A program made the translations under genes and the position numbers. The notes under the pieces were generated by a model. The model made no database searches. It worked only from the letters and a program-made list of their open reading frames with translations, and was not told the DNA's origin. From the IMG/VR virus record IMGVR_UViG_3300017987_000005, positions 119,649 to 183,648 of that record: a stretch of DNA of 64,000 nt; one strand, written 5' to 3'. This document shows positions 1-64,000 of the stretch, one piece after another (the stretch's first letter is position 1; each line of letters opens with the position of its first letter). Source of the DNA: a virus.

Positions 1-212
1 CTTTCAATAAATTCGGTGTAGTGATGCTTCTCCATATCCTGTCCCTCGAGTTCAACAATGAACTGCGGGTTAGCTCGAGAAGGAGGCTGGTTTACTCCTG
101 ACTTCTTCTCAGGCGATTGGGCAGCATCAGTCGAAATTCTCGACTGCTGAGTAGTGGGGATAGATTCCCCGGTATACTCTATACTACATACTTCATACTG
201 TTCGTCTACCAA
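1..212 (-). CDS. Partial baseplate-region protein, TTG start, runs off the window
   Basis: An open frame enters from the low-coordinate edge and can be followed for about 70 codons. The only convincing start is a TTG at 212-210, preceded by an AGGAG block about nine bases upstream and lying 20 bp inside the 3' end of the preceding gene. The visible part is polar and rich in Ser, Thr and Pro, then continues as PQFIVELEG. I do not recognise the family. Its place just after a gp53-like gene suggests another baseplate component. The start codon is inferred, and the C-terminal part is outside the window. Confidence 0.55.
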   Translation of the reverse strand, partial: MVDEQYEVCSIEYTGESIPTTQQSRISTDAAQSPEKKSGVNQPPSRANPQFIVELEGQDMEKHHYTEFIE

Positions 213-507
213 TTTTTGCAAACTCCTGCTGTTCTGGAATATAGATTTCTCCCTCCCCCATCTCGAGGGGAAAAAGAACCTCGTTTATATCGGCAATAAG
301 CCACCACTTACGCTCATCTTTTCCATGCGAATGGGCTACCATGTCAATCATATCGCGTTCCCGGACAAACCGCACCTTCAACGGAGTAGAGATATCTGTA
401 CGCTTGACTGGAGTGCGTGAGTGTATAAACACTTTGACTGAACCATCAAGATGCTTAACACTCGTATACTTCAATCCGCGATATCTGCTATTTCCATATA
501 CCGGCAT
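193..507 (-). CDS. Baseplate wedge protein, gp53/LysM-like
   Basis: This 104-aa protein has the layout of small phage baseplate proteins related to T4 gp53 or LysM tail proteins. An N-terminal stretch of beta-strand character leads into a segment reading DERKWWLIADINEV and then a glycine turn with GEIYIP. That is the pattern 'WW.IA..N......G..I.IP' seen where such proteins bind the tube or wedge. It follows the tube-initiator-like gene and precedes another baseplate gene, as expected for a contractile tail. Function is assigned by this motif and by gene order only. Confidence 0.6.
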   Translation of the reverse strand: MPVYGNSRYRGLKYTSVKHLDGSVKVFIHSRTPVKRTDISTPLKVRFVRERDMIDMVAHSHGKDERKWWLIADINEVLFPLEMGEGEIYIPEQQEFAKIGRRTV

Positions 508-516
508 ATAAAATCC

Positions 517-1209
517 TTAAATCGGTGATTCCAGGAACTCTTTAAGTTCTATATCTACATTAGCTCTCTTTATTATCCACGGGTTGTATGACCGCTGAAC
601 AAGAGGCGTTATATCAACTTTTGTAATAACACATGTGAACAGCTTCGGAGAACGGTGATGCTTCAGCCCATTGAATACTAAAATGGGCGGAGAATCCCAT
701 AATCCCGGTATAGTCATCGAACGCATGCGCAACCATTCGATACTTCCCTGCGTAGGTCTCATTCCACGAGTACTATTCGACGTTCCGCCGCGAACATGCC
801 TGTCACCACGGCTTCCAAGCGCGTGAACACTCTTTTCAGGCGATACGTTATAACGAACTCCGTGAGTAAGAACATTCGGACCACGCCATCCGGCACGACC
901 TGAAGCTTCCGGCATATTATCGCCAAGCGAAAAGTCATCAAAAAACAACGTCATCGTAACAATACGCTGACCGGTTCCGTCATACTGCGGACGAACACCT
1001 TCCCACTCACTTACTTCTTCCTCTTCATATTTAGTCTGGCGGGTATCGCTCCAAGTAGTCGGGTTATAGTGGAACAGCATTAAATCAGACGGGTCATCAC
1101 GCTGGAATAACGCCATCTTATACGTATTGGCATTTAACGGTCTCGTCTTCTGCTCATCGTCTGCGCCGAACTTTTTCGGCATCGTAGCTTTACGAGGATA
1201 ATCAGCCAT
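517..1209 (-). CDS. Contractile-tail tube-associated protein (CIS-tube/LysM type)
   Basis: The 230-aa product carries FHYNPTTWSDTR and, further on, VTMTLFFDDF, the pattern of the N-terminal tube domain in phage and contractile injection system proteins that connect tube, hub and baseplate (Pvc7/gp53-associated family). I choose the ATG at 1209 because a GGGAG block sits nine bases upstream; a TTG nine bases earlier is too close to that block. The stop of the tape-measure gene and this ATG share one base, so translation is probably coupled. There is no peptidoglycan-cleaving motif. Confidence 0.6.
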   Translation of the reverse strand: MADYPRKATMPKKFGADDEQKTRPLNANTYKMALFQRDDPSDLMLFHYNPTTWSDTRQTKYEEEEVSEWEGVRPQYDGTGQRIVTMTLFFDDFSLGDNMPEASGRAGWRGPNVLTHGVRYNVSPEKSVHALGSRGDRHVRGGTSNSTRGMRPTQGSIEWLRMRSMTIPGLWDSPPILVFNGLKHHRSPKLFTCVITKVDITPLVQRSYNPWIIKRANVDIELKEFLESPI

Positions 1210-4200
1210 TATTTCCAACTCCCAACACCAGGCGGTTTCCTATCACCTTCGGTATGTCTGCGAAGAAGGTCCTCACCCGAATACTGAAGAACAGTTTCAT
1301 ATATCTTACGTCCGTCAAGATTCAAAACAACAGGTATAACTACAGTCGGCATTGTAGAAGCTCCGCCTCCTGAAGCTGCGGCGGCTGCGGCGGCTGCTCC
1401 TCCTCCGCCTCCTCGCCCTACAGACATGTCATTATCAATACCGATACTCGCTACTGCGCTGGAGTCCCCGAGTCCTGATATCGGCGCCACGATATTTCCA
1501 GCAACAATATTCATTGACATATTAGCTGACATATCGCCACCACCTCCGAATATCGAACTGATTATCTTTCCAATCAATCCGAATATCCCGAATATGGATG
1601 TCAAAACTTTCAAAAATACTTTGAACAAATCAGTAACAATCTTCACTCCCTCGATAAGCTCAGGGAATAATGAATTTCCAAATAATAAATCGTATATCCA
1701 CTTAAAAACTTTATACGCTAAGTATAGCGGAGCTAAAAATGGAAAAAACAAGAAGGCAACCTTTTTCAACGCCCAGCTAAGTTTTTCAAAAAGTCCGAGC
1801 AACCACTTAAATCCGGCAACTATCCATCCGAATAATATTTTTCCGAACCACAGTAAGAATTTACCAGCATACCATATAGCAGCTCCTACTATAAACAGTA
1901 TCCCGGCTATAAGCAATATTATCGGAGCAAGCCCACTCGCCCACATAGCGGTAGCAAAATTCCACGTAGCAACTACGGCACTCCATACCATAGGAACGAG
2001 AGCTATCAATCCAGAGATAGCTGCTGCTATCGCTTTTGCCGCTAACCCTATAAGATTAAACTTCAAAATAGCAACAGCAGCTATGAGAGCAACAATCGGT
2101 TTAGCGAGTACTTCGAATGCTTTTATCAACCCCTTTGTCGGCTTCAAAAAATCTTTGGCTGCATCTATCCACTCATTAAATTTATCCACGGCGGGAGATA
2201 CAAAATCTACTAAATCATTCCATAAATCGACAAACGGTGTCATCATATCAATCAGAACATTTATTATCCCCATAATCAATAGATTAAGAAGCTTAATAAG
2301 TATCCTGATAATATATACTGCTGCGACTATCGGGAAAAACAGTGCTCCGAGGAATACTCCGGCAACGATAGCGACAGCCTTAAACACTTGAGCAAGTATT
2401 GATACGAGCGACCTGAACATATGCACTAGTTTCTGAACAGCTAATCCAATGGTGCGCATCAAATCAAAAAACGGCTCCAGTACAACTTTTATCAGTCCCC
2501 ATGCTTTATAAAATACGTACCCCAAGAACGCTACGGCAGCGGCTATCCCTAAAACTATCCAAGTTACAGGATTAGTAAGTAATGCCCACGTAAACTTCAG
2601 TACGGCTGCGGTAGCTCCCCATAAAGCAATAATCATTTTCTTAATAGCTACGCCCGCAGCAAATAACTGTGCTTTTCCAAACGCTATTGTCGCTGCTTCT
2701 CCAGCCACTAACCCCGGTATGTATTTGTTCCATATCAATAAAACGTTATTCCACTGCGCTGCCCACCACGCTTTTGACGCTACGGTATTCATCACTGTAG
2801 CAGTAAACAATCCCCAGTATTTAGCAATCAATGCTTGAGTAGAAAGTATGTGATACAGTAATGGAGTAATAAGAATCCAGAAAGCTAATGCTAACGCTCC
2901 TATGGCAGCTAAAACCCCGCCCTTTCCGAGTACTCTCATTAAAGACTGTGTCCACGATATTACTTGCTTTACAGCTCTAATGACTAGCTTAATAGCTGCA
3001 ACGGCGGCAGTTATTGGGAAGAATATTACGGCAATCGCTTTCTGAAAATCAGTACTGTTCCCACTAACTACGTCGAGAATAGAATTCAATATTTTAATAG
3101 AAGCAATTAAAGCGAACACTACTCCGACTACCGATGCTATCGCAGCCCCCGCAAACCCGAACACCTGAGACAGTTTTGATAAAACTGCTGACCCTATCCT
3201 CCCCTGGGCAATCCAGTTCTGAGTAAAAGTCCCGAGCTTTCCGATATACTTTGTTACAAACGCAGTAACCTTACCCCACTGCTTTAACACTTTATTCCAA
3301 ATACTCTGCCACCATACTACGGACATAATATTTGCTTTTAGTATAATGAGCTGCCCCCACAAATACTTAACTCCCTTTGAAGCTGCCGACCATGCTACTT
3401 TCCCGAAGGCAAGCATCTTTGCTCCAGCCCACTTAAGCAGATTTCCAAGTTCAGTAACAGCCTTCCCCTGCATTACCCATACTTTCCAGGTCATCCTCAG
3501 TTGCTTAGTAAACGCTGCATATACCGTGCCCATCTTCTCAGTAGTACGGACTAACAGTTTCTTAGCTAATGTCAATATTCCCATTTTATTAGCCATCATT
3601 GCAGCAGCCCAGCTTCCGCGATTCACAGCGCTCGCCCACTTAATAAGAAGTACTCTGGAAAGCATAAACAGCGTCAGTAGGGCAGATAACCCCGCCATTA
3701 CTATTGTAATAACAGTTACTAACCCTGCGGTAAGTCCTACGAGCATCCATATGGGACGAGGAATCATAAGAAGTGCGGCAAAAAATGCTATGAAAACATT
3801 TATGACAGCTCTCAGCGGAGGAAGTAATGCGGAACCAACGATAATCGCAAGGTTCTTAATAGACCCTATTAAAATCATAATTTTAGCGTGTACTGACGTA
3901 GCTGTAATTGCATACTGCTCATTAAGTTCGGTCCCCTGGCGAAATGCGTTATTAGCAACGCCGACCTGCTTTTCAATATCGCGAACACGAGCAGTCAAAC
4001 CCATGAATACACGAATAGCACGAGCAGCGTTCAGACCGAGTACCTCAATCGCAGGAGCAACTTCGCTCCTACTCAAGTTACCGAGTCGAGTCAACACTCT
4101 GACAAGAATTTCCATCGGTCGTGTCTGGAGCATTGTCGAATATACTTCCTGAGTTACTCCGATAAAATCTGCAAATGCTTTTTGGCGCTTGGACATCATC

Positions 4201-4925
4201 GTCATAAATTTAATCATCTGTGTAGCAGCAACGGTCGGCTGTTCACCGAGGTCCCTGATTACACCGGCAAGACCGATGACTTCAGGAGCAGTGAATCCCA
4301 TCTGACGAGCCATACCACCCATCCTCATTGTGGTCTTAGCGAGGATGTCAGCAGTAGCAGTCGTAGTCGTCGCTACCTTAACCATAGCAGACGCAACTTT
4401 ATCAGCATTCTTCGTCAGGTCCATCCCGAATACTTTTGAGATACGACCAATAGCGATAGCAGATTCAGCTTCAGACATCACTGTCGTTTTAGACAGCTTC
4501 GCGGCAGTAAGAGCACCTTGTTTCAATGCGTCCATTCCACGGACACCGAGACGAGCAAGTTCAACAGCAGTGTTTCCAAGTTCTGCTGCGGACATCGGTA
4601 AGGTAGCTGACATCTCAAGATACGCTTTAGACAGCGAGTTAATATCAGAGACGTGCATCCGGGTAATTCGGCGAAGGTCAGTCATTATGCGTTCCATCTC
4701 GATTGCTTCGCTAACGACCTTTCCCAATCCAACGGCAAGACCTGCCGCTGCGACAGACGCTACGGCAGAGACGGCTGTCGATAAACCCATTACGGCAGAC
4801 TGTGCTTTAAGCGCGCTGACAGCAGTCATGCCGAGATATTTATTGGTGCGCAGGATATTCTCCAAACCTTTCGGTTTTTCAGCGAATACCCGAATGCCCA
4901 TTCCAATTAAACCACGTACTGCCAT
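1209..4925 (-). CDS. Tail tape measure protein
   Basis: At 1238 aa this is the longest structural protein here. Residues about 70-330 resemble the core region of phage tail tape measure proteins (TP901 type), with METSATLPMSAAEL-like helices, repeated TAxxLAK stretches and GLAGVIRDLG. The middle and C-terminal parts alternate many hydrophobic helices, as in tape measure proteins that insert into the host membrane. Near the C-terminus there is a low-complexity glycine and alanine run. Its length should set tail length. The gene lies directly after the tail assembly chaperone and before baseplate genes, the normal order. An AAGG block precedes the ATG. Confidence 0.9.
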   Translation of the reverse strand: MAVRGLIGMGIRVFAEKPKGLENILRTNKYLGMTAVSALKAQSAVMGLSTAVSAVASVAAAGLAVGLGKVVSEAIEMERIMTDLRRITRMHVSDINSLSKAYLEMSATLPMSAAELGNTAVELARLGVRGMDALKQGALTAAKLSKTTVMSEAESAIAIGRISKVFGMDLTKNADKVASAMVKVATTTTATADILAKTTMRMGGMARQMGFTAPEVIGLAGVIRDLGEQPTVAATQMIKFMTMMSKRQKAFADFIGVTQEVYSTMLQTRPMEILVRVLTRLGNLSRSEVAPAIEVLGLNAARAIRVFMGLTARVRDIEKQVGVANNAFRQGTELNEQYAITATSVHAKIMILIGSIKNLAIIVGSALLPPLRAVINVFIAFFAALLMIPRPIWMLVGLTAGLVTVITIVMAGLSALLTLFMLSRVLLIKWASAVNRGSWAAAMMANKMGILTLAKKLLVRTTEKMGTVYAAFTKQLRMTWKVWVMQGKAVTELGNLLKWAGAKMLAFGKVAWSAASKGVKYLWGQLIILKANIMSVVWWQSIWNKVLKQWGKVTAFVTKYIGKLGTFTQNWIAQGRIGSAVLSKLSQVFGFAGAAIASVVGVVFALIASIKILNSILDVVSGNSTDFQKAIAVIFFPITAAVAAIKLVIRAVKQVISWTQSLMRVLGKGGVLAAIGALALAFWILITPLLYHILSTQALIAKYWGLFTATVMNTVASKAWWAAQWNNVLLIWNKYIPGLVAGEAATIAFGKAQLFAAGVAIKKMIIALWGATAAVLKFTWALLTNPVTWIVLGIAAAVAFLGYVFYKAWGLIKVVLEPFFDLMRTIGLAVQKLVHMFRSLVSILAQVFKAVAIVAGVFLGALFFPIVAAVYIIRILIKLLNLLIMGIINVLIDMMTPFVDLWNDLVDFVSPAVDKFNEWIDAAKDFLKPTKGLIKAFEVLAKPIVALIAAVAILKFNLIGLAAKAIAAAISGLIALVPMVWSAVVATWNFATAMWASGLAPIILLIAGILFIVGAAIWYAGKFLLWFGKILFGWIVAGFKWLLGLFEKLSWALKKVAFLFFPFLAPLYLAYKVFKWIYDLLFGNSLFPELIEGVKIVTDLFKVFLKVLTSIFGIFGLIGKIISSIFGGGGDMSANMSMNIVAGNIVAPISGLGDSSAVASIGIDNDMSVGRGGGGGAAAAAAAASGGGASTMPTVVIPVVLNLDGRKIYETVLQYSGEDLLRRHTEGDRKPPGVGSWK

Positions 4926-4932
4926 TAGTTAT

Positions 4933-5906
4933 CTACCTTTTACGTCCTCTTGCTCGTGCCGACCGTGCGGATGCTTCAGCTTTCCGCGCCTGCTCGTTCT
5001 TTTTATCTATCCGTTCCATCGCTTTATCCGCAAACCACTTCAACGTAGGAAGCGGCATATTGATACATTCCGCATACCCAAAGCGAAACTCGAGTGCAAT
5101 AACTGCTATTCTTGAGTTTATCCAATCGTTGACTTTCCTTTCGTTCGAGCTTTGGGTCTCGAGAATAAAAAATCCGCGCCACTAACCTCCATTGTGACTT
5201 CCTGTCCACAACTCGGGCAATCGGCGCTATGAGAAGTCTCCACTCCCGGAAGATTCTCATTAATTCCATCAGTAAGTTCGTCAATGTACTTAACAGGAAG
5301 CCCGTCAAGCTGCTTCATGAGTTCTTTTCCATCGACTTTCTTCCCGTCAGAAGTTAATATCGTACGGGCGTACATCTGGTGCTGTGCTGCGATAGGATTG
5401 TTCTGCGCAAGCTTGGCAATAATCTTCTGGTCCTCACAGTTCGGAAGACGTACAGTACAATCCCAGTTTTCGGTTTTAACATTAAACTTCGCTTCGAAAT
5501 CCTCGATTTTGAAATCATCGTCATCCATCGGAAAACATTCTATGTCTCCGATTTCAAGCGTACCGCCCCACGAATTCCCGCATGCGGGACATTTAAGGTC
5601 GAGGTCGATATGGTCACCGAGGGAAAGCTGACGTATCTTCAGAAGAAGATAGTCCGAGTCAGCCATGAGTAAACGTTTTGCCTCACGGCTCGGGGTAAAG
5701 GGATTACCACCCACAGAAACAACACATGCGTCCAGGACAGCATTTATAATCTTATATCCGTCCTTACGCATTTCAGGCTGCGCTACTTTTTTGCGCAGCC
5801 CACCAGTCATAGACTTAATGGTGCAGCTCTTTTCGAGCGACCCATCCTCATTGAGCACTCCACAGAGAAGCTCAATATCTACAGTGTCTTCATCAAACTT
5901 TGCCAT
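4933..5906 (-). CDS. Tail assembly chaperone, -1 frameshift fusion (G-GT type)
   Basis: Reading shifts by -1 at the heptamer TTTTTTA (5172-5166), which sits in phase as T TTT TTA. The -1 frame is then open for 77 more codons to a TAG at 4933, only 7 bp before the tape measure ATG, giving a 324-aa protein. The extension is clearly protein-like: it contains FRFGYAECINMPLPTLKWFA and ends in a charged Ala/Arg helix. Lambda gpG/gpGT and most tail chaperones use exactly this arrangement. The join is 5906-5166 then 5166-4933. Frequency and any stimulatory structure were not determined. Confidence 0.75.
5118..5906 (-). CDS. Tail assembly chaperone, zero-frame product
   Basis: The 262-aa zero-frame product has two CxxC pairs (CPACG near residue 108 and CPSCG near residue 231) that probably bind one metal ion, and resembles T4-type baseplate/tail chaperone proteins of myophages. 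It lies between the tube gene and the tape measure gene, the position of the gpG-type chaperone that loads the tape measure. Near its 3' end the frame passes over a T6A slippery heptamer, giving a longer -1 product described separately. The zero-frame C-terminus is short and basic. Confidence 0.75.
   Translation of the reverse strand: MAKFDEDTVDIELLCGVLNEDGSLEKSCTIKSMTGGLRKKVAQPEMRKDGYKIINAVLDACVVSVGGNPFTPSREAKRLLMADSDYLLLKIRQLSLGDHIDLDLKCPACGNSWGGTLEIGDIECFPMDDDDFKIEDFEAKFNVKTENWDCTVRLPNCEDQKIIAKLAQNNPIAAQHQMYARTILTSDGKKVDGKELMKQLDGLPVKYIDELTDGINENLPGVETSHSADCPSCGQEVTMEVSGADFLFSRPKARTKGKSTIG
5166..5172 (-). promoter_or_regulatory. Programmed -1 ribosomal frameshift site TTTTTTA
   Basis: The minus strand reads GAT TTT TTA in the chaperone frame, so the last base of GAT plus the next two codons form a canonical X XXY YYZ slippery heptamer. 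Both tRNAs can re-pair after slipping back one base (TTT, TTT). It is 46 bp before the zero-frame stop, and the -1 frame is open from here to 4933. Confidence 0.75.
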
Positions 5907-5935
5907 GTTAATTCCCCTTCAAGAGAATAAGGTTG

Positions 5936-5967
5936 AGGGAGAGCCGCCTGACAAAACGACTCTCCCT
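5936..5967 (-). other. Intergenic hairpin between tube and chaperone genes
   Basis: An 8-bp perfect inverted repeat (AGGGAGAG at 5936-5943 and its complement at 5960-5967) surrounds a 16-nt loop in the 80-bp gap after the tube gene. No T-run follows on the transcribed strand, so it looks like a processing or mRNA-stabilising hairpin rather than an intrinsic terminator. It could shape the very different expression levels of tube and chaperone. Confidence 0.4.
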
Positions 5968-5986
5968 GAAGTAACGGTCTTTTTAC

Positions 5987-6484
5987 TTAGAAACTGTCGA
6001 GCTGCGCGAAGCTGGTCCTCTCGGAAACGACGGTCAGCGTGTGAATCAGAACTTCTGATGCACCTGCATCGAGGTCGCCTACTTCAACGGCAGAAGGCCA
6101 TGCATTCTCAAGCTTATACGACAGTATAACAGCCTGGTCGATTTCACCCTGAACTCTGATGATGATATCCTCGCGAATATCTTCCATAGACAACGGAGAA
6201 CCGGGTTCCCCTGCGTCCATGATTGTCTTCGCAGTCTCTCTCCATCCGAGGAGCGCTGCGGTAGCCTCGTCATCGCCGGCACCGCGCTCAAGCGTAACAT
6301 CCCCGGAACTCGCCTGACCGACAAGTTTCCTCGGGTATGCAGCCATATTTCCCTCACGGTACTCAATGACCTCAGATTCATCAGAGAGACCGGATACCAT
6401 AGAGAATCCAAAGGTACCGATGGCACCTATCTCTACTTCATATTTGTAGTTCCGTGAAACCTCTCTTTGTCCTATATTCGCCAT
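5987..6484 (-). CDS. Tail tube protein (T4 gp19-like)
   Basis: The 165-aa product shows the conserved pattern of the contractile-tail tube family: an N-terminal YKYEVEIGAIGTFGFSMVSG strand pair, then EVIEYREGN, then VTLERG and a C-terminal beta-rich segment. It forms the inner hollow tube through which DNA passes. It follows the sheath gene, as in nearly all myophages. Length fits the family (about 140-170 aa). Confidence 0.85.
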   Translation of the reverse strand: MANIGQREVSRNYKYEVEIGAIGTFGFSMVSGLSDESEVIEYREGNMAAYPRKLVGQASSGDVTLERGAGDDEATAALLGWRETAKTIMDAGEPGSPLSMEDIREDIIIRVQGEIDQAVILSYKLENAWPSAVEVGDLDAGASEVLIHTLTVVSERTSFAQLDSF

Positions 6485-6500
6485 ACTATGACTCCTTCAA

Positions 6501-8471
6501 TTAAACGGTCTCAGTGATAGACCCACCACCATCCCACAGACCGATTTTGAATACAACAAACTCGGCGGGTAGCGGCGGGTTAACGCCAATTTCACAGACG
6601 ACTTTCCCCTGGTTGCGTACTTCTTCGGGATTGTTTTCTGCGTCACACTTAACGTAGAAAGCACGACCCATATCATCTGACGGGTAAAGCATACCCTCCT
6701 GCCACAGGCCACGGAGGAATTTTGTCACAACGTTGCGTATCTGTCCCCACAGTTTCGGGTCGCTGTTTTTGAAAACAGCCCACTGCGTTCCTTCAAAGAC
6801 TGTAGCCTTGATGAAATTCAGCAGCCCGCGAACGTTCGTGTAATGACGTCCATCGGTAAGAGAGGTGAGAGTACGCACACCCCAAATACGAATACCGCGA
6901 GTTCCGAAGTCACGGATGCAGTTAATTCCGAGCGGGTTCAGGATGTCCTGCTCACCGTTCGATACATCGTATTCGAGACTCTTAGCGTTCGCAACAACAA
7001 CATTCGCAGGAGCAACAGAAATATTCTGCTGTCCGGCTACACGAGCCCATATTCCCTGGAAAGCTCCGTCCGGAGATATGAGTTTATTTCCGCCGAGACC
7101 ATCATCAATGTTGTACCACGGGTACAGAAGGATAGCATGACTGCTGTCCACATTGACAACCTGGCTCCTCCACTGCTTAATCTGAGTGGGATTATAGCCA
7201 GCCGGTCCAGCATAAATATAAGAAATGGTCCCGCGCTGAATCTCACAATAACGAACACCTTCCAGAATCACAGCTTCCGTCGTGACACCCGGAACTGAAA
7301 GCATGTTCACTTCGCGAACATCTTCCAGAAGACCCATGCCGGTCCGAGGAGCGGTCTGAGTCCCGATGTAGTCATCATTGCTCGGAGTTCCACCGGCATT
7401 TCCGCCAGCCATCGCTACAGCGCTTCCGTCATACGGCGATGCCATATTAAACGGAATGTTATCGCCGACACTCGAACCACCGCCAGTATAACTCAGCTCG
7501 ACATACTGCGAGATATTCTGTGAACCGGTCGTAGCATTCACGATAGTCCCGTAGAATCGAGGACTCTGAGCACTTGCTGAAAGATTGTCAAGAGTATCTT
7601 CAATAACAACGCCGTTATTCGAAACGACAACACTGAACTCAAGTGATGCGACATACGGAGTCATGTCTGCACCCGGAGTTATCGAGGAATCGATTGTCAC
7701 TATATTACCGTTGATAGCGGTAATTCTGCGAGTCCACTGATAGGCGGCGCCACCGACGCTATCCCAGTAAACAATGCTTACAGCATCACCGATTTCCAGC
7801 GCGCCGATGCTCTGAAGCGTAAGCTGCGTAACAGCCACGCCGTTGCTCAGAACACCGTTAACCCGAGTGGAAATCTTATGTGTCGTAGCACATACACCGG
7901 GGTAAGTCTGAGTCGTAACTCCGTTGACGGTGCCTGAGAAAGTAACGGCAGCGTGGTAAATCTTGTTTCCAACAATATCTACAACGTGAACCTCTACCCA
8001 TGCAGCTCCGTCCCAAAAGTTGATGATGTCCCCAATCTCGACATTGGAAGCATCTACGAGGTCAACTTCAGTCCCCGTTGCGGATACGAGGTCATCTGAC
8101 GGGTCAATCAGACACGTATACCGCGTAGTTGTAATTGTTGCTCCGTTCATCTCTGTACCGACGTACCTCGCGTCAGCGTCCATATCATCCAGAGATGCAC
8201 TTGCAGCAAGTGCGCCGGTCCCTACGACGCGAATGACGTAACACCTGGTTCCGCCATTATCAAAAAACGCTTTGACAGCTTCATCGAGATTTCCACCGTC
8301 AGGTCCGAATGTGCTTTCATACTGGGCATAGTTGGTGACCAGTACAGCGACATTCGTAGGACCGCTAGGAGCAGTCCCTATGAAGGAACCGGTTCCCGTT
8401 CCAACTCCGAGGAGAGTCGGACGTCCACCGATTTCTTCAACGTAAACATCCGGATGTAATCTTTGCGCCAT
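6501..8471 (-). CDS. Tail sheath protein
   Basis: The 656-aa protein begins LHPDVYVEEIGGRP, the typical sheath N-terminus (PGVYVEE...), followed by GSFIGTAPSGP and VTNYAQYESTFGP. The C-terminal third has DGRHYTNVRGLLNFIKATV and KFLRGLWQEGML, the conserved sheath core that interlocks subunits through the extended termini. The middle 250 residues are an inserted, Ser/Thr/Val-rich beta region, probably a surface domain. It contracts to drive the tube through the envelope. The gene sits directly upstream of the tube gene. Confidence 0.92.
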   Translation of the reverse strand: MAQRLHPDVYVEEIGGRPTLLGVGTGTGSFIGTAPSGPTNVAVLVTNYAQYESTFGPDGGNLDEAVKAFFDNGGTRCYVIRVVGTGALAASASLDDMDADARYVGTEMNGATITTTRYTCLIDPSDDLVSATGTEVDLVDASNVEIGDIINFWDGAAWVEVHVVDIVGNKIYHAAVTFSGTVNGVTTQTYPGVCATTHKISTRVNGVLSNGVAVTQLTLQSIGALEIGDAVSIVYWDSVGGAAYQWTRRITAINGNIVTIDSSITPGADMTPYVASLEFSVVVSNNGVVIEDTLDNLSASAQSPRFYGTIVNATTGSQNISQYVELSYTGGGSSVGDNIPFNMASPYDGSAVAMAGGNAGGTPSNDDYIGTQTAPRTGMGLLEDVREVNMLSVPGVTTEAVILEGVRYCEIQRGTISYIYAGPAGYNPTQIKQWRSQVVNVDSSHAILLYPWYNIDDGLGGNKLISPDGAFQGIWARVAGQQNISVAPANVVVANAKSLEYDVSNGEQDILNPLGINCIRDFGTRGIRIWGVRTLTSLTDGRHYTNVRGLLNFIKATVFEGTQWAVFKNSDPKLWGQIRNVVTKFLRGLWQEGMLYPSDDMGRAFYVKCDAENNPEEVRNQGKVVCEIGVNPPLPAEFVVFKIGLWDGGGSITETV

Positions 8472-8761
8472 TACTTATCCTCCTTATCTTTAGGTTTACT
8501 ACTTGATTTTTTTGCAGGTTTTTTTGACTCGCCACTCTCTTCTTTCTTATCTTCCTTATCTTCCTTAGCAGCTTTTGCATCCTCAATCGAAATTTCTTTA
8601 CGGTCAAGGGCTGCTACAAGCTGTCTCGATGCAGCGTCATCGTTCTTCAAAGATACGCTTTCACCTGGAGCAAGATGTACGGCTCTGCGTCTACCGTTCT
8701 CGTCGAAAGAGTCTAAGTCATACGCTCTCAAATTTTTTGTGAGATTAGTAACTTGCTTCAT
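8471..8761 (-). CDS. Small sheath-upstream protein with a Lys/Glu-rich tail
   Basis: This 96-aa protein has an N-terminal half with small-barrel character (GRRRAVHLAPGESVSL) and a C-terminal half that is almost entirely charged (Lys, Glu, Asp, Ser). I start it at the ATG 8761 because AAGGAG lies at the right distance; a GTG nine bases upstream is too near. Its stop overlaps the sheath ATG. A second gene with the same plan, an ordered N-terminus plus a lysine/alanine tail, lies at 12039-12407. I do not recognise a function; a head-tail or tail accessory role is possible. Confidence 0.6.
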   Translation of the reverse strand: MKQVTNLTKNLRAYDLDSFDENGRRRAVHLAPGESVSLKNDDAASRQLVAALDRKEISIEDAKAAKEDKEDKKEESGESKKPAKKSSSKPKDKEDK

Positions 8762-10055
8762 ATTGAGCACTCCTTTCTATTACAATTACGTTAATATCAA
8801 TATCGGTAGCAAGCTTAGACTCTTTAACCGCTCCGATACTACGGTACCTCCCGAACCGTAGTGGAACGTCCACGACGGTAAGTTCATCAATAACTCTGGA
8901 AGGTGTCGTGACTTCATCATACCGCAAAGTCCACTTCAATCTTCTTCCAAGCCCTTCAGAATAAACTGAGCGTCGTTCAATGAGCCTACGTATCCCTTCC
9001 TCCATTCTAACAGCCTGCTCTGTACGATGAGCTTGGCATAAGAGGTCGAAACGAAATTCTGCCCAACGCTCCAGGTATGTTCGCGAAGAAAAGTCCCACC
9101 AGTTTATTTCAACTTTATCTTCATAGGGACCCCACTCTTCTTCATTAATAGTTGCTATAACAAGAGCAACTTCATCAGATAACTGGACAATAGGCTTCGT
9201 TTCAACATGAACTGGTGGCCTATGACCAAACTGGAATTCAACATATCCATCCTGCTCTGATGTAAATGTAATGTTTCCGTCAGAACTCCAATCAGAAACG
9301 ACGTTGGTCGTTTTCTGCGGGTCGTCATCTATATTGTATGCTCTGACGTACTCGACAATCGTAGACGCCGGGACCGTATTCCCTTCAGGGTCAGTCCTGG
9401 TCGTATACGGAAGCCTATATGTATCGGCTCTATCTAATTCTTTGACGACACGGTCATCAAAATAATAGTAATTCTGTAGGTGCATAGATATTGAACGAAT
9501 ACTATCATCAAGAAAATTATCCCGGATACTTTCGACAAAATCAATAGCTATCCAGTTAAACTTAGGCTTAGTATCCAAATCAACCGGGTACATCTTAATC
9601 CACATCATTATATTACGCTCGCCGGGCGAAAGACTCTGTATCCCCTGATGGAATTTGTTCTCATTCATCCACTCAGGCTCATCGTAGTCGTCCCCAAGAA
9701 GCATGTGAATCCCAAGTCCTCCAACATAATCTCCGCCGCCACCCCTGGCTCCCCCGATAGTCACCCAACGCTGACCATTAAAATACTGCCAATGATTGCC
9801 TCCATCAGTAGATATCCTAAATCCTAATTTGCAATCACTTGCACTAACAGTTAACCCGAAAAAACTATCGATAAGCGACGCCCGTAATGAATAACTCTTG
9901 AAGTCAGCAGGGTAATACATACCTCCACGCGCGTAGTTTCCGTATACATCCGTCTTACGCAACGATATAAAACGGGATGAAGTATCAAGGTAGGCATCCC
10001 TACTTGACATCTCCCATCCATCAAATCTGTTTGCGCAAAAAACTAGACTAGCCAT
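8745..10055 (-). CDS. Virion protein of unknown function upstream of the sheath
   Basis: This 436-aa protein is rich in aromatic and beta-strand residues. The N-terminal 100 residues (FRISTDGGNHWQYFNG) look like a lectin or discoidin-like jelly-roll fold. The C-terminal half contains the helices RMEEGIRRLIERRS and then a beta segment. It lies between an HK97-gp10-like gene and the sheath gene, where tail-terminator and neck proteins normally sit, so it may be a tail terminator with an added binding domain. That placement is the only functional evidence. Confidence 0.6.
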   Translation of the reverse strand: MASLVFCANRFDGWEMSSRDAYLDTSSRFISLRKTDVYGNYARGGMYYPADFKSYSLRASLIDSFFGLTVSASDCKLGFRISTDGGNHWQYFNGQRWVTIGGARGGGGDYVGGLGIHMLLGDDYDEPEWMNENKFHQGIQSLSPGERNIMMWIKMYPVDLDTKPKFNWIAIDFVESIRDNFLDDSIRSISMHLQNYYYFDDRVVKELDRADTYRLPYTTRTDPEGNTVPASTIVEYVRAYNIDDDPQKTTNVVSDWSSDGNITFTSEQDGYVEFQFGHRPPVHVETKPIVQLSDEVALVIATINEEEWGPYEDKVEINWWDFSSRTYLERWAEFRFDLLCQAHRTEQAVRMEEGIRRLIERRSVYSEGLGRRLKWTLRYDEVTTPSRVIDELTVVDVPLRFGRYRSIGAVKESKLATDIDINVIVIERSAQYEASY

Positions 10056-10765
10056 TAGAACGGTATAACCTCCGCAGCAGCACCATCAATTTCTTTTTCA
10101 GTCTCTTTCAAACCGACATCATAAATATATTGTATCGTTACTCGAGCAGTTTTATCCATGAAGGGTCTCGGCTTAACATAAAGAGCTTTACGCTTCTTCG
10201 TGTTCAGCTTTAATCCAGCATTGGCAAACAGCTCCTTCACAGTACTATCAATCGGAATAACAAATCCCGATTCAATTCTACGAGCTACGTCAGCATAGGA
10301 TAATCCGCTATGCGGCGTCTTTACAGGAACGGGTGACCGCAATCTCGCAGAAAACCCGACCCACAAGCTGAAGTTTTTCCCTTTTCCGGTAGCTCCGACA
10401 TCTATCCCGTCAGTTAACATACGCCCGCTATGCACCATCACTTTATCAGACGATGCCATAGGATATCCTAACTCACTATTCATATACTCACGTATACGGA
10501 TTGTCGCTTCACGTAAAGGCACTTGCGATGCTGCTGCTTGAGCAGTATTTGCAAATACTGTCTTCAATCCTTTAACAAACGTCGCACGTCCAGTCGCTCT
10601 CTTAAAAGATAACATCAAAACATCAGGAAGCTTAACCAAAGCCTTCTGTGCACGGCGGATATCACTCTTATAATAACGACTAGTCCGCCCCAAACGGAAA
10701 TTGATACTAAGAGCTTTGCGTGCTCCCTTAGTAGCTTTGATTTTTCCGAGTGTTGCGAGTGCCAT
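10055..10765 (-). CDS. Head-tail joining protein (HK97 gp10-like, tentative)
   Basis: The 236-aa protein starts with a basic region (KATKGARKALS) and has central segments VHSGRMLTDGI and GLSYADVARRIESG, followed by KPRPFMDKTARV near the end. This order, a 'SGxL...YAxxxExG...RPF' pattern, is the one I associate with HK97 gp10-type neck or minor tail proteins. The position between a connector gene and tail genes agrees. Start and stop overlap neighbours by 1 bp, so it belongs to the structural operon. Confidence 0.55.
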   Translation of the reverse strand: MALATLGKIKATKGARKALSINFRLGRTSRYYKSDIRRAQKALVKLPDVLMLSFKRATGRATFVKGLKTVFANTAQAAASQVPLREATIRIREYMNSELGYPMASSDKVMVHSGRMLTDGIDVGATGKGKNFSLWVGFSARLRSPVPVKTPHSGLSYADVARRIESGFVIPIDSTVKELFANAGLKLNTKKRKALYVKPRPFMDKTARVTIQYIYDVGLKETEKEIDGAAAEVIPF

Positions 10766-11190
10766 TATACTGACGACCTTTCTTTTGCAGCCATGTAGTC
10801 TGCATATATTAAACGCTGTTTCCCCCCGAGAATACTCTCAGGGCGAACTTCGACAATTTCAAAATTTACTTTTGCTCCGGCAATTTCTATAATATAATCA
10901 CCGGTTCTTAAAACTACTCCGGCATCGTCCAGGTCCTTCTTCTTGAATACAAGATGCCCGGCAGTATTAATCCTATCACCAGTAGAAGTCGCTGTTTTCC
11001 GCTTAATCGCTGCGGAGTTGTTCTGACCATATACAGTAACAGTCTTGCGCTCTTCTTTCCCTACGGCTTCTCCGTAAACTCTATCAACATGAGTGTGGCT
11101 CATACGGAGCTGTGCTATCTTGATTTTAGCTAATGCCATCCTCATCGGAAGAGCATCATAATCAATCGAAGATACTAACGGGTCACTCAT
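10765..11190 (-). CDS. Head closure/neck protein, putative
   Basis: The 141-aa product has a helical N-terminus (MRMALAKIKIAQLRMSHTH) and a C-terminal beta region (LRTGDYIIEIAGAKVNFEI, then GGKQRLIYADYMAA). This small alpha-to-beta layout and its place immediately after the gp6-like connector suggest a head-closure or adaptor protein. No motif proves it. It overlaps both neighbours by one base. Confidence 0.5.
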   Translation of the reverse strand: MSDPLVSSIDYDALPMRMALAKIKIAQLRMSHTHVDRVYGEAVGKEERKTVTVYGQNNSAAIKRKTATSTGDRINTAGHLVFKKKDLDDAGVVLRTGDYIIEIAGAKVNFEIVEVRPESILGGKQRLIYADYMAAKERSSV

Positions 11191-12029
11191 TATATAAGCC
11201 TCACGTCAACGTTCGTACGATACCTCATCAAAATCTTATCAACTTCGTTAATTCCTGTTCCGACAGAATTAATCCCGTATGCCGAAGCTCCTGGGTCAGC
11301 TAAGCGGTACGTATAACTATCCGTAGTCTCACTTACCATCATCTGCTGAAACTGGTAACTCCGTTGCGCTTGGAGACCTCCGCCTTTCTTGGCTACGAGT
11401 TCCTGTGTACAATAAACTATATCCCGAGGTATGCGTCCAAACACGATAACCTCGTCGTCAACTGCGACGCTTTCGGCTAGCGGGTCAACTTTAACAATAT
11501 GGTCATCGCATACTTCGCAAATAATAGCAGAAACATAATTATCAATGAGCACGACACTTCCTTTGCTCATTCCCGCAGTCGAGTCGAACACAAGAGTGTC
11601 CGAACCTTCCGCAGCAGCAGTCGTAACGGTAGTGGTTACTTTGGTACGTGCATGATTAAGCCAACCAAAGTAACCAGCTACCGAGACTTGACTGTATAAA
11701 AGCGAACTGTATTCAGCATTATCCTCAGCACTCTGAACAACTACGTGCTCAGTATCGAAAGGCAAATCCTTGTATCCGCCGTTAGGCGAAAAGTCCGCTT
11801 CGACTGGTTCCGATATCTCAATGATAGGAACCTTACCACGCATAACAAACCGTCCATCATACAACTGCTCCATCTGTCCCGCAAAGTAAAGCGGGGTAAA
11901 CCACTTCCCTGTAATACGGTTAATGGTTTCACTCCAAAGCTCAATTTGGCGGAGTATTTCGTCCACCCCTTGTTCCGTTCCGGAATAGGCTTTGGCTTCA
12001 GCAACAGTGCAATATCTGAACGGATACAT
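11190..12029 (-). CDS. Head-tail connector protein (gp6-like) with inserted domain
   Basis: The N-terminal 50 residues (CTVAEAKAYSGTEQG...LRQIELWSETINRITGKWF) match the start of phage head-tail adaptor proteins of the gp6/gp15 type, which form a ring under the portal. The C-terminal residues (RIPRDIVYCTQELVAKKG) resemble the second helix of that family. Between them about 150 residues of Thr/Val/Asp-rich beta sequence have been added; usual members are 90-110 aa, this one is 279. Gene order supports the call. Confidence 0.6.
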   Translation of the reverse strand: MYPFRYCTVAEAKAYSGTEQGVDEILRQIELWSETINRITGKWFTPLYFAGQMEQLYDGRFVMRGKVPIIEISEPVEADFSPNGGYKDLPFDTEHVVVQSAEDNAEYSSLLYSQVSVAGYFGWLNHARTKVTTTVTTAAAEGSDTLVFDSTAGMSKGSVVLIDNYVSAIICEVCDDHIVKVDPLAESVAVDDEVIVFGRIPRDIVYCTQELVAKKGGGLQAQRSYQFQQMMVSETTDSYTYRLADPGASAYGINSVGTGINEVDKILMRYRTNVDVRLI

Positions 12030-12038
12030 CAGCGTCTC

Positions 12039-12407
12039 CTACTTCCCTGCGCTCTTCTTGGCGCTCTTTTTCTTAGCGCTGGAAGTTTTTTTCTTGGGTT
12101 CAGCAGGCTTCTCCTCTGCTTTGGGTTCAGGGGGTGTGGCTGCCGGAGCAGGTTTCTCCCCTCCCATCGTCACATAAGAGATAGCACCAGCGGGGCCATT
12201 GTTCGTAGGAAGTTCGCTGTTTTCGACGGGCTTACCTTTCTTATCCGTCTCAATAAAATCCGGGTTTCCCGCGAATTTCATCTGGTCATTGAAGTTTTTC
12301 ACTTCTACCGGACTACCAGGTCTGAACTGGTAAACGGCTGACCCATCATCAGCAATCTTCGAATACGAAGCAGAGCCCTGATACACAAAATATCTTGATT
12401 CTGCCAT
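12039..12407 (-). CDS. Small virion-region protein with Pro/Lys-rich tail
   Basis: This 122-aa protein has an N-terminal beta domain of about 75 residues (YQFRPGSPVEVKNFNDQMKF) and a low-complexity tail of Pro, Glu, Ala then Lys and Ser. The basic tail could bind DNA or a capsid surface. It lies between the major capsid gene and the connector genes. I do not recognise a family; the layout resembles the gene at 8471-8761. Confidence 0.55.
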   Translation of the reverse strand: MAESRYFVYQGSASYSKIADDGSAVYQFRPGSPVEVKNFNDQMKFAGNPDFIETDKKGKPVENSELPTNNGPAGAISYVTMGGEKPAPAATPPEPKAEEKPAEPKKKTSSAKKKSAKKSAGK

Positions 12408-12463
12408 CGAAACTACTCCTCTTCAAAAGGAAAACAATTTGGGACACTTATCGGAAGGAGGTA

Positions 12464-12496
12464 CAGCACTCCTACACTGTTAGTGCAAGAGTGCTG
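12464..12496 (-). other. Stem-loop downstream of the major capsid gene
   Basis: A symmetrical hairpin: CAGCACTC at 12464-12471 pairs with its complement at 12489-12496, with a second short stem (CACT/AGTG) inside. It occupies the 140-bp gap that follows the capsid gene on the transcribed strand. There is no T-run after it, so mRNA stabilisation or partial termination is likelier than a full stop. The rest of the gap shows no gene. Confidence 0.45.
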
Positions 12497-12547
12497 CCCA
12501 TTCCCTATCACGTTAAGGTATCCCGTAAATTAGGCTACGAGCCTACC

Positions 12548-13861
12548 TTAGATTGAAGCCAGGCGGACGTTCTTAGCCTTCACGATGGCATCGAGGTTCT
12601 CAACCTTCACGTCGAGCTGGTTGTACACGATATTTTCAATCGTGTCTTTCTTCTCGTTGAATTTCGTGAAGATACGAGTTCCGGCAAGAATACCACAGAT
12701 GAAGTTCTGCGGGTTGCCGAGCCAGATGAAGGAACCTTCCAAAACGGTCCCGCCGCTGTCAGTACCGTCCACATCGATACCATTGATACCGAGAGTGGTT
12801 TCAGCACCGTTCGCCGGAGTGTTAACGATGACCTCGGTGTCCACACCGGTTTCAGTCGTTTTCAGCTTCAGGCGGTTGTCAGCGGTTGCTTCCGCAAGAC
12901 CGGCAGCGCCAGCAGTTGCGATAGCAGCATTGATTTCCTTAGCCACCTGACCAGCGTGCAGCGTACCTTCTGACAGAGTCAGGGTTACGTTGACGGTGAC
13001 GTCAGACGAGTCAGTGAAATCGATGTCAAGCGCATCGTTGGAACCAGCAACAATTACGAACGGGTCGTATTTGTAACCGATTGCTTCAGCCGCAGTAGCA
13101 GCTCCAGCAGAAACGGGGAGGTCTTCAGGAATCATCTCAACAGTCAGGATAGGAATCCCGAGCGGGTTGAGACCCTGTCCTTCGACAGCGTTCCCGTAGA
13201 CACCAGCAACTTTGTCAGCAGCCAGGCTAGCTACCCAGTCATCCAGCAGCGCGTCAGACATAATCCAGCGAAGGCCGGGGTCATTGCGGTACTGTTTCGG
13301 AAGCTGACGTTTCATGACGCGGAACACATCTTTCGAAATGCTTGCGCCGGCAACGTCGAGAATATGAGAATTCTCAGTCTGGAGGTCCCAGCCGTCGAGA
13401 CGGTTGAGCAGGCGGGCAACTTTCGTTGCAGAACCAGCAGTGGTATCACCCTGGATACCGAGCATCTCGAGGTCAGTCGCGATGCGCTGAGTCATGCCCT
13501 GCATCATGGTGTCTTCAAAGCCGGCCTGTTCGATGTTATTCTGGAGCGTTTCCGTAGAAATATTCCAGGTTGACCGAACCTTAACGGCAGTCAGTGTCAC
13601 CTTGTTGTATTTGGGCTCACCTTCGTTGTTCGGGGACCCCTGTTCCGTTGCTTCAGCAGCGGATTCAGTGATAGGCTCACCGATGTGAACTTTATCAATG
13701 TCCTCGAGTTTCTGAGTCATCGTGATTGTGCGGCAATTGTCAAGCATTGTTGAGAACTGCTTTACGTACATGATGAACTTGTCCTGCTGCTTCGGATGAA
13801 GCAAACCGCCATGCAGGAAATCAGCGGTTTCGATTGTTTTAAGGATTTCTTCGTTGTCCAT
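12548..13861 (-). CDS. Major capsid protein with inserted domain
   Basis: The 437-aa protein has HK97-fold features: a helical N-terminal arm, then KVTLTAVKVRSTWNISTETL, a spine-helix region ending GIQGD, WIMSDALLDDWV, and a C-terminal VENLDAIVKAKNVRLASI. Residues about 265-370 are different in character (TLSEGTLHAGQVAKEINAAI, KLKTTETGVDTEVIV, ETTLGINGI) and resemble the flagellin-hook IN motif, so a surface domain seems to have been inserted. It lies after the protease-scaffold gene and has its own gap and hairpin downstream. No obvious cleaved delta domain is visible; the scaffold is a separate protein. Confidence 0.88.
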   Translation of the reverse strand: MDNEEILKTIETADFLHGGLLHPKQQDKFIMYVKQFSTMLDNCRTITMTQKLEDIDKVHIGEPITESAAEATEQGSPNNEGEPKYNKVTLTAVKVRSTWNISTETLQNNIEQAGFEDTMMQGMTQRIATDLEMLGIQGDTTAGSATKVARLLNRLDGWDLQTENSHILDVAGASISKDVFRVMKRQLPKQYRNDPGLRWIMSDALLDDWVASLAADKVAGVYGNAVEGQGLNPLGIPILTVEMIPEDLPVSAGAATAAEAIGYKYDPFVIVAGSNDALDIDFTDSSDVTVNVTLTLSEGTLHAGQVAKEINAAIATAGAAGLAEATADNRLKLKTTETGVDTEVIVNTPANGAETTLGINGIDVDGTDSGGTVLEGSFIWLGNPQNFICGILAGTRIFTKFNEKKDTIENIVYNQLDVKVENLDAIVKAKNVRLASI

Positions 13862-13911
13862 CCTATAAACTCCTTTTCAAAAAGCAATTAGGAATAAAAA
13901 GTAAAATCAAA

Positions 13912-16900
13912 TTACTGCTTCTGACCTCTCATGCCAAAAGCCTGTTTTGCAGGATTGCCGAACATTCCACGGAAAACGTTATCTTCATCGATTTCGTCTC
14001 CGCCCTCGCCACCGGCGTCTTCTTTGTTCTGGTTACTCCCACTTGACCCATCCTCAAGGTCAGCAATTCTGTTCGAGAGTCCGGACAGGGTTTTCTTTAC
14101 CTCAGCATTCTGTTCGCTTGACACGGAGATTGCTTTCGCAATATCTTCCAGCGTCTTCACGAAGCCACCAGCGACATCCTTCAGCACAGCTTCAGTTTTC
14201 TCAGTAACCGCTTTGTTAATATCCTCAGCAGTTACAGAGCTGTCGGGCAGACCTTTCTCTGTGAGATACTTATCCATAGACTCAAGCAGATTTTTAAGCT
14301 CGGGACTCACAGCCTGACCACCGAGGGCCAGAGCAATAGCCTGCTGGAGAGCAGACCTGAATCCGTCAATACCGTCAAGAACAGGAGGAAGCTCTTTTTC
14401 TTCAGCGTCACCTTCACCATCAGCGTCAGAATCGCTGCCAGCTTCTCCTTCTGCATCGCCCGCGTCACCTTCAGCGTTTCCGCCTTCAGCTTCGCCCTCT
14501 TCGTCATCGCCTCCTTCGTCGGAAGCATCTTCCTCATCTTCTTTGGTTTTCAGATGAGATTTGAGGATAGAGTCAAAGATGGACTTTTCTTCTCCACCCT
14601 CGGCATCATCCCCTTCGCCTTCAGCTTCGCCGTCACCGGCATCAGCATCAGCATCGCCTTCGGCAGCGTCACCACCTTCGGCAGCGTCGTCACCTTCAGC
14701 AGGCGCATCACCATCACCTTCAGCAGGTGCGGCGTCATCACTTTCAGCGTCTCCTTCAGCAGGAGCATCGCCTTCACCTTCAGCAGGAGCATCGTCACCG
14801 CCTTCAGCAGGTGCGTCATCTCCTCCTTCAGTAGCGTCACCGTCAGAAGCATCCGCAGCTTCATCCTCTTTGGTAACGTCTTTGTCTGCGTCCTCGGTCG
14901 GAGCATCGTTATTATCCTTATCAGTAGTAACGACATCCTCCTGGACTTCGTCTTCGATTTTCTTGCCCATATTGGATTCTCCTTCAATTAATTCACTAAA
15001 CCATAGCATTTCTATGCCTTGCGTCTCAAAATGCATTGCAAAATTGTTGAGCGTAATACTTTCGCTCACTTCTCCCGGCGAATCACTGCCCATCAAAGCA
15101 GTACCGCACTCAGGACAATCAATAGTCCTGCAAGGAACACCGGCTTCTTTATCCTGAGTAAATCCACAGTCCGGGCATACACAATAAGCCCAGCCTTGTT
15201 TCGCGATAGAAGCAAGCTTTTCGGGAGGAGTTATATCAAATTCTTCAAAATGCTTATTCAAATGAGCAGCTACCTCCTTGGCATCATCCGAACCGACTCT
15301 ACCGCCATCCTTAACACCAAGAAGTTCTGCGGCTGATACAATCAATCCGCGAAGAATTGTCTTACCGTCAGAATGGTGTTGATATTTCAAAACATCTCCG
15401 TCAGCCCACGCGTAATCGTTGACTTCTTTCGAAGCACTGATATTATCTTCGACATCCGCGAGCGGAAGAGAAACAAAAGCAATTATATTGTCCGACATGA
15501 CGTCACCTCCTAATTTATGGACATGGTTTTCGACTTCTTCCATAAACCTGTGGTCACTTATTGAATGAGTGTGTCCGAGGGATTTCAACGCAATACCCTT
15601 ACCGTCACGATTCCGGACAATATATTTATGGAAGTGCCCACCGGCAGCTTTTGACGTGCCGACAGTGTAGTCGTCGGACAACCTGCTTACTTGTCCGGTA
15701 ATCCCATCTGCAATAACTGATGTACGCATGATGGCATCACCGATTGGACCGTTAGGCATTGGGAATTTTATTCCCTTTATTGTAAATGGGCTCTTCACTT
15801 CAGTAAGTGCGAACGATGCAGACTCTTCATCGTAGTAGCCCGTCTTTTCAAAAGCATCTGACAAGAACCTGAGAATTGTTCCGAAAAAATCCTGGTCTTC
15901 CAGCGTCGTATCAGACATAACTTCGCTGCGTTTCTTTGCATGATTTATGTCATCAACAATCTGGCGGGCGACTTTCGCTACACGCTTAACGTCATCGTCC
16001 GTAGTCTCAACGCTCTTATCAGTAATAATATTTCCGAGGTACAAGCCATACTCATACATATCTGCGCACTGCTGCCTTACCTCATCATAAACTTCTTTAT
16101 CGCTGCATTTTCCGCTACACGCACATTCCAGGACATCCTTAAAACGGCGCTCTGCGGAATCAACGAACTTCTCAACACTCTTGACATCAAAAGTCCTGCG
16201 AAATTTATCGTAATCAGATTTGAATGCATCGGCGCGTGCGCTGAGCTGCTTCATATAAGCATACATTAAATCGTCAGAGATTTCATTTTTCGCGTACATG
16301 TTGTGAACTTTCGTTGCCCACTCATCATACGAAGCTCCGTCACCAAAAAGAGTTTCTTCAGGAAGAGCTTTGACAGTCAAACGATTATCAACAGAAAGTT
16401 CCACAACACCCATCATCAGAATGTGCGTGTGCTCACGCGCAGTATCAGTTTTCATAAGGTCACTGATAGTATGCGTATGTTCTGTCCCTTCGAATCCCCA
16501 TATCGACATCCCGGTCTCTCCGGCTACGACTTCCCCGTCCACTACGTACATAGCGAACTCGTGGAAATGCTCGTCCATATCAGCGTTACCGGTAAGACCA
16601 GTAATAATCTTCCCGTTACCGCCATTCTCTTTCTGAATAGCGACGAGAGCTTTGCGGTATTTCGCAGGGTTGAACTCAGGTATCCCGCCAAGGATATCCT
16701 TAATCATCGCCTGCAAGAATCCTGCGCGCTGATTGCAAGCTTGATTCTTTCGAGTACAAGCAATATGGTCCAGCTCGATTCCATGAATAACACGGACGCG
16801 AATACCTTCACTATTAATCTCATACTCAATCCCGGCATCGGGGTCAAGATAACCACCAATGCTCATCTGCCACTCCGCCCTGCCCTCGAGAACATCCTGG

Positions 16901-17223
16901 AACAGGCGGGTGCTCTGCGGGAAGGTTTCGTCCAGCTCGATATCAATAACGAGATTTACCTTATCGGCTTCCTCTTCCTTCCAGGCTTCGCTGGTAACGC
17001 CTATCGGGAATGTTGAGCGATGGTTGTCGAGAATATCGACTCCCCTATTACACTGTTCGACGAACCCGTCAATGCACCGCTCGCTCATGCGGTCATTTTC
17101 GCAGTCCGGCTTAGAATCGCTGGCAATAGCCACGACATGCATTTTCTCTTCGCCGGTAGAATCGTCCTTTTTCGTGTACGCTTTGAATACTCGCGTATTA
17201 AAAGCAACTTTTTTTCTACTCAT
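13912..17223 (-). CDS. Prohead protease fused to a very long acidic scaffold
   Basis: The 1103-aa protein begins with an HK97-type (S78) protease domain: ILDNHRSTFPIG with likely catalytic His68, and EWQMSIGGYL with likely catalytic Ser121, then HGIELDHIACT. After this come scattered HxH pairs (near residues 248, 264, 528, 546, 563), a zinc ribbon (two CxxC pairs, about 683-711), an extremely acidic Asp/Glu/Ala/Gly region with repeated APAEG units (about 798-881) and a helical C-terminus of scaffold type. I chose the ATG at 17223, with AAGGAG nine bases upstream and an 8-bp overlap with the portal gene. Protease-scaffold fusions are known, but this central section is unusual. Confidence 0.8.
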   Translation of the reverse strand: MSRKKVAFNTRVFKAYTKKDDSTGEEKMHVVAIASDSKPDCENDRMSERCIDGFVEQCNRGVDILDNHRSTFPIGVTSEAWKEEEADKVNLVIDIELDETFPQSTRLFQDVLEGRAEWQMSIGGYLDPDAGIEYEINSEGIRVRVIHGIELDHIACTRKNQACNQRAGFLQAMIKDILGGIPEFNPAKYRKALVAIQKENGGNGKIITGLTGNADMDEHFHEFAMYVVDGEVVAGETGMSIWGFEGTEHTHTISDLMKTDTAREHTHILMMGVVELSVDNRLTVKALPEETLFGDGASYDEWATKVHNMYAKNEISDDLMYAYMKQLSARADAFKSDYDKFRRTFDVKSVEKFVDSAERRFKDVLECACSGKCSDKEVYDEVRQQCADMYEYGLYLGNIITDKSVETTDDDVKRVAKVARQIVDDINHAKKRSEVMSDTTLEDQDFFGTILRFLSDAFEKTGYYDEESASFALTEVKSPFTIKGIKFPMPNGPIGDAIMRTSVIADGITGQVSRLSDDYTVGTSKAAGGHFHKYIVRNRDGKGIALKSLGHTHSISDHRFMEEVENHVHKLGGDVMSDNIIAFVSLPLADVEDNISASKEVNDYAWADGDVLKYQHHSDGKTILRGLIVSAAELLGVKDGGRVGSDDAKEVAAHLNKHFEEFDITPPEKLASIAKQGWAYCVCPDCGFTQDKEAGVPCRTIDCPECGTALMGSDSPGEVSESITLNNFAMHFETQGIEMLWFSELIEGESNMGKKIEDEVQEDVVTTDKDNNDAPTEDADKDVTKEDEAADASDGDATEGGDDAPAEGGDDAPAEGEGDAPAEGDAESDDAAPAEGDGDAPAEGDDAAEGGDAAEGDADADAGDGEAEGEGDDAEGGEEKSIFDSILKSHLKTKEDEEDASDEGGDDEEGEAEGGNAEGDAGDAEGEAGSDSDADGEGDAEEKELPPVLDGIDGFRSALQQAIALALGGQAVSPELKNLLESMDKYLTEKGLPDSSVTAEDINKAVTEKTEAVLKDVAGGFVKTLEDIAKAISVSSEQNAEVKKTLSGLSNRIADLEDGSSGSNQNKEDAGGEGGDEIDEDNVFRGMFGNPAKQAFGMRGQKQ

Positions 17224-19039
17224 TGTTATTATCTCCTTCATCCGGATTAATGTCTACATCCGTTCCATCCTCGTCATCTTCATCGTCCGGTTCAGCAGCA
17301 GGCTCTACCGCCTGACTTCCTGTACCGGTATAGACTCCGACCTTATCGAAATATGGAATCGGAGTATCGCCGAAATCGAGGTCATCGGGATAACGTTCTA
17401 AACCCAACTCCTGACGAACTTCATTAGGAGTTACAACTCCATTCTCGAGATAAATCTCGTGAACTTCTGCTTTATCGGCTTCATCCAGAACTTTCGGACG
17501 CTCGAACTCAAGCTTTACTAACGGGAGCGACTCGAACATAAGTATATCATTATTCTCATCATCCTTACGAATCCGATTAAACTTCATAAGTCCAGTAGCC
17601 TGAAGTACATCGATAACATAATCATTGCGCTTACGACGCGTTTCATGCTGGCACATCTCTTCTTCAGACAGGGAGGACTTCGAAAAGAATATGCCGCCGA
17701 AATGTCTGCGCTGTATGCGCTCGAGAACTCCGTCATCTAAAAACTGCTTGGCTTTATTAATTACTGAATAGAAGTCTTTCTGATTCACTCCTTCGGAACT
17801 TGAGAACATATCCATGATAACCGTATGGTAAAATGTGTGCTCTACCTGTTTCTGCGTCGGGTCAAACTCCTGCTCATTGGTAATTTCCTTGGTAGCATAT
17901 GCAACTGCTTTATTGACGTCCTCGGGAGTAAAAAACGCTTTCGCAATCCCAAATGCTTCGCGAACTTCCTCATCGTTCTGCATGCGATAATTCTGAAAAC
18001 TGGCGTCATCCGTCTCACCAACGGTCAACGGCTTCAACTGAACGTCCGGCTTTGCTTGAGATGTGAACTGAGTAGCTTCGCTATCCACCTGAATAATCAT
18101 CATGCGATGCGCATTAGAAACTCCTTTGGATGCTTTGAAGAATTTCTGAATTGTGTCCACAGAATCTTGCGAAAGCTTCCCACCAGATATTGTAAGAGCC
18201 ATTCTCGGAACAGCATCGTTACGAAAGAAATTCAGGTTACGTTCAGCCGCAGCCCTATTACCCATTATAGCAGGTGCGGTTGATTTATAACGAGGTACTC
18301 CATAAAAGTCATCTACAGTATTGTATTCTTTGAAATGAATCATCTCTGAAGCGCGCTTCTTAATTCCCACGCTTCCACCGAGTTCCCCGGTGTCCATATC
18401 CATATTACGGGTTTCTCCGAAATGTTTGAAATAACGAAGAGTGTTTCCACGTAACTGGACAAAACCATTCCCGTTCTTAAGAACACGAATTGTTCTGGAT
18501 TTAGCATGATATAACTCTACGATGTCACCTTTTCGATTACGGACAACTTCTATATAACCATTTCCAATAAGCAATCTGTCAGTCATGAACATATTGCATA
18601 AATCAGAAAACGGCGTATCCGTATTCGGTTTTAACAACAAGTCTAGTAACATCATTTTTTCAAGCTCATAACGCTGCTTAAGCTCATCGGGTGCTTCCCG
18701 ATTAATAGTAACTGTAGAAGTAACTTTCCACCCCAGCCCCACAGTATTGCGCGAATACAACCGCACACACTGAGCAAGACGAGTATTGAACTCCATCATC
18801 GAAGCCCACAAATCAATATCAAAAGTAGGCTTCGCTATTTCGTTCTCTTTGAACGTCTTGGTCTGCTGCTGGGCGGGTTTCTTCTGCGTCGAACCCTCAG
18901 TGGGTTGCGACAAAGATTTCTCCTCAAAGATGCCTCCGAAATCGTTGCCTTCAATGACAACAGCTTCGTACACTATCCCGGCATCCTTGGCAGTACCCTT
19001 CTCCACACCTTCAAGTGTACTTGTTCCAGGTTCAGCCAT
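17216..19039 (-). CDS. Portal protein
   Basis: The 607-aa product carries the portal-family core: LWASMMEFNTRLAQCVRLYS, LIGNGYIEVVRNRKGDIVEL, RASEMIHFKEYNTVDDFYG and VPRYKSTAPAIMGNRAAAERN. This is the pattern of the HK97/Q-type phage portal family (PF04860). It forms the dodecameric DNA gate at the capsid vertex. The last 30 residues are strongly acidic. It is placed between the terminase and the protease, as usual. Confidence 0.9.
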   Translation of the reverse strand: MAEPGTSTLEGVEKGTAKDAGIVYEAVVIEGNDFGGIFEEKSLSQPTEGSTQKKPAQQQTKTFKENEIAKPTFDIDLWASMMEFNTRLAQCVRLYSRNTVGLGWKVTSTVTINREAPDELKQRYELEKMMLLDLLLKPNTDTPFSDLCNMFMTDRLLIGNGYIEVVRNRKGDIVELYHAKSRTIRVLKNGNGFVQLRGNTLRYFKHFGETRNMDMDTGELGGSVGIKKRASEMIHFKEYNTVDDFYGVPRYKSTAPAIMGNRAAAERNLNFFRNDAVPRMALTISGGKLSQDSVDTIQKFFKASKGVSNAHRMMIIQVDSEATQFTSQAKPDVQLKPLTVGETDDASFQNYRMQNDEEVREAFGIAKAFFTPEDVNKAVAYATKEITNEQEFDPTQKQVEHTFYHTVIMDMFSSSEGVNQKDFYSVINKAKQFLDDGVLERIQRRHFGGIFFSKSSLSEEEMCQHETRRKRNDYVIDVLQATGLMKFNRIRKDDENNDILMFESLPLVKLEFERPKVLDEADKAEVHEIYLENGVVTPNEVRQELGLERYPDDLDFGDTPIPYFDKVGVYTGTGSQAVEPAAEPDDEDDEDGTDVDINPDEGDNNNE

Positions 19040-19080
19040 ACCTTATACTACCTCGTAAAAAACGCCACAAAAAATAAATA

Positions 19081-19677
19081 TTATCCGAAGAGGCGTACGT
19101 TACGTACTTGCGGATTCGGGGGAACTTCCCCTCCGGTCATGGCAAATGATGCCATGTTTTTCTTACGACCTCTTCCTCCACCGCCAAAAGCGAATGTTAT
19201 TCCGCTTACATCTTTTTCTTTCCGGTCTTCTTCAGACATCTTCCCGATAAGGGCGTAGATATCACGACCGAGCCTGATAATACGAATACTGTCCACCTTA
19301 ATATTAGAATTAAGGATGAACTCACGTCCTTCGTCCCTGTCCACAACTTCGGCATCATCCAAACCTGCGGTAACTGATTCGCGAAGAACACGGAACTTCT
19401 TGTCATACTCACGACGAGTTTCCGAGTAGTTCCTAAGCACGATAACTGATAGCGGAACAAAGTCCTCAATCTTATTATCATGTCTGTAAATGCTGTCGGC
19501 ACTGTAACTCAATGACTTATTAAAGTCGAGCCACGCACTTTTCAAAAACGTCCCACAGGAGGAACACGTAAATCCCTTTCCGGGATATATTCCGTGGTTA
19601 CGTTCTACGTGCCGGAGACAGCATGGACTGATAACCGCGTCATGCATCGGCTTAAAAGTTTTCAGTCTACTCTCCAT
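19081..19677 (-). CDS. Zinc-ribbon protein between terminase and portal
   Basis: The 198-aa protein has a CCLRH...CSSCG zinc-ribbon near the N-terminus, a central mixed alpha/beta region, and a C-terminal glycine/arginine run (FGGGGRGRKK). The ATG at 19677 is preceded by GGGAG six bases upstream. I do not know its function. Its place between the terminase and portal genes hints at a role in packaging or head assembly. Confidence 0.6.
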   Translation of the reverse strand: MESRLKTFKPMHDAVISPCCLRHVERNHGIYPGKGFTCSSCGTFLKSAWLDFNKSLSYSADSIYRHDNKIEDFVPLSVIVLRNYSETRREYDKKFRVLRESVTAGLDDAEVVDRDEGREFILNSNIKVDSIRIIRLGRDIYALIGKMSEEDRKEKDVSGITFAFGGGGRGRKKNMASFAMTGGEVPPNPQVRNVRLFG

Positions 19678-19691
19678 ATTAGTCTCCCATA

Positions 19692-22514
19692 TCAAATTAA
19701 GATTACTTGCTGATTGGCGTCGATTTTGCTTCTTTTCTGCTCTCCATCAATCGAGCCGTCCTTATCCTGGTACTGCTCCGGATGCATCTTCCTCAGATTC
19801 GGAGAGCCAGCAAACATTTCAAAATATCTCCAGTTAAGCATAGCACACATCAGAGCATCAGGTCCGTGGTCATCCTTTTTTATCGGCTTACCGTTTCCGT
19901 CAGCACGGTATCTCCTCAACTGAGAAAGTAACTGGTCATTACCTTCTCCGTCTTTAAGAAATTGAAGACGTCCGGTAGTAAGGAACTTCGATACGTTTTG
20001 TATTCCGAACTCTTTCCATTTCTTAAAAACAACAGGAATTACTTTGAACCCTTCTTCATGCAGCTCGCGATTACTGAACTGGTCCGATGAGTCGGCAAAC
20101 ACTACAAAGTTACCGTACTCTTCTCTAAGTTTATTCAGGTATCCGATAATCTCCCCGATTTTTTGCTCATGAAACCATGCTGTCTCGAGAACTCCGACAC
20201 CTATCTCACTTCGAACAGTCATGCATATTGCCGTCTGTCCTACATAACCCCAGTCCAGTCCTACTGATTTCTCAATCTCTTCATACCATGTAATATCTTC
20301 CCACTCCGATTCCGCTAAAGCTTCAATGTCATAAATGCTTCCGTAAAATTTCGGGCGCTCGCATTCAAACTCGACTGTATAAACGCTCGAACCCTCATTT
20401 ACTTTTTTAATATCACATACAGCTTCAAACGACTGGTAACCTTCTGCTTTCCGCGCAGTTCCGTTGCATCCTTTTACGGTCGTTCCGATTACGCGTCCGC
20501 GCTCATCGTGTTCATTCACTACCTCAGACAAATAACAGTCGGCGCAGTCGATATCAAGTTCACACTTGACCATCGTGTCGTACACAGACCATTTATATCT
20601 AGTAAATCCATGAGTCTCTGCGTCGTCCCAATACTCCTGGAAAAATCCTTCAGGATGATGAAACGTACTGAGTATGAGGATAAGATGTTCCGGCTGAGTA
20701 AGTGCGTTCTGGAGAGCTGTTTTCATCACTTCGCCGGCTTTCAAGTCTTCCTGACAGTTATGCACAACAGCATTCATCATCATAAATGATTCACCGTCTT
20801 TGACTTCTATATCCCACACTTCTCCGGAATAATGCCTAGACTCTACGCTTTTAACAGGGACAGCAATATAATTATCAATCTCCACCCATGAATTAAAAGC
20901 CTTCTGCTTTCTATCAGAATCATCGGTATCTGTAAATAAGCTCATTGCCTTTCCATTTATATCAATAACCCATGATTCTTTAGTACAGTACTCTTTACCA
21001 CGTATATTAGATATTTTCGCCGGACGCTCTCTATAAGAAGCAGCTACTCCAAGTTTAGCCAGACATGTAAATATAGAAGCTGCCAGGGCTTCTGATGAGG
21101 TCTGTATCGAGGCTCTTTTGCAAACTCCTCCTGAAGAGGCTTTCCCTTCCCATACGGTTCCATCGGAAGCTATAAGTCCGCTTATAACTCCACGGACAAA
21201 ATCTTTAGATTGCCCAGCTATAAAGTCAAAAGGCATTCCTTTTTCTGTAGACTTTGTTCCGAAAGTAGTATCGAGAAAATCTGCTAATTCCTTATGAGTA
21301 AATAAGGCAGTATCAGTATTAATTCTATTCTCAACTGACGAATTATCAAAGCAAACCTCACGCCCAAACAAATCTTTACTTATTGATACATATTCATCTA
21401 TATTACGCTTATCTTTAGAATTGAATACGACATAAATTCCTCTTGAACGCTGTTTACCGGTCCAGCCGTCCCCCAACCAATATCCAAGCCACTTCCCTCC
21501 GTCGTATGTATCAGCGAGTATACAATCATCTATATCGCTCGTCTTTATTTTTGGAATGAGGACATAATCTCTATCACTTATATCTTCGGCGTGAACCCAC
21601 TCAGCACTAGACTCGTTAACAGAATCTTTTCTTTTTGGATTTCCTTTATCGAGTCCTCGAATTATCTTTACTCTGTGGTCATGAGTCAACTCTAATCCTG
21701 TAGACCATCCATTAAGTGATATATTTACTACTCGATTATCCCAATCCTTGCTCCATACATTCTTAACAGAAGTTATAATTCCATCTTGATTGACTACACA
21801 ATCTCCTGGAACAACATCTTCCACGTTAATAATCCCACGCTCTGTAATTACTTTCGAACCTGGGAGTAAACACCCCTCATCAATAATAAGACCGGAATCG
21901 TGACGACTCCGGACCTGCTTATCGGTCGCATTGATACAATGGAGCTTTGCTCCATTATAAAAATGCGTTCTGGATATCAAAGGGTCACCATCTATAAGAT
22001 ACTGATAAACCTGGGGGTTACAACTACAAAACTCGACAACTTTTTCATAAATTGAACGAGCCTGACTACCAGAACCAGCAAGGTTGGTGAACTCTTTTGA
22101 CTTGTAAACCATCATCAAAAAGATGAGTACTGCGGCTGATGTGCTTCCTCCTCCGCCGCGAGATTTCCAGAGGATAGCTTTATTAACACGTTCGTAAAAA
22201 ATGTCAGCGATAAGACGACGTGCTTCAGGGACTAGTTTAATGTATTGGCGTTTTCCATCTTTGACTAAATAAAGTGTTGACGATACAAAATCATAGATGG
22301 CTTGCTGTTGTCTAAGTGCGTGTTCTTTATCTGACTCGGTGTGTCGTTTGTTAACGAGTTCTTCGCCGAGCAAGTCGGCAAATCCATGCTCCAGGGGTGA
22401 GCGCACTTTCTTTATTTCAAGAAGACGGCTCTCCATGACACGCAGAGCTTCTAGCGCATCACTTTTTTCCGCTGACCCATGAAGGGACTCAATTGTTGAA
22501 GTTTTGTCCGGCAC
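19692..22514 (-). CDS. terL: Terminase large subunit interrupted by an intein
   Basis: The spliced extein is about 570 aa. Residues AILWKSRGGGGST form the ATP-binding loop in the variant form with the lysine at its N-terminal end, and SGLIIDEG is Walker B. The C-terminal nuclease shows SVGLDWGYVG, VVFADSSDQF and DDHGPDALMCAML, the acidic RNase-H-like triad. A Cys-rich insert (CADC...C) lies before the nuclease. A 372-residue intein follows the Walker B glycine. The start is taken as GTG 22514, about ten bases after GGGGAG; the TTG at 22523 is too close to it. It pumps DNA into the prohead. Confidence 0.9.
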   Translation of the reverse strand: MPDKTSTIESLHGSAEKSDALEALRVMESRLLEIKKVRSPLEHGFADLLGEELVNKRHTESDKEHALRQQQAIYDFVSSTLYLVKDGKRQYIKLVPEARRLIADIFYERVNKAILWKSRGGGGSTSAAVLIFLMMVYKSKEFTNLAGSGSQARSIYEKVVEFCSCNPQVYQYLIDGDPLISRTHFYNGAKLHCINATDKQVRSRHDSGLIIDEGCLLPGSKVITERGIINVEDVVPGDCVVNQDGIITSVKNVWSKDWDNRVVNISLNGWSTGLELTHDHRVKIIRGLDKGNPKRKDSVNESSAEWVHAEDISDRDYVLIPKIKTSDIDDCILADTYDGGKWLGYWLGDGWTGKQRSRGIYVVFNSKDKRNIDEYVSISKDLFGREVCFDNSSVENRINTDTALFTHKELADFLDTTFGTKSTEKGMPFDFIAGQSKDFVRGVISGLIASDGTVWEGKASSGGVCKRASIQTSSEALAASIFTCLAKLGVAASYRERPAKISNIRGKEYCTKESWVIDINGKAMSLFTDTDDSDRKQKAFNSWVEIDNYIAVPVKSVESRHYSGEVWDIEVKDGESFMMMNAVVHNCQEDLKAGEVMKTALQNALTQPEHLILILSTFHHPEGFFQEYWDDAETHGFTRYKWSVYDTMVKCELDIDCADCYLSEVVNEHDERGRVIGTTVKGCNGTARKAEGYQSFEAVCDIKKVNEGSSVYTVEFECERPKFYGSIYDIEALAESEWEDITWYEEIEKSVGLDWGYVGQTAICMTVRSEIGVGVLETAWFHEQKIGEIIGYLNKLREEYGNFVVFADSSDQFSNRELHEEGFKVIPVVFKKWKEFGIQNVSKFLTTGRLQFLKDGEGNDQLLSQLRRYRADGNGKPIKKDDHGPDALMCAMLNWRYFEMFAGSPNLRKMHPEQYQDKDGSIDGEQKRSKIDANQQVILI
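20757..21872 (-). mobile_element. LAGLIDADG intein inside the terminase ATPase domain
   Basis: The intein begins with Cys (CLLPGSKVITERG, block A), has a block-B-like THDHRV, and ends VVHN followed by Cys of the C-extein, so the splice residues Cys1, penultimate His, terminal Asn and +1 Cys are all present. Between them are two LAGLIDADG motifs (WLGYWLGDGW and VISGLIASDG), meaning an endonuclease able to copy itself into intein-free alleles. Insertion is exactly after IIDEG, the Walker B motif, a highly conserved site that inteins favour. It is 372 residues long, the usual size for an endonuclease-bearing intein. Confidence 0.9.
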
Positions 22515-23040
22515 CCTCGTCAAACTCCCCGCTCGTTATACGTTGAACCAATCTATCTCTTTGAGATAGCAGTTCAGCCTCGGACATCTCTTGGACTTCC
22601 TTCGCTATAACTTCAATCTTCGAGCGGGAAGCTGCTCGTGGCATCAACCCCACATCCAACTTGAATGCGGCGAGGTCCTTCTGAACTTTATGAAATAATT
22701 CTAAGTAACGCTGCTTATCAATATCCTTCTTAGCAGCAGTATAATTCATCCATAGTTCAGACATGGTTGCTTGCATTCGTTCACACGTTTCAAAAATTTG
22801 AACGTCAACATCACCATGTCCATGCTTCTTAGCCATGTGCTCGCGAATGTATTTCAAATCACTACCCACTGTGTTGTAGTGGCAGGTCACGACGTTCGCG
22901 ATTGCTCTTTGTGACATGTTACGCATATAATACAATTCGAAGACTGTTTCTCTGCGTAACTGAATTTTTTTCTGCTCGGGGGACATTACGGCGTCGGCTT
23001 TTTCATCAAACCAAGCACCATCTTTGTCTTTTTCTGCCAC
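22489..23040 (-). CDS. Terminase small subunit-like HTH protein
   Basis: The 183-aa protein has an N-terminal helix-turn-helix (FELYYMRNMSQRAIANVVTC..NTVGSDLKYIR) followed by long charged helices suited to oligomer formation. Its position directly upstream of the large terminase, overlapping it by about 26 bp, makes it the likely DNA-recognition subunit. It is the first gene after the consensus promoter at 23092-23120, so it may head the structural transcript. Confidence 0.65.
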   Translation of the reverse strand: MAEKDKDGAWFDEKADAVMSPEQKKIQLRRETVFELYYMRNMSQRAIANVVTCHYNTVGSDLKYIREHMAKKHGHGDVDVQIFETCERMQATMSELWMNYTAAKKDIDKQRYLELFHKVQKDLAAFKLDVGLMPRAASRSKIEVIAKEVQEMSEAELLSQRDRLVQRITSGEFDEGAGQNFNN

Positions 23041-23055
23041 GTCGGACGTCCTCCC

Positions 23056-23088
23056 TGTGAATGTGATTTCAATATCCGGACATTCACA
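23056..23088. promoter_or_regulatory. Operator-like inverted repeat in the structural leader
   Basis: A perfect 9-bp inverted repeat, TGTGAATGT at 23056-23064 and ACATTCACA at 23080-23088, with a 15-bp spacer, lies between the -10 box and the ribosome binding site of the small terminase gene. It could be a repressor binding site overlapping the early transcribed region, or an mRNA hairpin. Confidence 0.5.
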
Positions 23089-23091
23089 AGC

Positions 23092-23120
23092 AGTATAGCA
23101 TATAGACTAAATTTTGTCAA
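23092..23120 (-). promoter_or_regulatory. Consensus sigma-70-type promoter for the structural genes
   Basis: TTGACA at 23120-23115, a 17-bp spacer, and TATACT at 23097-23092, read on the minus strand. Upstream is a run of A and T suitable as an UP element. It faces the small terminase gene and the head and tail genes, so it probably drives at least the start of that block with host RNA polymerase. Confidence 0.75.
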
Positions 23121-23157
23121 GAAAAAAATGAAATTTTTTTCATTTTTCCGGAAACCG

Positions 23158-23922
23158 TCACTTTTTAGACGACTCCTTCACTGCTTTTTCAAGCACTGCC
23201 TTGAAAAACTCAGCCGCGTCCATAGAGTTATCATTGATGTGTCCCACGGTTTTTGATACAGTCTTCGCGAGTGCGTCATCGCACGTCACGATGAGATGCA
23301 TCTTCTTCTTGTACATGAAGAACAGATAACTCCGGTCAATGCTATCTCCCTCATGATTACTGAAGATATCGTTGACTGCCACCGTAACATTATCGACCAT
23401 CTGTAGTTCTTTGGGGATATCGTCATGAGAATAAGCTTCCTTACGCTCTTTTGCGCGCTTTTCTATCTCTTCCTTGCGATACCGCTTATCAAACTCACCT
23501 TTACTGGCGAATCCCATTTTCTTGGCGACTTCGTCCTCAGTTATCTTCTCACGGCGTTTAATGCTGTTTACAAGGGTGCTGAAGCGTCTTTCGTCCAGGT
23601 CTCCGTGGATGATGTTGCGACGTACGGCTTTGATTTTGGCTTCTTCTTCGTCCCAATCCTTGATAATACAGGGTAATTCGGTCATTCCGATGACTTTCCC
23701 CGCGTCGTACCGGTGATTCCCGGCGACAATCAGAAACCGGTCCTCTTTATCCGGATGCTTGATAACGACAAGAGGCTCATCAAATCCGTCAGATTCAATC
23801 TCAGCTACCAGTTCGTTAAACGTCTCAGTTGACTGTACTTGCGGATTCCAGTCAGCTTTGATTAATTTCTCAATCGGGATATTGACCACATCTTCTACGT
23901 TATTCTTAACTTCGTCTGCCAT
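23158..23922 (-). CDS. ParB/sulfiredoxin-fold protein
   Basis: The 254-aa protein has a ParB-type N-terminal domain: VVNIPIEKLIKADWNPQ, then a segment ending FLIVAGNHRYDAGK, where NHR replaces the CTP-contacting ERR of chromosomal ParB. A helical stretch follows (ITEDEVAKKMGFASKGEF) that looks like an HTH. The C-terminal 80 residues are mixed. The start ATG 23922 has a strong AAAGGAGG. It could be a DNA-binding nuclease or clamp. A perfect chromosomal parS lies 630 bp away (24552-24567), but whether this protein or host ParB uses it is unknown. Confidence 0.7.
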   Translation of the reverse strand: MADEVKNNVEDVVNIPIEKLIKADWNPQVQSTETFNELVAEIESDGFDEPLVVIKHPDKEDRFLIVAGNHRYDAGKVIGMTELPCIIKDWDEEEAKIKAVRRNIIHGDLDERRFSTLVNSIKRREKITEDEVAKKMGFASKGEFDKRYRKEEIEKRAKERKEAYSHDDIPKELQMVDNVTVAVNDIFSNHEGDSIDRSYLFFMYKKKMHLIVTCDDALAKTVSKTVGHINDNSMDAAEFFKAVLEKAVKESSKK

Positions 23923-23934
23923 ATTGCCTCCTTT

Positions 23935-23948
23935 TGCAATCGATTGCA
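23935..23948. repeat. TGCAATCGATTGCA palindrome, copy 1 of a recurring motif
   Basis: Perfect 14-bp palindrome just upstream of the Shine-Dalgarno of the ParB-like gene. It belongs to a four-copy motif with two TTGCAA-type half sites around a 4-bp centre (other copies at 41048, 53825 and 60534). Confidence 0.5.
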
Positions 23949-23957
23949 CCGCCATTG

Positions 23958-24020
23958 GTGACATTTTTGTCACATATTGAATGCATACCTAAAAATAAAA
24001 AATACTATTTTATGCATACC
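23958..24020. promoter_or_regulatory. Clustered repeats upstream of the ParB-like gene
   Basis: The 119-bp gap between the ParB-like gene and its upstream neighbour holds a 16-bp palindrome (GTGACATTTTTGTCAC, 23958-23973) and two direct copies of ATGCATACC (23981-23989 and 24012-24020) spaced 31 bp apart, three helical turns. This looks like an autoregulated control region. No consensus -35/-10 pair is obvious here. Confidence 0.45.
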
Positions 24021-24041
24021 GATTTTAACGACCGCATAAAT

Positions 24042-24539
24042 TTACGCGACGTCTTCCGGTTTATGCGTAACGAGGTCATTCTTGAGTTCAATAATCGTAT
24101 TCGCTAATATCTTAGCAAGCTGCGGAGATAATCCGAAACGCTCGGTATTCTTTTCGATACTCGTCATTATATCCCCATCAGCATGGCGCTCTGTCGCAGC
24201 CCACCAGTCGCAAAGCATCTCGGTAACATCCAGAAGGGTCATGTCCTCAATCCCCTTCTCATGGTGCTCAGGATGGTGCGCATTATTCGCATAATGATGG
24301 TCCAGGGCTGGTTTCATCTCCTTTAAGCACTTCTGATACTCACTGTCAGGATTGACGTCATACGTCATACCGCGTAGTTTTGGAGTATATTTGAGAAACG
24401 TCTCAAACTCCGGCTCTTCCAGCTTACTATCATCATGATGATACGCTCTCATATGCATGCGATTACAGAACTTCAAAATCTTACAGCATACGCTTGAAAT
24501 ATGCTTAAGAGTCTCTTTTATAACATCTCTCTCGTTCAT
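24042..24539 (-). CDS. DUF5662-like protein
   Basis: The 165-aa protein is histidine-rich, with MRAYHHDDSKL near the N-terminus and LDHHYANNAHHPEHHE centrally. That arrangement of HHD and H...HH is what I recall for the phage DUF5662 family, which resembles metal-dependent HD-type enzymes. Its activity is unknown. AGGAGG lies six bases upstream of the ATG, and the parS site lies just beyond that. Confidence 0.6.
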   Translation of the reverse strand: MNERDVIKETLKHISSVCCKILKFCNRMHMRAYHHDDSKLEEPEFETFLKYTPKLRGMTYDVNPDSEYQKCLKEMKPALDHHYANNAHHPEHHEKGIEDMTLLDVTEMLCDWWAATERHADGDIMTSIEKNTERFGLSPQLAKILANTIIELKNDLVTHKPEDVA

Positions 24540-24551
24540 CTGAACCTCCTA

Positions 24552-24567
24552 TGTTTCACGTGAAACA
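24552..24567. promoter_or_regulatory. Perfect chromosomal-type parS site
   Basis: The 16-bp palindrome TGTTTCACGTGAAACA matches the bacterial chromosomal parS consensus at every base. It fills the short gap between two genes, touching the stop codon of the NADAR gene and lying just upstream of the next gene's ribosome binding site. Chance occurrence of a given 16-mer in 64 kb is about one in 70,000. Chromosomal ParB of most bacteria binds this sequence and loads as a CTP-dependent sliding clamp. Confidence 0.85.
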
Positions 24568-25119
24568 TCAATCATCAAAAATATCACTATATCCATAATC
24601 GACAGGTATCCCGTCTCCGAGCGAAACATCGCTATAATGCTCCTTAAACCACTCAGAATCGGCTATGCGGTCATACCGCGCTTTAAGGCTAGTATCACGT
24701 CTCGATTTACGGAGCTGCATCAGAAGGCGTCCTAACATGTTCTGACCGAACCCTCGAATAAGGTCAAACCCCCAAAAAGCATCTCCCCAGGTATTCCCCT
24801 CAACAAGCAGCGAATCCCCGGTAGAAAGCAGCCGGCGCTCCATTTCCGGATAACTGAATTTCGAATGCAAAACCTTAGCCATTACCGGTATTTTTATGCA
24901 TTCCCAGTCATCACGAAGAATAACTCTCCTCCCACGCTTTTTCGCGGACCCTGGTGATGGTGCGTCTACGATATCTTGGCGACGCTCGGCGTCCAACGTC
25001 TTCTCACGCTGGTATGCATGTTCCCCGGACTTAAGCAGCTCTCCGTCCATCTCAAACTCCATCTCGTAAAAGTTTGACAGGAAAAAGTACTTTCCTTTGA
25101 ATTCAAGAATCGGCTTCAT
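24568..25119 (-). CDS. NADAR-domain protein (ADP-ribose N-glycosidase family)
   Basis: The 183-aa protein matches the NADAR/YbiA pattern along its length: FKGKYFFLSNFYEM, SGEHAYQREKTLD, KKRGRRVILRDDWECIK, then LLVEGNTWGDAFWGFD and GQNMLGRLLMQLR. NADAR enzymes cleave N-glycosidic bonds in ADP-ribose derivatives and can remove ADP-ribose from nucleic acid, reversing DarT-type toxins. With the NAD salvage genes nearby, a role in countering host NAD-based defence is reasonable inference. Length is typical. Confidence 0.85.
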   Translation of the reverse strand: MKPILEFKGKYFFLSNFYEMEFEMDGELLKSGEHAYQREKTLDAERRQDIVDAPSPGSAKKRGRRVILRDDWECIKIPVMAKVLHSKFSYPEMERRLLSTGDSLLVEGNTWGDAFWGFDLIRGFGQNMLGRLLMQLRKSRRDTSLKARYDRIADSEWFKEHYSDVSLGDGIPVDYGYSDIFDD

Positions 25120-25525
25120 CTTGCGATTCCTTCTCCGGAATACTTTTGTCCTGCGGAGGTTCGTCCACCTTGATATCCTTCGGAGGCGCTGCGTGCTGAG
25201 ACGGGGCTTGAGGCACTTTCGGCTTCTTGGGAACTATGATAACTTTGAACTCATCCCCTATCGACTTAAAGCACTTAGCGCAATACAATCCGATTATATT
25301 GTTATGCTTTACAAGCTCCCAATGAGCGCCGCAGCATTTTGAATGCATGTAGATATTATCTCCGGCAATGCATTTACATACTATCCGAGGCTTATCGTGC
25401 TCCTCACACCACCCACAATGGTCATGCCCAGGTACTCCGACAATCTCACAATTAACTCGTGATAATTCATCTTCAGTAGGTTCCCGACCAACTTTCTCAA
25501 TAAACTCCTCTTTCGTTATAGGCAT
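25103..25525 (-). CDS. Cys-rich putative zinc-binding protein
   Basis: The 140-aa protein contains HDHCGWCEEH, VCKCIAG, MHSKCCGAHWE and LYCAKC, enough cysteines and histidines for two zinc sites. The C-terminal third is a disordered Pro/Lys/Glu/Asp tail. It overlaps the NADAR gene start by 17 bp. Function unknown. Confidence 0.6.
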   Translation of the reverse strand: MPITKEEFIEKVGREPTEDELSRVNCEIVGVPGHDHCGWCEEHDKPRIVCKCIAGDNIYMHSKCCGAHWELVKHNNIIGLYCAKCFKSIGDEFKVIIVPKKPKVPQAPSQHAAPPKDIKVDEPPQDKSIPEKESQDEADS

Positions 25526-25528
25526 AAA

Positions 25529-25720
25529 TCATTTCTCCTGATTACTGCGTTTTTCGATATGCTCAACTTCCACCTGATGACGTGCTGCCCATCCCGCTTT
25601 CCACCCGAGCTTCCAAGCTCCATATAAAAGCGCGGACAAAATAAGAACAGAAATAAACAGCGGTCCCGCAACAGCCATCCAGCACAACGGGTCTTTCCAA
25701 CTCCAATTATACAAACTCAT
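25529..25720 (-). CDS. Small membrane protein
   Basis: 63 aa from the ATG at 25720, which has AAGGA eight bases upstream. One transmembrane segment (about residues 14-34, CWMAVAGPLFISVLILSALL) is followed by a basic, cytoplasmic-looking tail. Function unknown; the size fits spanin- or holin-like proteins but there is no supporting motif. Confidence 0.55.
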   Translation of the reverse strand: MSLYNWSWKDPLCWMAVAGPLFISVLILSALLYGAWKLGWKAGWAARHQVEVEHIEKRSNQEK

Positions 25721-25722
25721 GA

Positions 25723-25869
25723 CTAATCCTTGACGTCCCACATAACGTCTTCGATATCTTCCTCGACAGCTTCAACGTTAATGTCGTCGTCCTTTCCATA
25801 CGCTCCCGATTCGACCTTGTCAAGAATTTCCCTGAGCCCCTCAGCTAACGTTTTCTGTAATCCGCCCAT
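25723..25869 (-). CDS. 48-aa acidic protein coupled to pncB
   Basis: A short frame whose ATG (25869) overlaps the TGA of pncB as TGATG. It encodes a 48-aa helical, acidic protein (MGGLQKTLAEGLREILDKVE, then an Asp/Glu/Ile/Val-rich end) and stops two bases before the next gene's start. Codon use looks coding and it fills an otherwise empty 148-bp gap. No function can be given. Confidence 0.5.
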   Translation of the reverse strand: MGGLQKTLAEGLREILDKVESGAYGKDDDINVEAVEEDIEDVMWDVKD

Positions 25870-27047
25870 CATATCACTTTCTTCAAATAGTCCACATAAT
25901 CCTTATCCCGACACATCTCCTTCCCCGTAGAATCGGACAGCTTTGCTACAGGCTGAAGATTCTCGGGGTCTCTGCCGGCTTCAATAACTTTCATTACAAT
26001 CTGAATCGGTTCTGGCCCGAGGTTGTTTGTCAAATGAGTCCCAACTCCATAAGCATCTTTTATACGTCCCCGGACATAGGTATGAATCTTGGCAACATTC
26101 TTGAAATCCAATCCATCACTGAATACAGCGCTCTTCGTTGTGGGGTCGATTCCCATATCTTCGTAATGACGGATGACTTTCTCTACCCAGTCAGTTGGGC
26201 TCCCGGAATCCTGACGAACTCCATCGAACAGCTTTGCAAAATACATGTCGAAGTCTTTGAGGAATTTCTGCAATCCTAGGGTGTCCGACAAAGCAATCCC
26301 CAGGTCGCCACGATACTCGTCAGCCCACGTCTGGAGCGCGTACCGCTGGCTCCATTCCGGCTTCGTCAATGCTTGGCATACTTGGAATACTTCATGCGCC
26401 ATCGTTCCGATAGGCTTAAGTCCGTACTCCTTTGCAAATAGGACGTTACTCGTCCCAATAAATCCGGGGAATATCTCAGGCTGAGTCAGCAACTTTATAA
26501 CGCGCGCATGCCATTCCGGAGAGAATGCGCGTCGCGTTCCGAAATCAGCAAAACTGACTCCCTTCATCGTCTGTATGTTCGATAGACTGGCTGACAGCTT
26601 CTTCTCCCCCTCCTTAAATAACTCGTTGCGGTCTTTAGAAGAACAAAGGTTGTCAAAATATAACGCATTAACTGTACGTAGAATATAAATCTCATACAAA
26701 ATAGTCTGCACCCACGGCCCTTCGACAATAATGCTGAGTCCTTCCGAATCAGAATCGCTGATGTGTACATATCTTGAATGAAGCTTGAACGTTCTGAGGA
26801 AATCAATAAAATCGCGCTTCATAAATCTCAGGTCACGGAGATACATCAACTCATCTTCCTTGAAGCTCAGACGATTCATGTAATTTATCTCGTCCTGTAT
26901 CCGGGCTTTAATAGGAGAAAAATCCACTCCCTCAGTCCGGCACTTAAACGCATACTTCACGTATACGTCAGGGCACTGATGCAAAGCAAACTGCATCATT
27001 GTGAGTTTATATAAATCGGTATCTAGTAAACTACGTATCACTGGCAT
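25869..27047 (-). CDS. pncB: Nicotinate phosphoribosyltransferase
   Basis: The 392-aa protein opens SLLDTDLYKLTMMQFALHQ, the family hallmark, followed by YAFKCRTEGVDF, GPWVQTILYEIYILRTVNAL, and FADFGTRRAFSPEWH containing the catalytic-region histidine. LFDGVRQDSGSP and the C-terminal YGVGTHLTNNL form the phosphoribosyl-binding parts. It makes nicotinate mononucleotide from nicotinate and PRPP. Length equals bacterial PncB. With pncA (30.3 kb) and nadE (29.5 kb) it covers three of the four steps from nicotinamide to NAD. Confidence 0.92.
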   Translation of the reverse strand: MPVIRSLLDTDLYKLTMMQFALHQCPDVYVKYAFKCRTEGVDFSPIKARIQDEINYMNRLSFKEDELMYLRDLRFMKRDFIDFLRTFKLHSRYVHISDSDSEGLSIIVEGPWVQTILYEIYILRTVNALYFDNLCSSKDRNELFKEGEKKLSASLSNIQTMKGVSFADFGTRRAFSPEWHARVIKLLTQPEIFPGFIGTSNVLFAKEYGLKPIGTMAHEVFQVCQALTKPEWSQRYALQTWADEYRGDLGIALSDTLGLQKFLKDFDMYFAKLFDGVRQDSGSPTDWVEKVIRHYEDMGIDPTTKSAVFSDGLDFKNVAKIHTYVRGRIKDAYGVGTHLTNNLGPEPIQIVMKVIEAGRDPENLQPVAKLSDSTGKEMCRDKDYVDYLKKVI

Positions 27048-27402
27048 CTTCTTCTCCTAAATGTCCGTGCATCCTTTTCCACTCTTTGATGTACTGAGCA
27101 TGCTGTTCCGGATAAAAGTGTTCTATAAAATCAATCAGACGATAATCGTGTGGCTCGTCAGTAAATATATCTCCTGTCGTATCTGTAAAACAAAATATCT
27201 CGTTTTCAAAATGATGTTCGCTTTTGTGCTTCCCGCAGTTCCCGCATATCGGGTCCTCGATACATTCCAAAGCAGTGAAGCACATCTCAGTCAACTGCTG
27301 CATACGCTCATCGTCATTCAACAATATCTCGACAAGCTTGAGGACGCGGCACTTCGCAGAACGTCGCGCATTCCGCAACTTCCATGAGGCAAAACTTCCC
27401 AT
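27031..27402 (-). CDS. Unknown protein with a CxxC/HH motif
   Basis: The 123-aa protein has a helical N-terminus and a central ICGNCGKHKSEHHFENE that may bind zinc. The C-terminal part has acidic and aromatic helices. It overlaps the start of pncB by 17 bp and so is co-translated with it. I do not recognise the family. Confidence 0.55.
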   Translation of the reverse strand: MGSFASWKLRNARRSAKCRVLKLVEILLNDDERMQQLTEMCFTALECIEDPICGNCGKHKSEHHFENEIFCFTDTTGDIFTDEPHDYRLIDFIEHFYPEQHAQYIKEWKRMHGHLGEEDASDT

Positions 27403-27403
27403 C

Positions 27404-27802
27404 TTATTTCCCGTACCACATATAGGCGGGCTTTATAGCAACGATAGCATAAAAATCGTCATCAACATGCCCCCAGTCCTCGCAATAAACTCTCCATCCG
27501 AGTTCGTTGCTTCCGTCATGGTCAGCATTCGCGTCCCAATCCTTCATCTCGATATCCTCGGCTTTTTCAAGATACTTCTTAACTGCGGGAAACACTTCCT
27601 CTGCGGTAAGCTCTGACGGGAACTGGTTATAATTCTCCGGACTTGAATCCGGAATAGTCCAGCATAAAATGAGTCCATGCTTCTTAGTTTCCCTCCACGC
27701 ATTAGCAGTCGTGTTCCGCCCCTCCTGAGCAAACGCGAGCTTCAACGTTTGGAGTAGAAGTTCGTCTCCGGTCCCGTTGACATTAAATACTCTGTTATCC
27801 AT
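27404..27802 (-). CDS. Conserved-looking protein of unknown function
   Basis: 132 aa, acidic, aromatic-rich toward the C-terminus (WRVYCEDWGHVDDDFYAIVAI). No motif recognised. It shares a base with its upstream neighbour and is one link in the minus-strand operon. Confidence 0.5.
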   Translation of the reverse strand: MDNRVFNVNGTGDELLLQTLKLAFAQEGRNTTANAWRETKKHGLILCWTIPDSSPENYNQFPSELTAEEVFPAVKKYLEKAEDIEMKDWDANADHDGSNELGWRVYCEDWGHVDDDFYAIVAIKPAYMWYGK

Positions 27803-28416
27803 TACTCACTACCTACACTCAAAAATTCATTAATAACTCCCATATCAGGCTCTTTCGCGTAGCTTCGCGGGTCGTTATATTCTGGCTTAAAATATTTTAT
27901 AAAAGCAGATTCCACTGCGTCTAGTCTAGTTTTCGGGACATGCATATAAAATACATAATTAAAATCCTTATCTTCACGATGCCTCTCTATACGCGTAGGC
28001 AGCGACGTAGTCTGACCAACATACACTATTAACTTATCGCGCACAAGAAAATAAACGCACGGAGGAAAATACCCTAACGGATATTCTTTCAAACACTCAA
28101 ATAACGGCTGTATCCCATAAGGTAAATCAGTCGGCACTAAGCTTCTTGGATTATTCGTAATAACCTGTATACAATTAGGCGGTAACGGAGAACCTTTGTA
28201 ATGGTGAATCATGTTAACTTTTATCCAATCTCGAATCGCCCTCAACTCAAACACGGGCTCTGGATGAATGTCAACCTTAACACATGGCGCAAAACCTTGT
28301 TCCGCTAACTCTACTAGTCGAGAAGGGCTAATAAAATCTTTTAATCCTTTTGGCAATTTTGCACACACCTCTTCTGCCGTATACAGTGACGGTATCGTCG
28401 TATTTCCTCTAGCCAC
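27802..28416 (-). CDS. GIY-YIG-type endonuclease with N-terminal HTH
   Basis: The N-terminal 80 residues include a MerR/HTH-like segment (LYTAEEVCAKLPKGL...PSRLVELAEQG). The C-terminal half has CVYFLVRDKLIVYVGQTTSL then RIERHRED, and a final AVESAFIKYFKPEYND. This is the GIY-YIG fold with its conserved Tyr, Arg and Glu and the closing 'KP.YN'. It is likely a homing or DNA-processing endonuclease of phage type. Confidence 0.75.
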   Translation of the reverse strand: MARGNTTIPSLYTAEEVCAKLPKGLKDFISPSRLVELAEQGFAPCVKVDIHPEPVFELRAIRDWIKVNMIHHYKGSPLPPNCIQVITNNPRSLVPTDLPYGIQPLFECLKEYPLGYFPPCVYFLVRDKLIVYVGQTTSLPTRIERHREDKDFNYVFYMHVPKTRLDAVESAFIKYFKPEYNDPRSYAKEPDMGVINEFLSVGSE

Positions 28417-28604
28417 TAGTCTACGCTCCTCTCATTATCGAACCACTTCTTTTTCGGTTCTTCGGCTCTATGAAAATCACCGTGATAATCTATGCACGGC
28501 TTCGTCTTCCTGCACGACTCGCACAGCCCAACTGATACGTTCGGCATTATAAACCAGAACGTATCTACTCCGTTCTCAATGCAACACTTCTCGCAGATAA
28601 ACAT
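28416..28604 (-). CDS. Small zinc-ribbon protein
   Basis: 62 aa with ICEKC near the N-terminus and GLCESCRKTKPC later, four or more cysteines for one zinc. Function unknown. Confidence 0.55.
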   Translation of the reverse strand: MFICEKCCIENGVDTFWFIMPNVSVGLCESCRKTKPCIDYHGDFHRAEEPKKKWFDNERSVD

Positions 28605-28879
28605 TAATAATCTTCATCAATAATATCATTAGGGTCAAGAGGATTTTCAGTCGGGTCGTAATCATCCGGATTCAGCTCATCATCCTCATCATCCATATGA
28701 CTACGGTCATCGAGCATCTGAATCGCTGCTACGGCTGAGCCGCGTATCGATTCGAAAAAATCCCGAAGCTCATCCTCATCAGTAATCGCATGATACGACT
28801 TTGCCATGATTTCCTCAAAATCATCAAAAAGCTTATCGTAATTTTCACTGCTTTCTCCAGCAGTCCGGTCCTCACTCAT
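28604..28879 (-). CDS. Acidic protein of unknown function
   Basis: 91 aa from the ATG at 28879, which has GGGAG seven bases upstream; in-frame ATGs further up overlap the previous gene more deeply. The C-terminal third is very acidic (DDEDDELNPDDYDPTENPLD). Could be a DNA mimic or a disordered acidic protein; no direct evidence. Confidence 0.5.
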   Translation of the reverse strand: MSEDRTAGESSENYDKLFDDFEEIMAKSYHAITDEDELRDFFESIRGSAVAAIQMLDDRSHMDDEDDELNPDDYDPTENPLDPNDIIDEDY

Positions 28880-29150
28880 CACCATTCTCCCGCACATACT
28901 TAAATCCACGAGTGGGAGGCTTAGTCGGAGCTTTATAATCTACTTTCTTTAACGGCTCCATTACAATACGTCCAGGCTCGATGCTTATAACTTCCCCTTC
29001 AGCATGTACTCTCCCTTTATACGCAAACATAACTTTATCATACTCAAATAACTGGCGGGGCGTTCCCGACACGTCCCACCAACACTCATAAATATCAGAA
29101 GCCGTCTTATGTTCCACTACCTCCGGCTTGGCATGAATAATGATATCCAT
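28872..29150 (-). CDS. Small beta-rich protein of unknown function
   Basis: 92 aa from the ATG 29150 (AAGGA seven bases upstream, two bases after the upstream gene's stop). The middle (YDKVMFAYKGRVHAEGEVISIEPGRIVMEPL) has the look of a small SH3-like barrel. No family recognised. Confidence 0.5.
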   Translation of the reverse strand: MDIIIHAKPEVVEHKTASDIYECWWDVSGTPRQLFEYDKVMFAYKGRVHAEGEVISIEPGRIVMEPLKKVDYKAPTKPPTRGFKYVRENGDE

Positions 29151-29151
29151 A

Positions 29152-29547
29152 CTACATTCCTTTTCCGTCGTTAAACCATTCCCCGTTAGCTTCCACTTTG
29201 TTCCCGCTCTTCTGGCGCTCCGCCCAACGTACTCCGGCATCAAACGCTTCTTCCGGAGTAGGTCTTCCGTCAGATGCACGCCCTAGCATCGGATGCTGGC
29301 ACATAAATAATTTCTCCACACGAAGACGTACTTCATGGCCATAATATCCCGCTACGTATCCAAGATTTTTCCGCTCTATGCTCTCAGCTTCTACTCTGGA
29401 TTTTCCAGCTATTCGCATAGTATGTTCGACAAGCACTTCGAAATACTCGTCAGCAGTAGCTTGGTCCATTATCGACATAGCAGGTTTATACTTCTCTCCG
29501 AGAGTAGTCTCATCAGGAAGTCTCTCGGGCAGTACTACTTTCTCCAT
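29152..29547 (-). CDS. Unknown helical protein
   Basis: 131 aa, mainly helical, with a MRIAGKSRVEAESIERKN helix and GVRWAERQKSG near the end. It sits directly downstream of nadE with a 1-bp overlap. No function can be assigned. Confidence 0.5.
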   Translation of the reverse strand: MEKVVLPERLPDETTLGEKYKPAMSIMDQATADEYFEVLVEHTMRIAGKSRVEAESIERKNLGYVAGYYGHEVRLRVEKLFMCQHPMLGRASDGRPTPEEAFDAGVRWAERQKSGNKVEANGEWFNDGKGM

Positions 29548-30284
29548 TACTCGTCCACCCTTCCTAAAAGTTTCTCATCAACAAAACAACACGGAGGCAT
29601 CTGACGCTTATGTTGGCTCTGCAACATGCGCTTCGATAATGTCCCATCCTGGCAATCAATTCCTGCTAGCGCCCTATCCATCTGAGTATACGTCATTCCG
29701 ATTTCCTTCTCATCCGTCTGCCCTTCCCATAATCCGGCTGAAGGTGCTTTTGTGAGGATTCGCTCGGGAACTCCGAGATGCTCAGCAAACTTTCGAACAT
29801 GAGTCTTATATAGACTTCCAATAGGTTCGATGTCAACTCCCCCATCCCCATATTTCGTATAATACCCGAGTTCTATCTCAGTCAGATTGCTCGTCCCGGC
29901 TACAAGATAATTGCAAGTGTTTGCAACGTAATACAGGGCACACATACGAAGACGCGATTTCAGATTTGCTCTGGCAAGCTTACAATCAAACGTTTCCGGG
30001 AACAGCTTGAGCATACTATTATACGTATCTCCGAGTTCCACTACTTCGGAATAGATGGCAAACGTACTGCACAGCGTAGCTGCGTCAATCCCATCATCAT
30101 CCAAAGACTCGCACGGCATTATCAGCCCGGTCACATTTTCGTCAAACTCGCGCTTACATAGGACGGCAGTAACAGCAGAGTCTATTCCACCACTCACTCC
30201 GACTACGACTCCCCGTGCTCCTGCTTTTGTTACTCGCTCCCTCATCCATCGCTGAATGGTATCGGCTACTTTCTCACATTGCAT
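29547..30284 (-). CDS. nadE: NAD synthetase
   Basis: The 245-aa protein has GVVVGVSGGIDSAVTAVLC, the PP-loop that binds ATP (SGGxDS), then LVAGTSNLTEIELGYYTKYGDGG, where the deamido-NAD adenylate forms, and SLYKTHVRKFAEHLGVP. It is the short, ammonia-dependent type without a glutaminase domain. It converts nicotinate adenine dinucleotide to NAD. It overlaps pncA by one base, so the two are probably made together. Confidence 0.93.
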   Translation of the reverse strand: MQCEKVADTIQRWMRERVTKAGARGVVVGVSGGIDSAVTAVLCKREFDENVTGLIMPCESLDDDGIDAATLCSTFAIYSEVVELGDTYNSMLKLFPETFDCKLARANLKSRLRMCALYYVANTCNYLVAGTSNLTEIELGYYTKYGDGGVDIEPIGSLYKTHVRKFAEHLGVPERILTKAPSAGLWEGQTDEKEIGMTYTQMDRALAGIDCQDGTLSKRMLQSQHKRQMPPCCFVDEKLLGRVDE

Positions 30285-30862
30285 TACTCTTCTCCTTTGG
30301 TGACTGCTTCCAGCTCTGCGATTACGGCTCCTTTTTCTTCCATCTCCTGAAGAGCTTCGTCAGAACTCTTTTCATCCACTCCGGCAATAGCATCGCGAAC
30401 TACAGTGACTTCGATTCCACGTTCCAGGAGTCCGAGTACAGCAGATTTCACGCAGTAATCGGTCGCTACTCCGTAAACAACGGCTGAAGAGACTTTCTTA
30501 TCCTTAAGATATTTGACAATCTCATCGTTGCCGCCCTTCTCAGCAAACACGTCGTACGTATTCTTGCGGAATATATCTGCGTCGTTATTCTTAGTTTCCT
30601 GAATAGACTTCGCTCCCGCTGTTCCGCACATGCAATGCTCAGGAAACGGTCCGCCATTGACCTCAAGCTCACCCTCAACGTCTTTATACGCAGGAGTTCC
30701 AAAATGAACGTCCATTGTCTTCACAACCTTAATGCCTTTCTCGACAGCATAATCATTCAGTCGCTTAAGAGCTGGTTTTATAGATTCGGCATTCGGAACA
30801 TATAGTGCTCCTCCCTCATTCATAAAATCTCTCTGAGTATCCACGTCTACAAAAATCAACAT
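30284..30862 (-). CDS. pncA: Nicotinamidase
   Basis: The 192-aa protein has the cysteine hydrolase triad of nicotinamidases: Asp in VDVDTQRDFM, a metal and lysine region from TMDVHFG to FPEHCMCGTAGA, and the nucleophile in VYGVATDYCVKSAVLGLL. It should deamidate nicotinamide, the product released by NAD-cleaving enzymes, to nicotinate. Neighbouring nadE and the more distant pncB complete the route except for NaMN adenylyltransferase, which I do not see here. Confidence 0.9.
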   Translation of the reverse strand: MLIFVDVDTQRDFMNEGGALYVPNAESIKPALKRLNDYAVEKGIKVVKTMDVHFGTPAYKDVEGELEVNGGPFPEHCMCGTAGAKSIQETKNNDADIFRKNTYDVFAEKGGNDEIVKYLKDKKVSSAVVYGVATDYCVKSAVLGLLERGIEVTVVRDAIAGVDEKSSDEALQEMEEKGAVIAELEAVTKGEE

Positions 30863-31200
30863 GGTAATTCTCCTTCAAAACAAGTGCGATACATCAAGCA
30901 CCGTAACTTACATTTTTCAATATGGTCTATCAATATACTCTGCACAATACAAGGCAGCATGTTTGCTTTATTTTCGAGGTCAATCTGATGCTCCTTATAA
31001 TACTCATAAGCAAGTATTATAATAACTGCGTCAGTGCAACCGGTGGGACGCACATGGTCTTTAAGTTCTTCCATGTGCGCCTCCACCCAGTCAAGATATC
31101 CTTTGAAGAATCCCGGCTCGGTTTTAATGCGAATATTCTGTTTGCTCCAAACAATATATTCTTCCAGTTCAGGTCTATTCCGAGGTCCAGGTCCTTCCAT
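30856..31200 (-). CDS. Unknown helical protein
   Basis: 114 aa with a Pro-rich start and a helical body (VEAHMEELKDHVRP, IIILAYEYYKEHQIDLENKA), plus a Cys cluster at the end. It overlaps pncA by 7 bp. No family recognised. Confidence 0.5.
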   Translation of the reverse strand: MEGPGPRNRPELEEYIVWSKQNIRIKTEPGFFKGYLDWVEAHMEELKDHVRPTGCTDAVIIILAYEYYKEHQIDLENKANMLPCIVQSILIDHIEKCKLRCLMYRTCFEGELPC

Positions 31201-31203
31201 AGG

Positions 31204-32022
31204 TCAATCCATAAAAACAACGTTAGAACGAGAAATAGAAAGAGCTTCCGTATTCACAATTACTTCGTGCCAAATATTCCCCAGGTCTACAGTAGCGTGT
31301 TCGATGTGACGGATTTTCCCTTTCACAAACGCACGCATTCCAGTAGTACGCTGGTCCCATCTTCCGCGCGCTCTTTCGTCGCGCTCTTTCACGAGTTTAT
31401 TATACTTGTGAACATCTACCCCTTCTGGAAAATTCGTATGGAAGTAACGAGTAGTTCCTCCCGTACGATACAAAAAATCAGCGACATGCGGATTCCCGCG
31501 CTGAGCTAAAGGCTCCTTTTTCTGAACGAGCCAATCCTTCACAGCCATATCAGGCATGGGAACAAAAGTAAACTCCCCCTGACGATGAATGGTTCCTCCG
31601 GCAGCTTTACGATGACGCTTCTGACGGTTTTTACGTTTTACTCCGCGCTTATTTTCTATTTCGCGAAGTGCAGCAGGTTTCAAAGCTTCTTTAGCTTCTG
31701 CTACGTTAGAAGCTCCCGCAGTCTCAGGAATAGCTGCGGTAAACCAGTGGCGTTCATCGTGTCCACACAGAAAACGCGCTTTAGGATTCTCCGGGTCACG
31801 AACCATTATAAGAAGATGGCGGTCTTTGGGTTTTACGTCAAGAATCTGAGTTCCGACTCCATCACGAAGAAGAATTTCAAAGAACTCTCCTTTGCGGTCA
31901 CGGCGAACATCCATAGCAACATTCCCGTCCATGCGCGTACGACGTACCCACCGCACATCATCGGAAACGCGCTCAACTTTTACGCGCGCCCCCATTTTCT
32001 CAAATGCAGTGTTAATATTCAT
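31204..32022 (-). CDS. Basic phage protein of unknown function
   Basis: The 272-aa protein has a beta-rich first half (ILLRDGVGTQILDVKPKDRH, RFLCGHDERHWFTAAIP) and a very basic middle (ENKRGVKRKNRQKRHRKAAG), then an Arg/Asp-rich helix. The RFLCGHDERHWF segment looks conserved in phage proteins I have seen. It is probably a nucleic-acid-binding protein; no enzyme motif is clear. Confidence 0.5.
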   Translation of the reverse strand: MNINTAFEKMGARVKVERVSDDVRWVRRTRMDGNVAMDVRRDRKGEFFEILLRDGVGTQILDVKPKDRHLLIMVRDPENPKARFLCGHDERHWFTAAIPETAGASNVAEAKEALKPAALREIENKRGVKRKNRQKRHRKAAGGTIHRQGEFTFVPMPDMAVKDWLVQKKEPLAQRGNPHVADFLYRTGGTTRYFHTNFPEGVDVHKYNKLVKERDERARGRWDQRTTGMRAFVKGKIRHIEHATVDLGNIWHEVIVNTEALSISRSNVVFMD

Positions 32023-32025
32023 AAA

Positions 32026-32373
32026 TTATCCTCGAAACGGAGAAGATGGCGGCCCACCAGGAGGCATTTCTCCGGGCAGTATGATTCGATTATCCAACTT
32101 ATGTTTCAAGTCTTTCTGCGCTTCGTCTGCTAACTCATCAAACTTCTCAAACGCTTCCTCGATAAATCTGGCGGGTATGTCGAAATCAATCGGCATACTC
32201 ATTTCAGCCGGGCCCATCGGAGTATCCGTCATACGGGCTAATCCAGTGTGTCCAACATAGCGGGTCACAGGATTCTTCGGGTCAACACGCATAAACATAG
32301 TAATCAAGTCAACTCGTCCATCAGGCATAGTCCTTTTGAATACGCGAAGCTCTTCGATAATCGGGTCGCTCAT
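32026..32373 (-). CDS. Unknown protein, Pro-rich C-terminus
   Basis: 115 aa; a beta-rich N-terminal part, a central helix (RFIEEAFEKFDELADEAQKD) and a Pro/Gly-rich end. Three bases separate it from the downstream gene. No function recognised. Confidence 0.5.
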   Translation of the reverse strand: MSDPIIEELRVFKRTMPDGRVDLITMFMRVDPKNPVTRYVGHTGLARMTDTPMGPAEMSMPIDFDIPARFIEEAFEKFDELADEAQKDLKHKLDNRIILPGEMPPGGPPSSPFRG

Positions 32374-32387
32374 CGCTCTCCCTATAA

Positions 32388-33797
32388 TTAAAGTCTAAAC
32401 ATGACTTCCGGTCCGTCGAACAAGTCCTCGACGATTCCGTTGTCAGTCAAAGTACGGTAAAAACAATAACGTCCAGGATATATCAGCAAATTATTCGGGC
32501 ACCCAATCTGGTCAACATCCGTCACGGCTGTCCCGAAATACCTTGATATAAACTGGTTCAAATGAGCTGTATCAGCTCCTTCCTTCTTCAACTGGTCTCG
32601 AATACTGGACAACTTGTCCACATCTGCATGAAAGTAGAGCGTGTCCTTTATAGCATCCTTCATAATGCCGTACATCCGATTCACGTTCTCCTTACGGTCA
32701 TGCTCCTTCACGAACCTCTTTCTCCAGTCATCGTGCTTCTTCAAAGCGACTGGATAATCCTCCTTGATTCGCTTTAACATAGCTACTGTATGGTCCTTCT
32801 TCTTCATCGAATAGATGAACGGGCATTCGGAATACATTCCGTTAGCAACCCACGGTTTCTCCGGAAGCATACATACAGTATTCATCGATACTGCTTCAAC
32901 AGTAGTCAGTGAGTAACTCTCATGTAGTGACGAGCTAAAAAACACATGCGCTCTTCTCAGCATATCCTTAAATTCTGCTGACTGAACTCCCTCTTTGAAC
33001 TGAATAAGCGGATGCTTGTCCTTCAGCTCAGTCGGGAACTGTGTTTGAGTCGTCACGATAGCGGTTATCTTATACAGTATAATCGCTTTTTCTAAAACTT
33101 CAAAGAACGCATCAAAATTCTTTACTGAGTTGAAGCGACCGCCAAACATCACAGTAAACTTCTTATTCTTATCCTCGAGCTTTGCAGGCTCTATACTCTT
33201 AATATCGATTCCCCGATGCACTGCATGGCATCGCTCCTCAGCTTCGAGAACAAGATTCGGTTTAAGGTAATCAGACATCAATTTCACAGCATGGCGTTTC
33301 TCAATCTCAGAATTGAAAAAATTCGCAGCACTATAATAATATCCGAATGCTTTATCACGGTACAGCGAGGGATGGACAGTATCATGGATGTATCCCGGAT
33401 ACGCTACGGCGGTATCGCGGACGAATATTGGTGTCGGTCGTCTCAAAGAACGCATAAGATTGTCCATCCCCGGATTCGCTGCACTGGATTCGCATAACAG
33501 TCCATCAGCAAGTCCCTTCCCGAATCGTCTGTTACACATTGACGATATAATCTCGGGTGAGAATGTCTGAATAAAATGCCAATCATAAAAAAGAACAGGG
33601 TAGAACTGATGCTGTATCTTTCCGGGTATGTCCTCAACTGCTCCCCGGTATTTCAACGGCATCAGGTAATAGAAGAAACACTTTCCTCCCGAAAGTTTAT
33701 CAACCCAGTCACAAAAGTTGCGAAGTAACAAATAGTTACTGTCCCCCATAATCATCTTGGGGGACGTCATGGTAATTGGTCTAACAATCAGTCTCAT
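32388..33797 (-). CDS. GT-B glycosyltransferase (GT4-like)
   Basis: The 469-aa protein shows the C-terminal nucleotide-sugar domain of GT4 enzymes: FTVMFGGRFNSVKNFDAFFE, then FFSSSLHESYSLTTVEAVSM with the ExxxxxxxE-type sugar-nucleotide contact, and LPEKPWVANGMY. The N-terminal 200 residues are the acceptor domain. Such phage enzymes glycosylate hypermodified DNA bases or virion and host surface molecules; the substrate cannot be told from here. A 4-bp overlap links it to the upstream gene. Confidence 0.75.
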   Translation of the reverse strand: MRLIVRPITMTSPKMIMGDSNYLLLRNFCDWVDKLSGGKCFFYYLMPLKYRGAVEDIPGKIQHQFYPVLFYDWHFIQTFSPEIISSMCNRRFGKGLADGLLCESSAANPGMDNLMRSLRRPTPIFVRDTAVAYPGYIHDTVHPSLYRDKAFGYYYSAANFFNSEIEKRHAVKLMSDYLKPNLVLEAEERCHAVHRGIDIKSIEPAKLEDKNKKFTVMFGGRFNSVKNFDAFFEVLEKAIILYKITAIVTTQTQFPTELKDKHPLIQFKEGVQSAEFKDMLRRAHVFFSSSLHESYSLTTVEAVSMNTVCMLPEKPWVANGMYSECPFIYSMKKKDHTVAMLKRIKEDYPVALKKHDDWRKRFVKEHDRKENVNRMYGIMKDAIKDTLYFHADVDKLSSIRDQLKKEGADTAHLNQFISRYFGTAVTDVDQIGCPNNLLIYPGRYCFYRTLTDNGIVEDLFDGPEVMFRL

Positions 33798-34102
33798 TTG
33801 GCATCTTCCCGAAGCTGGTCAAGCTCATAAGTGGTGTGGTCAATGGCGCACTTCATCGAGCAGAAAACTTTATCACTGTGTATCTTCTGGCGGTCATACT
33901 TCGAATCGTCCTCACTGTTCTTATCCGCATGGACAAGCTTGTTGAACGAAACCTGAACGTGTCCGCCTACCCATCCTTCCGGAAAGGCATCTGACATATG
34001 TACGCGCTCATCATGCGGAAGCTCCTCACTGAGTGCGCCCTTCTCCGCTCCGCAATGAGCACATTTGAACATATAATTAACTGTCTTCGTTACTGGCATC
34101 AT
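33794..34102 (-). CDS. Zinc-binding protein, putative
   Basis: 102 aa with FKCAHCGAEKG near the start and KVFCSMKCAIDH near the end, four cysteines arranged as in a treble-clef or zinc-ribbon. Between them is a charged region. Function unknown; it overlaps the glycosyltransferase gene. Confidence 0.55.
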   Translation of the reverse strand: MMPVTKTVNYMFKCAHCGAEKGALSEELPHDERVHMSDAFPEGWVGGHVQVSFNKLVHADKNSEDDSKYDRQKIHSDKVFCSMKCAIDHTTYELDQLREDAK

Positions 34103-34634
34103 TGTCCTCCTTTCCAGACTCCGCAGCTACCATCGCTTTCAGAACTTGAACATACGGAACGTTTTCAATATCCGCATCTGTAATCATGCGGTCAACGTCG
34201 TCATCGTCCTTCAGTTCAGCCCACCAGCTCTCGCATCCGAAAATGACGGTGCTGAGTTCAAAAACATAAAAAGCACAATTATTGTATGTCCTGACGTGCA
34301 GAACTCCGGTAGCTTTCTCACGCTCATATACGACATCAATCGGAATCTCTCCGATATACATCCCAAGGAACGTCTGCTCCTTATACTGTTCTGCACACGG
34401 TCTGATTCGGACAAGCGCCCCTACTTCAATTCCAGTCATAACCCCCTTCTTGGGGCGTGAAAAGTGTCCCTTAACATCACTGATTTCAACAGGAAACTTG
34501 ATATCATCCATAGTATCAAACTTCTGTTTATGCTCAGCAATACCGTTGCTCAACTTCCCGATAAGTCCAGCCAACGCTTCTCCATCATTCTTAGCTTCAG
34601 ACTTCTCTTCACTCGGTGCATTTGACTTTGCCAT
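34077..34634 (-). CDS. Unknown protein
   Basis: 185 aa from the ATG 34634, placed after a GGAGAGTGA block. Lys/Glu-rich N-terminus, then a beta-barrel-like centre (GALVRIRPCAEQYKEQTFLG) and an acidic tail. The centre may be a small OB- or SH3-like domain. No family recognised. Confidence 0.5.
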   Translation of the reverse strand: MAKSNAPSEEKSEAKNDGEALAGLIGKLSNGIAEHKQKFDTMDDIKFPVEISDVKGHFSRPKKGVMTGIEVGALVRIRPCAEQYKEQTFLGMYIGEIPIDVVYEREKATGVLHVRTYNNCAFYVFELSTVIFGCESWWAELKDDDDVDRMITDADIENVPYVQVLKAMVAAESGKEDNDASNEDS

Positions 34635-35052
34635 ACGTGTCACTCTCCTTCTGATTATCGAACCAGCGGGGCTTCCGCTTCAAAATAACGATATACGGCA
34701 TCCCTCCGGGAAACAACGTCCACATATCTCGGGACGTACAATATTTTACTCGGCTGACTCCGATTCCAAGCACCATGAGCTGCTCCATGTAAAGATGCTC
34801 TCCCCACTGTTCGTCATCTTTGTTCTGACACATGTTGAGGAAGGTCCATCCCCCGCCCTTACCCTCATGAAACTGTTCGGGTAACTGGTTGAGGAGTCCG
34901 TCAATATCATTAAAATGACTCTTCAGTCGCTCCGGGTGTAATCCATAAGTATGAGCTATTCCGCGAACTATAACTGCTTTTGATGTGCTCTCCCCCTCAT
35001 TGAACAAACAATCCTTAAATACCGACTCTACATTAGCTATTGTAAGTTCCAT
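34609..35052 (-). CDS. Unknown conserved-looking phage protein
   Basis: 147 aa from the ATG at 35052 (GGGAGAGTGA upstream). The centre, KGGGWTFLNMCQNKDDEQWG then HLYMEQLMVLGIGVS, looks conserved. The N-terminal 60 residues are helical. Function unknown. Confidence 0.5.
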   Translation of the reverse strand: MELTIANVESVFKDCLFNEGESTSKAVIVRGIAHTYGLHPERLKSHFNDIDGLLNQLPEQFHEGKGGGWTFLNMCQNKDDEQWGEHLYMEQLMVLGIGVSRVKYCTSRDMWTLFPGGMPYIVILKRKPRWFDNQKESDTYGKVKCTE

Positions 35053-35054
35053 GC

Positions 35055-35291
35055 TCACTCTCCCATAATAATACATTCGTCCTGAGTGTCGGTCATAGGC
35101 ATAATCCCGATACTGGTAATCGCTACTCCCTCATAACCATTCTGACGGCACAGCTCTTTTGCGAATCGCTTCAACGCAGCAACCATCTTCAGATTCTTCG
35201 CAGTCTCCGGCGTCAAAGTAGCTTCCAGTCCAAAGCTCCCGGACCAGTGCTCTCCTTTGGGCTTTTTCTTGAAAAATGTTAAAGAATCCAT
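35055..35291 (-). CDS. Small unknown protein, first gene after a strong promoter
   Basis: 78 aa, with an Ala/Lys/Leu-rich central helix. It is the first gene behind the promoter at 35323-35350 and has the recurrent GGAGAGTGA ribosome binding site. Function unknown. Confidence 0.5.
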   Translation of the reverse strand: MDSLTFFKKKPKGEHWSGSFGLEATLTPETAKNLKMVAALKRFAKELCRQNGYEGVAITSIGIMPMTDTQDECIIMGE

Positions 35292-35322
35292 GCTTCACTC
35301 TCCTTTTTTAGTCTACGCTTAT

Positions 35323-35350
35323 ATTATATCATATATTTATGATTTGTCAA
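35323..35350 (-). promoter_or_regulatory. Consensus promoter, TTGACA-16-TATAAT
   Basis: TTGACA at 35350-35345 and TATAAT at 35328-35323 on the minus strand, 16-bp spacer. It faces the gene at 35055-35291 and so the operon that runs to about 23.9 kb. The same -35/-10 pair and spacing recur at 46.1, 57.7 and 58.5 kb. Confidence 0.75.
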
Positions 35351-35367
35351 GAACAATCTTAAAAAAC

Positions 35368-35661
35368 TTATTTCGTAGACACAACCTCAAGTTCATCTTT
35401 ATACAGCTTTATAGCCTCGATGACAACTTCCTCCCAGTAATCATCAAATTCATGCGCAGTCCAGTCGTCGCACAGCCCGCTCTCGCGCATCATGTTGCGA
35501 ACATGCATCCCGTCACGAAAATGAACTGGGTGCGGTATCTTTCCTGGAATAACGCAGTTAAGTGTTCCGAATGTATCGAGTATCCCGACAAAATACATCA
35601 ATCCTTGGACACTCATATTCTCCATGATATATTTAACAAGTTCTTCAGATACTTTTCCCAT
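35368..35661 (-). CDS. Unknown protein
   Basis: 97 aa from the ATG 35661, which has GGAGGAAG upstream. Mostly helical, acidic at the C-terminus (HEFDDYWEEVVIEAIKLYKD). No family recognised. Confidence 0.5.
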   Translation of the reverse strand: MGKVSEELVKYIMENMSVQGLMYFVGILDTFGTLNCVIPGKIPHPVHFRDGMHVRNMMRESGLCDDWTAHEFDDYWEEVVIEAIKLYKDELEVVSTK

Positions 35662-35869
35662 CTTCAGCTTCCTCCGATTTGCTTTTGTTTTTAAGATTTT
35701 CAAATACTTTTTTAATGCACGACTGTAATATCTTATCCGGATAGCCGCACTCCATGCACCACGGAGCGCCCCAACGATGGAGCCCAAGCTTGCACCAGAA
35801 ACTTCTGTTCCTCCACCTTAACGGCGCGCCTACCCACCCCTTTTCATTGTCCCAATATCCTTCAGCCAC
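35645..35869 (-). CDS. Trp/Cys-rich small protein
   Basis: 74 aa from a GTG at 35869, which has AGAGGAG five bases upstream; ATG starts further up lack one. It contains WCKLGLHRWGAPWCMECG, a likely zinc site, and a basic helix. Function unknown. Confidence 0.5.
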   Translation of the reverse strand: MAEGYWDNEKGWVGAPLRWRNRSFWCKLGLHRWGAPWCMECGYPDKILQSCIKKVFENLKNKSKSEEAEDGKSI

Positions 35870-36077
35870 GTTTACTCCTCTCTTTTTTCCACTTCTCGCA
35901 CTTTCGTCCATCGCAAGAGGAGTTACCGACTATCGTGGTCATCCCCACTTGGTTATGAACTACTCGAGCTTTACAGATATACAGGCAACACCCGTTCCAT
36001 TCGCGGTCTTTGCAATCACGTGCAAATACTTGAAATGGGTGAGTACTCTTATCCACTCGGTCTTTATGTTTACTCAT
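35862..36077 (-). CDS. Cys-rich small protein
   Basis: About 71 aa with CKDREWNGCCLYICKARVV and CDGRKCEKW, probably metal-binding. The start is uncertain because neither the ATG at 36077 nor the GTG at 36095 has a good ribosome binding site. Function unknown. Confidence 0.5.
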   Translation of the reverse strand: MSKHKDRVDKSTHPFQVFARDCKDREWNGCCLYICKARVVHNQVGMTTIVGNSSCDGRKCEKWKKERSKRG

Positions 36078-36351
36078 AGTGCTGACAATTACCACTAATA
36101 TTCAAACGCATCGCAGTAATCTCCCTGTCTGCTGTCTGCGAGGTAGTACTACAGTCTATCTCCTGATTGAATTTCCAACATTCGACGTATCCCCAAAAGT
36201 TAACTTCGCCATGCTTACACTTCCGGCATTCTCTTGAAACTTCCGGAACTTTCCGGAATATTCCGTACAATGCTAGAACTATCCCAACAATGCATAACGG
36301 TAACATGACGTACATTAAAAACCAATCGGGCGTTCCGGCTGGTATCTTCAT
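36070..36351 (-). CDS. Membrane-anchored Cys-containing protein
   Basis: 93 aa; one transmembrane helix at about residues 10-32 (WFLMYVMLPLCIVGIVLAL), then a soluble part with CRKCKHG and further cysteines. Could be an envelope protein with a zinc or disulfide site. Function unknown. Confidence 0.5.
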   Translation of the reverse strand: MKIPAGTPDWFLMYVMLPLCIVGIVLALYGIFRKVPEVSRECRKCKHGEVNFWGYVECWKFNQEIDCSTTSQTADREITAMRLNISGNCQHYE

Positions 36352-36794
36352 TCCGAACTCCAGTATTTAAGCATGGCTATAAGCGCAGGGTACGTCGTTA
36401 AAAAATGAATCAAGAAATCGACTACGACGTATACAACTGCGGTAAATGATATGTAAATGACGGCATCCCGCCTCGGAGGTACTTCTCGCTGCCCAACTGA
36501 CATCGGCTCATACTGCTCATGCACTTTATCAATAGACTCGAATGAACGTCCCCCTATCAGGCGCAGCCAAACATTCCCGAGTCCGAAAATATCAACAATC
36601 CCATGCATACAAGCTACCGGTACGATAATCAAGACATTCTGGAACATAGCTCCCATCGTCAATCCGTAAATAACCGTATGGACAATAATCGGAAGCCCGA
36701 GCTTCCTAGTCTTATTCAGCGCCATCCAGTTATTCTGGAGAAGAAAATCTGCAATCAGATGCGCTATTACGAATTTTTCAAAAGTATTCATCAC
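36348..36794 (-). CDS. DUF3307-like membrane protein
   Basis: 148 aa with AHLIADFLLQNNWMALNKTR at the N-terminus followed by HTVIYGLTMG, the pattern of DUF3307, and several transmembrane segments (about residues 30-75 and 110-140). The family is found in phages and bacteria; its role is not known. Confidence 0.65.
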   Translation of the reverse strand: MMNTFEKFVIAHLIADFLLQNNWMALNKTRKLGLPIIVHTVIYGLTMGAMFQNVLIIVPVACMHGIVDIFGLGNVWLRLIGGRSFESIDKVHEQYEPMSVGQREVPPRRDAVIYISFTAVVYVVVDFLIHFLTTYPALIAMLKYWSSE

Positions 36795-36988
36795 GCCTCC
36801 CTAAATTTGCGAGATACTTCGCTCTCCTGTCCGCATCGTTTGCAGTACATGCGAGCATAATCCTTGAACCCCTTGATTCCGGAATTCAACTGCTCATCCG
36901 TTGCAGGGATTCCTTCCTGCGCGGCGCACGTCCACGCATGGCTCCCCATAAGCTTACAGAAAAACAGGATTGCAAGTATTCTACGCAT
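36791..36988 (-). CDS. Small exported or membrane Cys-rich protein (DUF1660-like)
   Basis: 65 aa, with FFCKLMGSHAWTCAAQEGIP and a later YCKRCGQ. The CKLxGxHxW segment with a distal CxxC is the plan of small phage zinc proteins called DUF1660. It overlaps the next gene by 4 bp. Confidence 0.5.
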   Translation of the reverse strand: MRRILAILFFCKLMGSHAWTCAAQEGIPATDEQLNSGIKGFKDYARMYCKRCGQESEVSRKFREA

Positions 36989-38163
36989 CAGTAACGGCTC
37001 CTATGAAAAGCATATCTAACTCCCTGCTCGTTTGTCGGCATCTTCGCTTCGAGTAAAAAGAATAGCCCTATATTCACAGCTATCCCGATAAATACAGCTA
37101 ACAACTTCCACGCCCAGTGTATACTTATTTTGATATATTCGAAATCAGCGAACTCTTTACGCTCCCACTGTTCAGGAACAAATTCTCGTAAAGCTCGGGC
37201 ATAATCATTAATATTCCAAACCTCACCAACCAGCTCGTTCTCAATACTTTTATGTATAGTAGTATTATCCATCCAACTCTGGACGGAACACCACTGGACT
37301 CTGCTTTCCGTAACTCCGACGAACGTAACAAGCTCATTCTTATTCGGCCCCTGCCACGCTGACATTACATCATCAACAACACTCCTGTCCTGTCCATGAA
37401 ATAACATCAGTATAGTATGTATCTGATATTTCGGTCCAAACTCAGCATTAATTCGTCGCAGCAAAAGCTCATCTTCCTGAGATGCTCCTCCGAGCACTGG
37501 TGACGTATTCCCTTTATCAGCAGGGCGGGGATATTTCTTGATAAGCTCCTCCGTCGGCTCCTTAAACTTGAATATCGAATTAGATTCGCGTACTTTATTC
37601 TTATATGTATGAATAGAAGAATTCGGAAACATGGTCTCAAAAGTTCCGGGCCACTTGCACTCAAATATCCCTCCGGTTATAGGAGTCTTAAGCATTGTTG
37701 CACTTCCTTTGTGCTCCCCAGTACGTTTCTCGTTTCCCCACAACGATTTCCATTTATTATACGTCCCCTGGTTACACGTGGACCAATTCCCATACTCATC
37801 TTTAATACTCCAGTAAGGTCCGTAATACGCAGTAACATAGTAAGTCTCTGTCCGATAACGCGTATTTCCTTTGCTATCAGTTCCACACGGAACTTGTCGA
37901 GTGCGAGATTCCTTCTTACTCCACTTCTCCTCATGCTTTATTCGAGTAACTTTATAATTCCATACTTCAGAATCGTATATCTTCATTATTCCGATGAAAT
38001 ATAAAGATATTCCAAGAATAACCCCTATCCCGATTCCTGAAGAAATCAGAATTAGAAACTTCTTCTTATTACGCTCCTCCTTCAAAGGCCATGTCGGAAG
38101 CACTAATAAAACAAAAGCTGTCAATAGAGGTACGAATATCCCTATTAAAATTAATCCGCTCAT
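36988..38163 (-). CDS. Large membrane protein of unknown function
   Basis: 391 aa with two N-terminal transmembrane helices (about residues 4-26 and 36-60), a long polar region with FHGQDRSVVDDVMSAWQG and LVTFVGVTESRVQW, and a C-terminal helix near residue 350. The soluble domain faces one side of the membrane. I do not recognise a catalytic motif. Confidence 0.5.
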   Translation of the reverse strand: MSGLILIGIFVPLLTAFVLLVLPTWPLKEERNKKKFLILISSGIGIGVILGISLYFIGIMKIYDSEVWNYKVTRIKHEEKWSKKESRTRQVPCGTDSKGNTRYRTETYYVTAYYGPYWSIKDEYGNWSTCNQGTYNKWKSLWGNEKRTGEHKGSATMLKTPITGGIFECKWPGTFETMFPNSSIHTYKNKVRESNSIFKFKEPTEELIKKYPRPADKGNTSPVLGGASQEDELLLRRINAEFGPKYQIHTILMLFHGQDRSVVDDVMSAWQGPNKNELVTFVGVTESRVQWCSVQSWMDNTTIHKSIENELVGEVWNINDYARALREFVPEQWERKEFADFEYIKISIHWAWKLLAVFIGIAVNIGLFFLLEAKMPTNEQGVRYAFHRSRY

Positions 38164-38166
38164 TCT

Positions 38167-38472
38167 TCACTCTCCTTCGATATCTTCCTTGATGGCTAGT
38201 GCGAGCAGCATCAACGCCTTCCTCACTCTAAGATGATTCCCACCACCTACGCTGGTACGTGCTCTAAATGTTGGGACTCCCAATGTAGTATTGTGTGACG
38301 GAGACATACTCAGATGCAAATCACCATCACTCGATATCAAAACACGCATAATCCCACATCGGTCATCACACTCTACTTCATATGATTCACTGGAGTTAAG
38401 TCTCTCCCACAGCCGCCCCCACTCGATAGAAATCATATTATCGAATAATGATTTAGAGGAGGTCATCTTCAA
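38167..38472 (-). CDS. Unknown protein
   Basis: 101 aa, with a beta-rich centre (RVLISSDGDLHLSMSPSH) and an Ala/Leu-rich C-terminal helix. Function unknown. Confidence 0.45.
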   Translation of the reverse strand: MKMTSSKSLFDNMISIEWGRLWERLNSSESYEVECDDRCGIMRVLISSDGDLHLSMSPSHNTTLGVPTFRARTSVGGGNHLRVRKALMLLALAIKEDIEGE

Positions 38473-38995
38473 GCTCTTTAGTCTCGACGGCTTTCTTAGC
38501 TTTAGCTCCTGAAATCATCTCCGGCTTATCCTTGATTTTACCCTCATAACTCAACCACAGAATATTATGCCACGGGTCTTCACAAAAGGTGTTATACTGA
38601 CGCCATACGTCCGTAAGAGTATCCTGGCTTCGCTTGAACTGGTCGAGTTCTCCGGCAATAGAGTTAGCGAGCTTGGTATAAAGTTCCGGAGTTATTCCGA
38701 GCATATTAGCAGACTCGTTCTGCATCTTCAGAAGCGAACCTCCCTTACGCCCTTCGGCTTGAGCCATTACAACAGCAATAAAATCCTTCGCGAAATCATC
38801 CTTGACTTTTGCTTGGTTCTTAATGGTTTTAATCATATTATCGAGCGTGGTTTCGACTTCATTGAACTGCGCTTCATAGCGGTTCTTCAGCCCAACATAA
38901 TCACGCTTAACCCCCATCCCATAAAACCAGAACGAAATGAAAAACAAGACAATAAGTCCCACAACAGACAGCGTAATAATGACTGATTTATTCAT
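38453..38995 (-). CDS. LemA-like membrane protein
   Basis: 180 aa from the ATG 38995. One N-terminal transmembrane segment (about residues 7-27) and then the LemA-type coiled region: VGLKNRYEAQFNEVETTLDN, followed by a long helical bundle. LemA-family proteins are membrane-anchored helical bundles of uncertain role, found in many jumbo phages. The C-terminus is charged. Confidence 0.7.
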   Translation of the reverse strand: MNKSVIITLSVVGLIVLFFISFWFYGMGVKRDYVGLKNRYEAQFNEVETTLDNMIKTIKNQAKVKDDFAKDFIAVVMAQAEGRKGGSLLKMQNESANMLGITPELYTKLANSIAGELDQFKRSQDTLTDVWRQYNTFCEDPWHNILWLSYEGKIKDKPEMISGAKAKKAVETKELEDDLL

Positions 38996-39524
38996 CGTCA
39001 CTCTCCTCCGAAAAAATTATGTCAAACTTATCCTTCAACTTAGGATATACACGATACAACTCACTCTTGTATTCATCAGAAATCTCCGTTAGATTCCCGT
39101 CAAGAATCTTCTGATAATCATCCAGCCACTTCTCCGGAACTTTGAATACGAACGTACAATACGTGCAGTCAAAGTCATCGTCAAAGCGCTCAACAAAACA
39201 TTCATGATTTTCCAGTTTATCTGCTTCGCATGCTGGGCAGTCGCAATCCGGCTCACCGTCCTCCCAACACTCGGAGTTTCCTCCGCCCATCCTGGTGAAT
39301 ACGCATATAACGGGTTCCGGGTCAGATTTGAATTCGTTGTCAAACCATTTCGGGCTATCCTCATCTATGGACATTAACGGCAATCCGTCTTTATTAAGCT
39401 TGAACTTCCGCTTCTGAACAAAGCAGTCCCGGAATCGCGGATAATCATCCGCGTGCTTCCCGAGCATAGGAAGAATAAAAAATGCGGCAGGGTTTACTCC
39501 CTCTATCATATTATAAAGACTCAT
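38988..39524 (-). CDS. Cys-rich unknown protein
   Basis: 178 aa with acidic sequence and CWEDGEPDCDCPACEADK, a dense cysteine cluster, then CFVERFDDDFDCTYCTF. Two zinc sites are likely. The gene starts MSLYNM, like the small membrane protein at 25.6 kb, but the rest differs. Function unknown. Confidence 0.5.
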   Translation of the reverse strand: MSLYNMIEGVNPAAFFILPMLGKHADDYPRFRDCFVQKRKFKLNKDGLPLMSIDEDSPKWFDNEFKSDPEPVICVFTRMGGGNSECWEDGEPDCDCPACEADKLENHECFVERFDDDFDCTYCTFVFKVPEKWLDDYQKILDGNLTEISDEYKSELYRVYPKLKDKFDIIFSEESDDE

Positions 39525-40387
39525 ATAAACTCACTTTCATCATCCATCTTCTTCAGCCAATTCTGGTAAGTAGTCTGTGTCCCGTTCCACTCAAACTTCT
39601 TAATACTATGCTTCTGATACCAGTCCCACAGCTTATCAATTTGTCGGTTGCTGATTTTATGGCGCGACCCGTAATGTATCAGGACAATATGCTTCCCAGT
39701 CATATATCGTCCGACTTTAATCCATCCACGATTCAAAAGAACGTCAGGTCCGTTATCGTCAAATTCGTATCCGAACTTGTCGATAATCTGTCCGGCTGTT
39801 TCGGTGTGCTCCCAATATCCGCATGAATACCAACCTCCATGCGGAGACAGCCACCCTGACTCAAGCTCGATATCATCAGTCTGAATCTCAGGTTCTTCCT
39901 CTTCTTCCTCTTCCGGCTCAATAGTCTTAGCAGTAGCGGTTCCGGTCCAGAAATCGACTGTCCCCTTAATGAGACTCTTTGTAGTCTCCTTGGCATACTC
40001 GTACGCGTCCTCACGTGCTCCGCCGTTGTACAAACGGATAAGTTCTGCTCTATCCCTCTTCAAAGTCTCAATCTCGTCCTTGAGCGACGTGAAGGCTTCC
40101 TGGAGCGATGGCATCTCTACGTCATCCTCTACGAGATATAACGGTTCCAGTCCTTTACACTGCTTACATTTCGGGTCTTCGCAGATGCCCCATCCCGACA
40201 TCCGCAACTTGCCGGCAAGAATAGCAATACACTGTCCATCATCCAGCCCTTCGAAACACTGGACCATGTTCAACGCTTTCGCGTAGTTCCCTTCCCGGAC
40301 AATATCTCGGGCAAGGTCTGTGATAAAATCCCCACTTACGAGGAAATGAAGCGTTTCGCGCAGCTCCCTTTTAGTCGCCGTAGTCAT
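39521..40387 (-). CDS. Unknown protein with CxxC and acidic linker
   Basis: 288 aa: a helical N-terminus, CEDPKCKQCKG, a long coiled helix, an acidic linker (EPEEEEEEEPE) and a C-terminal domain rich in Trp and Tyr. Two-domain protein with an unknown role. Confidence 0.5.
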   Translation of the reverse strand: MTTATKRELRETLHFLVSGDFITDLARDIVREGNYAKALNMVQCFEGLDDGQCIAILAGKLRMSGWGICEDPKCKQCKGLEPLYLVEDDVEMPSLQEAFTSLKDEIETLKRDRAELIRLYNGGAREDAYEYAKETTKSLIKGTVDFWTGTATAKTIEPEEEEEEEPEIQTDDIELESGWLSPHGGWYSCGYWEHTETAGQIIDKFGYEFDDNGPDVLLNRGWIKVGRYMTGKHIVLIHYGSRHKISNRQIDKLWDWYQKHSIKKFEWNGTQTTYQNWLKKMDDESEFI

Positions 40388-40402
40388 TACTTTCTCCTCA
40401 AT

Positions 40403-40696
40403 TTACTCAGCATCCGCCTCGCTGTTGCAATCACTTTCAACGTCGGCTTTCGCAGAAACGGAATCTCCGTCATCCCCTTCGGCACTTTTAACGCTATCAG
40501 CATCTCGTCCCTTCCGAACAGCATGGCATCCCTCCTCAATAACAAATCCGAGCTGTTCCAGCGTCCGGTACATGTTCTTGAAAAATCTCCGCGCGCAAGG
40601 TCCACAAATGCATTTATTTCCCCCGAACTTCGTCACATCGGACTCAAATCGAGGCTTTGAACATAACGAACAAATTCTATCTGGCTTAGCTCCCAT
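40403..40696 (-). CDS. Zinc-binding protein with acidic tail
   Basis: 97 aa from the ATG 40696. ICSLCSKPRFESD then KCICGPCARRF form a zinc site, followed by a Ser/Asp/Glu-rich tail. Function unknown. Confidence 0.5.
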   Translation of the reverse strand: MGAKPDRICSLCSKPRFESDVTKFGGNKCICGPCARRFFKNMYRTLEQLGFVIEEGCHAVRKGRDADSVKSAEGDDGDSVSAKADVESDCNSEADAE

Positions 40697-40697
40697 A

Positions 40698-41036
40698 TTA
40701 CATGTTCTCCTGTATCTCTTCATCAGTCCATTCGAATAAACGGGTTCCGTCATCAAGCTCCAGGCATAAAAACGCCATCGGTCCACTGGACCACGGGTCA
40801 GCTTGAACAACTTCCTTAACAGTTCCTCCGTTTTTCAAACGATACGTTATAAGGTCTGGCCCATCCCCGGCAAACATATCAACGTGTTCACTCGAAAGCT
40901 CGACCTGTACTTTAGTAGTATCTTCATGTCCGCACTTAGAACATCTGTGCGTAACAATATCCTTAACGGCAACGTGCTCCTCGAGCCATCCCGCTGCTCC
41001 GTCCTTTAATCCAACATATTGGAAACAACGCATCAC
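40698..41036 (-). CDS. Unknown protein with zinc-ribbon half
   Basis: 112 aa. HRCSKCGHED is a single CxxC, and the remainder is beta-rich (GTVKEVVQADPWSSG, FLCLELDDGTRLFEW). Function unknown. AAAGGAGG precedes its start, immediately after one copy of the TTGCAA-type motif. Confidence 0.5.
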   Translation of the reverse strand: MMRCFQYVGLKDGAAGWLEEHVAVKDIVTHRCSKCGHEDTTKVQVELSSEHVDMFAGDGPDLITYRLKNGGTVKEVVQADPWSSGPMAFLCLELDDGTRLFEWTDEEIQENM

Positions 41037-41236
41037 TTATCCTCCTTTTGCAAGTGATTGCAATCAGCTCCGACAGGCTTATCCCCCGGAGCGAGTAGTA
41101 CAATCTTCCCGCAACGCTTACATCTCCACTTATTCCTCGCCATGATAAATCCTACATCATCATCTTTACATTTTTCCCACTCATCGTGCAGACAAAATAT
41201 CCGCGCAAATAACCGAGATAATAATCTCTTAATCAT
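41033..41236 (-). CDS. Small zinc-ribbon protein
   Basis: 67 aa with CLHDEWEKC and WRCKRCGKIVLLAPG, then a distal Cys/His pair. Overlaps both neighbours by 4 bp. Function unknown. Confidence 0.5.
   Translation of the reverse strand: MIKRLLSRLFARIFCLHDEWEKCKDDDVGFIMARNKWRCKRCGKIVLLAPGDKPVGADCNHLQKEDK
41048..41063. repeat. TTGCAAGTGATTGCAA motif, copy 2
   Basis: Exact 16-mer that also occurs at 53825-53840. It lies in the last codons of the gene at 41033-41236 and directly upstream of the ribosome binding site of the next gene. Confidence 0.5.
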
Positions 41237-42117
41237 CGGTGCCGAGTCAGCACTTCTTCGATATCACGAATAAGCATGGACTTGTTATTTACGTCCTTAC
41301 TGATAAGCTCATCCAGGTTTCCAAAGTGCTCCTCTAAACAACGATGGAGCAAATCAATAATAGCATCATGGTCAGGACGCTCCCGAAGCGGAGAAGACTC
41401 ATACAAACCTTCCAGATACTTCTCCTTACGCTTGAACAAGTCTTCAATCTCATCCAGAGTCATGTCTCCACGATGAACAGCTTTAATCTGCTCCCGAGCG
41501 CGAGTCAGGTCAACATCTCCATCCTTAAGAATCTGCTCGCATTCATCAAGCAGACGGATGATATGTCCGGCAAACTTTACATCGAATCCGAACTTCTCAA
41601 CAATAGCTTTGCGCTTCCCCTGACGGTTCTGCGATTTCGCTTTATTCAACTGGCTCCAAGCGTATCCTTTGAACTTGAAGAATGCTCCCTTATGAAGAAA
41701 CATCTTACGATTCACGCGAACCATCTCCCCGATACGCGTGGACTTCAGAACATACTCCTGTTTCGTAAACAGGCTGTCAACCATGTTCGGATTGTTCTCC
41801 GCAAGCAGTTTGAAGTATTTTACAATATTAAACAACTGGATATCGACATCGAGTCCGTCATACGACATTCCGTGCTTTTGAAGTTGGTCGAAATTCGGGA
41901 ACTTCTTGTGGTATCCGTAAATGAATCCGTGATGAAACGGGAACACAATATCCTTCGGCGGAATCGTGAAACCGTACAGGTCATAATCCGATTTCTCGGT
42001 ATACGTATCATAAGCACGGCTCCCCATCATCGTGATATACTGGGCATTCTCCAGAATCCACGCTTGAACTGAGGGGTCGCTCTTAATCCCCTGATTTACG
42101 GTGTTCATTACGCTCAT
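41233..42117 (-). CDS. Nucleotidyltransferase of the RlaP/pol-beta superfamily
   Basis: 294 aa. The motif MMGSRAYDTYTEKSDYDLYGF gives the GS...DxD catalytic pattern, with DGLDVDIQLFN as the third carboxylate. The C-terminal half is helical with charged repeats. Phage versions of this predicted nucleotidyltransferase are common; the substrate is unknown (RNA end or tRNA modification is possible, given the tRNA array). Confidence 0.75.
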   Translation of the reverse strand: MSVMNTVNQGIKSDPSVQAWILENAQYITMMGSRAYDTYTEKSDYDLYGFTIPPKDIVFPFHHGFIYGYHKKFPNFDQLQKHGMSYDGLDVDIQLFNIVKYFKLLAENNPNMVDSLFTKQEYVLKSTRIGEMVRVNRKMFLHKGAFFKFKGYAWSQLNKAKSQNRQGKRKAIVEKFGFDVKFAGHIIRLLDECEQILKDGDVDLTRAREQIKAVHRGDMTLDEIEDLFKRKEKYLEGLYESSPLRERPDHDAIIDLLHRCLEEHFGNLDELISKDVNNKSMLIRDIEEVLTRHR

Positions 42118-42346
42118 TTATCTTCCGCTCAAAATAACTGTAAACACTATTGACTTCTTCCGTAGATGATAACATCGTACGCTTAAGCATATCGCTGTAA
42201 TCCACTTTGAATTCGATGAAATTGATTATGCAGAACTCAATCATATGTCCGACTAAGTTCTGTTTGGCGTTCTCCCGGTTATGGTTCATCCAGTGGAATT
42301 CGTTAAATCCTGTTTTATGCTGGAACCACTCCCAAAAATCTTTCAT
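42083..42346 (-). CDS. Unknown small protein
   Basis: 87 aa from the ATG 42346, with GGAGAGTGA upstream. Aromatic N-terminus (MKDFWEWFQHKTGFNEFHW), rest helical. Function unknown; overlaps its downstream neighbour by 35 bp. Confidence 0.45.
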   Translation of the reverse strand: MKDFWEWFQHKTGFNEFHWMNHNRENAKQNLVGHMIEFCIINFIEFKVDYSDMLKRTMLSSTEEVNSVYSYFERKINERNEHRKSGD

Positions 42347-42623
42347 GCTCACTCTCCTTGAAGTTATTAAACCATGCTCGCGGCTGTTTATTTTCCGGGA
42401 CTTTATACTCTCCAGTAAAATCCGGATAAAGAACAGTCAATCCGTCACGCTCCGCTTGCTCCGGAGTATACGGGTCATTAATCCCTATTACAATGCACGC
42501 TTCAAAATCAATCCCATAAAGATATGCAAGTTTAGGCGCATTAATATAATGCTCATCGCCATCATTCTTACTAATGACTTTTCCGGGAACGAGGGCATAT
42601 CGCTTAGGCTTCAGTGTCTTCAT
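42315..42623 (-). CDS. Unknown small protein
   Basis: 102 aa from the ATG 42623. Mixed alpha/beta, with INDPYTPEQAERDGLTVLYP. Function unknown. Confidence 0.45.
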   Translation of the reverse strand: MKTLKPKRYALVPGKVISKNDGDEHYINAPKLAYLYGIDFEACIVIGINDPYTPEQAERDGLTVLYPDFTGEYKVPENKQPRAWFNNFKESEHERFLGVVPA

Positions 42624-42975
42624 CCTCTTGCTCCTCAAGCTCTCCCTTCAACCCTTCAGCTACAGCGTCCTCGATATCCTCTGACACAGCGTCTACAATA
42701 TCCCCGATTGTTTCCTCCGTAATAACGTGGCTATATCGTACTCGACGCGTCCTCGATTCATTGTTAGTAAGACATTGGTCACAGATAACGAGCTGGAGTG
42801 CGACTCCCTCCCCCTCAACAAGCGAATCAAAGAAACTCGAACCAAACGTCCCGTCAGCACTGAAGCGGAGTCCGTCGCCGGGACTCTTCCAGGGGTCTTC
42901 TCCCCGCATCGCTGAGGAGAGTTCTTCTCCGCAACAAAAGCACGTAACTACTCGAGGGGGTCGTATAGTTGCCAA
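42604..42975 (-). CDS. CxxC protein with acidic tail
   Basis: 123 aa; VTCFCCGEEL and VICDQCLTN could bind one zinc. The C-terminal 40 residues are acidic (VSEDIEDAVAEGLKGELEEQ). Function unknown. Confidence 0.5.
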   Translation of the reverse strand: MATIRPPRVVTCFCCGEELSSAMRGEDPWKSPGDGLRFSADGTFGSSFFDSLVEGEGVALQLVICDQCLTNNESRTRRVRYSHVITEETIGDIVDAVSEDIEDAVAEGLKGELEEQEDEDTEA

Positions 42976-42984
42976 ATCATTCTC

Positions 42985-43278
42985 CTATCTGTTTGTCTGA
43001 GGAATCGCAGTGACCGGCCCGCCGGTCTTATTCTTCGGCTTTTTGACTTCTTTCTTCACAATTTTCAACTGCGGTTCATCGAAGAACTTGTCATCATGCG
43101 TCGAGCCGTCGTCTTTCAGCTTTGTTGAACGCACTCCGTACGTGTTACAGTTATAAAGCCACTGAGTTCTGGCTACGACTATTCCGGTAAATCCGGCAAT
43201 AGTATCTTCAACTTCATCGCCCAGGTTGAACTTAAACTTCGGCTCCTTCGGCTTCCTCTTTCTAATCGGCATCTGCAA
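42985..43278 (-). CDS. Conserved-looking small protein with SH3-like barrel
   Basis: 97 aa; FKFNLGDEVEDTIAGFTGIV then VARTQWLYNCNTYGV resembles a short family common in large phages, with 'GF.GiV..RT.yl..C..Y.v' and a C-terminal FDEPQL. The end is very basic. Function unknown. Confidence 0.55.
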   Translation of the reverse strand: MQMPIRKRKPKEPKFKFNLGDEVEDTIAGFTGIVVARTQWLYNCNTYGVRSTKLKDDGSTHDDKFFDEPQLKIVKKEVKKPKNKTGGPVTAIPQTNR

Positions 43279-43286
43279 TTCCTTTA

Positions 43287-43712
43287 CTAAGTTCCAGGTC
43301 TTTGCTTAACATCGGGAAAATGCTCACTCAACAACTCGTCAGGTGTTTTCCCGTCCATTGGATATTTCTCTTTCAATTTCTTGCACATATCACAATTATC
43401 CGGGTGCGTACGGTATGGGTCTTTATTGCACCAGATATGATGACGATTCTTATATAAATCCTCCGACATCAATGCTCCTCCGAGACGAAGCGTCGTCGGG
43501 TCACACTGCTTCGCTGCAATCGCAATCTCGGCTCCGCGAATACGGTCAACAAACTCTCCGGTATTCGTTATAAATCCTTGATTCGAAGTCCCTTTTCCCT
43601 TGAACTTCCCGTCCGCTCCGTACTGAATAATTATCCGTGAATGGTTGCGACCGGTGTAGACTTTCCCGTCATTCCCGAGAATCGCTGCATCCTCTATTCT
43701 GAGGTCGGACAC
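43287..43712 (-). CDS. Unknown protein
   Basis: 141 aa. Starts with a domain containing GKVYTGRNHSRIIIQYGADG and then GFITNTGEFVDR; later CDMCKK. It looks like a conserved phage family but I do not know its function. Confidence 0.5.
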   Translation of the reverse strand: MSDLRIEDAAILGNDGKVYTGRNHSRIIIQYGADGKFKGKGTSNQGFITNTGEFVDRIRGAEIAIAAKQCDPTTLRLGGALMSEDLYKNRHHIWCNKDPYRTHPDNCDMCKKLKEKYPMDGKTPDELLSEHFPDVKQRPGT

Positions 43713-43951
43713 GCCCCTACCTCCTCCCGCAGATAATACAGACGAGCATCCGGCTCATTATCCACAGACTTATCCTCGACAATGAGCATGATTTTGACAT
43801 CGCTGGAATCCGATATTTTCAGGTCTTCGTTTTCGCTGAAAAACAGATTGTTAGCTTGGATAATCCGAGTGACTTCTTCATCGGTCGGTATATGACTAAG
43901 CTCAGTCACTATCCGCTCTTTCCACGAGTCGTATACAGCGTATCTTGACAT
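43694..43951 (-). CDS. Unknown small protein
   Basis: 85 aa from the ATG 43951, with GGAGAGTGA upstream. Mixed, acidic. Function unknown; overlaps the downstream gene by 19 bp. Confidence 0.45.
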   Translation of the reverse strand: MSRYAVYDSWKERIVTELSHIPTDEEVTRIIQANNLFFSENEDLKISDSSDVKIMLIVEDKSVDNEPDARLYYLREEVGACPTSE

Positions 43952-43967
43952 ATTCACTCTCCGCAAA

Positions 43968-44480
43968 TTAAATATTTGTGTATATTTTTCTATTAATTAT
44001 TTCTGATATATGACCTTTAGAGGTCTTAAAATCTTTAGCAATACTTTTCAAAGAATCTCCCCCGACCCTACGTTTACGTATTTCCTTTATTTGAGAATCA
44101 GAAAAGCGCCGTCTCACAGAAGCGGCTTTGAAAGCTGTCTTAATCCTGGCGTCAGAAGGTGCGTCCATCATATTCTCGCTATGCGTCCCAATTCCAATAT
44201 TATCCCAACTATTATCTAATTTATCACTATTAAAATGCCTTACTTCAATCTCGTCATCAAAAATACTATCTCCAAATTTCTGGTATGCTTGTAAACAATG
44301 GACCGATAATCCACAAGTTTTTTTGCCAACCTTGACAGATATAGTATGATATCCTTTCGAATTCACTCCTCCGATAAGCTTCTTACCTAACGGGTTATGG
44401 GGAATTCCGTCTTTAGATACTCTATACCCATCCCTGTAAACACGCAAAAGTATCTTCGACATTTTACTATCTCTGCGCAT
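43968..44480 (-). CDS. HNH-type homing endonuclease with C-terminal HTH
   Basis: 170 aa. SVHCLQAYQKFG leads into EIEVRHFNSDKLDNSWDNIGI, the HNH_3/NUMOD pattern (H...N...N...N), followed by THSENMMDA and a C-terminal HTH (FSDSQIKEIRKRRVGGDSL, SIAKDFKTSKGHISEI). It lies 20 bp from an unusual tRNA gene at 44501-44588, which may be its companion or target. Confidence 0.75.
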   Translation of the reverse strand: MRRDSKMSKILLRVYRDGYRVSKDGIPHNPLGKKLIGGVNSKGYHTISVKVGKKTCGLSVHCLQAYQKFGDSIFDDEIEVRHFNSDKLDNSWDNIGIGTHSENMMDAPSDARIKTAFKAASVRRRFSDSQIKEIRKRRVGGDSLKSIAKDFKTSKGHISEIINRKIYTNI

Positions 44481-44500
44481 ACCGCCCCTTAATTAAAAAC

Positions 44501-44588
44501 TTGCGGAGGGAGGATTCGAACCTCCGAGGACTTGTGGTCCTACGAGCTTATGAGACTCGCGAGCTAAACCAGACTACTCTACTCCGCA
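44501..44588 (-). tRNA. Class II tRNA with CAU anticodon, no encoded CCA
   Basis: 88 nt. Acceptor TGCGGAG pairs fully with its 3' strand, the anticodon stem CGAGT/GCTCG holds the loop CTCATAA (anticodon CAU), and there is a long variable arm (AGGAC/GTCCT with a 5-nt loop). Discriminator A; GTT follows instead of CCA. A long variable arm is a Leu/Ser/Tyr feature, not Met or Ile, so the charged amino acid is uncertain. Confidence 0.8.
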
Positions 44589-44594
44589 TCATAT

Positions 44595-44969
44595 TCAGTT
44601 ATTCAGAAACTTATTCCTCAACGCTAAGGCTTCCTCGTAATACTTCATCACTTTCTCAGTATCTTCTTTATTCAAAGTACGCATACTCATAAAGCAGGGG
44701 AATCCATTGACTGCTCCGGGTCCCGCTTTATCCATATACTCATAAATCATACATATATTCTGATGCTTCAACTGGTCAGCGGTCTTATCATCCATAAGAG
44801 CGAGAATCATAAAAACATGTGGGAGCAAATCCTTATTCTCAACCTGACGGTCGCAGAATATCTTCCCTTCAACAATCCCGAGCGCTATCTCCTTAAGCAC
44901 CGAATCCTCCTTCGGCACATAATCAAGCGGTTCTTCTTTGTCTGTTTTCTTATCGCTCTCGTCGGTCAT
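44595..44969 (-). CDS. Unknown protein
   Basis: 124 aa from the ATG 44969 (AAGGA upstream). Acidic N-terminus and helical body (DLLPHVFMILALMDDKTADQ). Function unknown. Confidence 0.5.
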   Translation of the reverse strand: MTDESDKKTDKEEPLDYVPKEDSVLKEIALGIVEGKIFCDRQVENKDLLPHVFMILALMDDKTADQLKHQNICMIYEYMDKAGPGAVNGFPCFMSMRTLNKEDTEKVMKYYEEALALRNKFLNN

Positions 44970-44970
44970 A

Positions 44971-46101
44971 TCATTCCTTATCAGGAACATCCAGTTTGAA
45001 TAATTCTCGACACACGTAAAACACTTTCTCAATAGCGTCGTCGCGCATCTTCGCCCACTTCTTTTTGAAACTCAGTTCACGAACTCCGATATACTTCTTA
45101 TATTCGGGAGTAGGGTCTGCTTCCGGAATACGGAGCGATGCTTCCCCGAACCACCAGCTCCAGCTTACTGCTCCCTGCTTAACATGGTGGTCTTTTGAAA
45201 GCAAGTTCATTACAATGCGTCCCGGAAACGTATGCATATCATACGCAAACCAGTCCACTTCATCAATGTGAAGCGGTTCGATAGCATCGATAAAACTATC
45301 ATCCTTCAATGCAGTATCTTCGTATCCGTCACGGAGCATCCTGAGTAATGCTACGAGTGTTAAATCAATATCGACTTTGCTGTTACTTAAAAGCTCGTCC
45401 ATAACTGCACGAGGAGCTTCCTGTTTCCCAATAGGTTCGTCAAACACGCGTCCGATAGCTTCGAGTCCATCTTCCTTCCTGGCGACTGCGAACATAGTCG
45501 AAATGACTTTCGACAAATCCCCGTCCTTCCAATGGTCTTTGAAAAACATCAGGTCAGTAATCTTCTCGTATTCCTTTGTATCTTTGACTTCGTTAAAAGC
45601 ACGACAACAATGTCCGTCCTTCTGCGACTTCGCAAGAGTATAAGTTACTCTTAGAGGATGCTCCTCAACATGTTGATACAGGTTCATACACGTATATACA
45701 TCTTCAGGAATAATAACTTTCAAACGACGAATAAGTGATGCTGGCTGCATGTCGTGAAGCGCTTTCGCTGCGCGGACGGCTTTCTCAGCATATCCCCGGC
45801 GAATATATTTCTGCATCGCACTCTTATATATCCCGACAGTCGCCATGTAGTCGAGATAATACTCCCCGACAATCTCCTCGCGGGAGATGCATTCACGGAG
45901 GAAGCGCAACATCGATTTGCGGTTCTTCCCGTCCTTCTCAAGCTGAACGAGTTCTTTCATCTCCTTGACGGTGATTTTCTTCTTCTCGTCCTGCGCGCGC
46001 AGAGACTTCTGAATCTGCGGGATAGGCTTCTGCATCAAGTCGTCGTATACTGGCTTTCCCCTGTGCTTAGAGATAATATCATCCATTGATTCGAAAGGCA
46101 T
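44971..46101 (-). CDS. Large helical protein, possible MgsA/clamp-loader-tail-like fold
   Basis: 376 aa, nearly all helical. A segment reading MQKYIRRGYAEKAVRAAKAL then SLIRRLKVIIPEDV resembles the C-terminal half of MgsA/RarA-type ATPases, but no Walker motifs exist, so this would be a domain without the ATPase. Later AYDMHTFPGRIVMNLLSKDH is distinctive. It is the first gene after the promoter at 46129-46156. Function uncertain. Confidence 0.5.
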   Translation of the reverse strand: MPFESMDDIISKHRGKPVYDDLMQKPIPQIQKSLRAQDEKKKITVKEMKELVQLEKDGKNRKSMLRFLRECISREEIVGEYYLDYMATVGIYKSAMQKYIRRGYAEKAVRAAKALHDMQPASLIRRLKVIIPEDVYTCMNLYQHVEEHPLRVTYTLAKSQKDGHCCRAFNEVKDTKEYEKITDLMFFKDHWKDGDLSKVISTMFAVARKEDGLEAIGRVFDEPIGKQEAPRAVMDELLSNSKVDIDLTLVALLRMLRDGYEDTALKDDSFIDAIEPLHIDEVDWFAYDMHTFPGRIVMNLLSKDHHVKQGAVSWSWWFGEASLRIPEADPTPEYKKYIGVRELSFKKKWAKMRDDAIEKVFYVCRELFKLDVPDKE

Positions 46102-46128
46102 TTCACTCTCCTTTTAACGTACGCTTGT

Positions 46129-46156
46129 ATTATATCATATATTTAGTATATGTCAA
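46129..46156 (-). promoter_or_regulatory. Consensus promoter, TTGACA-16-TATAAT
   Basis: TTGACA at 46156-46151 and TATAAT at 46134-46129 on the minus strand. It starts the transcript that begins with the 376-aa gene and includes the rest of the small-gene block. Confidence 0.75.
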
Positions 46157-46197
46157 GTATAAAATTGAAAAAATATGGCTTTTCGTAAGTGTAAAAT

Positions 46198-46259
46198 CCC
46201 CCGCCGGCCCGGAGAGTGAATAACGACCCGTTAAAGGGCCGAGGTAGGCCGTGCGGGGG
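46198..46259 (-). terminator. GC-rich structured element, terminator-like
   Basis: On the minus strand CCCCCGC (46259-46253) pairs with GCGGGGG (46204-46198), with a second GC-rich pairing inside (46236-46241 with 46205-46210), followed by ATTTTA. It sits between the stop of the DNA-glycosylase-like gene and the next promoter, where a transcript boundary is expected. It is longer and more branched than a simple terminator. Confidence 0.5.
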
Positions 46260-46264
46260 AGTTA

Positions 46265-46828
46265 TTATATCCAACCTAAATTAGCAGCTCGCCATAGAAC
46301 AAGGTCAACAACTCCTATGCGCTCACCCAGCCGCTCTGCAAGTCCTTCGCATAATTCCGAAGGGGTCATTCCATAATTATCAGCAATCCGAACAATATGT
46401 CTGTCAGGCTTGAACACTTCTAGTCCGCAATTCTTCGCTAAATGGAACTTAGTAATTTTACCGAGTCCGTCTAATGTTTCAAAGTATTTTATTTTTTCTT
46501 CGTCCGTCTGAAGACTTTCGTATATATCGAATCGCTCATCACGCTCATCCCACGCTGATTGGATGGCGCGGGCTTTGTTTTTATTTTTGAACACATCCTT
46601 TACTGGAACACCTTCCTTGATGGCATCGATAACTTTCTTGAATATCTGAACGGCTATTTGGTACTTCATTCCGGAATTGCATATTACAAAGATGGTCTCA
46701 TACGCGAGAATGACTGAATTATGCGGAGCCTTCACTTCGTCGGCCCAGTCAATCTCATCCGCATATCCGGCGTCGATTATACGTTTTTTCAAATCAAGAT
46801 ATGTATCAGGACTCACAGAAAACATCAT
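46265..46828 (-). CDS. HhH-GPD-like DNA glycosylase
   Basis: 187 aa. A helical protein with FETLDGLGKITKFHLAKNCG, a helix-hairpin-helix, followed by VFKPDRHIVRIADNYG, matching the glycosylase 'KPDxH' region with its catalytic-type Asp, and a C-terminal VVDLVLWRAANLGWI. This is the pattern of an uncommon phage branch of base-excision glycosylases. It may remove damaged or modified bases. Start chosen at ATG 46828. Confidence 0.65.
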   Translation of the reverse strand: MMFSVSPDTYLDLKKRIIDAGYADEIDWADEVKAPHNSVILAYETIFVICNSGMKYQIAVQIFKKVIDAIKEGVPVKDVFKNKNKARAIQSAWDERDERFDIYESLQTDEEKIKYFETLDGLGKITKFHLAKNCGLEVFKPDRHIVRIADNYGMTPSELCEGLAERLGERIGVVDLVLWRAANLGWI

Positions 46829-47039
46829 CCACAACAGTCAATTCAAAACTCGGTCCAGGAACAATATCCCCAAACCCATCATACGGAACAAGCAATCCGT
46901 CCTCCAGGCGATAATAACAAACAGCATCGAAATTAAATCCGTGGAACTCGGGCCACTCCCCTCCAAGAAAACGCTTTACTAATGCGGGACTGATTTTAGT
47001 AAGGTCTTGTTTATTGTTGAACCATTCGGTCATATTCAT
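46806..47039 (-). CDS. Unknown small protein
   Basis: 77 aa, with GEWPEFHGFNFDAVCYYRLE and an acidic end. Function unknown; overlaps the glycosylase gene. Confidence 0.45.
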   Translation of the reverse strand: MNMTEWFNNKQDLTKISPALVKRFLGGEWPEFHGFNFDAVCYYRLEDGLLVPYDGFGDIVPGPSFELTVVDDVFCES

Positions 47040-47266
47040 ACTCTCGAATTATTGAACCAACCAGACAACTGTAGCATCCTTTGCTTCCTTTCCGTCAAAC
47101 ATACTTTTGATGAGCACTGCTGTTTATATTTATCACACATAATTATCTCTTCGTCACCCATAAGTCGCGGTGAACGTACTTTCGTATTATATGCTATTCC
47201 AGTAGCCCTGCATTCAAGATACTGCTCACGGAACGAACGCGGCTTACTTCTTATCTTCCGGACCAT
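47036..47266 (-). CDS. Unknown small basic protein
   Basis: 76 aa. Basic N-terminus and IIMCDKYKQQCSSKVC. Function unknown. The true start could be an internal ATG. Confidence 0.4.
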   Translation of the reverse strand: MVRKIRSKPRSFREQYLECRATGIAYNTKVRSPRLMGDEEIIMCDKYKQQCSSKVCLTERKQRMLQLSGWFNNSRV

Positions 47267-47459
47267 CTATCAGCTTCGCTCCTGGCGGAAGAAGAATTCG
47301 TCCGCGTCTGCGAATCTCAACGCTCCCGTTAACAAAGAATGGTTTTGTAGGCTTCACTCCCCTACGCAATGCATCAAAATGCTGAGCCAATCGTCCGAAT
47401 GCTTGATATATATCCTCGGCTTCAAATTCAGCATCACCTACTAAACGGTATACTGTCAT
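47244..47459 (-). CDS. Unknown small protein
   Basis: 71 aa with GGAGAGTGA upstream of the ATG 47459. Contains FEAEDIYQAFGRLAQHFDAL and a basic end. It is the first gene below a 305-nt non-coding stretch. Confidence 0.5.
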   Translation of the reverse strand: MTVYRLVGDAEFEAEDIYQAFGRLAQHFDALRRGVKPTKPFFVNGSVEIRRRGRILLPPGAKLIDGPEDKK

Positions 47460-47764
47460 CTCACTCTCCTAAAAAACTGGCGGGGCAAGGTCTGTTTACG
47501 ATGGTCCCGTCGATAAACTCGAGGACACGCAAACATTCCAGGGGACGGCTCGGTCACTACGTCAATGCTGATAATCCAAGATGCTGACCGCCCACGTACT
47601 CGCTCCAGAGCCGGTTGACGCCCCCGCTCTCATTGCAAACAAACGCTAACCATTAATATCAGCAGCGAACTATGGCGTACGAGAAAAACACAATATAGTT
47701 TAATGATGAATACTACTCGCAAGTACTTCGCAGTCCGCTGAACCTAAGTACCAAGGCATAAAAA
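47460..47764 (-). ncRNA. Structured non-coding RNA candidate, unknown class
   Basis: A 305-nt gap without a plausible gene, in a genome that otherwise leaves almost no space. Read on the minus strand it folds locally well: GTACTT/AAGTAC enclosing CAG-CGGA-CTG; AGAGC/GCTCT; and GTTTA(T)CGA/TCGTAAAC. It ends in CCCCGCCAG then six T, followed by the next gene's ribosome binding site. The clustering of compact hairpins suggests an RNA gene or long leader. I recognise no named class. Confidence 0.5.
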
Positions 47765-48046
47765 CTAACACCACACTACTTTATTGTCACGAATAAAATA
47801 GTGAGACTTGCACGGCTCATGTGAATTATAAACAGATGGGGATAAAGTAACATTATCCCCGCTCCGGGCATAAGTCCAACAATAAATCCCATCCTGTGCA
47901 ATCGGAGTAACTGTCAACGCTCCGCACCCACAGCAGCACAAGTGGATAGCTGTCCCGTAATATTCTGAAACATATAGTTTTCCATGCTCTTTATCCTTCG
48001 GAATCTCTTTAACAAAAACAGGTTCCAATTCAGTAAGTCTTTCCAT
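47765..48046 (-). CDS. DUF6527-like protein
   Basis: 93 aa from the ATG 48046. Contains KLYVSEYYGTAIHLCCCGCG then ALTVTP, the pattern of DUF6527, a small Cys-rich family found in phages and next to plasmid genes. Probable zinc protein; function unknown. Confidence 0.65.
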   Translation of the reverse strand: MERLTELEPVFVKEIPKDKEHGKLYVSEYYGTAIHLCCCGCGALTVTPIAQDGIYCWTYARSGDNVTLSPSVYNSHEPCKSHYFIRDNKVVWC

Positions 48047-48048
48047 CG

Positions 48049-48312
48049 TCACCTGTTCTGATTAACAACTGACCACGCCTGGGCAATAGCGCTACCCTCG
48101 CAGTCACTCGTATTCCCGCCATCGGCAATACAACTGTCGTAAGCGCTATTAAATACATTCACCCATATCTCACGAAGACGCTGAGATAATGCTTGGACAT
48201 TATCCGGAAGGTCGGGGTCATCAGGACCACTGTACGGTTTAATCACGTCCAATGGTCCCCCCTCAGAGACTTCCTTTTCTTCTTTTTTAAGTATTCCTTT
48301 GAACTTAGCCAT
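48049..48312 (-). CDS. ChaB-like small protein
   Basis: 87 aa. WVNVFNSAYDSCIADGGN then GSAIAQAWSVVN is the core of short phage proteins called ChaB-like, in which helices pack around this segment. The role is not established. It overlaps its upstream neighbour. Confidence 0.6.
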   Translation of the reverse strand: MAKFKGILKKEEKEVSEGGPLDVIKPYSGPDDPDLPDNVQALSQRLREIWVNVFNSAYDSCIADGGNTSDCEGSAIAQAWSVVNQNR

Positions 48313-48506
48313 GCTATGTTCTCCTCAGTATTACATTCGTAACAGAGAAAATCCCCGTTCTCCGCGTACCATCCATATCTATCAAGACTTCCCTGCATAT
48401 CATCAATATTAAGCAGGAGTTTTCCAGTGCAACGGCACTTATCGCAAACTAAAGTTACATGAACTTTATAATCTTCACCGAATATCCCTTCCATTTGGTC
48501 GCTCAT
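48243..48506 (-). CDS. Zinc-binding protein
   Basis: 87 aa from the ATG 48506. HVTLVCDKCRCTG and FLCYECNTEEN give a CxxC pair each. Basic C-terminus. Function unknown. Confidence 0.5.
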   Translation of the reverse strand: MSDQMEGIFGEDYKVHVTLVCDKCRCTGKLLLNIDDMQGSLDRYGWYAENGDFLCYECNTEENIAWLSSKEYLKKKKRKSLRGDHWT

Positions 48507-48681
48507 TAGGCTTATCCTTATCAAAAGCTTGAGGATAATCCCGCCTGAGCACTTCAAGCTCTGCTGTACCAACTAGGCGATGTCCCGAGCACGGCTTACG
48601 ATGTCCACAATTCGGACACGGAACTTTCCCAGTCTTCCCCGTGAATACTTTTTTACAGTATCGGCAGATGAAATGTTTCAT
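48475..48681 (-). CDS. Zinc-ribbon protein
   Basis: 68 aa with HFICRYCKKVF and VPCPNCGHRKPC, a classic zinc ribbon. Function unknown. Its ATG overlaps the TGA of the 49-aa gene upstream. Confidence 0.55.
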   Translation of the reverse strand: MKHFICRYCKKVFTGKTGKVPCPNCGHRKPCSGHRLVGTAELEVLRRDYPQAFDKDKPNERPNGRDIR

Positions 48682-48827
48682 TTTTCAACGTACTCTCTGT
48701 TATCGCCTTTCCTCGGATTCTCGGGTTTACGCGCGGCATCTATGGCGCGCTTACATGTCCCGCACATATCCTTACCTTCAAACGTTATCAGAGTATCCGT
48801 TTCTTTTCCACAAATCTCACATTTCAT
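48678..48827 (-). CDS. 49-aa zinc-ribbon protein
   Basis: Very short frame: MKCEICGKETDTLITFEG then MCGTCKRAIDAARKP. The ATG 48827 has AAGGAG eight bases upstream, and the stop overlaps the next ATG as ATGA. Two CxxC pairs bind one zinc. Function unknown. Confidence 0.6.
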   Translation of the reverse strand: MKCEICGKETDTLITFEGKDMCGTCKRAIDAARKPENPRKGDNREYVEK

Positions 48828-49177
48828 TTTGGCGGCTCCTTCAATTCATTAACGTGCATACGAATCAGGGTGAGAAACTCTCCCTCGTGATGTAACTTCA
48901 CGAGATAGTTATTCCCGTCCTTTACAACATAAACCTGCCCGACCATGTAAAACTCCATGTTAAAATATCGGGCAACAACTTTCCTTACTTTTTTTGAGAG
49001 AGTATCGCGTACTCCCTTCTTCTCGATATTTTTCCCCTTAAGCCAATGAACACATTCGCTCAAATCCGATTGAAATTTGTCGAACTGTTCCTTAGCAGCG
49101 CCCTCCTCTCCGACGAACGGCTCCTGCTCAACAATATCGAGTGCTTCACTTATCTCAACTCTCTTCTCCTCCATCAC
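48824..49177 (-). CDS. Unknown protein
   Basis: 117 aa. Acidic helical N-terminus, a basic middle (KKGVRDTLSKKVRKVVAR) and a beta-hairpin end (GQVYVVKDGNNYLVKL). Function unknown. Confidence 0.5.
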   Translation of the reverse strand: MMEEKRVEISEALDIVEQEPFVGEEGAAKEQFDKFQSDLSECVHWLKGKNIEKKGVRDTLSKKVRKVVARYFNMEFYMVGQVYVVKDGNNYLVKLHHEGEFLTLIRMHVNELKEPPK

Positions 49178-49178
49178 A

Positions 49179-49463
49179 CTACGCCTTTGCGTAATACTTG
49201 CTCAGATGGAGGCTCCCACCGTTCCTGGGGTCCTTTGATACGGGGACTTTCCCTACGGCGTACGAATTTTTATCTCGCCCCTTCCCCTTTTGCTTCTTAA
49301 GAGAATCTACTCCACACGCTTCACGAAGCTCGGCAATACGTGCAGATTCGCTCTGAGTAATCGGTATCTTAAACTTGATATAAAACTGACCACCTGTCTC
49401 ATCAACTCCGGTACAATCCTTACCGACAAGGTTTTTAGCTCTGCGTAAACTCATTCCTGGCAT
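49179..49463 (-). CDS. Unknown basic protein
   Basis: 94 aa from the ATG 49463. Contains DETGGQFYIKFKIPITQSES and a basic C-terminus. Function unknown. Confidence 0.45.
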   Translation of the reverse strand: MPGMSLRRAKNLVGKDCTGVDETGGQFYIKFKIPITQSESARIAELREACGVDSLKKQKGKGRDKNSYAVGKVPVSKDPRNGGSLHLSKYYAKA

Positions 49464-49975
49464 GCTTCTTCTCCTTTTAACCAGTCCCAACATTTATAAG
49501 TAACGATATCTGAGACGTGGCTTTTTTCCAGTCCCCATATCTTCGCAATTTCAACATTCGAATGTCCCTGTTTATGCATCAGGCGTATCTTTATAATATC
49601 ATCTGCGGACAGCTTGCTATTCGGGTTCTTCTCTCCCCTGATGTGCGTTCCGTGACGAAATTTATCTTTTGAGTTCTCACTGCGCGTTCCCCACGTCAAG
49701 TTAGTGCGGTAGTTATTCAGTTTATTCCCGTCAAGATGCCGCGCTTCCATTCCCTCCGGTCGAGGTCCTTCATAAGCTTCTAATACAAGTCTGTGAACAG
49801 GGTATGTTTTCGTTTTACTGTGTTTAGAAAGAACGACATGTAAATATCCGCGACTTCCAACAGACTGCTTAAGTATCCTGAACCCGTCCTTCCGTGAAGC
49901 AATCCTTCCGAGATTGCTGACAAAATAATCGAGTCCATACCCGTCTATCGGTATCCATTCTTCTTTAGGTTTCAT
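49451..49975 (-). CDS. NUMOD4/HNH homing endonuclease
   Basis: 174 aa from the ATG 49975, which overlaps the stop of the 56-aa gene upstream. EEWIPIDGYGLDYFVSNLG is NUMOD4; YPVHRLVLEAYEGPRPEGME with ARHLDGNKLNNYRTNLTWG is the HNH_3 core with His and Asn residues; the C-terminus carries an HTH (LMHKQGHSNVEIAKIWGL). It should cut a phage site and be mobile. Confidence 0.8.
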   Translation of the reverse strand: MKPKEEWIPIDGYGLDYFVSNLGRIASRKDGFRILKQSVGSRGYLHVVLSKHSKTKTYPVHRLVLEAYEGPRPEGMEARHLDGNKLNNYRTNLTWGTRSENSKDKFRHGTHIRGEKNPNSKLSADDIIKIRLMHKQGHSNVEIAKIWGLEKSHVSDIVTYKCWDWLKGEEACQE

Positions 49976-50135
49976 ACCCGCAATATTTTCCATATCCCGG
50001 CTGACATTCTGGATTGGACTTCGCTCGTCTGCGCTCAACGCGGACTTTGCGCTTCTTAAGGAACTTATGATACGAGTTCCCTCGTCCCCTACTGCTTCCA
50101 TCAGCCTGCTCAACTTTAGCTACTTTATCGCTCAT
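49965..50135 (-). CDS. 56-aa basic protein
   Basis: 56 aa from the ATG 50135 (GGAG upstream). Basic centre (KFLKKRKVRVERRRAKSN) then PGYGKYCGYET. It overlaps the HNH gene start. It may bind nucleic acid. Confidence 0.5.
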   Translation of the reverse strand: MSDKVAKVEQADGSSRGRGNSYHKFLKKRKVRVERRRAKSNPECQPGYGKYCGYET

Positions 50136-50164
50136 ACACATCTCCATCATGTGCTTGTATCCAA

Positions 50165-50235
50165 GCTGTCGGTCGGCAAGAAAGCAGCTACCAGGGAAAA
50201 AAGCAAAGACCTGGCATCAAGAACCGCCCGACAGC
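50165..50235 (-). other. Long hairpin between HNH gene and small basic gene
   Basis: GCTGTCGG (50165-50172) pairs with its complement at 50228-50235, with an inner CCAGG/CCTGG stem. It fills the gap after the HNH gene at 50237-50740. There is no clear terminal T-run, though a T6 run lies in the loop. Confidence 0.45.
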
Positions 50236-50236
50236 G

Positions 50237-50740
50237 TTACCATGATTTCCCCAACAATATATTGCTAATCGCCTGCCGCGTAACTCCGAACATAACAGCA
50301 ACCTCACGTTGGGGCTTTGTTCTCCCTATTTTACGAATCTCATTAACATCATTTTCAGATAACTTACTATTAAAATTCAACTCTCCTTTCTGCGGAGGGC
50401 ATATCGGAGCAGTGTAAGTCCCATGAATTATCGAATCACGTATATTCTCACTATGCGTTCCCCACGTCAGATTGGTCAGCCGATTATTCTGTTGGTTTCC
50501 GTCCAAATGCCTTGCTTCCATTCCATCTGGACACGTGCCAATAAATGTCTCTAGCACTAGTCTGTGAACTTCTTTTGAGTATAGTCTTCCTCTTGCACAC
50601 AACCCTACTTTTAGATACCCGTTAGCTCCGGCATTCTGCGCTAGTATAAGTGTCCTCCCAAACTTCTGCGACCTTACCCGCCCAAAGCTACTTACACAAT
50701 AATACTCAAAATCACTAACAGTTTTCCATACTTCTTCCAT
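50237..50740 (-). CDS. NUMOD4/HNH homing endonuclease
   Basis: 167 aa. EEVWKTVSDFEYYCVSSFG at the N-terminus is NUMOD4-like; VHRLVLETFIGTCPDGMEAR with HLDGNQQNNRLTNLTWG is the HNH_3 core; an HTH follows (REVAVMFGVTRQAISNILLG). It lies 30 bp downstream of the tmRNA gene, a typical site for homing endonucleases. Confidence 0.8.
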   Translation of the reverse strand: MEEVWKTVSDFEYYCVSSFGRVRSQKFGRTLILAQNAGANGYLKVGLCARGRLYSKEVHRLVLETFIGTCPDGMEARHLDGNQQNNRLTNLTWGTHSENIRDSIIHGTYTAPICPPQKGELNFNSKLSENDVNEIRKIGRTKPQREVAVMFGVTRQAISNILLGKSW

Positions 50741-50770
50741 ATACTAACTCTTAAAAAGAGATTGTCACCT

Positions 50771-51127
50771 TGGAGGTGGGGGGAATTGCACCCCCGTCCT
50801 GTAATGCCTCATGCATCGCGTCTACAATCATAGCCAGCGAGCGTCGTAATTTAGAAGCTAGTAACTTGTCTGGCTCATTCCTAGCGTTCGAGTCTTCGTT
50901 GGTTTCTCTGCTCTCAGACGGTAAAGACTTCCTCTTCCGAGCACAGCCGATACATTTACGTCCCTCGCTATAATATCGGCGTCATGCAGCAGGGACGGGT
51001 GCGTTTAAGCAGCCATTTTTACTGGTTTTGCATTTATCATGCTTGAGTGGATTGATGACGGGGCCAACCACTCATCCCCGGATTGCAGCTTAACAGTCTA
51101 ACATCCAGTCAAGCCTAAATCACCCCC
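50771..51127 (-). ncRNA. ssrA: tmRNA (ssrA)
   Basis: 357 nt. The 5' end GGGGGTG pairs with the 3' strand CACCTCC, followed by a T-arm (GGGGG, 7-nt loop, CCCCC), the tRNA-like end of tmRNA. Inside is a short frame GCA AAA CCA GTA AAA ATG GCT GCT TAA (51031-51005) that would give the tag AKPVKMAA, ending in the hydrophobic-Ala-Ala expected for ClpXP recognition. After the discriminator A comes AGG, not CCA. It rescues stalled ribosomes and tags unfinished proteins. Confidence 0.8.
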
Positions 51128-51128
51128 A

Positions 51129-51141
51129 TTTTCAAAGAACA
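51129..51141 (-). promoter_or_regulatory. boxA-like antitermination element
   Basis: TGTTCTTTGAAAA on the minus strand, directly 5' of the tmRNA. It matches boxA of bacterial stable-RNA operons (TGYTCTTTGAAAA), the NusB-S10 binding site. Confidence 0.6.
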
Positions 51142-51650
51142 AAATATGGCAGAGGGATGAAGCTTTATACTACGGTAATCCGCACGTCACTTTCTCATCC
51201 TTCGAATGACGATTGCTCAACAATGCGCAAACACAAAGTCTCTACCAAAACGGGAACGTCCGCAGCGAGAGGGATTCTAACCCCCATCTGTCCTTTTGCC
51301 AGCTTTCATGGCTCGGCGCATCACTCCGCCCGTAAATAAATCGTGCTCCGCACACTTCCACTACGAGCCGCTCCCTAGCGGTATATCATAAGTGGCAAGG
51401 CAAGGAATACGGTACGCTATTTTCAGACGCGCGTTCGCCGATATACTAACACGCCCTACTTTTACGTGCCGGCACCTTGCATGGCAACAATGTTAACCGT
51501 GTCCATCCAGTAAACGTTCATTGCTTCAACGATTCCCTCACTTGTAGCAAGGTTCACTCCACTCCAGCTCACTGGTTAAATGGGCAATCAATAATTCCCA
51601 CCCCGGTAAGAAGTTTTTCCGTTCTGAAACTCCAAAACACTCGCCACTAA

Positions 51651-51663
51651 ATTTCAAAGAACA
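51651..51663 (-). promoter_or_regulatory. boxA-like antitermination element
   Basis: TGTTCTTTGAAAT on the minus strand inside the structured 51.1-52.0 kb region. Confidence 0.55.
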
Positions 51664-52014
51664 AATCAGCAAGTCAGCTACGCTCCCCGTTGACAATGTA
51701 GCTGAGCCCTCACTCGGAACCCCGTTGGGCAGCAATCTTTGAATCGCACTGCTGCGAGTGTTTCGCATCTTGCTAATAATATCTGGTAGGAAGAAGGTTA
51801 TATCCGGTATCAGCTAGCTCCTTTTGCACTCCACGGTTACAGTACGCAAAGTTAAGCATGCACGAAGACGCACGCTCGCGACTCCATCCCTCCACGCACT
51901 ATAAACGCTTCCCCGGAAACTCCCTATGTGTTATAAAAGAACGTACCGCTGATTTGACCAGGCTGGCTCAGCGGGCGAAGCCTCGGTAAGTCCGACTACC
52001 ACTGGTAGCGGGTC

Positions 52015-52203
52015 CTATTTATCAACTAACAAACTTATTAAACTAAGGTTATTTTTTATCCGCTCTAACACGACAATATTAAAACAATGAGAATGGTATG
52101 CCTTCTGACGATAACAAGGATTTTCAGGGGCATACTTATCTACTTCAGAAACCATAGGCTCTCCTGCTTTAATACCATTAAAGCATTTAGCACACTTAAC
52201 CAT
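52015..52203 (-). CDS. Small zinc-binding protein
   Basis: 62 aa; VKCAKCFNGIKAGEPMVSEV with a later CYRQ...HSHC suggests a LIM-like zinc site. Its stop borders the structured non-coding region. Function unknown. Confidence 0.5.
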   Translation of the reverse strand: MVKCAKCFNGIKAGEPMVSEVDKYAPENPCYRQKAYHSHCFNIVVLERIKNNLSLISLLVDK

Positions 52204-52390
52204 CGGCTTTATCTTCAAATATTATATTAAATTCTTTTCCGCTCATCATTCGGTACTTTATTTCTTTGTTAACAACTTCAATAAAATGCTCCATTAACTG
52301 ACAATCTTTTCGCGCTGGCCCGCCGTGACGGACGGCTGTAAACGAGTCTCCTTCTTTAACGTGAGTCAACCCAGTAACAGAAACTTCCAT
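52196..52390 (-). CDS. Unknown small protein
   Basis: 64 aa. VTGLTHVKEGDSFTAVRHGG then charged helix. Function unknown; the ribosome binding site is weak and an alternative GTG at 52402 exists. Confidence 0.4.
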   Translation of the reverse strand: MEVSVTGLTHVKEGDSFTAVRHGGPARKDCQLMEHFIEVVNKEIKYRMMSGKEFNIIFEDKADG

Positions 52391-52394
52391 AATA

Positions 52395-53405
52395 TCACTC
52401 ACTCTTTACAAATCCTCCTCCAGCAACTTCGTGCACATAAACGTGTCCGTCAATAACTTCTGAATAAGCTTCGCGAAGCTGAACCTTCCGCTCTGTCCCA
52501 TTATCGTAAACTGCGAAACAAGCTATCTCCCAAAATCCAATGTCCATGTACTTCTGATAGTTATTCATCCACTTGCGCTGCTTATTCTTTACGGCTGCTT
52601 CATATCCGGTGTGAAGAACATCTATACACTGGTCATCCTCACAATAATCACATCTTCCATTATGATTCTTTTTATCACTGCCGTGCGACATTCGGTCTCG
52701 CGGAACAGAAAACCATTTGCAATCAGCTATAGAAAGTATATCCGAAGTCACGTCAGAACCCATATACGAATTTCGATGATTGGACGCTTCCATATTACTC
52801 GGCTTTGGTCCCGGATTATAGTGCGGTACATGAACACGGTACTTATGCGTCCAAGTTCCGTTAGGCAACTGAATTAATCTGTTATGAAAACGAGCGTCCA
52901 ATAAGCACAAAGCTACTCCGTAATGCTTGGTGCGTATACGACGCTCGTATATATTCAGATAATTCGCGAATTTCTGATTAGCATAAATCCCTTTACGCTC
53001 CTTCTCCGAATCCCATTTTGAATACGTTGTCGCTAATCGACGTTGATTATCAACAGATTCCATTCGAAAAACATACTTGATTATTTTCGCTGTTTTCAAA
53101 GGCTCGAGTATAACGGGCGGCTCTTCAATGCTGAGATACCGCTCATCATTATGAAGCGAGCCCCCTGGGTCAAGTACACCATCAGCATCCGGAAGGTCAT
53201 CTAAAATAGCTGGGGTGTCTAAGTTGAACTCGAGTTCCTCGGTCTCAGCTACGCTTATTGCTCTCGTGTCAACACAGCCATGAGCTACAAGGAGCGATAT
53301 CGTGGCAACCATCCCGCAAAACATCCCGAACCAAAATACATGTTCCCCATTCGGCTTACGCCAGCGATACTCTCCCCACTCATTCTTTCTTCTTAATAGT
53401 CCCAT
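52395..53405 (-). CDS. Membrane-anchored protein of unknown function
   Basis: 336 aa. One N-terminal transmembrane segment (about residues 24-43), then a large soluble domain with KKNHNGRCDYCEDDQCIDVL (Cys-rich) and TKHYGVALCLLDARFH. No enzyme motif is clear. Confidence 0.5.
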   Translation of the reverse strand: MGLLRRKNEWGEYRWRKPNGEHVFWFGMFCGMVATISLLVAHGCVDTRAISVAETEELEFNLDTPAILDDLPDADGVLDPGGSLHNDERYLSIEEPPVILEPLKTAKIIKYVFRMESVDNQRRLATTYSKWDSEKERKGIYANQKFANYLNIYERRIRTKHYGVALCLLDARFHNRLIQLPNGTWTHKYRVHVPHYNPGPKPSNMEASNHRNSYMGSDVTSDILSIADCKWFSVPRDRMSHGSDKKNHNGRCDYCEDDQCIDVLHTGYEAAVKNKQRKWMNNYQKYMDIGFWEIACFAVYDNGTERKVQLREAYSEVIDGHVYVHEVAGGGFVKSE

Positions 53406-53420
53406 ACGTGTCCCCTAAAA

Positions 53421-53990
53421 TCAGTCTTTTCCGTATGGCTTCGCTAATCCCTTTTCAAGCAATTCTTGATTGAGATTCTTCTGTCCGCTATTCGTATCGT
53501 AAAAAACAACTGCGAGCCATCGTCCATATTTCCCTTTCTTCCCTTTATACGACTCGATTACGACATCCTTGCCGAGAATCAAATCGCGAACATAATTGCG
53601 GACCTTCAACCCCTGCTCTCTTTCTTCCTTCCTTAGTTCGGGAGTATCTATCCCATACAGACGAATCGTCTGGTCCTTCATCCATATCCCGAAACCGAGG
53701 TCAATATCGACAGTAATCGTATCACCATCATAAACTTCTGCAACATGGGCGCGATACACGTAATCGGGTGTTCGCGGAGCTTCGCGCTCAACATTAGTAT
53801 CTTCAGACATCTCACTCTCCTTAATTGCAAGTGATTGCAAATCGTCTGCGTGTGCAACATCGTCACGCAAGTATAACGTATTATATCCATTAGCAAATAA
53901 CAGGACAATTAAGAATATGACTACAAAAGGTCTGCGGGTACGGGACGCGTCTCTCCCCACCCAATCCGCAAATGCTTTAATAATCCTCAT
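53421..53990 (-). CDS. SNase-like nuclease, membrane-anchored (possible second start)
   Basis: 189 aa. An N-terminal transmembrane helix (FVVIFLIVLLFANGYNTL) is followed by the staphylococcal-nuclease domain: AEVYDGDTITVDIDLGFG, IRLYGIDTPELRKEEREQG, and YGRWLAVVFYDTNSGQ, with the Asp, Arg and Glu of the active site. An internal ATG at 53810 (residue 61) has its own GGAGAGTGA block, so a soluble form may also be made. The membrane form would act at the envelope. Confidence 0.75.
   Translation of the reverse strand: MRIIKAFADWVGRDASRTRRPFVVIFLIVLLFANGYNTLYLRDDVAHADDLQSLAIKESEMSEDTNVEREAPRTPDYVYRAHVAEVYDGDTITVDIDLGFGIWMKDQTIRLYGIDTPELRKEEREQGLKVRNYVRDLILGKDVVIESYKGKKGKYGRWLAVVFYDTNSGQKNLNQELLEKGLAKPYGKD
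53825..53840. repeat. TTGCAAGTGATTGCAA motif, copy 3
   Basis: Identical to the copy at 41048. It lies inside the SNase gene, 15 bp upstream of the internal ATG and its ribosome binding site. Confidence 0.5.
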
Positions 53991-54061
53991 ATTCACTCTC
54001 CTGGAGCTGTCGCCTAAAAGCAAACCACCCCGCAAAGGGGGCGTGCATACGGAGCGTCAAC

Positions 54062-54079
54062 TTCAATATACATATTGAA
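54062..54079. promoter_or_regulatory. Operator-like palindrome downstream of a -10 box
   Basis: TTCAATATACATATTGAA, an 18-bp perfect palindrome, touches the -10 element of the promoter at 54080-54108. Typical position for a repressor site. Confidence 0.5.
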
Positions 54080-54108
54080 ATTATATCATTTAATTGTCCG
54101 AATGTCAA
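54080..54108 (-). promoter_or_regulatory. Consensus promoter, TTGACA-17-TATAAT
   Basis: TTGACA at 54108-54103 and TATAAT at 54085-54080 on the minus strand. It faces the SNase gene. A 13-bp GC-rich hairpin (CCCCGCAAAGGGG, 54028-54040) lies in the leader. Confidence 0.75.
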
Positions 54109-54119
54109 GAAAAAAATTA

Positions 54120-54374
54120 TTATTCCGCTAGCTCGCGGGCACGCTCCAGTTCATCAATCATGTCAGAATAGTCAATACCGGTGCGTATCAAGAAGTTTTC
54201 ATCTTTGTCATACGCTTCTAAAAAAATACCGTCAACATCAGTTGACGGTACAATACGAAGCTTAGATAAGTTATCGTGTTTGTCTGTAATGTTAATAACA
54301 ATACATCCGTCTTCCTCGAGTTCAATCTTAGTAGCTTTCCCTTTACCTAATCTGGCTTTGATAGACATTTTCAT
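54120..54374 (-). CDS. Unknown small protein
   Basis: 84 aa; charged, mainly beta then helix (DYSDMIDELERARELAE). Function unknown. Starts after AAGGAG. Confidence 0.45.
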   Translation of the reverse strand: MKMSIKARLGKGKATKIELEEDGCIVINITDKHDNLSKLRIVPSTDVDGIFLEAYDKDENFLIRTGIDYSDMIDELERARELAE

Positions 54375-54744
54375 CTCCTTGAAATTCTTCCTTACATATA
54401 TCCTCGACAGTCATACAATATTTAACATAAGCGCAATAAACTAAATGCACTTTGATTCCCAAAACAATGGTTGTGATTAAAGCAGCAAAAACCCAAGTCG
54501 TCTGGTCTTCAACAATGAAGAACGCTCCAAAAATAAGCGCGTATACAAGAAAAGCTCCGTAGAACAATATGTCCAGACGAAGAACTTTTTTAGTTAGCCG
54601 AATCGTCTTGAAGAAATCGTCATCGACGAGACCCCCACGATTCTCCGAAAAAGCTACTACTTCACTCTTCCTGCACACGCGCGTCAGGATAAAGTATATC
54701 AGCGAAATAATAATAGGCGTTATCGCTAAAAACATATACATCAT
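54343..54744 (-). CDS. Membrane protein of unknown function
   Basis: 133 aa with three transmembrane segments (about residues 3-20, 58-78, 84-108) and short loops. Could be a holin-like or envelope protein; no motif supports this. Overlaps its downstream neighbour. Confidence 0.5.
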   Translation of the reverse strand: MMYMFLAITPIIISLIYFILTRVCRKSEVVAFSENRGGLVDDDFFKTIRLTKKVLRLDILFYGAFLVYALIFGAFFIVEDQTTWVFAALITTIVLGIKVHLVYCAYVKYCMTVEDICKEEFQGDENVYQSQIR

Positions 54745-54746
54745 CT

Positions 54747-55415
54747 TTACCCCACTAATCCGGCAATCTTCGCTACAGAACGTGCCTCTGAAAGTTTACG
54801 ACGAATCTGGTCGCGGAGTTCGGCAATGTCCTTCTTGGCTACAAGGTCAAACTCCCCTCTGAAACGGAATCCAAGTCCATTCTCAAGTATGACATATACA
54901 AACCCTTCGTGCGGAATAAATCCTTCGACTTTAGTGTTCCCCACTTTCAGGCAATCGAGTTCTCGAGCATCCTCGATTGTCATACCTCCATTCAAATGCG
55001 CTTTGACGCGCTTCCTGGCGCGCGAGCGGTTGCTGGTACGTATCCCGAGTTCAATGGCTCTCCTGGATACAGTAGATGCGCTGCATCCGAGTTCTTCAGC
55101 AGCCTGCTCCCCGGAAAGTCCGCGCGTAATCAACAGATTGTGCAGCTTACTTTTCGATATGCTCGTACGGGGGGCACTTCTCGGTTTCCGCTTCTTACCC
55201 GATGTCTTCTTGCGTTTTGCAACTTCCTTCGGGTCCTCTTTTTTGACTTTATCAGTCAAACCCATCGCTTTAACACGGTCGTAGATTACGTGATATCCGC
55301 ACTTCAGGATAGTAGCCATCTTCCGATAACTCATCCCCTTATTAATCATACTTTTTATCACGTCATCCTTAACGTCCTTCAAAGCACCAGCTCTAATTAC
55401 TTCTTTCTTCGCCAC
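54747..55415 (-). CDS. Multi-HTH DNA-binding protein
   Basis: 222 aa with at least two helix-turn-helix segments (SYRKMATILKCGYHVIYDRV and LSGEQAAEELGCSASTVSRR) joined by a basic linker, plus a C-terminal half with FVYVILENGLGFRFRGEFDL. Probably a transcriptional or structural DNA-binding protein. Confidence 0.6.
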   Translation of the reverse strand: MAKKEVIRAGALKDVKDDVIKSMINKGMSYRKMATILKCGYHVIYDRVKAMGLTDKVKKEDPKEVAKRKKTSGKKRKPRSAPRTSISKSKLHNLLITRGLSGEQAAEELGCSASTVSRRAIELGIRTSNRSRARKRVKAHLNGGMTIEDARELDCLKVGNTKVEGFIPHEGFVYVILENGLGFRFRGEFDLVAKKDIAELRDQIRRKLSEARSVAKIAGLVG

Positions 55416-55602
55416 TCTCTAAATCCTCCAGTAATGTAAACGCTTCGCTGCCGCAGACGTTACAACGCCCGCCCCCGAATCCTTTTCCGGGCAATCGGTC
55501 ATAATTCCTCCGAACCGATGCGACAGTATCTATAAAATTGCAGTTCAAACACTGAACTACGTCAAATTTATTCGGCTTATGCCATATCTCTATTGACTTC
55601 AT
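55393..55602 (-). CDS. Zinc-ribbon protein
   Basis: 69 aa with VVQCLNCNFID and GRCNVCGSEAF, a zinc ribbon. Function unknown. Confidence 0.55.
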   Translation of the reverse strand: MKSIEIWHKPNKFDVVQCLNCNFIDTVASVRRNYDRLPGKGFGGGRCNVCGSEAFTLLEDLESGEERSN

Positions 55603-56006
55603 TCAAACTTGTCGAGAGACATAAATATCTGTCTCTCAAACCCTTCCGACTTGAACCAGAGATAATCCCCGTGCTCCTTAACGGCTGACACGGTAGTCGT
55701 ATACGTCCTTCCTCCGTCATCATCAATAATGAGCATGACTATCGTCTCGTCCGGCAAACACTGAACGATGTGGTCGTTCAATCCCCACGCATCGGCTTTA
55801 CGGAAACGGTGTTTCTTCTTGAGATGCTTGATATAATGAAGATGCGAATTCACTGACTTAATCTGTCCGATATCTCTCCCCCGCGATTCTGAATGAAGCT
55901 TCAATGTTATATGTCCATAGTTGCTCACATCAATACGATTCCCCGATTTATCGGAACCGACAATAGCTGCTTTCAGCTTCATCGCATCTTCTTTTGTAAA
56001 ACTCAT
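55599..56006 (-). CDS. Unknown protein
   Basis: 135 aa. SNYGHITLKLHSESRGRDIG and a basic centre (HYIKHLKKKHRFRKADAWG), then TIVMLIIDDDGGRTYTTTV. Beta-rich with a basic loop. Function unknown. Confidence 0.45.
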   Translation of the reverse strand: MSFTKEDAMKLKAAIVGSDKSGNRIDVSNYGHITLKLHSESRGRDIGQIKSVNSHLHYIKHLKKKHRFRKADAWGLNDHIVQCLPDETIVMLIIDDDGGRTYTTTVSAVKEHGDYLWFKSEGFERQIFMSLDKFE

Positions 56007-56536
56007 ATCAGGTCAATCCCAAATAATCCATATCCCGGCATCCCGAGCAGTCGCGCAAGTCTCTTTATACCATCAGCTAATTTACGATTCAATCCCGCTG
56101 CTCTGGCAAATACTGGAAGGGCTTCCAAAGCGTACTCTCGGGCTTTAGTCTCCTGTCCCTGGAAAAAGAAATCTTCCGTATTCGTAATCCGGTCAACAGC
56201 TTTGACTATAACGGCTTCGTTTAATCCATTCTCTGCTAGGTCCGCTAAGAACGCTTTCTTATCCTTCTTGTCTTTATCGTCCAGCGTTACTTGAGCTACG
56301 ATGCTGGCAACGGTGTTCCCGAACATGTCGCGGATATCATCAATAGTATGGTCGGAATCCTCGACAACATCATGAACCGCCATCGCAACAAGCATCTTCT
56401 CGTTATCAATCCCGAAATTCGACATGTAGCGGACTCCGGCAGTACAATGCGTCAGATACGGTATCCCCGTAAACTTACGCGTCTGGTTATAATGCGCTTT
56501 CATCGCAAATTCGATTGCTTTTTTCAACTCTTCCAT
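56003..56536 (-). CDS. HD-domain alarmone hydrolase-like (RelA/SpoT HD)
   Basis: 177 aa. AMKAHYNQTRKFTGIPYLTH, VAMAVHDVVEDSDHTIDDI and FGNTVASIVAQVTL are the pattern of small (p)ppGpp hydrolases of the MESH1/SpoT-hydrolase type: conserved His, HD and ED residues binding metal. It may degrade alarmones and so block the host stringent response. The radical SAM gene upstream overlaps it by TGATG. Confidence 0.75.
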   Translation of the reverse strand: MEELKKAIEFAMKAHYNQTRKFTGIPYLTHCTAGVRYMSNFGIDNEKMLVAMAVHDVVEDSDHTIDDIRDMFGNTVASIVAQVTLDDKDKKDKKAFLADLAENGLNEAVIVKAVDRITNTEDFFFQGQETKAREYALEALPVFARAAGLNRKLADGIKRLARLLGMPGYGLFGIDLI

Positions 56537-57372
56537 CACTCGTCTCTTTTCCGGTTTTTCAGATAACCCTCAATCACAAAATAAAGTCTCGAGATTGTCC
56601 CGTCAGTAAAATAGTTCATAGAGTTCACGCTCGTCTTAACAGTTCTCCAGAACACGACGGGCATCCCGTAAATATCGTATACTTCAGCATCCTCCCACAG
56701 CTTGTCAGTCATTCTGAATGCTCTGCTTATAGTCGTATACGTACGCTCGAACGCGGCAACGTCCGGCGCGAGGTCTTTCTCTCTCGTGTCAGTACTAACA
56801 CGGCGTACTTGTACGTAAGGTATTTTTCCCGGAAGTTCTGATATCCTGTGAAGCGTATCAAAGAATTCATGCTCATTGCATCGATTAAGTACAATAGATA
56901 TCCGGGCTTCTTCGGTCTGACGCATTATCTCATCCCAGTCAGGGATGTCGCGTCTTCCGAGAATCATCTGGTTAGTAATTGGATTGAATGAATGTATGGA
57001 GTACCCGATTTCATCTTTACAAAGTTTAATAGACTCCATCGCGTCAAGCGCTTTGTATCCGTTTGTCCGAATCCCGCACGTGAACCCACGTTCCTGAATA
57101 TGTTCTATCAGCCACGGTAAGTGCGGGTACAAAAGCGGGTCGGTATTCTGTCCGGTCAGGTATATCTTTTTTATTCCCTCGTGCTCAGCAATAGTAAGAA
57201 ACTCGTCAAAATTCTTCCAGTCATTGAAGTGTACTTTCAATTGGTTTTGCTTACACAATATATCCTCAATATCTTTCCCGAGACAGAAAAAACAATCAAC
57301 GTTGCATTTTCCAAGCAGGTTGATATTCGCAAACGTATAAGCATCCCGCTCCCTGTTCTTATCATTGCTCAT
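56536..57372 (-). CDS. Radical SAM protein
   Basis: 278 aa. LGKCNVDCFFCLG carries the CxxxCxxC cluster-binding motif, followed by KIYLTGQNTDPLLYPHLPWL and ERGFTCGIRTNGY, the usual radical SAM barrel strands. The substrate is unknown. Such enzymes in phages can modify tRNA bases or nucleotides. Starts after GGAGAGTGA. Confidence 0.75.
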   Translation of the reverse strand: MSNDKNRERDAYTFANINLLGKCNVDCFFCLGKDIEDILCKQNQLKVHFNDWKNFDEFLTIAEHEGIKKIYLTGQNTDPLLYPHLPWLIEHIQERGFTCGIRTNGYKALDAMESIKLCKDEIGYSIHSFNPITNQMILGRRDIPDWDEIMRQTEEARISIVLNRCNEHEFFDTLHRISELPGKIPYVQVRRVSTDTREKDLAPDVAAFERTYTTISRAFRMTDKLWEDAEVYDIYGMPVVFWRTVKTSVNSMNYFTDGTISRLYFVIEGYLKNRKRDE

Positions 57373-57383
57373 GTCACTCTCCG

Positions 57384-57692
57384 TTATCGAATAATCCAGA
57401 CTTCAGAATCTTTATTCTCAATATACCAATCATCATACCAATACCATTGATGGTCAAACTCATCATAGTAATAAGCTTCTATAGTGCTATACAAATCGGC
57501 AACTATTGCGCACTCCTCTCCAGGAAGTATATCAATAGTGTATGTCTCTGAATCAAAAACGTAATCTATCGAGATATACAGTCCGGTCAGGTTATAGACT
57601 CTTACGTCCAACTCGGACTCATAATCAGTGTTATCGACATTACATCCAATAATAAATGCAGCGATAACAAGTAACGGCAATACTCGACTCAT
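57384..57692 (-). CDS. Putative lipoprotein
   Basis: 102 aa from the ATG 57692. Signal peptide LPLLVIAAFIIGC with a lipobox (IIGC), then a tyrosine-rich acidic soluble part. It would be anchored on the outer face of the membrane. Such phage lipoproteins can block superinfection. It is the first gene behind the promoter at 57719-57746. Confidence 0.6.
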   Translation of the reverse strand: MSRVLPLLVIAAFIIGCNVDNTDYESELDVRVYNLTGLYISIDYVFDSETYTIDILPGEECAIVADLYSTIEAYYYDEFDHQWYWYDDWYIENKDSEVWIIR

Positions 57693-57718
57693 AATCACTC
57701 TCCTAAGTCTACGCTTAT

Positions 57719-57746
57719 ATTATAGCGTATAATTATGATATGTCAA
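57719..57746 (-). promoter_or_regulatory. Consensus promoter, TTGACA-16-TATAAT
   Basis: TTGACA at 57746-57741 and TATAAT at 57724-57719 on the minus strand, directly after the terminator at 57756-57795. It starts a new transcript with the lipoprotein gene. Confidence 0.75.
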
Positions 57747-57755
57747 GCAAAATAT

Positions 57756-57795
57756 AAAAAAATTCCCGTCCCCAGGGCTTACCTGAAGACGGGAA
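57756..57795 (-). terminator. Intrinsic terminator overlapping the phosphoesterase stop
   Basis: TTCCCGTC (57795-57788) pairs with GACGGGAA (57770-57763), with an inner CAGG/CCTG pair, followed by seven T on the transcribed strand. The upstream arm of the stem is the last coding bases of the phosphoesterase gene. Confidence 0.8.
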
Positions 57796-58420
57796 CGCCG
57801 TAATCAACCACAATCGGTTGCCGTATTACCTTGTTCTTTGTATTACATAAACTTGCATTTATGAAGGTCGTATCACCATACGGACAGGAAACTCCGTAGG
57901 CGCTATGAATGTGTCCGAAAATATGATACTTCGGTTTTATCCTCCGTACAGTATCGTACAGGTCTGCGCACCCTACTGGAATCCCCCGAGATTGGTCGAG
58001 TATTCCGGCGGGCGGGGTATGGGTAATCAGGACATCAACATCCTCCGGAATCATATCCCACTTATCAGCAAGAGCTTCTCCCCGAGGAAGATTAAATGCC
58101 CAGTCCTCAAACTCCGGCTGCCACGGGCTTCCGTAAAATTTAATTCCGTCTATCGTGATTTGGTCATCTTCAAGATAGTATGCGACTGAATAGTCAAAAA
58201 AGTTCGGGATTTTATCCCAGTATTTCTGGAAGCATTTATCGTGGTTCCCGGCAACAACAATTTTATACGGATGCGGAAGGTATCTGATGAATTCTATAAA
58301 TGCTTTGACTTCCTTTCGTCCCCCGAATGCGCATATATCGCCAGCCACAACAAGGACGTCCCCTTTAGGAACATCAAAATTAAAATTAGCATGAAGGTCT
58401 GATATAATAGTTAAGCGCAT
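57779..58420 (-). CDS. Calcineurin-like metallophosphoesterase
   Basis: 213 aa with all family motifs: ISDLHANF, VVAGDICAFGG, VVAGNHDKCF, ITHTPP and FGHIHSAYG, giving the Asp, His and Asn that bind two metal ions. It may hydrolyse nucleotides, cyclic nucleotides or nucleic-acid ends. It starts after GGAGAGTGA and a stem-loop leader, and ends in an intrinsic terminator, so it is a single-gene unit. Confidence 0.85.
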   Translation of the reverse strand: MRLTIISDLHANFNFDVPKGDVLVVAGDICAFGGRKEVKAFIEFIRYLPHPYKIVVAGNHDKCFQKYWDKIPNFFDYSVAYYLEDDQITIDGIKFYGSPWQPEFEDWAFNLPRGEALADKWDMIPEDVDVLITHTPPAGILDQSRGIPVGCADLYDTVRRIKPKYHIFGHIHSAYGVSCPYGDTTFINASLCNTKNKVIRQPIVVDYGVPVFR

Positions 58421-58441
58421 TTCACTCTCCGTTTAAGTGCC

Positions 58442-58493
58442 GAGGCGAGCAGCCCAGGGTTCCGCGTGATTAGTGGAAGATGCTGCTCACCTC
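58442..58493 (-). other. Stem-loop leader of the phosphoesterase mRNA
   Basis: GAGGTGAGCAGC pairs with GCTGCTCGCCTC (58493-58482 with 58453-58442) through 12 bp including one GU pair, with a 28-nt loop, at the 5' end of the transcript just after the -10 box. A 5' hairpin of this kind protects mRNA from decay. Confidence 0.55.
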
Positions 58494-58506
58494 AGCGTGA
58501 GATTGT

Positions 58507-58534
58507 ATTATACCATATATTTTTAATTTGTCAA
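58507..58534 (-). promoter_or_regulatory. Consensus promoter, TTGACA-16-TATAAT
   Basis: TTGACA at 58534-58529 and TATAAT at 58512-58507 on the minus strand, directly downstream of the first tRNA of the array and facing the phosphoesterase gene. Confidence 0.75.
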
Positions 58535-58542
58535 GTAAAAAA

Positions 58543-58617
58543 TGGTATCCCCGGATGGAATCGAACCATCATCTAAAGCTTAGGAGGCTTTCGTAATATC
58601 CATTATACTACGGGAAC
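58543..58617 (-). tRNA. tRNA-Arg(CCU)
   Basis: Anticodon loop CTCCTAA in stem AAAGC/GCTTT. Normal D and T arms, CCA encoded. Reads AGG. Lowest-coordinate tRNA of the array. Confidence 0.85.
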
Positions 58618-58618
58618 A

Positions 58619-58693
58619 TGGTACTCCCTGAAGGAATCGAACCCTCATCATCAGCTTAGAAGGCTGTTGCACTTTCCGTTGTGCTAAGGGAGC
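58619..58693 (-). tRNA. tRNA-Arg(UCU)
   Basis: Anticodon loop CTTCTAA in stem CAGC/GCTG. CCA encoded. Reads AGA. Confidence 0.85.
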
Positions 58694-58694
58694 A

Positions 58695-58772
58695 TGGTGG
58701 ACGGGGTTGGATTTGAACCAACGACTCCTGCATTTTCAGTGCAGAGCTACTACCTGGCTGAGCTACCCGTCC
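58695..58772 (-). tRNA. tRNA-Phe(GAA)
   Basis: Acceptor GGACGGG/CCCGTCC, loop CTGAAAA, CCA encoded. Its 5' end overlaps the 3' end of the 154-aa gene by 10 bp. Confidence 0.88.
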
Positions 58773-59227
58773 TCTTCATTTCTATCTTCCTCATGGTCAT
58801 TATCGGTCTGCACAGTGCATCCCAACTTATTAACCTCGTCACACACATCTTTAAGAAATTCTCTCGTACCGTCACTGGCGTATGACTCCCATCCTTTTTC
58901 GTAATCCCTCGGATTAATCCATCCGAATATGCTGAAATCCTGGACGTATTCGAGTCTCTTAAATCCGCGTTCCTCAAACTCATTAATAAATCTTCGGTCG
59001 GTAACAACTTCTGACGAACGCACAGTCGGTTGACGATGCTTGCGCTCACTACTACTATAAAGTCTGTAATGACGCGCGATAGCTTCCTCTTCAAGAAGGC
59101 TATATATTCGAGCGAAGACTTCTACAGAAATCTTATAGAACTCATCATAGCTGAGTCGCTCTTCGTGCGTCACAATTACACAGCTACTATCTTCAGGAGA
59201 ACCGTAACCAAAACGATAACAATACAT
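58763..59227 (-). CDS. Unknown protein between tRNAs
   Basis: 154 aa. Acidic; helical (SYDEFYKISVEVFARIYSLL) then DFSIFGWINPRDYEKG and an acidic tail. The 3' end overlaps tRNA-Phe by 10 bp. Function unknown. Confidence 0.5.
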   Translation of the reverse strand: MYCYRFGYGSPEDSSCVIVTHEERLSYDEFYKISVEVFARIYSLLEEEAIARHYRLYSSSERKHRQPTVRSSEVVTDRRFINEFEERGFKRLEYVQDFSIFGWINPRDYEKGWESYASDGTREFLKDVCDEVNKLGCTVQTDNDHEEDRNEEDG

Positions 59228-59244
59228 GCATCTCCTTTTCTATC

Positions 59245-59319
59245 TGGTAGGCGCGGGAAGAGTTGAACTTCCGTTAGAAGTTTATAAGACTTCCGTTCTT
59301 ACCGTTGAACTACGCGCCA
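59245..59319 (-). tRNA. tRNA-Ile(UAU)
   Basis: Anticodon loop CTTATAA in stem GAAGT/ACTTC, reading the rare codon AUA. CCA encoded. The first acceptor pair is U1-U72, a mismatch; the other six pairs are normal. Confidence 0.75.
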
Positions 59320-59555
59320 GCTAAAGGTATAAGCTTATCCTCAGCGACAAGCAAATAACAACGATTTCCATCATCCATCTTAAAAGTACAAGGCCACGAA
59401 ACTCCCCAATGAGACGCACTCCACGACTCACGTGGTTCGTCTTTAATGGTCAGGTCTTCATAATCACGTTCTACATGCTTGACCTTCTGACCTATTCGGA
59501 AATCCTTTTTGACTCGAAATGTCCCGCATAATTTTCCAACAAACGACTCACCCAT
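59310..59555 (-). CDS. Unknown small protein
   Basis: 81 aa with AAGGAGCGGG before the ATG. Beta-rich (GVSWPCTFKMDDGNRCYLLV). Its 3' end overlaps tRNA-Ile by 10 bp, as the previous gene overlaps tRNA-Phe. Function unknown. Confidence 0.5.
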   Translation of the reverse strand: MGESFVGKLCGTFRVKKDFRIGQKVKHVERDYEDLTIKDEPRESWSASHWGVSWPCTFKMDDGNRCYLLVAEDKLIPLAGA

Positions 59556-59574
59556 AACCCGCTCCTTTAATATC

Positions 59575-59652
59575 TGGTGGGCCCACAGGGATTTGAACCC
59601 CGGACACGCGCATTATGAGTGCGACGCTCTAACCAGACTGAGCTATGGGCCC
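59575..59652 (-). tRNA. tRNA with CAU anticodon (Met or Ile2)
   Basis: Acceptor GGGCCCA/TGGGCCC, loop CTCATAA, standard 5-nt variable loop, CCA encoded. Elongator Met and lysidine-modified Ile cannot be separated by eye. Confidence 0.8.
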
Positions 59653-59664
59653 GTGATAAATAAA

Positions 59665-59743
59665 TGGTCCTGCGAGGAGGATTTGAACCTCCGACCTCCT
59701 CCTTATCAGGGAGGCGCTACTAACCGGGCTGAGCTACCGCAGG
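59665..59743 (-). tRNA. tRNA-Ile(GAU)
   Basis: Anticodon loop CTGATAA in stem CCTCC/GGAGG, CCA encoded. Reads AUC/AUU. Confidence 0.85.
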
Positions 59744-59746
59744 ATA

Positions 59747-59820
59747 TGGTTGCCCTACAGGGATTTGAACCCCAACTAATTGATTCAGAGTCAATCGTGC
59801 TACCGTTACACTATAGGGCA
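59747..59820 (-). tRNA. tRNA-Gln(CUG)
   Basis: Acceptor TGCCCTA/TAGGGCA, loop CTCTGAA, CCA encoded. Reads CAG. Confidence 0.85.
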
Positions 59821-59827
59821 AAATACA

Positions 59828-59849
59828 GGGTTGCTGCAAAGCGCAACCC
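59828..59849 (-). other. Short hairpin between tRNAs
   Basis: GGGTTGC (59828-59834) and its complement (59843-59849) form a 7-bp stem just upstream (5') of tRNA-Gln; only TGTATTTT follows. May mark a processing site or weak terminator. The rest of the 80-bp spacer to tRNA-Val shows nothing. Confidence 0.35.
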
Positions 59850-59899
59850 CAACTCCTTCTGCTCTTACATCAAAAATAAATGGCAGATGAGATAATATA

Positions 59900-59975
59900 T
59901 GGTGGGCGCGAGAGGATTCGAACCTCCGACTTCTTGCTTGTAAGGCAAGCGCTCTAGCCGCTGAACTACGCGCCC
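59900..59975 (-). tRNA. tRNA-Val(UAC)
   Basis: Acceptor GGGCGCG/CGCGCCC, loop CTTACAA, CCA encoded. Confidence 0.88.
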
Positions 59976-59977
59976 AA

Positions 59978-60055
59978 TGGCGAGGGTGACGGGACTCGAA
60001 CCCGCAAACTTCCTGCTCGACAGGCAGGTGCTCTACGCTATTGAACTACACCCCC
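59978..60055 (-). tRNA. tRNA-Asp(GUC)
   Basis: Acceptor GGGGGTG/CACCCTC, loop CTGTCGA, discriminator G, CCA encoded. Confidence 0.85.
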
Positions 60056-60065
60056 GTGTAATAAC

Positions 60066-60276
60066 TGGTGAGCATGACGGGATTCGAACCCGCACCGCAG
60101 CATTTAGGCCCAGCCGCTCATTAAGCTTTCCACTCTTTTCTCCCGTATATCCCTTCATCACTGCTTCCTCACCACAGAGCGAACTCTGGTCCCAGGTGTG
60201 ATAGACAGGTCAGCGAGCACTTACGGGTGCCTCGACAGGTCCACTTAAATCGTTCTACCAATTAAACTACATGCTC
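60066..60276 (-). tRNA. Oversized tRNA-like gene with a central insertion
   Basis: The 5' GAGCATG pairs perfectly with the 3' CATGCTC; a D-arm (GTTT/GAAC), a T-arm with TTCGAAT and an encoded CCA are present. But the total is 211 nt, about 135 nt more than a tRNA, with a strong CAGAG-TTCG-CTCTG hairpin in the extra part. A stem ATTTA/TAAAT can form where the anticodon stem should be. It could hold an intron or be a fusion of broken tRNAs; the anticodon is not determined. Confidence 0.5.
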
Positions 60277-60281
60277 AAACA

Positions 60282-60417
60282 TGGTCGCCAGCGGGGAGGT
60301 TCTCACTCCCATAGGCGGCTAACTCCTATTCAATCTCGATTCGAATCACCCGCAGCCGACGCGGTACACTTCGAATCTACAGCAGGGAATCGGTCACCCT
60401 GCTTGGCATCGCTGGCA
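60282..60417 (-). tRNA. Oversized, degenerate tRNA-like sequence
   Basis: Both ends pair (GCCAGC with GCTGGC) and CCA can be read at the 3' end, with a T-arm-like GGGAG/CTCCC, but the T-loop is atypical and the 136-nt total includes a 7-bp hairpin (AGCAGGG/CCCTGCT) where the D-arm should be. No anticodon arm is clear. A boxA-like element lies directly upstream. It is a degenerate tRNA or another small RNA. Confidence 0.4.
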
Positions 60418-60422
60418 TATAA

Positions 60423-60434
60423 TTTTCAAAGAAC
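60423..60434 (-). promoter_or_regulatory. boxA-like element
   Basis: GTTCTTTGAAAA on the minus strand, between tRNA-Gln(UUG) and the 136-nt tRNA-like sequence. Confidence 0.5.
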
Positions 60435-60511
60435 TGGTTACCCCGGAAGGATTTGAACCTTCAACAGCGACATTCAAAGTGTCGTGCTCTAGCCAATTGA
60501 GCTACGGGGTA
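60435..60511 (-). tRNA. tRNA-Gln(UUG)
   Basis: Acceptor TACCCCG/CGGGGTA, loop CTTTGAA in stem CGACA/TGTCG, CCA encoded. Confidence 0.85.
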
Positions 60512-60533
60512 TTATATATTTACGAAAGAACAA

Positions 60534-60549
60534 CTGCAAACGATTGCAA
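60534..60549. repeat. TTGCAA-type motif, copy 4
   Basis: CTGCAAACGATTGCAA, the fourth copy of the motif, in the spacer between tRNA-Gln and tRNA-Lys(CUU), one mismatch in one half site. Confidence 0.45.
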
Positions 60550-60554
60550 AAAAA

Positions 60555-60629
60555 TGGTGGGCCGAGAAGGGGTCGAACCTTCAACCTTCGGATTAAGAGT
60601 CCGCTGCTCTGCCATTGAGCTACCGGCCC
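60555..60629 (-). tRNA. tRNA-Lys(CUU)
   Basis: Acceptor GGGCCGG/TCGGCCC, loop CTCTTAA, CCA encoded. Reads AAG. Confidence 0.85.
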
Positions 60630-60630
60630 T

Positions 60631-60661
60631 TGGTGTGCTGAGAGAGATTCGAACTCAGTCG
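60631..60661 (-). pseudogene. 3' tRNA fragment overlapping the HNH gene end
   Basis: A 3' tRNA end only: GAG-TTCGAAT-CTC T-arm-like, then CAGCACA and CCA. It overlaps the stop codon of the HNH gene at 60655. No matching 5' half with a good acceptor complement is present. It is probably the remnant of a tRNA gene broken by insertion of the endonuclease gene. Confidence 0.55.
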
Positions 60662-61059
60662 TCCCAATGAATAATCCTGTGACAGTTAGAGCAAACTACA
60701 TCGCACTTAGCTATCTCAGCGTCAATTCTTTCAAACGACCAACATCTCGCAACAGCTAACGACAATTCCGAATCTTTGTCCCCGGACTCGCGATGATGAA
60801 AATCCAAACATCTTGGGTCACTCATCCCGCACACTACACAAGGATGGCTGCTCTTATAATCAAACAAGTACTTCCTACGAATAGCTCTATTATCGCGATT
60901 AGTCTTAACACGCTTAGCTCTATCCCTACGGTAATACTTCTTAGAGTATTCAGCCATACACTCCTTACATCTCGTCTGGAGTCCGTCGGCCTGCTTACTA
61001 TTTTTAGAGAACAAAGATACGTCTTTACGCTTTCCACACTTTCCGCATAACTTATCCAT
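60655..61059 (-). CDS. HNH endonuclease inserted in the tRNA array
   Basis: 134 aa. N-terminal zinc ribbon (LCGKCGKRKDV, CKECMAEYSKKYYRRD) and an HNH core PCVVCGMSDPRCLDFHHRES...CDVVCSNCHRIIHW with the H-N-H residues and zinc cysteines. It has its own promoter and lies between an intact tRNA-Lys(UUU) and a 3' tRNA fragment. Likely a homing endonuclease. Confidence 0.8.
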   Translation of the reverse strand: MDKLCGKCGKRKDVSLFSKNSKQADGLQTRCKECMAEYSKKYYRRDRAKRVKTNRDNRAIRRKYLFDYKSSHPCVVCGMSDPRCLDFHHRESGDKDSELSLAVARCWSFERIDAEIAKCDVVCSNCHRIIHWDD

Positions 61060-61086
61060 AGCGATTCCTTAATTATAGTCATCCCT

Positions 61087-61114
61087 ATAGTAGCACTTTT
61101 AATCACTATGTCAA
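61087..61114 (-). promoter_or_regulatory. Promoter of the HNH gene, TTGACA-16-TACTAT
   Basis: TTGACA at 61114-61109 and TACTAT at 61092-61087 on the minus strand. The same pair with the same spacing precedes the HTH gene at 62437, and differs from the TATAAT promoters elsewhere. Confidence 0.65.
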
Positions 61115-61125
61115 ATTAAAAATAA

Positions 61126-61202
61126 TGGTGGGACCGGTGGAAGTCGAATCCACAACCCCCGGATTAAAAGTCCGGTGCTCTATCCAGTTGAGCTACGGCC
61201 CC
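61126..61202 (-). tRNA. tRNA-Lys(UUU)
   Basis: Acceptor GGGGCCG/CGGTCCC, loop CTTTTAA in stem CCGGA/TCCGG, CCA encoded. Intact, located between a broken 5' tRNA fragment and the HNH gene. Confidence 0.88.
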
Positions 61203-61208
61203 GTATCA

Positions 61209-61262
61209 AGGCTGCAACTCACACTGAAAAGTGCGGTACTCTATCCGTTGAGTTACCAGCCC
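61209..61262 (-). pseudogene. 5' fragment of a tRNA-Lys-like gene
   Basis: GGGCTGG (acceptor 5' strand), a D-arm (ACTC/GAGT), then CCGCA and CTTTT, a Lys(UUU)-type start of the anticodon loop. After that the sequence no longer pairs; no T-arm or 3' acceptor exists nearby. It is a broken tRNA gene of the same identity as the intact tRNA-Lys(UUU) next to it. Confidence 0.6.
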
Positions 61263-61264
61263 GT

Positions 61265-61608
61265 CTACTTACGTTTTCGCTTTCGTTTGTCCACTATATC
61301 TATTCCTTTATAATCTTCTAAATACCACTTAATAACAGTCATAACTACGTTCCGAAATTCCACTCCCCACACATCGCAAATACTCTCATGCAATCGGGTC
61401 AGTATCGTCTTCGGCTTCCATCCATGCTTCAGCGAATCCTCTACTAAATCAATCCAATCTGGCAACCAGTTGCGTTGATGTAGATTATGGAAAATTACGC
61501 CAAAGGCAATCCGTGCCTATCAAAGAGCTTGAAGACTCCCTTCACAACGAGCTTCCCTTCCGGAGTCTTCCCTGAAAAAGAAAGCTTCAACTTCTTCTTA
61601 CGTCCCAT
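61265..61608 (-). pseudogene. Frameshifted small gene between tRNAs
   Basis: An ATG at 61608 with AAGGAG opens a 37-codon frame (MGRKKKLKLSFSGKTPEGKL, then VFKLFDRHGLPLA) that stops at 61495. The frame at -1 is open past it and continues as FGVIFHNLHQRN, LPDWIDLVEDSLKHGWKP, to a stop at 61265. The two parts read as one protein across GGATTGCCTTTGGCG, but no canonical slippery site is there. It is either a frameshift mutation or a non-canonical programmed shift. Alone, the second part lacks a good start (only TTG at 61465). Confidence 0.55.
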
Positions 61609-61625
61609 GACGTCTCCTTATATAT

Positions 61626-61702
61626 TGGGGTGAGCGACGGGGGTCGAACCCGTACCTTCAGGGCCACAACCTGACATGCAGAGCCGCTACACTACGCCCA
61701 CC
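61626..61702 (-). tRNA. tRNA-His(GUG)
   Basis: Loop TTGTGGC, discriminator C, and the extra G at -1 that pairs with C73 is encoded at 61702. CCA encoded. Confidence 0.88.
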
Positions 61703-61712
61703 GTGTAAATCA

Positions 61713-61754
61713 TGGAGCGGGTATGGAGATTCAAACTCCACCTTCTAGCCTGGG
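61713..61754 (-). tRNA. 3' half of a split tRNA-Gly(CCC)
   Basis: CCCAG, then GCTAG (anticodon stem), variable bases AAGG, T-arm TGGAG/CTCCA with loop TTTGAAT, acceptor TACCCGC, discriminator U and CCA. It matches the 5' half at 62618-62651 base for base (7/7 acceptor and 5/5 anticodon-stem pairs). Joined length is 76 nt. Confidence 0.75.
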
Positions 61755-61759
61755 ATGAA

Positions 61760-62437
61760 TCACATAACCCACTCTTCTTTTTCAAATCCTACAAACTCCT
61801 GAATAGCGCCATATAATTTTTGAATAACTTCCGTACAACAAACTGAAACATTACACAATCCATAAACATTTGATTTTCTTTTATGCTTAGAACTACTCGG
61901 ATATCTATCAACTTGCGGCTTCGTAAAATTATCAATAGATATACCTAAAAGCTCTGACCAATATTGTTCAATGTCACTGACAGTCAGCCCCTTATCAGTA
62001 TAACAAACAACATATGCTCGCATCTTATCACTAGAAACATTAAAGAACTTACGCAAAAACTTAACATAAAATAACATCATATTCTCGTCCATATTTGAAA
62101 ACTTAGCTTGGTTTCGCAACGTCTTACTTCCTTCTGCCCAATATAACATGCACCCTGCTATGAATTCAGGGTCTCGTTCCCGAGCAAGCTCTCTTCCATC
62201 ATTTTGCCACTGCTCTCTAAGCTTACGATAATATTTTTTCCTACGCTGCCCTTCAGCATATGGACCTTTTCTCGAATTATCGTAGATAATTTTCTCCTGC
62301 TCAGCAGTAAGCTGTATATCACGAACCCACACACTAACCGTCCCTTTGCTTACGCCAAGCTTATCAGCAATAACTGATAAAGGAAGTCCATCCTCCTTGC
62401 GCATCCTACGGGCTTCTTTACGCTCTTTAGCTTTCAT
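61760..62437 (-). CDS. HTH protein with LAGLIDADG-like motif, inside a split tRNA-Gly
   Basis: 225 aa. N-terminal HTH (SVIADKLGVSKGTVSVWVRD), a basic linker, then FIAGCMLYWAEGSKT, resembling a single LAGLIDADG-type helix, and a C-terminal half with VYGLCNVSVCCTEVIQ. It has its own promoter at 62478-62505 and sits within the intervening DNA of a split tRNA-Gly. It may be a homing endonuclease or a mobility protein; nuclease activity is inference. Confidence 0.6.
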   Translation of the reverse strand: MKAKERKEARRMRKEDGLPLSVIADKLGVSKGTVSVWVRDIQLTAEQEKIIYDNSRKGPYAEGQRRKKYYRKLREQWQNDGRELARERDPEFIAGCMLYWAEGSKTLRNQAKFSNMDENMMLFYVKFLRKFFNVSSDKMRAYVVCYTDKGLTVSDIEQYWSELLGISIDNFTKPQVDRYPSSSKHKRKSNVYGLCNVSVCCTEVIQKLYGAIQEFVGFEKEEWVM

Positions 62438-62452
62438 AATAACTCCTTAAAT

Positions 62453-62495
62453 AGAACTCACGTATATATACATATATATAGTAGACATAAGTTCT
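62453..62495. repeat. Inverted repeat around the HTH gene promoter
   Basis: AGAACT (62453-62458) and AGTTCT (62490-62495) flank an AT-rich stretch with the -10 box. A possible autoregulation site for the HTH protein. Confidence 0.4.
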
Positions 62496-62505
62496 AAAAT
62501 GTCAA
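62478..62505 (-). promoter_or_regulatory. Promoter of the HTH gene, TTGACA-16-TACTAT
   Basis: TTGACA at 62505-62500 and TACTAT at 62483-62478 on the minus strand, same architecture as the HNH gene promoter at 61087-61114. Confidence 0.65.
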
Positions 62506-62522
62506 CTAAAAAGCGAAAAAAG

Positions 62523-62596
62523 AGCGAGAGGCGGGCCTCGAACCCGCAACCTTTTGCCTGGGAAGCAAATGCTCTGCCTATTTGAGCTACTCCCGC
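62523..62596 (-). tRNA. tRNA-Gly(CCC), intact copy inside the split gene
   Basis: Acceptor GCGGGAG/CTCTCGC, loop TTCCCAG in stem TTTGC/GCAAA, discriminator U. CCA is not encoded (CT follows). Reads GGG. It lies within the 863-bp insert that splits another tRNA-Gly(CCC). Confidence 0.85.
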
Positions 62597-62617
62597 ATTA
62601 TATCAAAAGTGTCAATG

Positions 62618-62651
62618 AAGCTAGCGTGCTAATCGCTGACACTATACCCGC
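62618..62651 (-). tRNA. 5' half of a split tRNA-Gly(CCC)
   Basis: GCGGGTA, TA, D-arm GTGT/GCAC, then CTAGC and TT: exactly positions 1-33 of a tRNA. The remaining 42 nt of the same tRNA lie at 61713-61754. The break is between U33 and the first anticodon base. Confidence 0.75.
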
Positions 62652-62652
62652 A

Positions 62653-62728
62653 TGGAGTGAGCGACGGGGGTCGAACCCGCGACCATCAGATTGGAAATCT
62701 GAGACTCTACCAACTGAGTTACGCTCAC
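62653..62728 (-). tRNA. tRNA-Gly(UCC)
   Basis: Acceptor GTGAGCG/CGCTCAC, loop TTTCCAA in stem CAGA/TCTG, discriminator U, CCA encoded. Confidence 0.87.
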
Positions 62729-62740
62729 ATTCAAATCAAT

Positions 62741-62753
62741 TTTCAAAAGAACA
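62741..62753 (-). promoter_or_regulatory. boxA-like element, one extra T
   Basis: TGTTCTTTTGAAA on the minus strand, between tRNA-Gly(UCC) and tRNA-Thr(GGU). Confidence 0.45.
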
Positions 62754-62756
62754 ATA

Positions 62757-62832
62757 TGGAGCTGACGGCGGGAATCGAACCCGCGACCTCATCCTTACCA
62801 AGGATGTGCTCTACCGGCTGAGCTACGTCAGC
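62757..62832 (-). tRNA. tRNA-Thr(GGU)
   Basis: Acceptor GCTGACG/CGTCAGC, loop TTGGTAA, discriminator U, CCA encoded. Confidence 0.87.
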
Positions 62833-62839
62833 CTATTAA

Positions 62840-63036
62840 AATCCAGTTCCGTAAGCGGGATTCTGTTCTATCCTATCATTTATCTTTGCCACTACCATTC
62901 CTCATCGGGCTGCTCACCCCCTCGGATAATTCGTGTTGCTCCCTCGGTGGTGCAATCGAGTGCAAACTCTCCCACCTTAAGCAGCGGAGTCCCGACTTTC
63001 CTCAGACTTACGTCCGCGATAGGTCGAACTGGATAT
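62840..63036 (-). ncRNA. rnpB: RNase P RNA, miniature (rnpB)
   Basis: About 197 nt. P1 is a perfect 9-bp helix (ATCCAGTTC at 63034-63026, GAACTGGAT at 62849-62841). Downstream of its 5' strand lies GAGGAAAGTC (63003-62994), the conserved region I of bacterial RNase P RNA, and near the 3' end ACAGAATCCCGCTTA (62866-62852) is conserved region V; these form the catalytic P4 pairing. It lies between two tRNA-Thr genes. At half the usual length, several helices of the specificity domain must be missing. It would trim 5' leaders of the tRNA array. Confidence 0.82.
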
Positions 63037-63043
63037 CTATTTA

Positions 63044-63119
63044 TGGAGCCACGAGTCGGACTCGAACCGACAACCTGTTGATTACAAGTCAACTGCACTT
63101 CCAATTGTGCTACCGTGGC
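63044..63119 (-). tRNA. tRNA-Thr(UGU)
   Basis: Acceptor GCCACGG/TCGTGGC, loop CTTGTAA in stem GTTGA/TCAAC, CCA encoded. Confidence 0.87.
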
Positions 63120-63122
63120 ATA

Positions 63123-63200
63123 TGGAGCCGGCGGGGGGACTCGAACCCTCCAACTTCCGCATTACGAGTGCGGCGCTCTGCCAATTAAAGCTACGCCGGC
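63123..63200 (-). tRNA. tRNA-Thr(CGU)
   Basis: Acceptor GCCGGCG/CGCCGGC, loop CTCGTAA in stem CCGCA/TGCGG, CCA encoded. Confidence 0.87.
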
Positions 63201-63203
63201 TTA

Positions 63204-63279
63204 TCGGGCTGAATGGATTCGAACCATCGGTCTCGTGGCCCCCAGCCACGCGTCTTAAGCCAAGCTAGACTACAGCCCG
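63204..63279 (-). tRNA. tRNA-Pro(GGG), no encoded CCA
   Basis: Acceptor CGGGCTG/CAGCCCG, loop CTGGGGG in stem CGTGG/CCACG. Discriminator A then TAA, so CCA must be added. Reads CCC. Confidence 0.82.
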
Positions 63280-63287
63280 TTTATTTT

Positions 63288-63364
63288 TGGTCTGGATGAG
63301 AGGATTTGAACCTCCGACTTCGTGCTCCCAAGGCACGCGCCCTACCAAGCTGGGCTACATCCAG
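63288..63364 (-). tRNA. tRNA-Pro(UGG)
   Basis: Acceptor CTGGATG/CATCCAG, loop CTTGGGA in stem CGTGC/GCACG, CCA encoded. Confidence 0.87.
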
Positions 63365-63367
63365 ATA

Positions 63368-63441
63368 TGGAGCGGGTACCGAGAATCGAACTCGGATTTC
63401 CTCCTCGGCAGGGAGGTACATTACCATTATGTTACACCCGC
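63368..63441 (-). tRNA. tRNA-Gly(GCC)
   Basis: Acceptor GCGGGTG/TACCCGC, loop CTGCCGA in stem CCTCC/GGAGG, discriminator U, CCA encoded. Confidence 0.87.
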
Positions 63442-63444
63442 TTA

Positions 63445-63521
63445 TGGTGGAGGCGACAGGATTCGAACCTGCGACAGTCTGCTTGCAAGGCAGATGCTCT
63501 CCCGGACTGAGCTACGCCCCC
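63445..63521 (-). tRNA. tRNA-Ala(UGC)
   Basis: Acceptor GGGGGCG/CGCCTCC, loop CTTGCAA in stem TCTGC/GCAGA, CCA encoded. G3 faces U70, the Ala identity pair. Confidence 0.88.
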
Positions 63522-63546
63522 AGTTTATAGGCATCCATATTTACAT

Positions 63547-63557
63547 TGTCAAAGAGC
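63547..63557 (-). promoter_or_regulatory. boxA-like element
   Basis: GCTCTTTGACA on the minus strand, the form known from enterobacterial rRNA leaders (TGCTCTTTGACA), between tRNA-CAU and tRNA-Ala. Confidence 0.55.
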
Positions 63558-63569
63558 TATAAAATATAT

Positions 63570-63646
63570 TGGTAGCTGAGGGGGGACTCGAACCCCCGGT
63601 CTCTGCCTTATGAGAGCAGCGCTTTAGCCAGCTAAGCTACTCAGCC
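63570..63646 (-). tRNA. tRNA with CAU anticodon (Met or Ile2)
   Basis: Acceptor GGCTGAG/CTCAGCT, loop CTCATAA in stem CTGCT/GGCAG, CCA encoded, normal variable loop. Identity not separable by eye. Confidence 0.8.
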
Positions 63647-63655
63647 ATTTATTCC

Positions 63656-63741
63656 TGGTGCTTCCGGGGAGATTCGAACTCCCACCCCATCGCTGAGACA
63701 TGGACCTGAACCATGCGTGTCTGCCGTTCCACCACGGAAGC
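63656..63741 (-). tRNA. tRNA-Leu(CAG)
   Basis: Class II with long variable arm. Acceptor GCTTCCG/CGGAAGC, loop TTCAGGT in stem CATGG/CCATG, CCA encoded. Confidence 0.87.
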
Positions 63742-63742
63742 A

Positions 63743-63818
63743 TGGTACGCGGGAAGAGATTTGAACTCTTACTGTACAGGTTCTAAGCCTGGCGCCTCTG
63801 CCGTTGGGCTACCCGCGC
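63743..63818 (-). tRNA. tRNA with UAG anticodon on a class I body
   Basis: Acceptor GCGCGGG/CCCGCGT, loop CTTAGAA, variable loop only 5 nt, T-arm AAGAG/CTCTT, CCA encoded. UAG reads the Leu codon CUA, but bacterial tRNA-Leu always has a long variable arm, as the two Leu tRNAs on either side do. Its first anticodon-stem pair is also mismatched. Confidence 0.7.
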
Positions 63819-63821
63819 ATA

Positions 63822-63910
63822 TGGTGTCCTTGGAGGGATTCGAACCCTCACCACGCGATTATGCGGACTAGGCCCTCAACCTAGCGTGTCTGCCATTCCA
63901 CCACAAGGAC
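63822..63910 (-). tRNA. tRNA-Leu(GAG)
   Basis: Class II with long variable arm. Acceptor GTCCTTG/CAAGGAC, loop TTGAGGG in stem CTAGG/CCTAG, CCA encoded. Confidence 0.87.
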
Positions 63911-63920
63911 AAATCTCTAT

Positions 63921-63932
63921 ATTTCAAAGAGC
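63921..63932 (-). promoter_or_regulatory. boxA-like element
   Basis: GCTCTTTGAAAT on the minus strand, between tRNA-Pro(CGG) and tRNA-Leu(GAG). Confidence 0.5.
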
Positions 63933-63938
63933 GATATT

Positions 63939-64000
63939 TGGTCGGGGTGAGAAGATTCGAACTTCCGACCTCAGCGTCCCGAACGCTGCGCGCTAGCCAA
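63939..64000 (-). tRNA. tRNA-Pro(CGG), 5' end outside the window
   Basis: The 3' part of the gene: loop TTCGGGA in stem CAGCG/CGCTG, T-arm with TTCGAAT, acceptor CACCCCG, CCA encoded. The array evidently continues beyond the window. Confidence 0.8.

Follow-up and report, generated by a model that had tools for sequence, protein, structure and literature searches.

A divergent one-piece tmRNA gene with boxA-like sequences and a large stable RNA gene set in a contractile-tailed phage

The stretch of viral DNA analyzed here (the window; 64,000 nucleotides, positions 119649-183648 of the 183,648-base IMG/VR record IMGVR_UViG_3300017987_000005) encodes, at positions 50771-51127 of the minus strand, a tmRNA, an RNA that rescues stalled ribosomes. 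The gene is 357 nt long and has the standard one-piece form. The Rfam covariance model RF00023 matched the minus strand at window positions 50770-51127 with a score of 100.8 bits (E 3.4e-38), above the curated cut-off of 47 bits and over the entire model (positions 1-374 of 374); because the discriminator A is at 50771 and the last matched base lies outside the molecule, the ends 50771-51127 are exact. No other full-length tmRNA above this cut-off was found in the whole record. The acceptor stem, in which the 5' strand GGGGGUG (51121-51127) pairs with CACCUCC (50772-50778), has 7 of 7 pairs, G3-U70 included, according to the sequence and the model alignment. The T-arm placed by the same alignment (50779-50795, minus strand; loop UGCAAUU) has all 5 base pairs of its stem. 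The tag frame, read directly at the place given by the model, starts with the resume codon GCA at 51031 and runs through eight codons to the stop UAA (51031-51005, minus strand), spelling AKPVKMAA. The initial annotation, made from the letters alone, had proposed a phage tmRNA at this position on the basis of the tail-end pairing, the T-arm and this 8-codon frame, and the covariance search that it called for bears the proposal out, as does the presence of the G3-U70 pair.

All four pseudoknots are present as well. Their stems, which lie outside the nested model (CGGGG/CCCCG, GCCGAUAU/GUAUCGGC, AGUCUUU/GAAGACU and AGCCAG/CUGGCU), comprise 5, 8, 7 and 6 bp and were equalled in 371, 36, 147 and 208 shuffles, respectively, per 5000 each; the combined p of 4e-4 is flattered because the segments were picked by eye around the expected stems. 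ARAGORN did not report the tmRNA gene at 50771-51127. We conclude that the phage carries a genuine tmRNA gene, a new, divergent member among the known phage tmRNAs.

The T-loop UGCAAUU, with G at position 55, might be taken for a sign of decay; this was rejected because UGCRA T-loops are found in tmRNA-type 3' ends of at least 119 loci in viruses and at least 118 in bacteria. Of the 119 listed viral loci, 94 had an ARAGORN tmRNA call, invariably of the permuted form; of the 118 listed bacterial loci, 85 had such a call, of the standard form in 83 cases. By these calls, a one-piece tmRNA with a UGCRA T-loop is thus usual in bacteria and unseen among the listed viral loci. Similarly, a base that appeared to be missing from the D-loop in the covariance alignment ceased to be missing upon comparison with planctomycete tmRNAs, in which the segment is of equal length, with a C-to-U change. 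The 3' end reads A73 and then AGG; CCA is not encoded, as the initial annotation had noted, unlike in 24 of the 27 tRNAs in the window. Among the listed UGCRA loci, CCA is encoded in 117 of 119 viral ones vs 66 of 118 bacterial ones. Given that 52 of the 118 listed bacterial loci with the same T-loop type lack CCA, and that tags of 2 amino acids exist although the commonest length is 10 amino acids (PMC11915505), neither the missing CCA nor the short tag is an oddity. Tags ending in MAA, which is a hydrophobic-Ala-Ala terminus, account for 3 of the 80 bacterial tags listed.

Close relatives of the gene were not found by DNA in 50,697 phage records, nor by neighbouring protein or tag sequence. 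The 5'-end pattern of the tmRNA retrieved three loci, all without any Rfam match; the sheath and one structural protein, used as queries, matched only 100%-identical contigs, and tmRNA is absent from the three records found via the sheath. One contig with a similar 3' end was rejected as a relative because its tmRNA is permuted. In this 173-kb viral contig (L095, positions 2610-4755), the permuted tmRNA directly follows a 591-aa ORF and precedes a tRNA-Trp. The best pairwise scores were a mixture of Elusimicrobia and Planctomycetales, and in the tree of 84 sequences, a sample made up only of tmRNAs with the same T-loop type, the phage gene is on a long branch and none of its neighbours is well supported. 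On these grounds, we dropped the assignment of a host from the tmRNA phylogeny.

The ends of the contig share an exact 123-bp direct overlap (record positions 1-123 are identical to window positions 63878-64000), and therefore the genome looks complete and circular, with a length of about 183.5 kb (about 183,525 bp). The virus-record listing for the IMG/VR entry states no end repeats. The presence of a tape measure, a sheath, a portal and a putative terminase identifies a contractile-tailed phage. At window positions 19692-22523 (minus strand), a weak match to the terminase large subunit contains LAGLIDADG and intein-splicing matches, probably representing an intein-bearing terminase. A tRNA array occupies window positions 58543-64000 (minus strand) and extends into the beginning of the record. 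According to ARAGORN, the window contains 27 tRNAs and the first 6 kb of the record contain 18 (one without a clear anticodon), the two sets together covering all 20 amino acids. Inside the array lies a compact, 200-nt RNase P RNA-like gene (62836-63035, minus strand), in which the conserved cores are kept and most of the specificity domain is missing. The tRNAs mentioned in the initial annotation are there, and its RNase P RNA survives as an RNase P RNA-like gene but not as a class A member, because the match to RF00010 (61 bits, E 3.7e-16) is below the curated cut-off of 100. A search of viral contigs with one sequence pattern yielded no compact RNase P RNA.

Also among the tRNA genes, the phage encodes a TROVE/Ro60 protein of 504 aa (record positions 2021-3535, minus strand; E 4.6e-34); the location of a Ro60 gene next to tRNAs in a phage suggests that there is a Y-like RNA in the vicinity. 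A stretch at window positions 60290-60423 (minus strand), flanked by tRNA-Gln(ttg) and tRNA-Asp and directly after one of the boxA-like sites described below, has no ARAGORN call; it can be closed by eye through GCCAGCG/CGCTGGC, has an end near CCA and an inner pairing GATTCGAA/TTCGAATC, and is possibly a Y-like or an aberrant tRNA-like RNA. Elsewhere in the window, a gene of the RlaP family (RNA repair pathway nucleotidyltransferase, PF10127; 41233-42117, minus strand; E 1.1e-15) may be part of the gene set for RNA upkeep, and another one (25869-27047, minus strand; E 2.5e-62) belongs to the nicotinate phosphoribosyltransferase family, which is found in other NAD-rebuilding phages.

The immediate neighbours of the tmRNA gene are a homing endonuclease gene and a long non-coding stretch. 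The NUMOD4-HNH gene (50237-50740; PF13392 and PF07463), which shows atypical codon use, is on the same strand and starts 30 bp past the tmRNA 3' end, the distance given for an HNH gene in the initial annotation. Upstream, the 0.87 kb between the tmRNA and a small ORF that ends at 52015 (51144-52014, minus strand) lacks any coding signal: the coding score is negative for each of the 10 open frames with at least 45 codons in 50741-52014 and positive for 9 of 10 held-out control genes, with the HNH gene as the exception. This stretch has no Rfam match and no second copy in the record; its best nhmmer E value against the fetched loci, 0.68, is not convincing, and its folding z of -1.4 falls between the extremes of 10 coding controls (-5.1 and +0.1). 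The reading as a large structured RNA was therefore not upheld. Its length alone is no argument either, because there are other non-coding stretches in the record. Either a long leader or an RNA of an unknown kind may be encoded here.

The leader of the tmRNA contains a boxA-like element, TTTGTTCTTTGAAA (51130-51143, minus strand), whose end is 3 nt from the start of the tmRNA; its 15-mer core recurs in an Elusimicrobiales spacer. A motif search of the window located a second exact copy of this 14-mer 522 nt upstream (51652-51665, minus strand) and, altogether, 2 exact and 3 two-mismatch matches vs 0.99 expected. The more general motif GYTCTTTGAMA occurs 10 times on the minus strand of the record and not on the plus strand, with 1 occurrence in the reversed control; one of these matches lies in the terminal overlap and hence appears at both ends, leaving 9 unique sites. 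Three of the sites on the minus strand of the tRNA array are directly after tRNA-Gln(ttg) (60424-60434) and in tRNA spacers (63547-63557 and 63922-63932, the latter being record positions 45-55 through the terminal overlap). In total, 6 of the 9 unique sites fall within 11.6 kb of stable RNA DNA (6% of the genome), compared to 3 in the remaining 172 kb (Fisher p 4.4e-6; we set the limits of the stable RNA DNA ourselves, adding the non-coding stretch to the regions with tRNA and tmRNA calls). Of those three, two are inside open reading frames and the third is at record position 70341. This last site, GCTCTTTGAAA, is located in an 860-bp region (record positions 69622-70481) that shows no coding signal by the coding score and no Rfam match at the gathering score.

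The boxA consensus of gammaproteobacterial rRNA operons, which is bound by NusB-S10, is GYTCTTTAANA (PMC5725501), and the phage motif GYTCTTTGAMA differs from it at one position (G for A). In 30 bacterial genomes, the 12-mer TGTTCTTTGAAA had 11 hits, about equal to the reversed control, and only 1 of the 11 is beside rRNA, the other 10 loci showing no rRNA. That one hit is in an Elusimicrobiales 16S-tRNA-tRNA-23S spacer, between the second tRNA and 23S, where a boxA is expected, and 15 nt are common to this 16S-23S spacer and the phage tmRNA leader. Given the background frequency of the 12-mer, the boxA reading draws on this single spacer, the published consensus and the enrichment in stable RNA DNA, from which we consider, with moderate confidence, that the phage motifs are boxA-like elements of the rRNA type.

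SmpB, the RNase P protein and the CCA-adding enzyme family had no match in the apparently complete phage genome, in searches that matched 10 of 14 control genomes for each of the three. Without a detectable SmpB of the phage, the tmRNA must use SmpB of the host, and without the other two proteins, the phage RNAs depend on host partners more broadly. That the phage supplies a tmRNA, an RNase P RNA and a tRNA set covering each amino acid, but neither SmpB nor the RNase P protein, shows where its own contribution ends and its reliance on the host begins.

Most probably, this is a functional one-piece tmRNA of a circular, contractile-tailed phage of ~183.5 kb, which rescues ribosomes in dependence on host SmpB and belongs to a boxA-antiterminated set of stable RNAs. 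The tmRNA would be transcribed from the minus strand behind the boxA-like leader, trimmed by RNase P (either the host enzyme or the phage RNA), provided with CCA by a host enzyme and charged by the host alanyl-tRNA synthetase through G3-U70. Together with host SmpB, it would then, in the infected cell, free ribosomes that have stalled on broken mRNAs and add AKPVKMAA, a tag whose MAA end resembles an ssrA degron. In the larger set, comprising tRNAs for 20 amino acids, the compact RNase P RNA-like gene, the Ro60 gene and the tmRNA, antitermination of the rRNA type, presumably through binding of NusB and S10 to the boxA-like elements, would shield the untranslated stable RNA transcripts from Rho. 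Against this explanation, we count the absence of a phage SmpB, which makes the function wholly host-dependent, as well as the absence of a close relative, the long branch, the missing CCA and, for the boxA part, the background frequency of the 12-mer in bacterial genomes.

A natural reading of the stable RNA set is insurance against the loss of host RNA, be it through phage-driven decay or through RNA-cutting defences of the host. The roles of the tRNA, RNase P RNA and Ro60 families fit such insurance, and it is on these roles that the protective function would be based. The suggestion in the initial annotation that the phage keeps translation going while host RNA decays appears reasonable, with the correction that host partners would be needed. 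More tentatively, the phage might run its stable RNAs in the manner of an rRNA operon, with the boxA-antiterminated tmRNA, the tRNAs for 20 amino acids, an RNase P ribozyme pared down largely to the catalytic domain and a further RNA of at most 0.87 kb next to the tmRNA allowing processing, decoding and rescue to continue despite the destruction of host RNA; we see this as a possibility, though hardly an even one.

Other explanations of the tmRNA appear less probable. The phage RNA could be a decoy that binds host SmpB, EF-Tu or AlaRS and thus lowers host trans-translation, as might be suggested by the lack of a phage SmpB, by the strong divergence from bacterial tmRNAs and by the precedent of DS6A, whose phage-encoded tmRNA relative lacks a tag frame and inhibits the endogenous tmRNA in E. 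coli (PMC11915505). However, the tag frame, the stop and the four pseudoknots, none of which a decoy needs, are all intact here, unlike the tag frame in DS6A, so we consider a decoy unlikely. Still less probable is a relic, that is, a decaying host ssrA acquired with an integration site or via the neighbouring NUMOD4-HNH homing endonuclease: that gene, with its atypical codon use, is indeed only 30 bp away, and ARAGORN fails on the tmRNA, but nothing is missing from the tmRNA gene, neither a helix nor the tag, where a relic so diverged should show some loss, and there is no integrase among the window proteins scanned. Finally, the proposal that the tmRNA mainly marks host proteins for breakdown, supplying amino acids to the phage, which has been put forward as an alternative for phage Melnitz (PMC9004378) and would accord with the MAA end of the tag, is the least likely of all because tmRNA acts on stalled ribosomes, with no known means of choosing host proteins, and the phage data contain no sign of such selection.

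Compared to bacterial ssrA (RF00023), the functional tmRNA that we favour agrees in the full-length fold, G3-U70, T-arm, resume codon, tag frame and four pseudoknots but differs in being encoded by a phage that lacks SmpB, in the 8-aa tag, in its long branch and in being missed by ARAGORN. Among phages, tmRNAs are known but uncommon, as the initial annotation had it: they were reported in 402 of 18,146 phage genomes (PMC9004378) and account for 79 of 97,179 unique tmRNA sequences (PMC11915505). The Streptomyces BE-cluster phages, Melnitz and the huge phages resemble the present case in that tailed phages encode a tmRNA, often beside many tRNAs. In contrast to the one-piece form here, the tmRNA of Melnitz is permuted and two-piece (PMC9004378), and so are 94 of the 94 listed viral tmRNAs with this T-loop that ARAGORN called; some of the huge phages with a tmRNA carry SmpB too (PMC7162821), whereas none was detected in this phage. 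Given that both phage surveys employed ARAGORN (PMC9004378, PMC7162821), which misses the tmRNA at 50771-51127, covariance models should find more phage tmRNAs.

Because phage tmRNAs are already known, the less ordinary features of this genome are the tRNAs for 20 amino acids, the shrunken RNase P RNA and the signals resembling those of ribosomal operons. Neither boxA in phage tRNA/tmRNA operons nor a phage-encoded RNase P RNA was found described in the accessible portions of the open-licence literature, and the boxA-like sequences by the tmRNA and in the stable RNA spacers are new here. As in rRNA operons, the motif is located in the leaders and spacers of stable RNAs that are not translated, but in the phage it lies beside tmRNA and tRNA genes, with one consensus position changed (G for A). 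If the boxA reading is true, the phage borrows the ribosomal antitermination of its host for its own tRNA and tmRNA genes.

Follow-up and report, generated by a model that had tools for sequence, protein, structure and literature searches.

A tRNA-Lys(UUU) locus with an HNH gene in a phage tRNA array: layout and recurrence suggest mobile cutters that bring a replacement tRNA

In the tRNA array of a virus, an HNH endonuclease gene and an intact tRNA-Lys(UUU) gene lie between two tRNA fragments. This layout recurs in unrelated viruses and is suggestive of mobile cutters by which a tRNA gene is broken and at the same time replaced. The explanation we hold to be likely is that of a free-standing homing endonuclease cassette, which would target the anticodon region of one tRNA gene and carry a replacement tRNA, either whole or as a 5' part. 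The tRNA-Lys(UUU) locus itself is a probable, not a proven, decayed member of this class of split tRNA genes with a spare, owing to the weak pairing of its two fragments, and its assignment follows from its layout and its company rather than from that pairing.

The tRNA-Lys(UUU) locus and its companions

The window, i.e., the whole stretch of 64,000 nucleotides that was analyzed, is the right end (119649-183648) of a virus record of 183,648 bases, which is linear according to IMG/VR. A tRNA array on the minus strand spans 58543-64000 of the window (ARAGORN, Rfam) and resumes at the left end of the record; since it is present at both record ends, these probably join. The parts of the locus, in the order of transcription, and a tmRNA gene of the window are:

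61262-61227 (clear; weaker to about 61210), minus strand: orphan 5' part of a tRNA-Lys(UUU)-like gene (alignment, 5'-half profile)
61202-61126, minus strand: intact tRNA-Lys(UUU), presumed spare of the cassette (ARAGORN; Rfam 69.7 bits)
61114-61087, minus strand: promoter-like site TTGACA-16-TACTAT, 5' of the HNH gene (10 of 12 consensus bases)
61059-60655, minus strand: HNH endonuclease gene, 134 aa (PHROG_2255, E 5.9e-34)
60658-60631, minus strand: orphan 3' tRNA part with T arm, acceptor 3' strand and CCA (11.4 bits, E 0.02)
50770-51127, minus strand: tmRNA gene (Rfam 100.8 bits)

The first-pass annotation had proposed this order of fragment, tRNA-Lys, promoter, HNH gene and fragment, and the coordinates on the minus strand bear it out. 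Its description of the 5' fragment as Lys(UUU)-type also holds: the fragment (GGGCTGG TA ACTCAACGGATAGAGT ACCGCACTTTT at 61262-61227) matches the adjoining intact tRNA-Lys(UUU) at 30 of 37 aligned positions and reaches 11.9 bits (E 0.022) with a 5'-half profile, and is hence tRNA-Lys-like rather than unrelated to tRNA-Lys. Exact-pattern scans for both fragments gave no match. The 3' fragment overlaps the stop codon of the HNH gene. In the promoter-like site, TG precedes the second hexamer; seven promoter-like sites were found in the region, with 4.4 expected in shuffles.

The HNH protein is encoded by a free-standing ORF outside any intron (as searched with Rfam families) or intein and has an intact catalytic motif. 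It comprises an N-terminal CxxC zinc ribbon, a long helix and a C-terminal CxxC..HH..CxNCHR HNH motif, and two alignments, with 33 and 27 rows, show conservation of the CxxC pairs as well as the H..N..H residues (H89, N125, H127). Although the AlphaFold model has a mean pLDDT of 95.2, a fold search gave weak matches (best E 0.28; Hpy99I and Cap5, beta-beta-alpha-Me nucleases, are among the ranks), and the HNH assignment therefore rests on sequence. No Pfam model was matched above its cut-off; in the Pfam and PHROG searches no GIY-YIG domain was found, with HNH and endonuclease VII-type matches instead.

Poor pairing of the two fragments had been pointed out before and was evident here as well, with five Watson-Crick pairs and one G-U among the seven of the acceptor (6/7) and 3/5 pairs in the T stem. 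Mismatched 5' and 3' fragments reach 6/7 acceptor pairs in about 37 of 331 combinations (~11%) and 7/7 in one of 331, and within the window alone the two Lys fragments are weak evidence for one split gene. Pairing is also seen between the 5' fragment and its own tail (GGCTG/CAGCC), so that this fragment may be a separately decayed tRNA. ARAGORN called 5 of 396 joins of the Lys fragments, the best four being shown without a proper anticodon, and some joins of mismatched fragments scored higher. A tRNA-like Rfam match over the 3' end of the HNH gene (60720-60636; 21.9 bits, below the 29-bit cut-off) was judged to be due to chance, as it falls on conserved HNH coding sequence.

Two clearer cases, Gly(CCC) and Cys(GCA), are present in the same virus. 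The first lies directly in the window:

62651-62617, minus strand: orphan 5' half of tRNA-Gly(CCC) with its 3' end in the anticodon loop (pairing with the 3' half)
62596-62522, minus strand: intact tRNA-Gly(CCC), presumed spare (ARAGORN)
62505-62478, minus strand: promoter with the TTGACA-16-TACTAT hexamers and spacing of the Lys case
62437-61760, minus strand: presumed endonuclease gene, 225 aa, with a helix-turn-helix N-terminus
61753-61713, minus strand: orphan 3' half of tRNA-Gly(CCC) with its 5' end in the anticodon loop

Here, the halves pair at 7/7 acceptor and 5/5 anticodon stem positions, and the break is located inside the anticodon loop. The likeness that had been claimed between the two loci was recovered both in the order (5' half, intact tRNA, promoter, nuclease gene, 3' half) and in the promoters at 61114-61087 and 62505-62478, which share hexamers and spacing. 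It does not extend to the nuclease, as the 225-aa protein of the Gly case is not detectably HNH and contains a helix-turn-helix as the only domain recognized by Pfam or PHROG; its structure model is poor (pLDDT 47.6), and no relatives were found in viral contigs or phage records. The Cys(GCA) case at the left end of the record features a 5' half, an HNH gene, an intact tRNA-Cys(GCA) that overlaps the end of this gene, and a 3' part; the halves form six Watson-Crick pairs and one G-U of seven acceptor pairs, and its HNH protein is 37% identical to that of the window.

Against this background, coincidence in a decaying tRNA array, i.e., unrelated tRNA remnants around an HNH gene that happened to insert between tRNA genes, which is common for HNH genes, appears rather improbable. 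It would account for the weak pairing of the Lys fragments and for the pairing of the 5' fragment with its own tail, and HNH insertion between tRNA genes does occur, as in phage BPS15Q2 (see below). However, the order, the same-anticodon spare and the promoter type of the Lys locus match those of the clear cases, both within this virus (Gly, Cys) and at other loci, and the 3' tRNA part lies on the HNH stop codon, as it does in those cases.

Further elements of the array deserve mention. An RNase P RNA (class A)-like match of ~200 nt lies inside the phage tRNA array (62836-63035, minus strand; 61 bits, E 3.2e-17, under the gathering score of 100 bits). At 60065-60277 (minus strand), a tRNA-like gene carries an insert of ~113 nt in its anticodon loop, is called as Phe(AAA) in the intron mode of ARAGORN and matches none of the Rfam intron families; its insert holds the word AGTGATGA, which is common to the permuted units at the left end. 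The adjacent 60283-60420 (minus strand) is a tRNA-like element of 138 nt with a 7-bp acceptor (GCCAGCG/CGCTGGC), an ACCA end and an odd T loop (TGAGAAC), which is called by neither ARAGORN nor Rfam. In L276 (record C1:1-8000; minus strand, about C1:1865-985), tandem and apparently circularly permuted tRNA genes occur, with the 3' half before the 5' half. In four units the adjoining acceptor strands pair 7/7, as seen by eye (TCCCCCG/CGGGGGA, TCAGGGG/CCCCTGA, CTCTCCC/GGGAGAG and CGGGGGC/GCCCCCG); flanks like GTGATGA..GTTACTTC and TTCGCTACTTTCCTG..GTTCTTT are common to six units, and Rfam gave no intron family match in them.

Recurrence and occupied versus empty sites

Profile scans and phage records yielded 258 loci (our own count), 10 of which were dropped for lack of a recognizable CxNCH motif. 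The remaining 248, together with the HNH genes of the window and of the left-end Cys case, made 250 sets, 193 of which remained after redundancy removal at 90% identity over 120 bases. A tRNA lies within 500 bp in 88 of these 193 non-redundant loci (80 of the 88 in HNH orientation), so HNH genes of this kind are not absent from tRNA sites elsewhere; 105 have no tRNA at this distance, and 35 of the 88 have neither tRNA nor fragment at their stop.

Of the 88 HNH genes, 17 have an orphan 3' tRNA part no more than 60 nt from their stop, versus 4 of the 194 other tRNA-near ORFs in these loci (P 1.5e-6), and the difference persists when the comparison is made with the 141 ORFs having a same-strand tRNA (4/141, P 6e-5). 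Orphan 5' halves occur upstream of 8/88 HNH genes, compared to 2/194 other ORFs (P 0.002), and the start of an intact tRNA lies no more than 60 nt from the stop in 40/88 and 41/194, respectively, all counts being made on the same loci in which the first-listed cases were spotted by eye. Among nine matched pairs of 5' and 3' orphans, the acceptor pairs 7/7 in five, 6/7 in one (the window) and less in three; the full 7/7 is thus reached by 5/9 matched, versus the single one of 331 mismatched pairs. Two other detectors performed less well. Combining acceptor, D arm and T loop was too loose at a score of 14 (15/85 versus 10.5 in controls) and clean only at a score of 16 (3/85 versus 0), and ARAGORN, when applied to joined halves, called all 10 of 10 matched but also 25/90 mismatched pairs, for which reason joining was not used as proof.

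At split loci, the insert holds a tRNA of the same anticodon in seven of eight cases, with 0.32 expected (P 8.6e-10; split anticodons read by eye off the 5' orphans):

Window: Lys
L002: Cys
L005: Pro (the 'spare' being the intact tRNA on the HNH 3' end)
L026: Arg
L045: Lys
L051: Thr
L237: Val (spare assigned manually as Val(UAC), with C33, which is unusual; not called by ARAGORN)

The eighth, L082 (Asn), is split without a spare in the insert. As judged by eye, the 5' orphan extends through the anticodon in all eight and ends there or shortly 3' of it. In the unrelated viral contigs L026 (Arg ACG) and L237 (Val UAC), the 5' half is likewise followed by an intact tRNA of its own identity, then by the HNH gene and the 3' half, while the mirrored order, in which the HNH gene precedes the intact tRNA, is found in the Cys case of the same virus, in L045 and in the Streptomyces phage Wofford. 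The earlier suggestion that the Lys locus resembles the Gly case in origin but is older gains support from this recurrence, remaining probable and not proven for the Lys locus itself.

No close relative of this virus was found, and the empty state of the Lys site was accordingly not seen; the alignment of the locus in related phages, which the first-pass annotation had proposed, was therefore run on named relatives of other carriers, two tRNA-Lys cases included. Five occupied/empty pairs of named phages document presence/absence polymorphism of an HNH insert at one site. In Wofford, the second tRNA-Met(CAU), which is intact in Elmer and Karimac, is split right after ..CTCATAATC by an insert of 705 bp that contains an HNH gene, a small ORF and a further tRNA-Met(CAU); at the junction, the split tRNA has lost 4 bp. 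Similarly, the tRNA-Lys(UUU) of Pseudomonas phage HHBS9_1, intact in JG005, is split right after CTTTTAA by 469 bp in which an HNH gene is accompanied by a second tRNA-Lys(UUU)-like 5' part, which is joined to the old T arm; the resulting hybrid pairs at 5/7 acceptor positions and is not called by ARAGORN, hence rescue is not always good. In Salmonella phage KE23, compared to SalP219, an HNH gene arrives with a new 5' part of tRNA-Lys(UUU), while T arm, acceptor and downstream sequence are unchanged except for one base in the stretch shown. Mycobacterium phage ArcherS7 differs from Bigswole by an HNH gene and a different tRNA-Pro(UGG), which replace the resident tRNA-Pro(UGG) between aligned flanks of 100% identity. 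The exception is BPS15Q2 versus HK3, where an HNH gene sits between tRNA-Gly and tRNA-Thr without split or spare and the 3' end of tRNA-Thr is the only tRNA difference. The arriving tRNA sequence thus has the identity of the tRNA that is broken or replaced in four of the five pairs. An insert that brings a replacement for the cut-off gene part and leaves the native part stranded is seen in HHBS9_1 and Wofford and, judged by sequence, in L026, L045 and L237; the window Lys locus has the same replacement-gene-end layout, with weak pairing.

The anticodon loop is a classic intron site, and homing HNH genes often ride in introns. Insertion at or near this loop could hence also reflect an HNH-bearing intron, of group I or another self-splicing type, that is removed from the RNA. 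We consider this very improbable, as permissive Rfam searches for group I and II introns gave no match in the window array (E 5) or in 11 loci (E 0.5), a complete tRNA gene and a promoter of its own are part of the insert, and the Wofford junction lacks the 4 bp of the tRNA.

Proposed mechanism and tRNA identity

In the mechanism we propose for the homing cassette, the HNH enzyme would cut a tRNA gene at or just 3' of the anticodon, and repair from the donor genome would place the cassette in the break, which consists of the HNH gene, its own promoter and a same-identity tRNA gene, either complete or as its 5' part. Three end states could arise, according to the end point of recombination. The resident tRNA might persist as two stranded halves around a complete spare (the Lys, Gly and Cys cases of this virus; L026, L045, L237 and Wofford), with a common origin of the weakly pairing Lys locus being presumed; its 5' part might be renewed and the resident 3' part fused to it (HHBS9_1, KE23, L005); or the whole tRNA might be swapped (ArcherS7). 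The carried tRNA would restore decoding and, as its sequence differs, presumably escape cutting.

A further aspect is the relation between nuclease and tRNA identity. In a tree of 84 of the 88 HNH proteins, which has few columns and few supported forks, 66 of the 84 were considered with a neighbor at least 0.5 changes per column away, and the nearest neighbor shares the amino acid of the adjacent tRNA in 24 of these 66, versus 10.2 in shuffles (P 0.0006, uncorrected for phage kinship). The HNH protein of the window has that of L016 (Lys) as its nearest neighbor, and L002 groups with L044 (both Cys) and L065 with L216 (both Phe).

Homing in the manner of SegB would offer another explanation, in which the nuclease cuts anywhere in the array and drags neighboring tRNAs along, the identity rule being a by-product of recombination between like tRNAs. 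SegB indeed cuts many sites in tRNA genes and co-converts their flanks (PMC13096335, PMC2988022), and the cases of ArcherS7 and KE23 resemble co-conversion. Nevertheless, we regard this as unlikely, since it leaves unexplained the clade-wise tRNA identity and also those exact splits, just after the anticodon, in which neither half is lost and the insert includes a full tRNA (Wofford, Gly, L026, L237).

The leaders of the HNH genes show an additional trait. At four of six loci where the nuclease directly follows the split half, the anticodon arm recurs in inverted form in the leader (shuffle P 0.016, 0.001, 0.003 and 0.042; 0.59 and 0.93 at the other two). In L051, L082, L002 and L098, this inverted copy lies directly 5' of the HNH start, and a hairpin is possible across the junction. 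A hairpin over the translation start is described for T4 homing genes including segB (PMC2988022), and by analogy the HNH leader hairpins may be regulatory.

Relation to known systems

Already known are HNH genes near phage tRNAs, a suspected role in tRNA diversity and homing by SegB. Full-text literature searches, at the level of titles and abstracts and with subscription papers and preprints outside their scope, returned no report of a same-identity spare inside a split phage tRNA gene. Within the literature searched, the structure of split gene plus spare is therefore the new part.

SegB is a free-standing homing nuclease of the GIY-YIG type in the tRNA arrays of T4 and T6, and in T6 there is microhomology between the 5' end of tRNA-Tyr and the 3' end of segB (PMC13096335). 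The cassettes described here resemble it in featuring a free-standing nuclease among phage tRNA genes that is tied to tRNA gene mobility, but their nuclease is HNH, and a split resident tRNA or a same-identity spare is not described for SegB in the passages considered. Mycobacteriophage arrays are alike in having HNH genes beside tRNA genes, where these are implicated in the diversity of the tRNA repertoire (Pope et al., 2014, as cited in PMC5966550, PMC6409571 and PMC7589089). Closest in logic to HHBS9_1 and L005 are the mobile ORFs of fungal mitochondria, e.g., in atp6 of Allomyces and in atp6, atp9, cox2 and nad3 of Glomus, where an endonuclease ORF in a gene brings a foreign replacement end and the native end is stranded (PMC3630166). 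In contrast to the phage tRNA genes with their whole spare or 5' part, these mitochondrial elements affect protein genes and carry C-terminal pieces.

Homing cassettes of this type would provide phages with a concrete route to swap and diversify tRNA genes, and would account for the presence of tRNA fragments next to genes of endonucleases. Wofford versus Elmer and Karimac as well as HHBS9_1 versus JG005 are isolates that differ by a defined insert in one tRNA gene. The cassettes would also tie nuclease specificity to tRNA identity, which is of interest since phage tRNA genes gain value from bacterial defences that cut tRNAs. A bolder generalization, which we offer tentatively and would not yet call likely, is a broad class of natural home-and-rescue drives in phage tRNA arrays. 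Here, HNH or other nucleases tied to tRNA identity and directed at the anticodon region would destroy the resident tRNA and install a cut-proof copy, repeated rounds would reshape the arrays and leave the tRNA pseudogenes of large phages, and the second nuclease type, that of the Gly case, would have converged on this design within one virus.

Integrase-type tRNA elements, which are marked by an integrase gene and a direct repeat of the tRNA 3' end, differ from the cassettes described here, in which the 5' part or the whole tRNA is renewed. In synthetic home-and-rescue and cleave-and-rescue drives, the gene destroyed by the nuclease is a needed one, and a functional, uncuttable copy of it comes with the element. 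These drives are engineered, whereas the phage cassettes, with the presumed resistance of their spare, would be a natural counterpart of such rescue-carrying gene drives.

Follow-up and report, generated by a model that had tools for sequence, protein, structure and literature searches.

A phage tRNA-Gly(CCC) gene interrupted by an insert that carries an intact tRNA-Gly(CCC) and a putative homing endonuclease gene

SegB of phages T4/T6 is a free-standing GIY-YIG homing endonuclease encoded in the tRNA region, at an inserted tRNA-Arg/tRNA-Ile (PMC2988022). It resembles the case reported here in being a phage nuclease gene among tRNA genes, whose product cuts inside tRNA genes (PMC13096335) and favours the inheritance of its own tRNA region. 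SegB, however, belongs to another nuclease family, since the open reading frame (ORF) described below has no match to a GIY-YIG domain in Pfam or PHROGs, and neither the splitting of a tRNA gene nor a replacement copy has been described for SegB. A second likeness is to integrative elements whose attachment sites are tRNA genes; these also insert into a tRNA gene and supply a tRNA or part of one. In contrast to these, the present 863-bp insert has no integrase, brings a whole tRNA and leaves both halves of its victim in place. The LAGLIDADG enzyme I-DmoI is matched by a profile of the ORF family across its catalytic helix and the strands that follow, but our ORF lies outside any intron, has an N-terminal helix-turn-helix (HTH) and contains one motif only, in a fold that Foldseek did not confirm. 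The transcription factor WhiA likewise combines an HTH with a homing-endonuclease domain; the ORF has no WhiA match in Pfam, however, and its family is tRNA-linked and looks mobile, whereas WhiA is, to our knowledge, not linked to tRNA genes. In the literature outside most subscription journals we found no description of the ORF family or of replacement-tRNA insertions, and its novelty is thus provisional.

The window, that is the whole stretch of DNA analysed, comprises the final 64 kb of a phage record that is 183,648 bp long. The ends of the record overlap by 123 bp, so that the phage genome looks complete and circularly permuted, and a single array of some 45 minus-strand tRNA genes spans the genome end and start. 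One tRNA-Gly(CCC) gene of this array is interrupted by an insert that is probably a cassette, composed of a homing endonuclease and a replacement tRNA, which landed in a phage tRNA gene. The features of the locus are as follows.

62653..62728, minus strand: intact tRNA-Gly(TCC) flanking the locus (ARAGORN), 1 nt before the 5' part
62618..62651, minus strand: 5' part (bases 1-33) of the interrupted tRNA-Gly(CCC), with 7/7 and 5/5 pairs to the 3' part
61755..62617, minus strand: 863-bp insert (from the sequence; borders ambiguous by one base either way)
62522..62596, minus strand: carried tRNA-Gly(CCC), intact, no encoded CCA (ARAGORN; Rfam RF00005, 59.5 bits)
62478..62505, minus strand: sigma-70-type promoter-like site TTGACA-16-TACTAT (site count at chance level)
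62454..62494, minus strand: inverted repeat GAAC..GTTC with starts 37 nt apart, in the ORF promoter (weak form of the family repeat)
61760..62437, minus strand: 225-aa ORF, N-terminal HTH and C-terminal domain with a LAGLIDADG-like motif (HTH_23; I-DmoI profile match; tRNA-linked family)
61713..61754, minus strand: 3' part (bases 34-76, with CCA) of the interrupted tRNA-Gly(CCC), pairing with the 5' part
61626..61701, minus strand: intact tRNA-His(GTG) flanking the locus (ARAGORN), 11 nt after the 3' part

Read along the minus strand, the 5' part is followed after 21 nt by the carried tRNA-Gly(CCC), which is separated by 84 nt from the ORF, and the ORF by 5 nt from the 3' part. The tight spacing to both neighbours fits the interrupted tRNA as an original member of the array.

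An earlier note on this DNA had claimed that the two parts make up one tRNA, and both are indeed found on the minus strand at 62651-62618 and 61754-61713. The joined 76 nt, GCGGGTATAGTGTCAGCGATTAGCACGCTAGCTTCCCAGGCTAGAAGGTGGAGTTTGAATCTCCATACCCGCTCCA, are called by ARAGORN as tRNA-Gly(CCC), with 7/7 acceptor, 5/5 anticodon-stem and 5/5 T-stem pairs followed by TCCA. When the 64 kb were searched exhaustively on both strands for parts separated by 60-3000 bp whose acceptor and anticodon stems are entirely Watson-Crick, this was the sole split tRNA of the window, while six shuffled windows gave 0 pairs; around 142 homologues of the ORF, the phage pair was again the only one of its kind. The same note had described the joined tRNA as perfect, which holds for the stems but not for the loops, the D loop being one base too long with A in place of G19, and the T loop having U56, in contrast to the C present in all other array tRNAs of which the T loop was read. 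The changes at 19 and 56 may be old rather than decay, since the two bases could pair with each other (A-U, tertiary) across the parts. The break does fall in the anticodon loop; its placement exactly at U33, as had been proposed, is not unique, since one-base repeats at the junctions allow it to be set at 32/33, 33/34 or 34/35. A TTCAT repeat overlaps both insert junctions.

The only match to the joined tRNA, extending over its full length, is a tRNA-Gly without interruption from Xanthomonas phage X1 (74% identity, E=0.05), whose anticodon is GCC. Exact and degenerate searches of viral contigs for the empty site, also by way of the neighbouring tRNA-His, found no relative without the insert, and two near-identical phage contigs (capsid protein 100%) do not include the tRNA region.

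The 863-bp insert, the intact tRNA-Gly(CCC) without CCA and the ORF, all described in the earlier note, are present, the tRNA at 62596-62522 and the ORF at 62437-61760. CCA is encoded by 39 of the 44 array tRNAs called, among them the split copy but not the carried one. In a gapped alignment the carried and split copies share about 70% identity, and the carried copy is of a lineage other than that of the split copy. It has canonical D and T loops and is the only complete Gly(CCC) of the phage. Pfam and PHROGs gave no integrase match for the sole long ORF of the insert.

Library searches with the ORF protein as a single sequence gave nothing beyond its N-terminal HTH (HTH_23). A LAGLIDADG-like helix, suggested previously, was borne out at the profile level, where 38 homologues matched I-DmoI (E=6e-4) across the LAGLIDADG helix and the following strands (LYwaEG to LYVAEG), the motif in the ORF being IAGCMLYWAEG. 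Residue E102, aligned to the I-DmoI glutamate that we take to be the catalytic E117, is E in 37 of the 38 homologues and D in the remaining one, and G103, N115, W160 and G193 are invariant in this alignment. Foldseek gave the helix no support: the AlphaFold models are confident, but there was no LAGLIDADG structure among the PDB matches listed, and the fold thus stands unconfirmed. We regard the 225-aa protein as a putative tRNA-targeting homing endonuclease.

The TTGACA promoter proposed upstream of the ORF exists as a site (62505-62478), although sites of this kind occur in the window at the frequency expected by chance (3 found, 2.7 expected). Family promoters contain a GAACC..GGTTC inverted repeat, the two arms mostly starting 36-39 nt from each other (23 of 136, with 0.75 expected). 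The window repeat, GAACT..AGTTC, differs from it by two mismatches. The T-loop consensus of tRNAs begins with GGTTC(G). Within tRNA genes, the site cut by T4/T6 SegB is RAWTSGAAC (PMC13096335), which in our own reading is the T-arm on the other strand, and I-TevI represses itself via an operator that mimics its own homing site (PMC2988022). By analogy, our guess is that the ORF family may repress itself in the same way, through a target-mimicking operator.

Single-protein searches with the ORF in viral contigs, phages and plasmids found no homologues. Search patterns for distant homologues were chosen from an alignment of the window protein with a consensus written by hand, which served for pattern choice only; every homologue was confirmed by tblastn against the window protein, and all later alignments contain real sequences only. 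Homologues were thereby found in phages, Chloroflexi, Actinobacteria and Patescibacteria, the last with a match in 89 of 287 genomes and up to 9 copies in one genome. Most bacterial members lie close to a tRNA gene, with 101 of 117 having one within about 130 bp and 96 of 117 having it on the same strand. Directly upstream of a same-strand tRNA stand 79 of the 117, compared with 17 of 220 other ORFs (at least 130 aa) at the same loci. Some 30 family members end on a stop codon within the tRNA, usually at U8-A9-G10 or at 13-15; in the patescibacterial examples L115, L142, L162 and L192 the ORF has no stop of its own and ends on the UAG of bases 8-10 of the downstream tRNA.

The family tree follows the isoacceptor of the adjacent tRNA, which changes 32 times on the tree as against at least 72 times under label shuffles, and groups were seen for Ile(TAT), Gly(GCC), Trp(CCA), Lys(CTT), Gln(TTG), Ala(GGC), Met, Gly(TCC) and others. 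In the patescibacterial clades flanking proteins are rarely common to two loci (for Ile(TAT), 3 and 2 of 66 locus pairs), so it is the tRNA that the ORF tracks, rather than the surrounding genes. An exception is the actinobacterial Gly(TCC) clade, with flanks common in 6 and 7 of 10 pairs; it may be vertically inherited, and the isoacceptor sorting of the family could be partly due to vertical inheritance. The patchy, tRNA-linked distribution offers no more than indirect support for site-specific cutting and homing.

When the far side of every ORF was scanned in general for tRNA fragments, 5' or 3', partial second copies of the adjacent tRNA turned up at L016 and L036 (3' part after the ORF) and at L034 and L125 (5' part before the ORF). 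As convincing pieces occur at just these four other loci, broken targets are the exception; two clean halves were seen in no other family member, and most members adjoin an intact tRNA without a remnant. The order of the insert, tRNA-Gly and then ORF, is shared with the actinobacterial loci L018, L020, L021, L026, L027, L029 and L040. The nearest tree neighbour of the window ORF is a phage protein, L045, with a support of only 80. At L051, an odd tRNA-Cys-like sequence directly 3' of the ORF (3670-3750, plus strand), missed by ARAGORN, was read by eye.

A second case lies in the same array, outside the window, at L199 885-227 (minus strand; G000:C1), where a broken tRNA-Cys(GCA), an HNH ORF and an intact tRNA-Cys(GCA) stand together.

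L199 885-846, minus strand: 5' part of tRNA-Cys(GCA), pairing 7/7 with the remnant at 251-227
L199, minus strand: HNH endonuclease ORF, following the 5' part and running into the intact tRNA-Cys (phrog_2255, E=3e-33)
L199 330-254, minus strand: intact tRNA-Cys(GCA)
L199 251-227, minus strand: T-arm and acceptor-strand remnant, two nt after the intact tRNA-Cys, with 7/7 pairs to the first part

This set is of the same design as the tRNA-Gly insert, with an unrelated nuclease, although it is less clean, positions ~41-48 being absent.

Taken together, the isoacceptor clades of the tRNA-linked family, the partial tRNA copies elsewhere and the tRNA-Cys/HNH parallel uphold the earlier suggestion of an element that breaks a tRNA gene and brings a replacement of the same identity. 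The insert would be a compact mobile cassette, made up of a putative HTH-LAGLIDADG homing endonuclease gene and a complete tRNA-Gly(CCC), that entered the phage's own tRNA-Gly(CCC) at the anticodon loop. The cut made by the ORF product in tRNA-Gly genes would lie close to the middle of the anticodon arm, which is naturally near-palindromic and would suit a homodimeric nuclease, and the break would be repaired by copying from a cassette-bearing donor. With base 35 as its centre, the anticodon arm forms an inverted repeat, and the overhangs left by LAGLIDADG enzymes are 4 bases long; a cut at this place would agree with an insertion at 33/34. The resident tRNA, now in two pieces, is probably dead, and we propose that the carried tRNA replaces it, so that the insertion is tolerated. 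Cleavage, homing and replacement in vivo are all predictions from the sequence.

It could instead be envisaged that the ORF is a tRNA-linked regulator in which, as in WhiA, an HTH is combined with a domesticated LAGLIDADG-like domain, and that ordinary recombination of a tRNA-plus-regulator unit broke the tRNA. The strong HTH, the operator-like repeats in family promoters and the negative Foldseek result for LAGLIDADG, with nuclease catalysis only predicted, speak for such a regulator, but the conserved acidic LAGLIDADG-type residue, the patchy occurrence of the family, which reaches 9 copies in a single genome, the partial tRNA copies at several loci and the HNH/tRNA-Cys parallel are set against it, and we consider it unlikely. 

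The interrupted tRNA might also still be in use, in one of two ways. Its parts could be transcribed, trimmed and joined to a working tRNA, for example by the RtcB ligase that the phage encodes, and the intact stems of the joined tRNA and the possible compensated A19-U56 pair across the parts would agree with this. However, the D loop has an extra base, the parts bear long extensions, a second intact Gly(CCC) makes the split copy unnecessary and we know of no bacterial splicing endonuclease for such joining, all of which render it very improbable. The insert could otherwise be an intron (group I, group II or protein-spliced) removed from the tRNA transcript, an alternative raised in the earlier note, and an anticodon-loop site together with a homing-endonuclease-like ORF is typical of tRNA introns. 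Splicing of the insert is nonetheless unlikely, as no positive evidence for it emerged: there was no match to an Rfam intron family at E<=5 in 61200-62760, the internal intact tRNA would itself be excised by RNase P and 3' processing, and the functional-looking second copy makes splicing unnecessary. We give an intron hardly any credence.

Returning to the cassette and its relatives, it is quite possible, though slightly less likely than not, that they form a widespread family of isoacceptor-specific homing elements of tRNA genes, apparently undescribed so far, with members in Patescibacteria, Chloroflexi, Actinobacteria and phages. Each HTH-LAGLIDADG clade would target one isoacceptor and deliver a replacement tRNA or part of one, the phage case retaining both victim halves, and the protein may recognise the T-arm and repress itself via T-arm-like operators. 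If this is true, tRNA genes are homing sites for a whole endonuclease family, and an element that replaces its victim with a carried tRNA can survive in an important gene without an intron or intein. It would help to account for the turnover of tRNA arrays in phages and small bacterial genomes, and for the broken tRNAs and nuclease genes found among such arrays; it would also make testable predictions as to which tRNA each protein cuts, where it cuts and whether the carried tRNA resists.

A miniature class A bacterial RNase P RNA of about 200 nt lies within the tRNA array at 62836-63035 (minus strand) of the window (RF00010, 61 bits, E=1.6e-18, which is below the gathering score of 100). On the same side of the array, outside the window, the segments G000:C1:1000-1900, 2023-3535 and 7849-8931 (L199, L201-L204) contain between them several YrlA Y RNA-like RNAs (best E=3e-7), a TROVE/Ro60 protein and RtcB (E=3.8e-86). 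The RNAs at 1000-1900 had been considered as permuted tRNAs before this was rejected; YrlA matches are present in a second phage too (L044). Salmonella has an Rsr-Yrl-RtcB RNA repair module, and the phage set looks like a version of it.

Within the window, a tRNA-like gene at 60276-60066 (minus strand) has a perfect acceptor stem (GAGCATG/CATGCTC), a D arm, an ATTTA/TAAAT stem and a T arm, with about 110-130 nt extra in the anticodon loop, in which neither an Rfam match nor a long ORF was found. A pseudo-tRNA-Lys, seemingly without a T arm, lies at 61262-61210 (minus strand) and is directly followed by an intact tRNA-Lys(TTT), and an HNH ORF at 60655-61059 (minus strand; phrog_2255, E=6e-34) stands between this tRNA-Lys(TTT) and tRNA-Lys(CTT).
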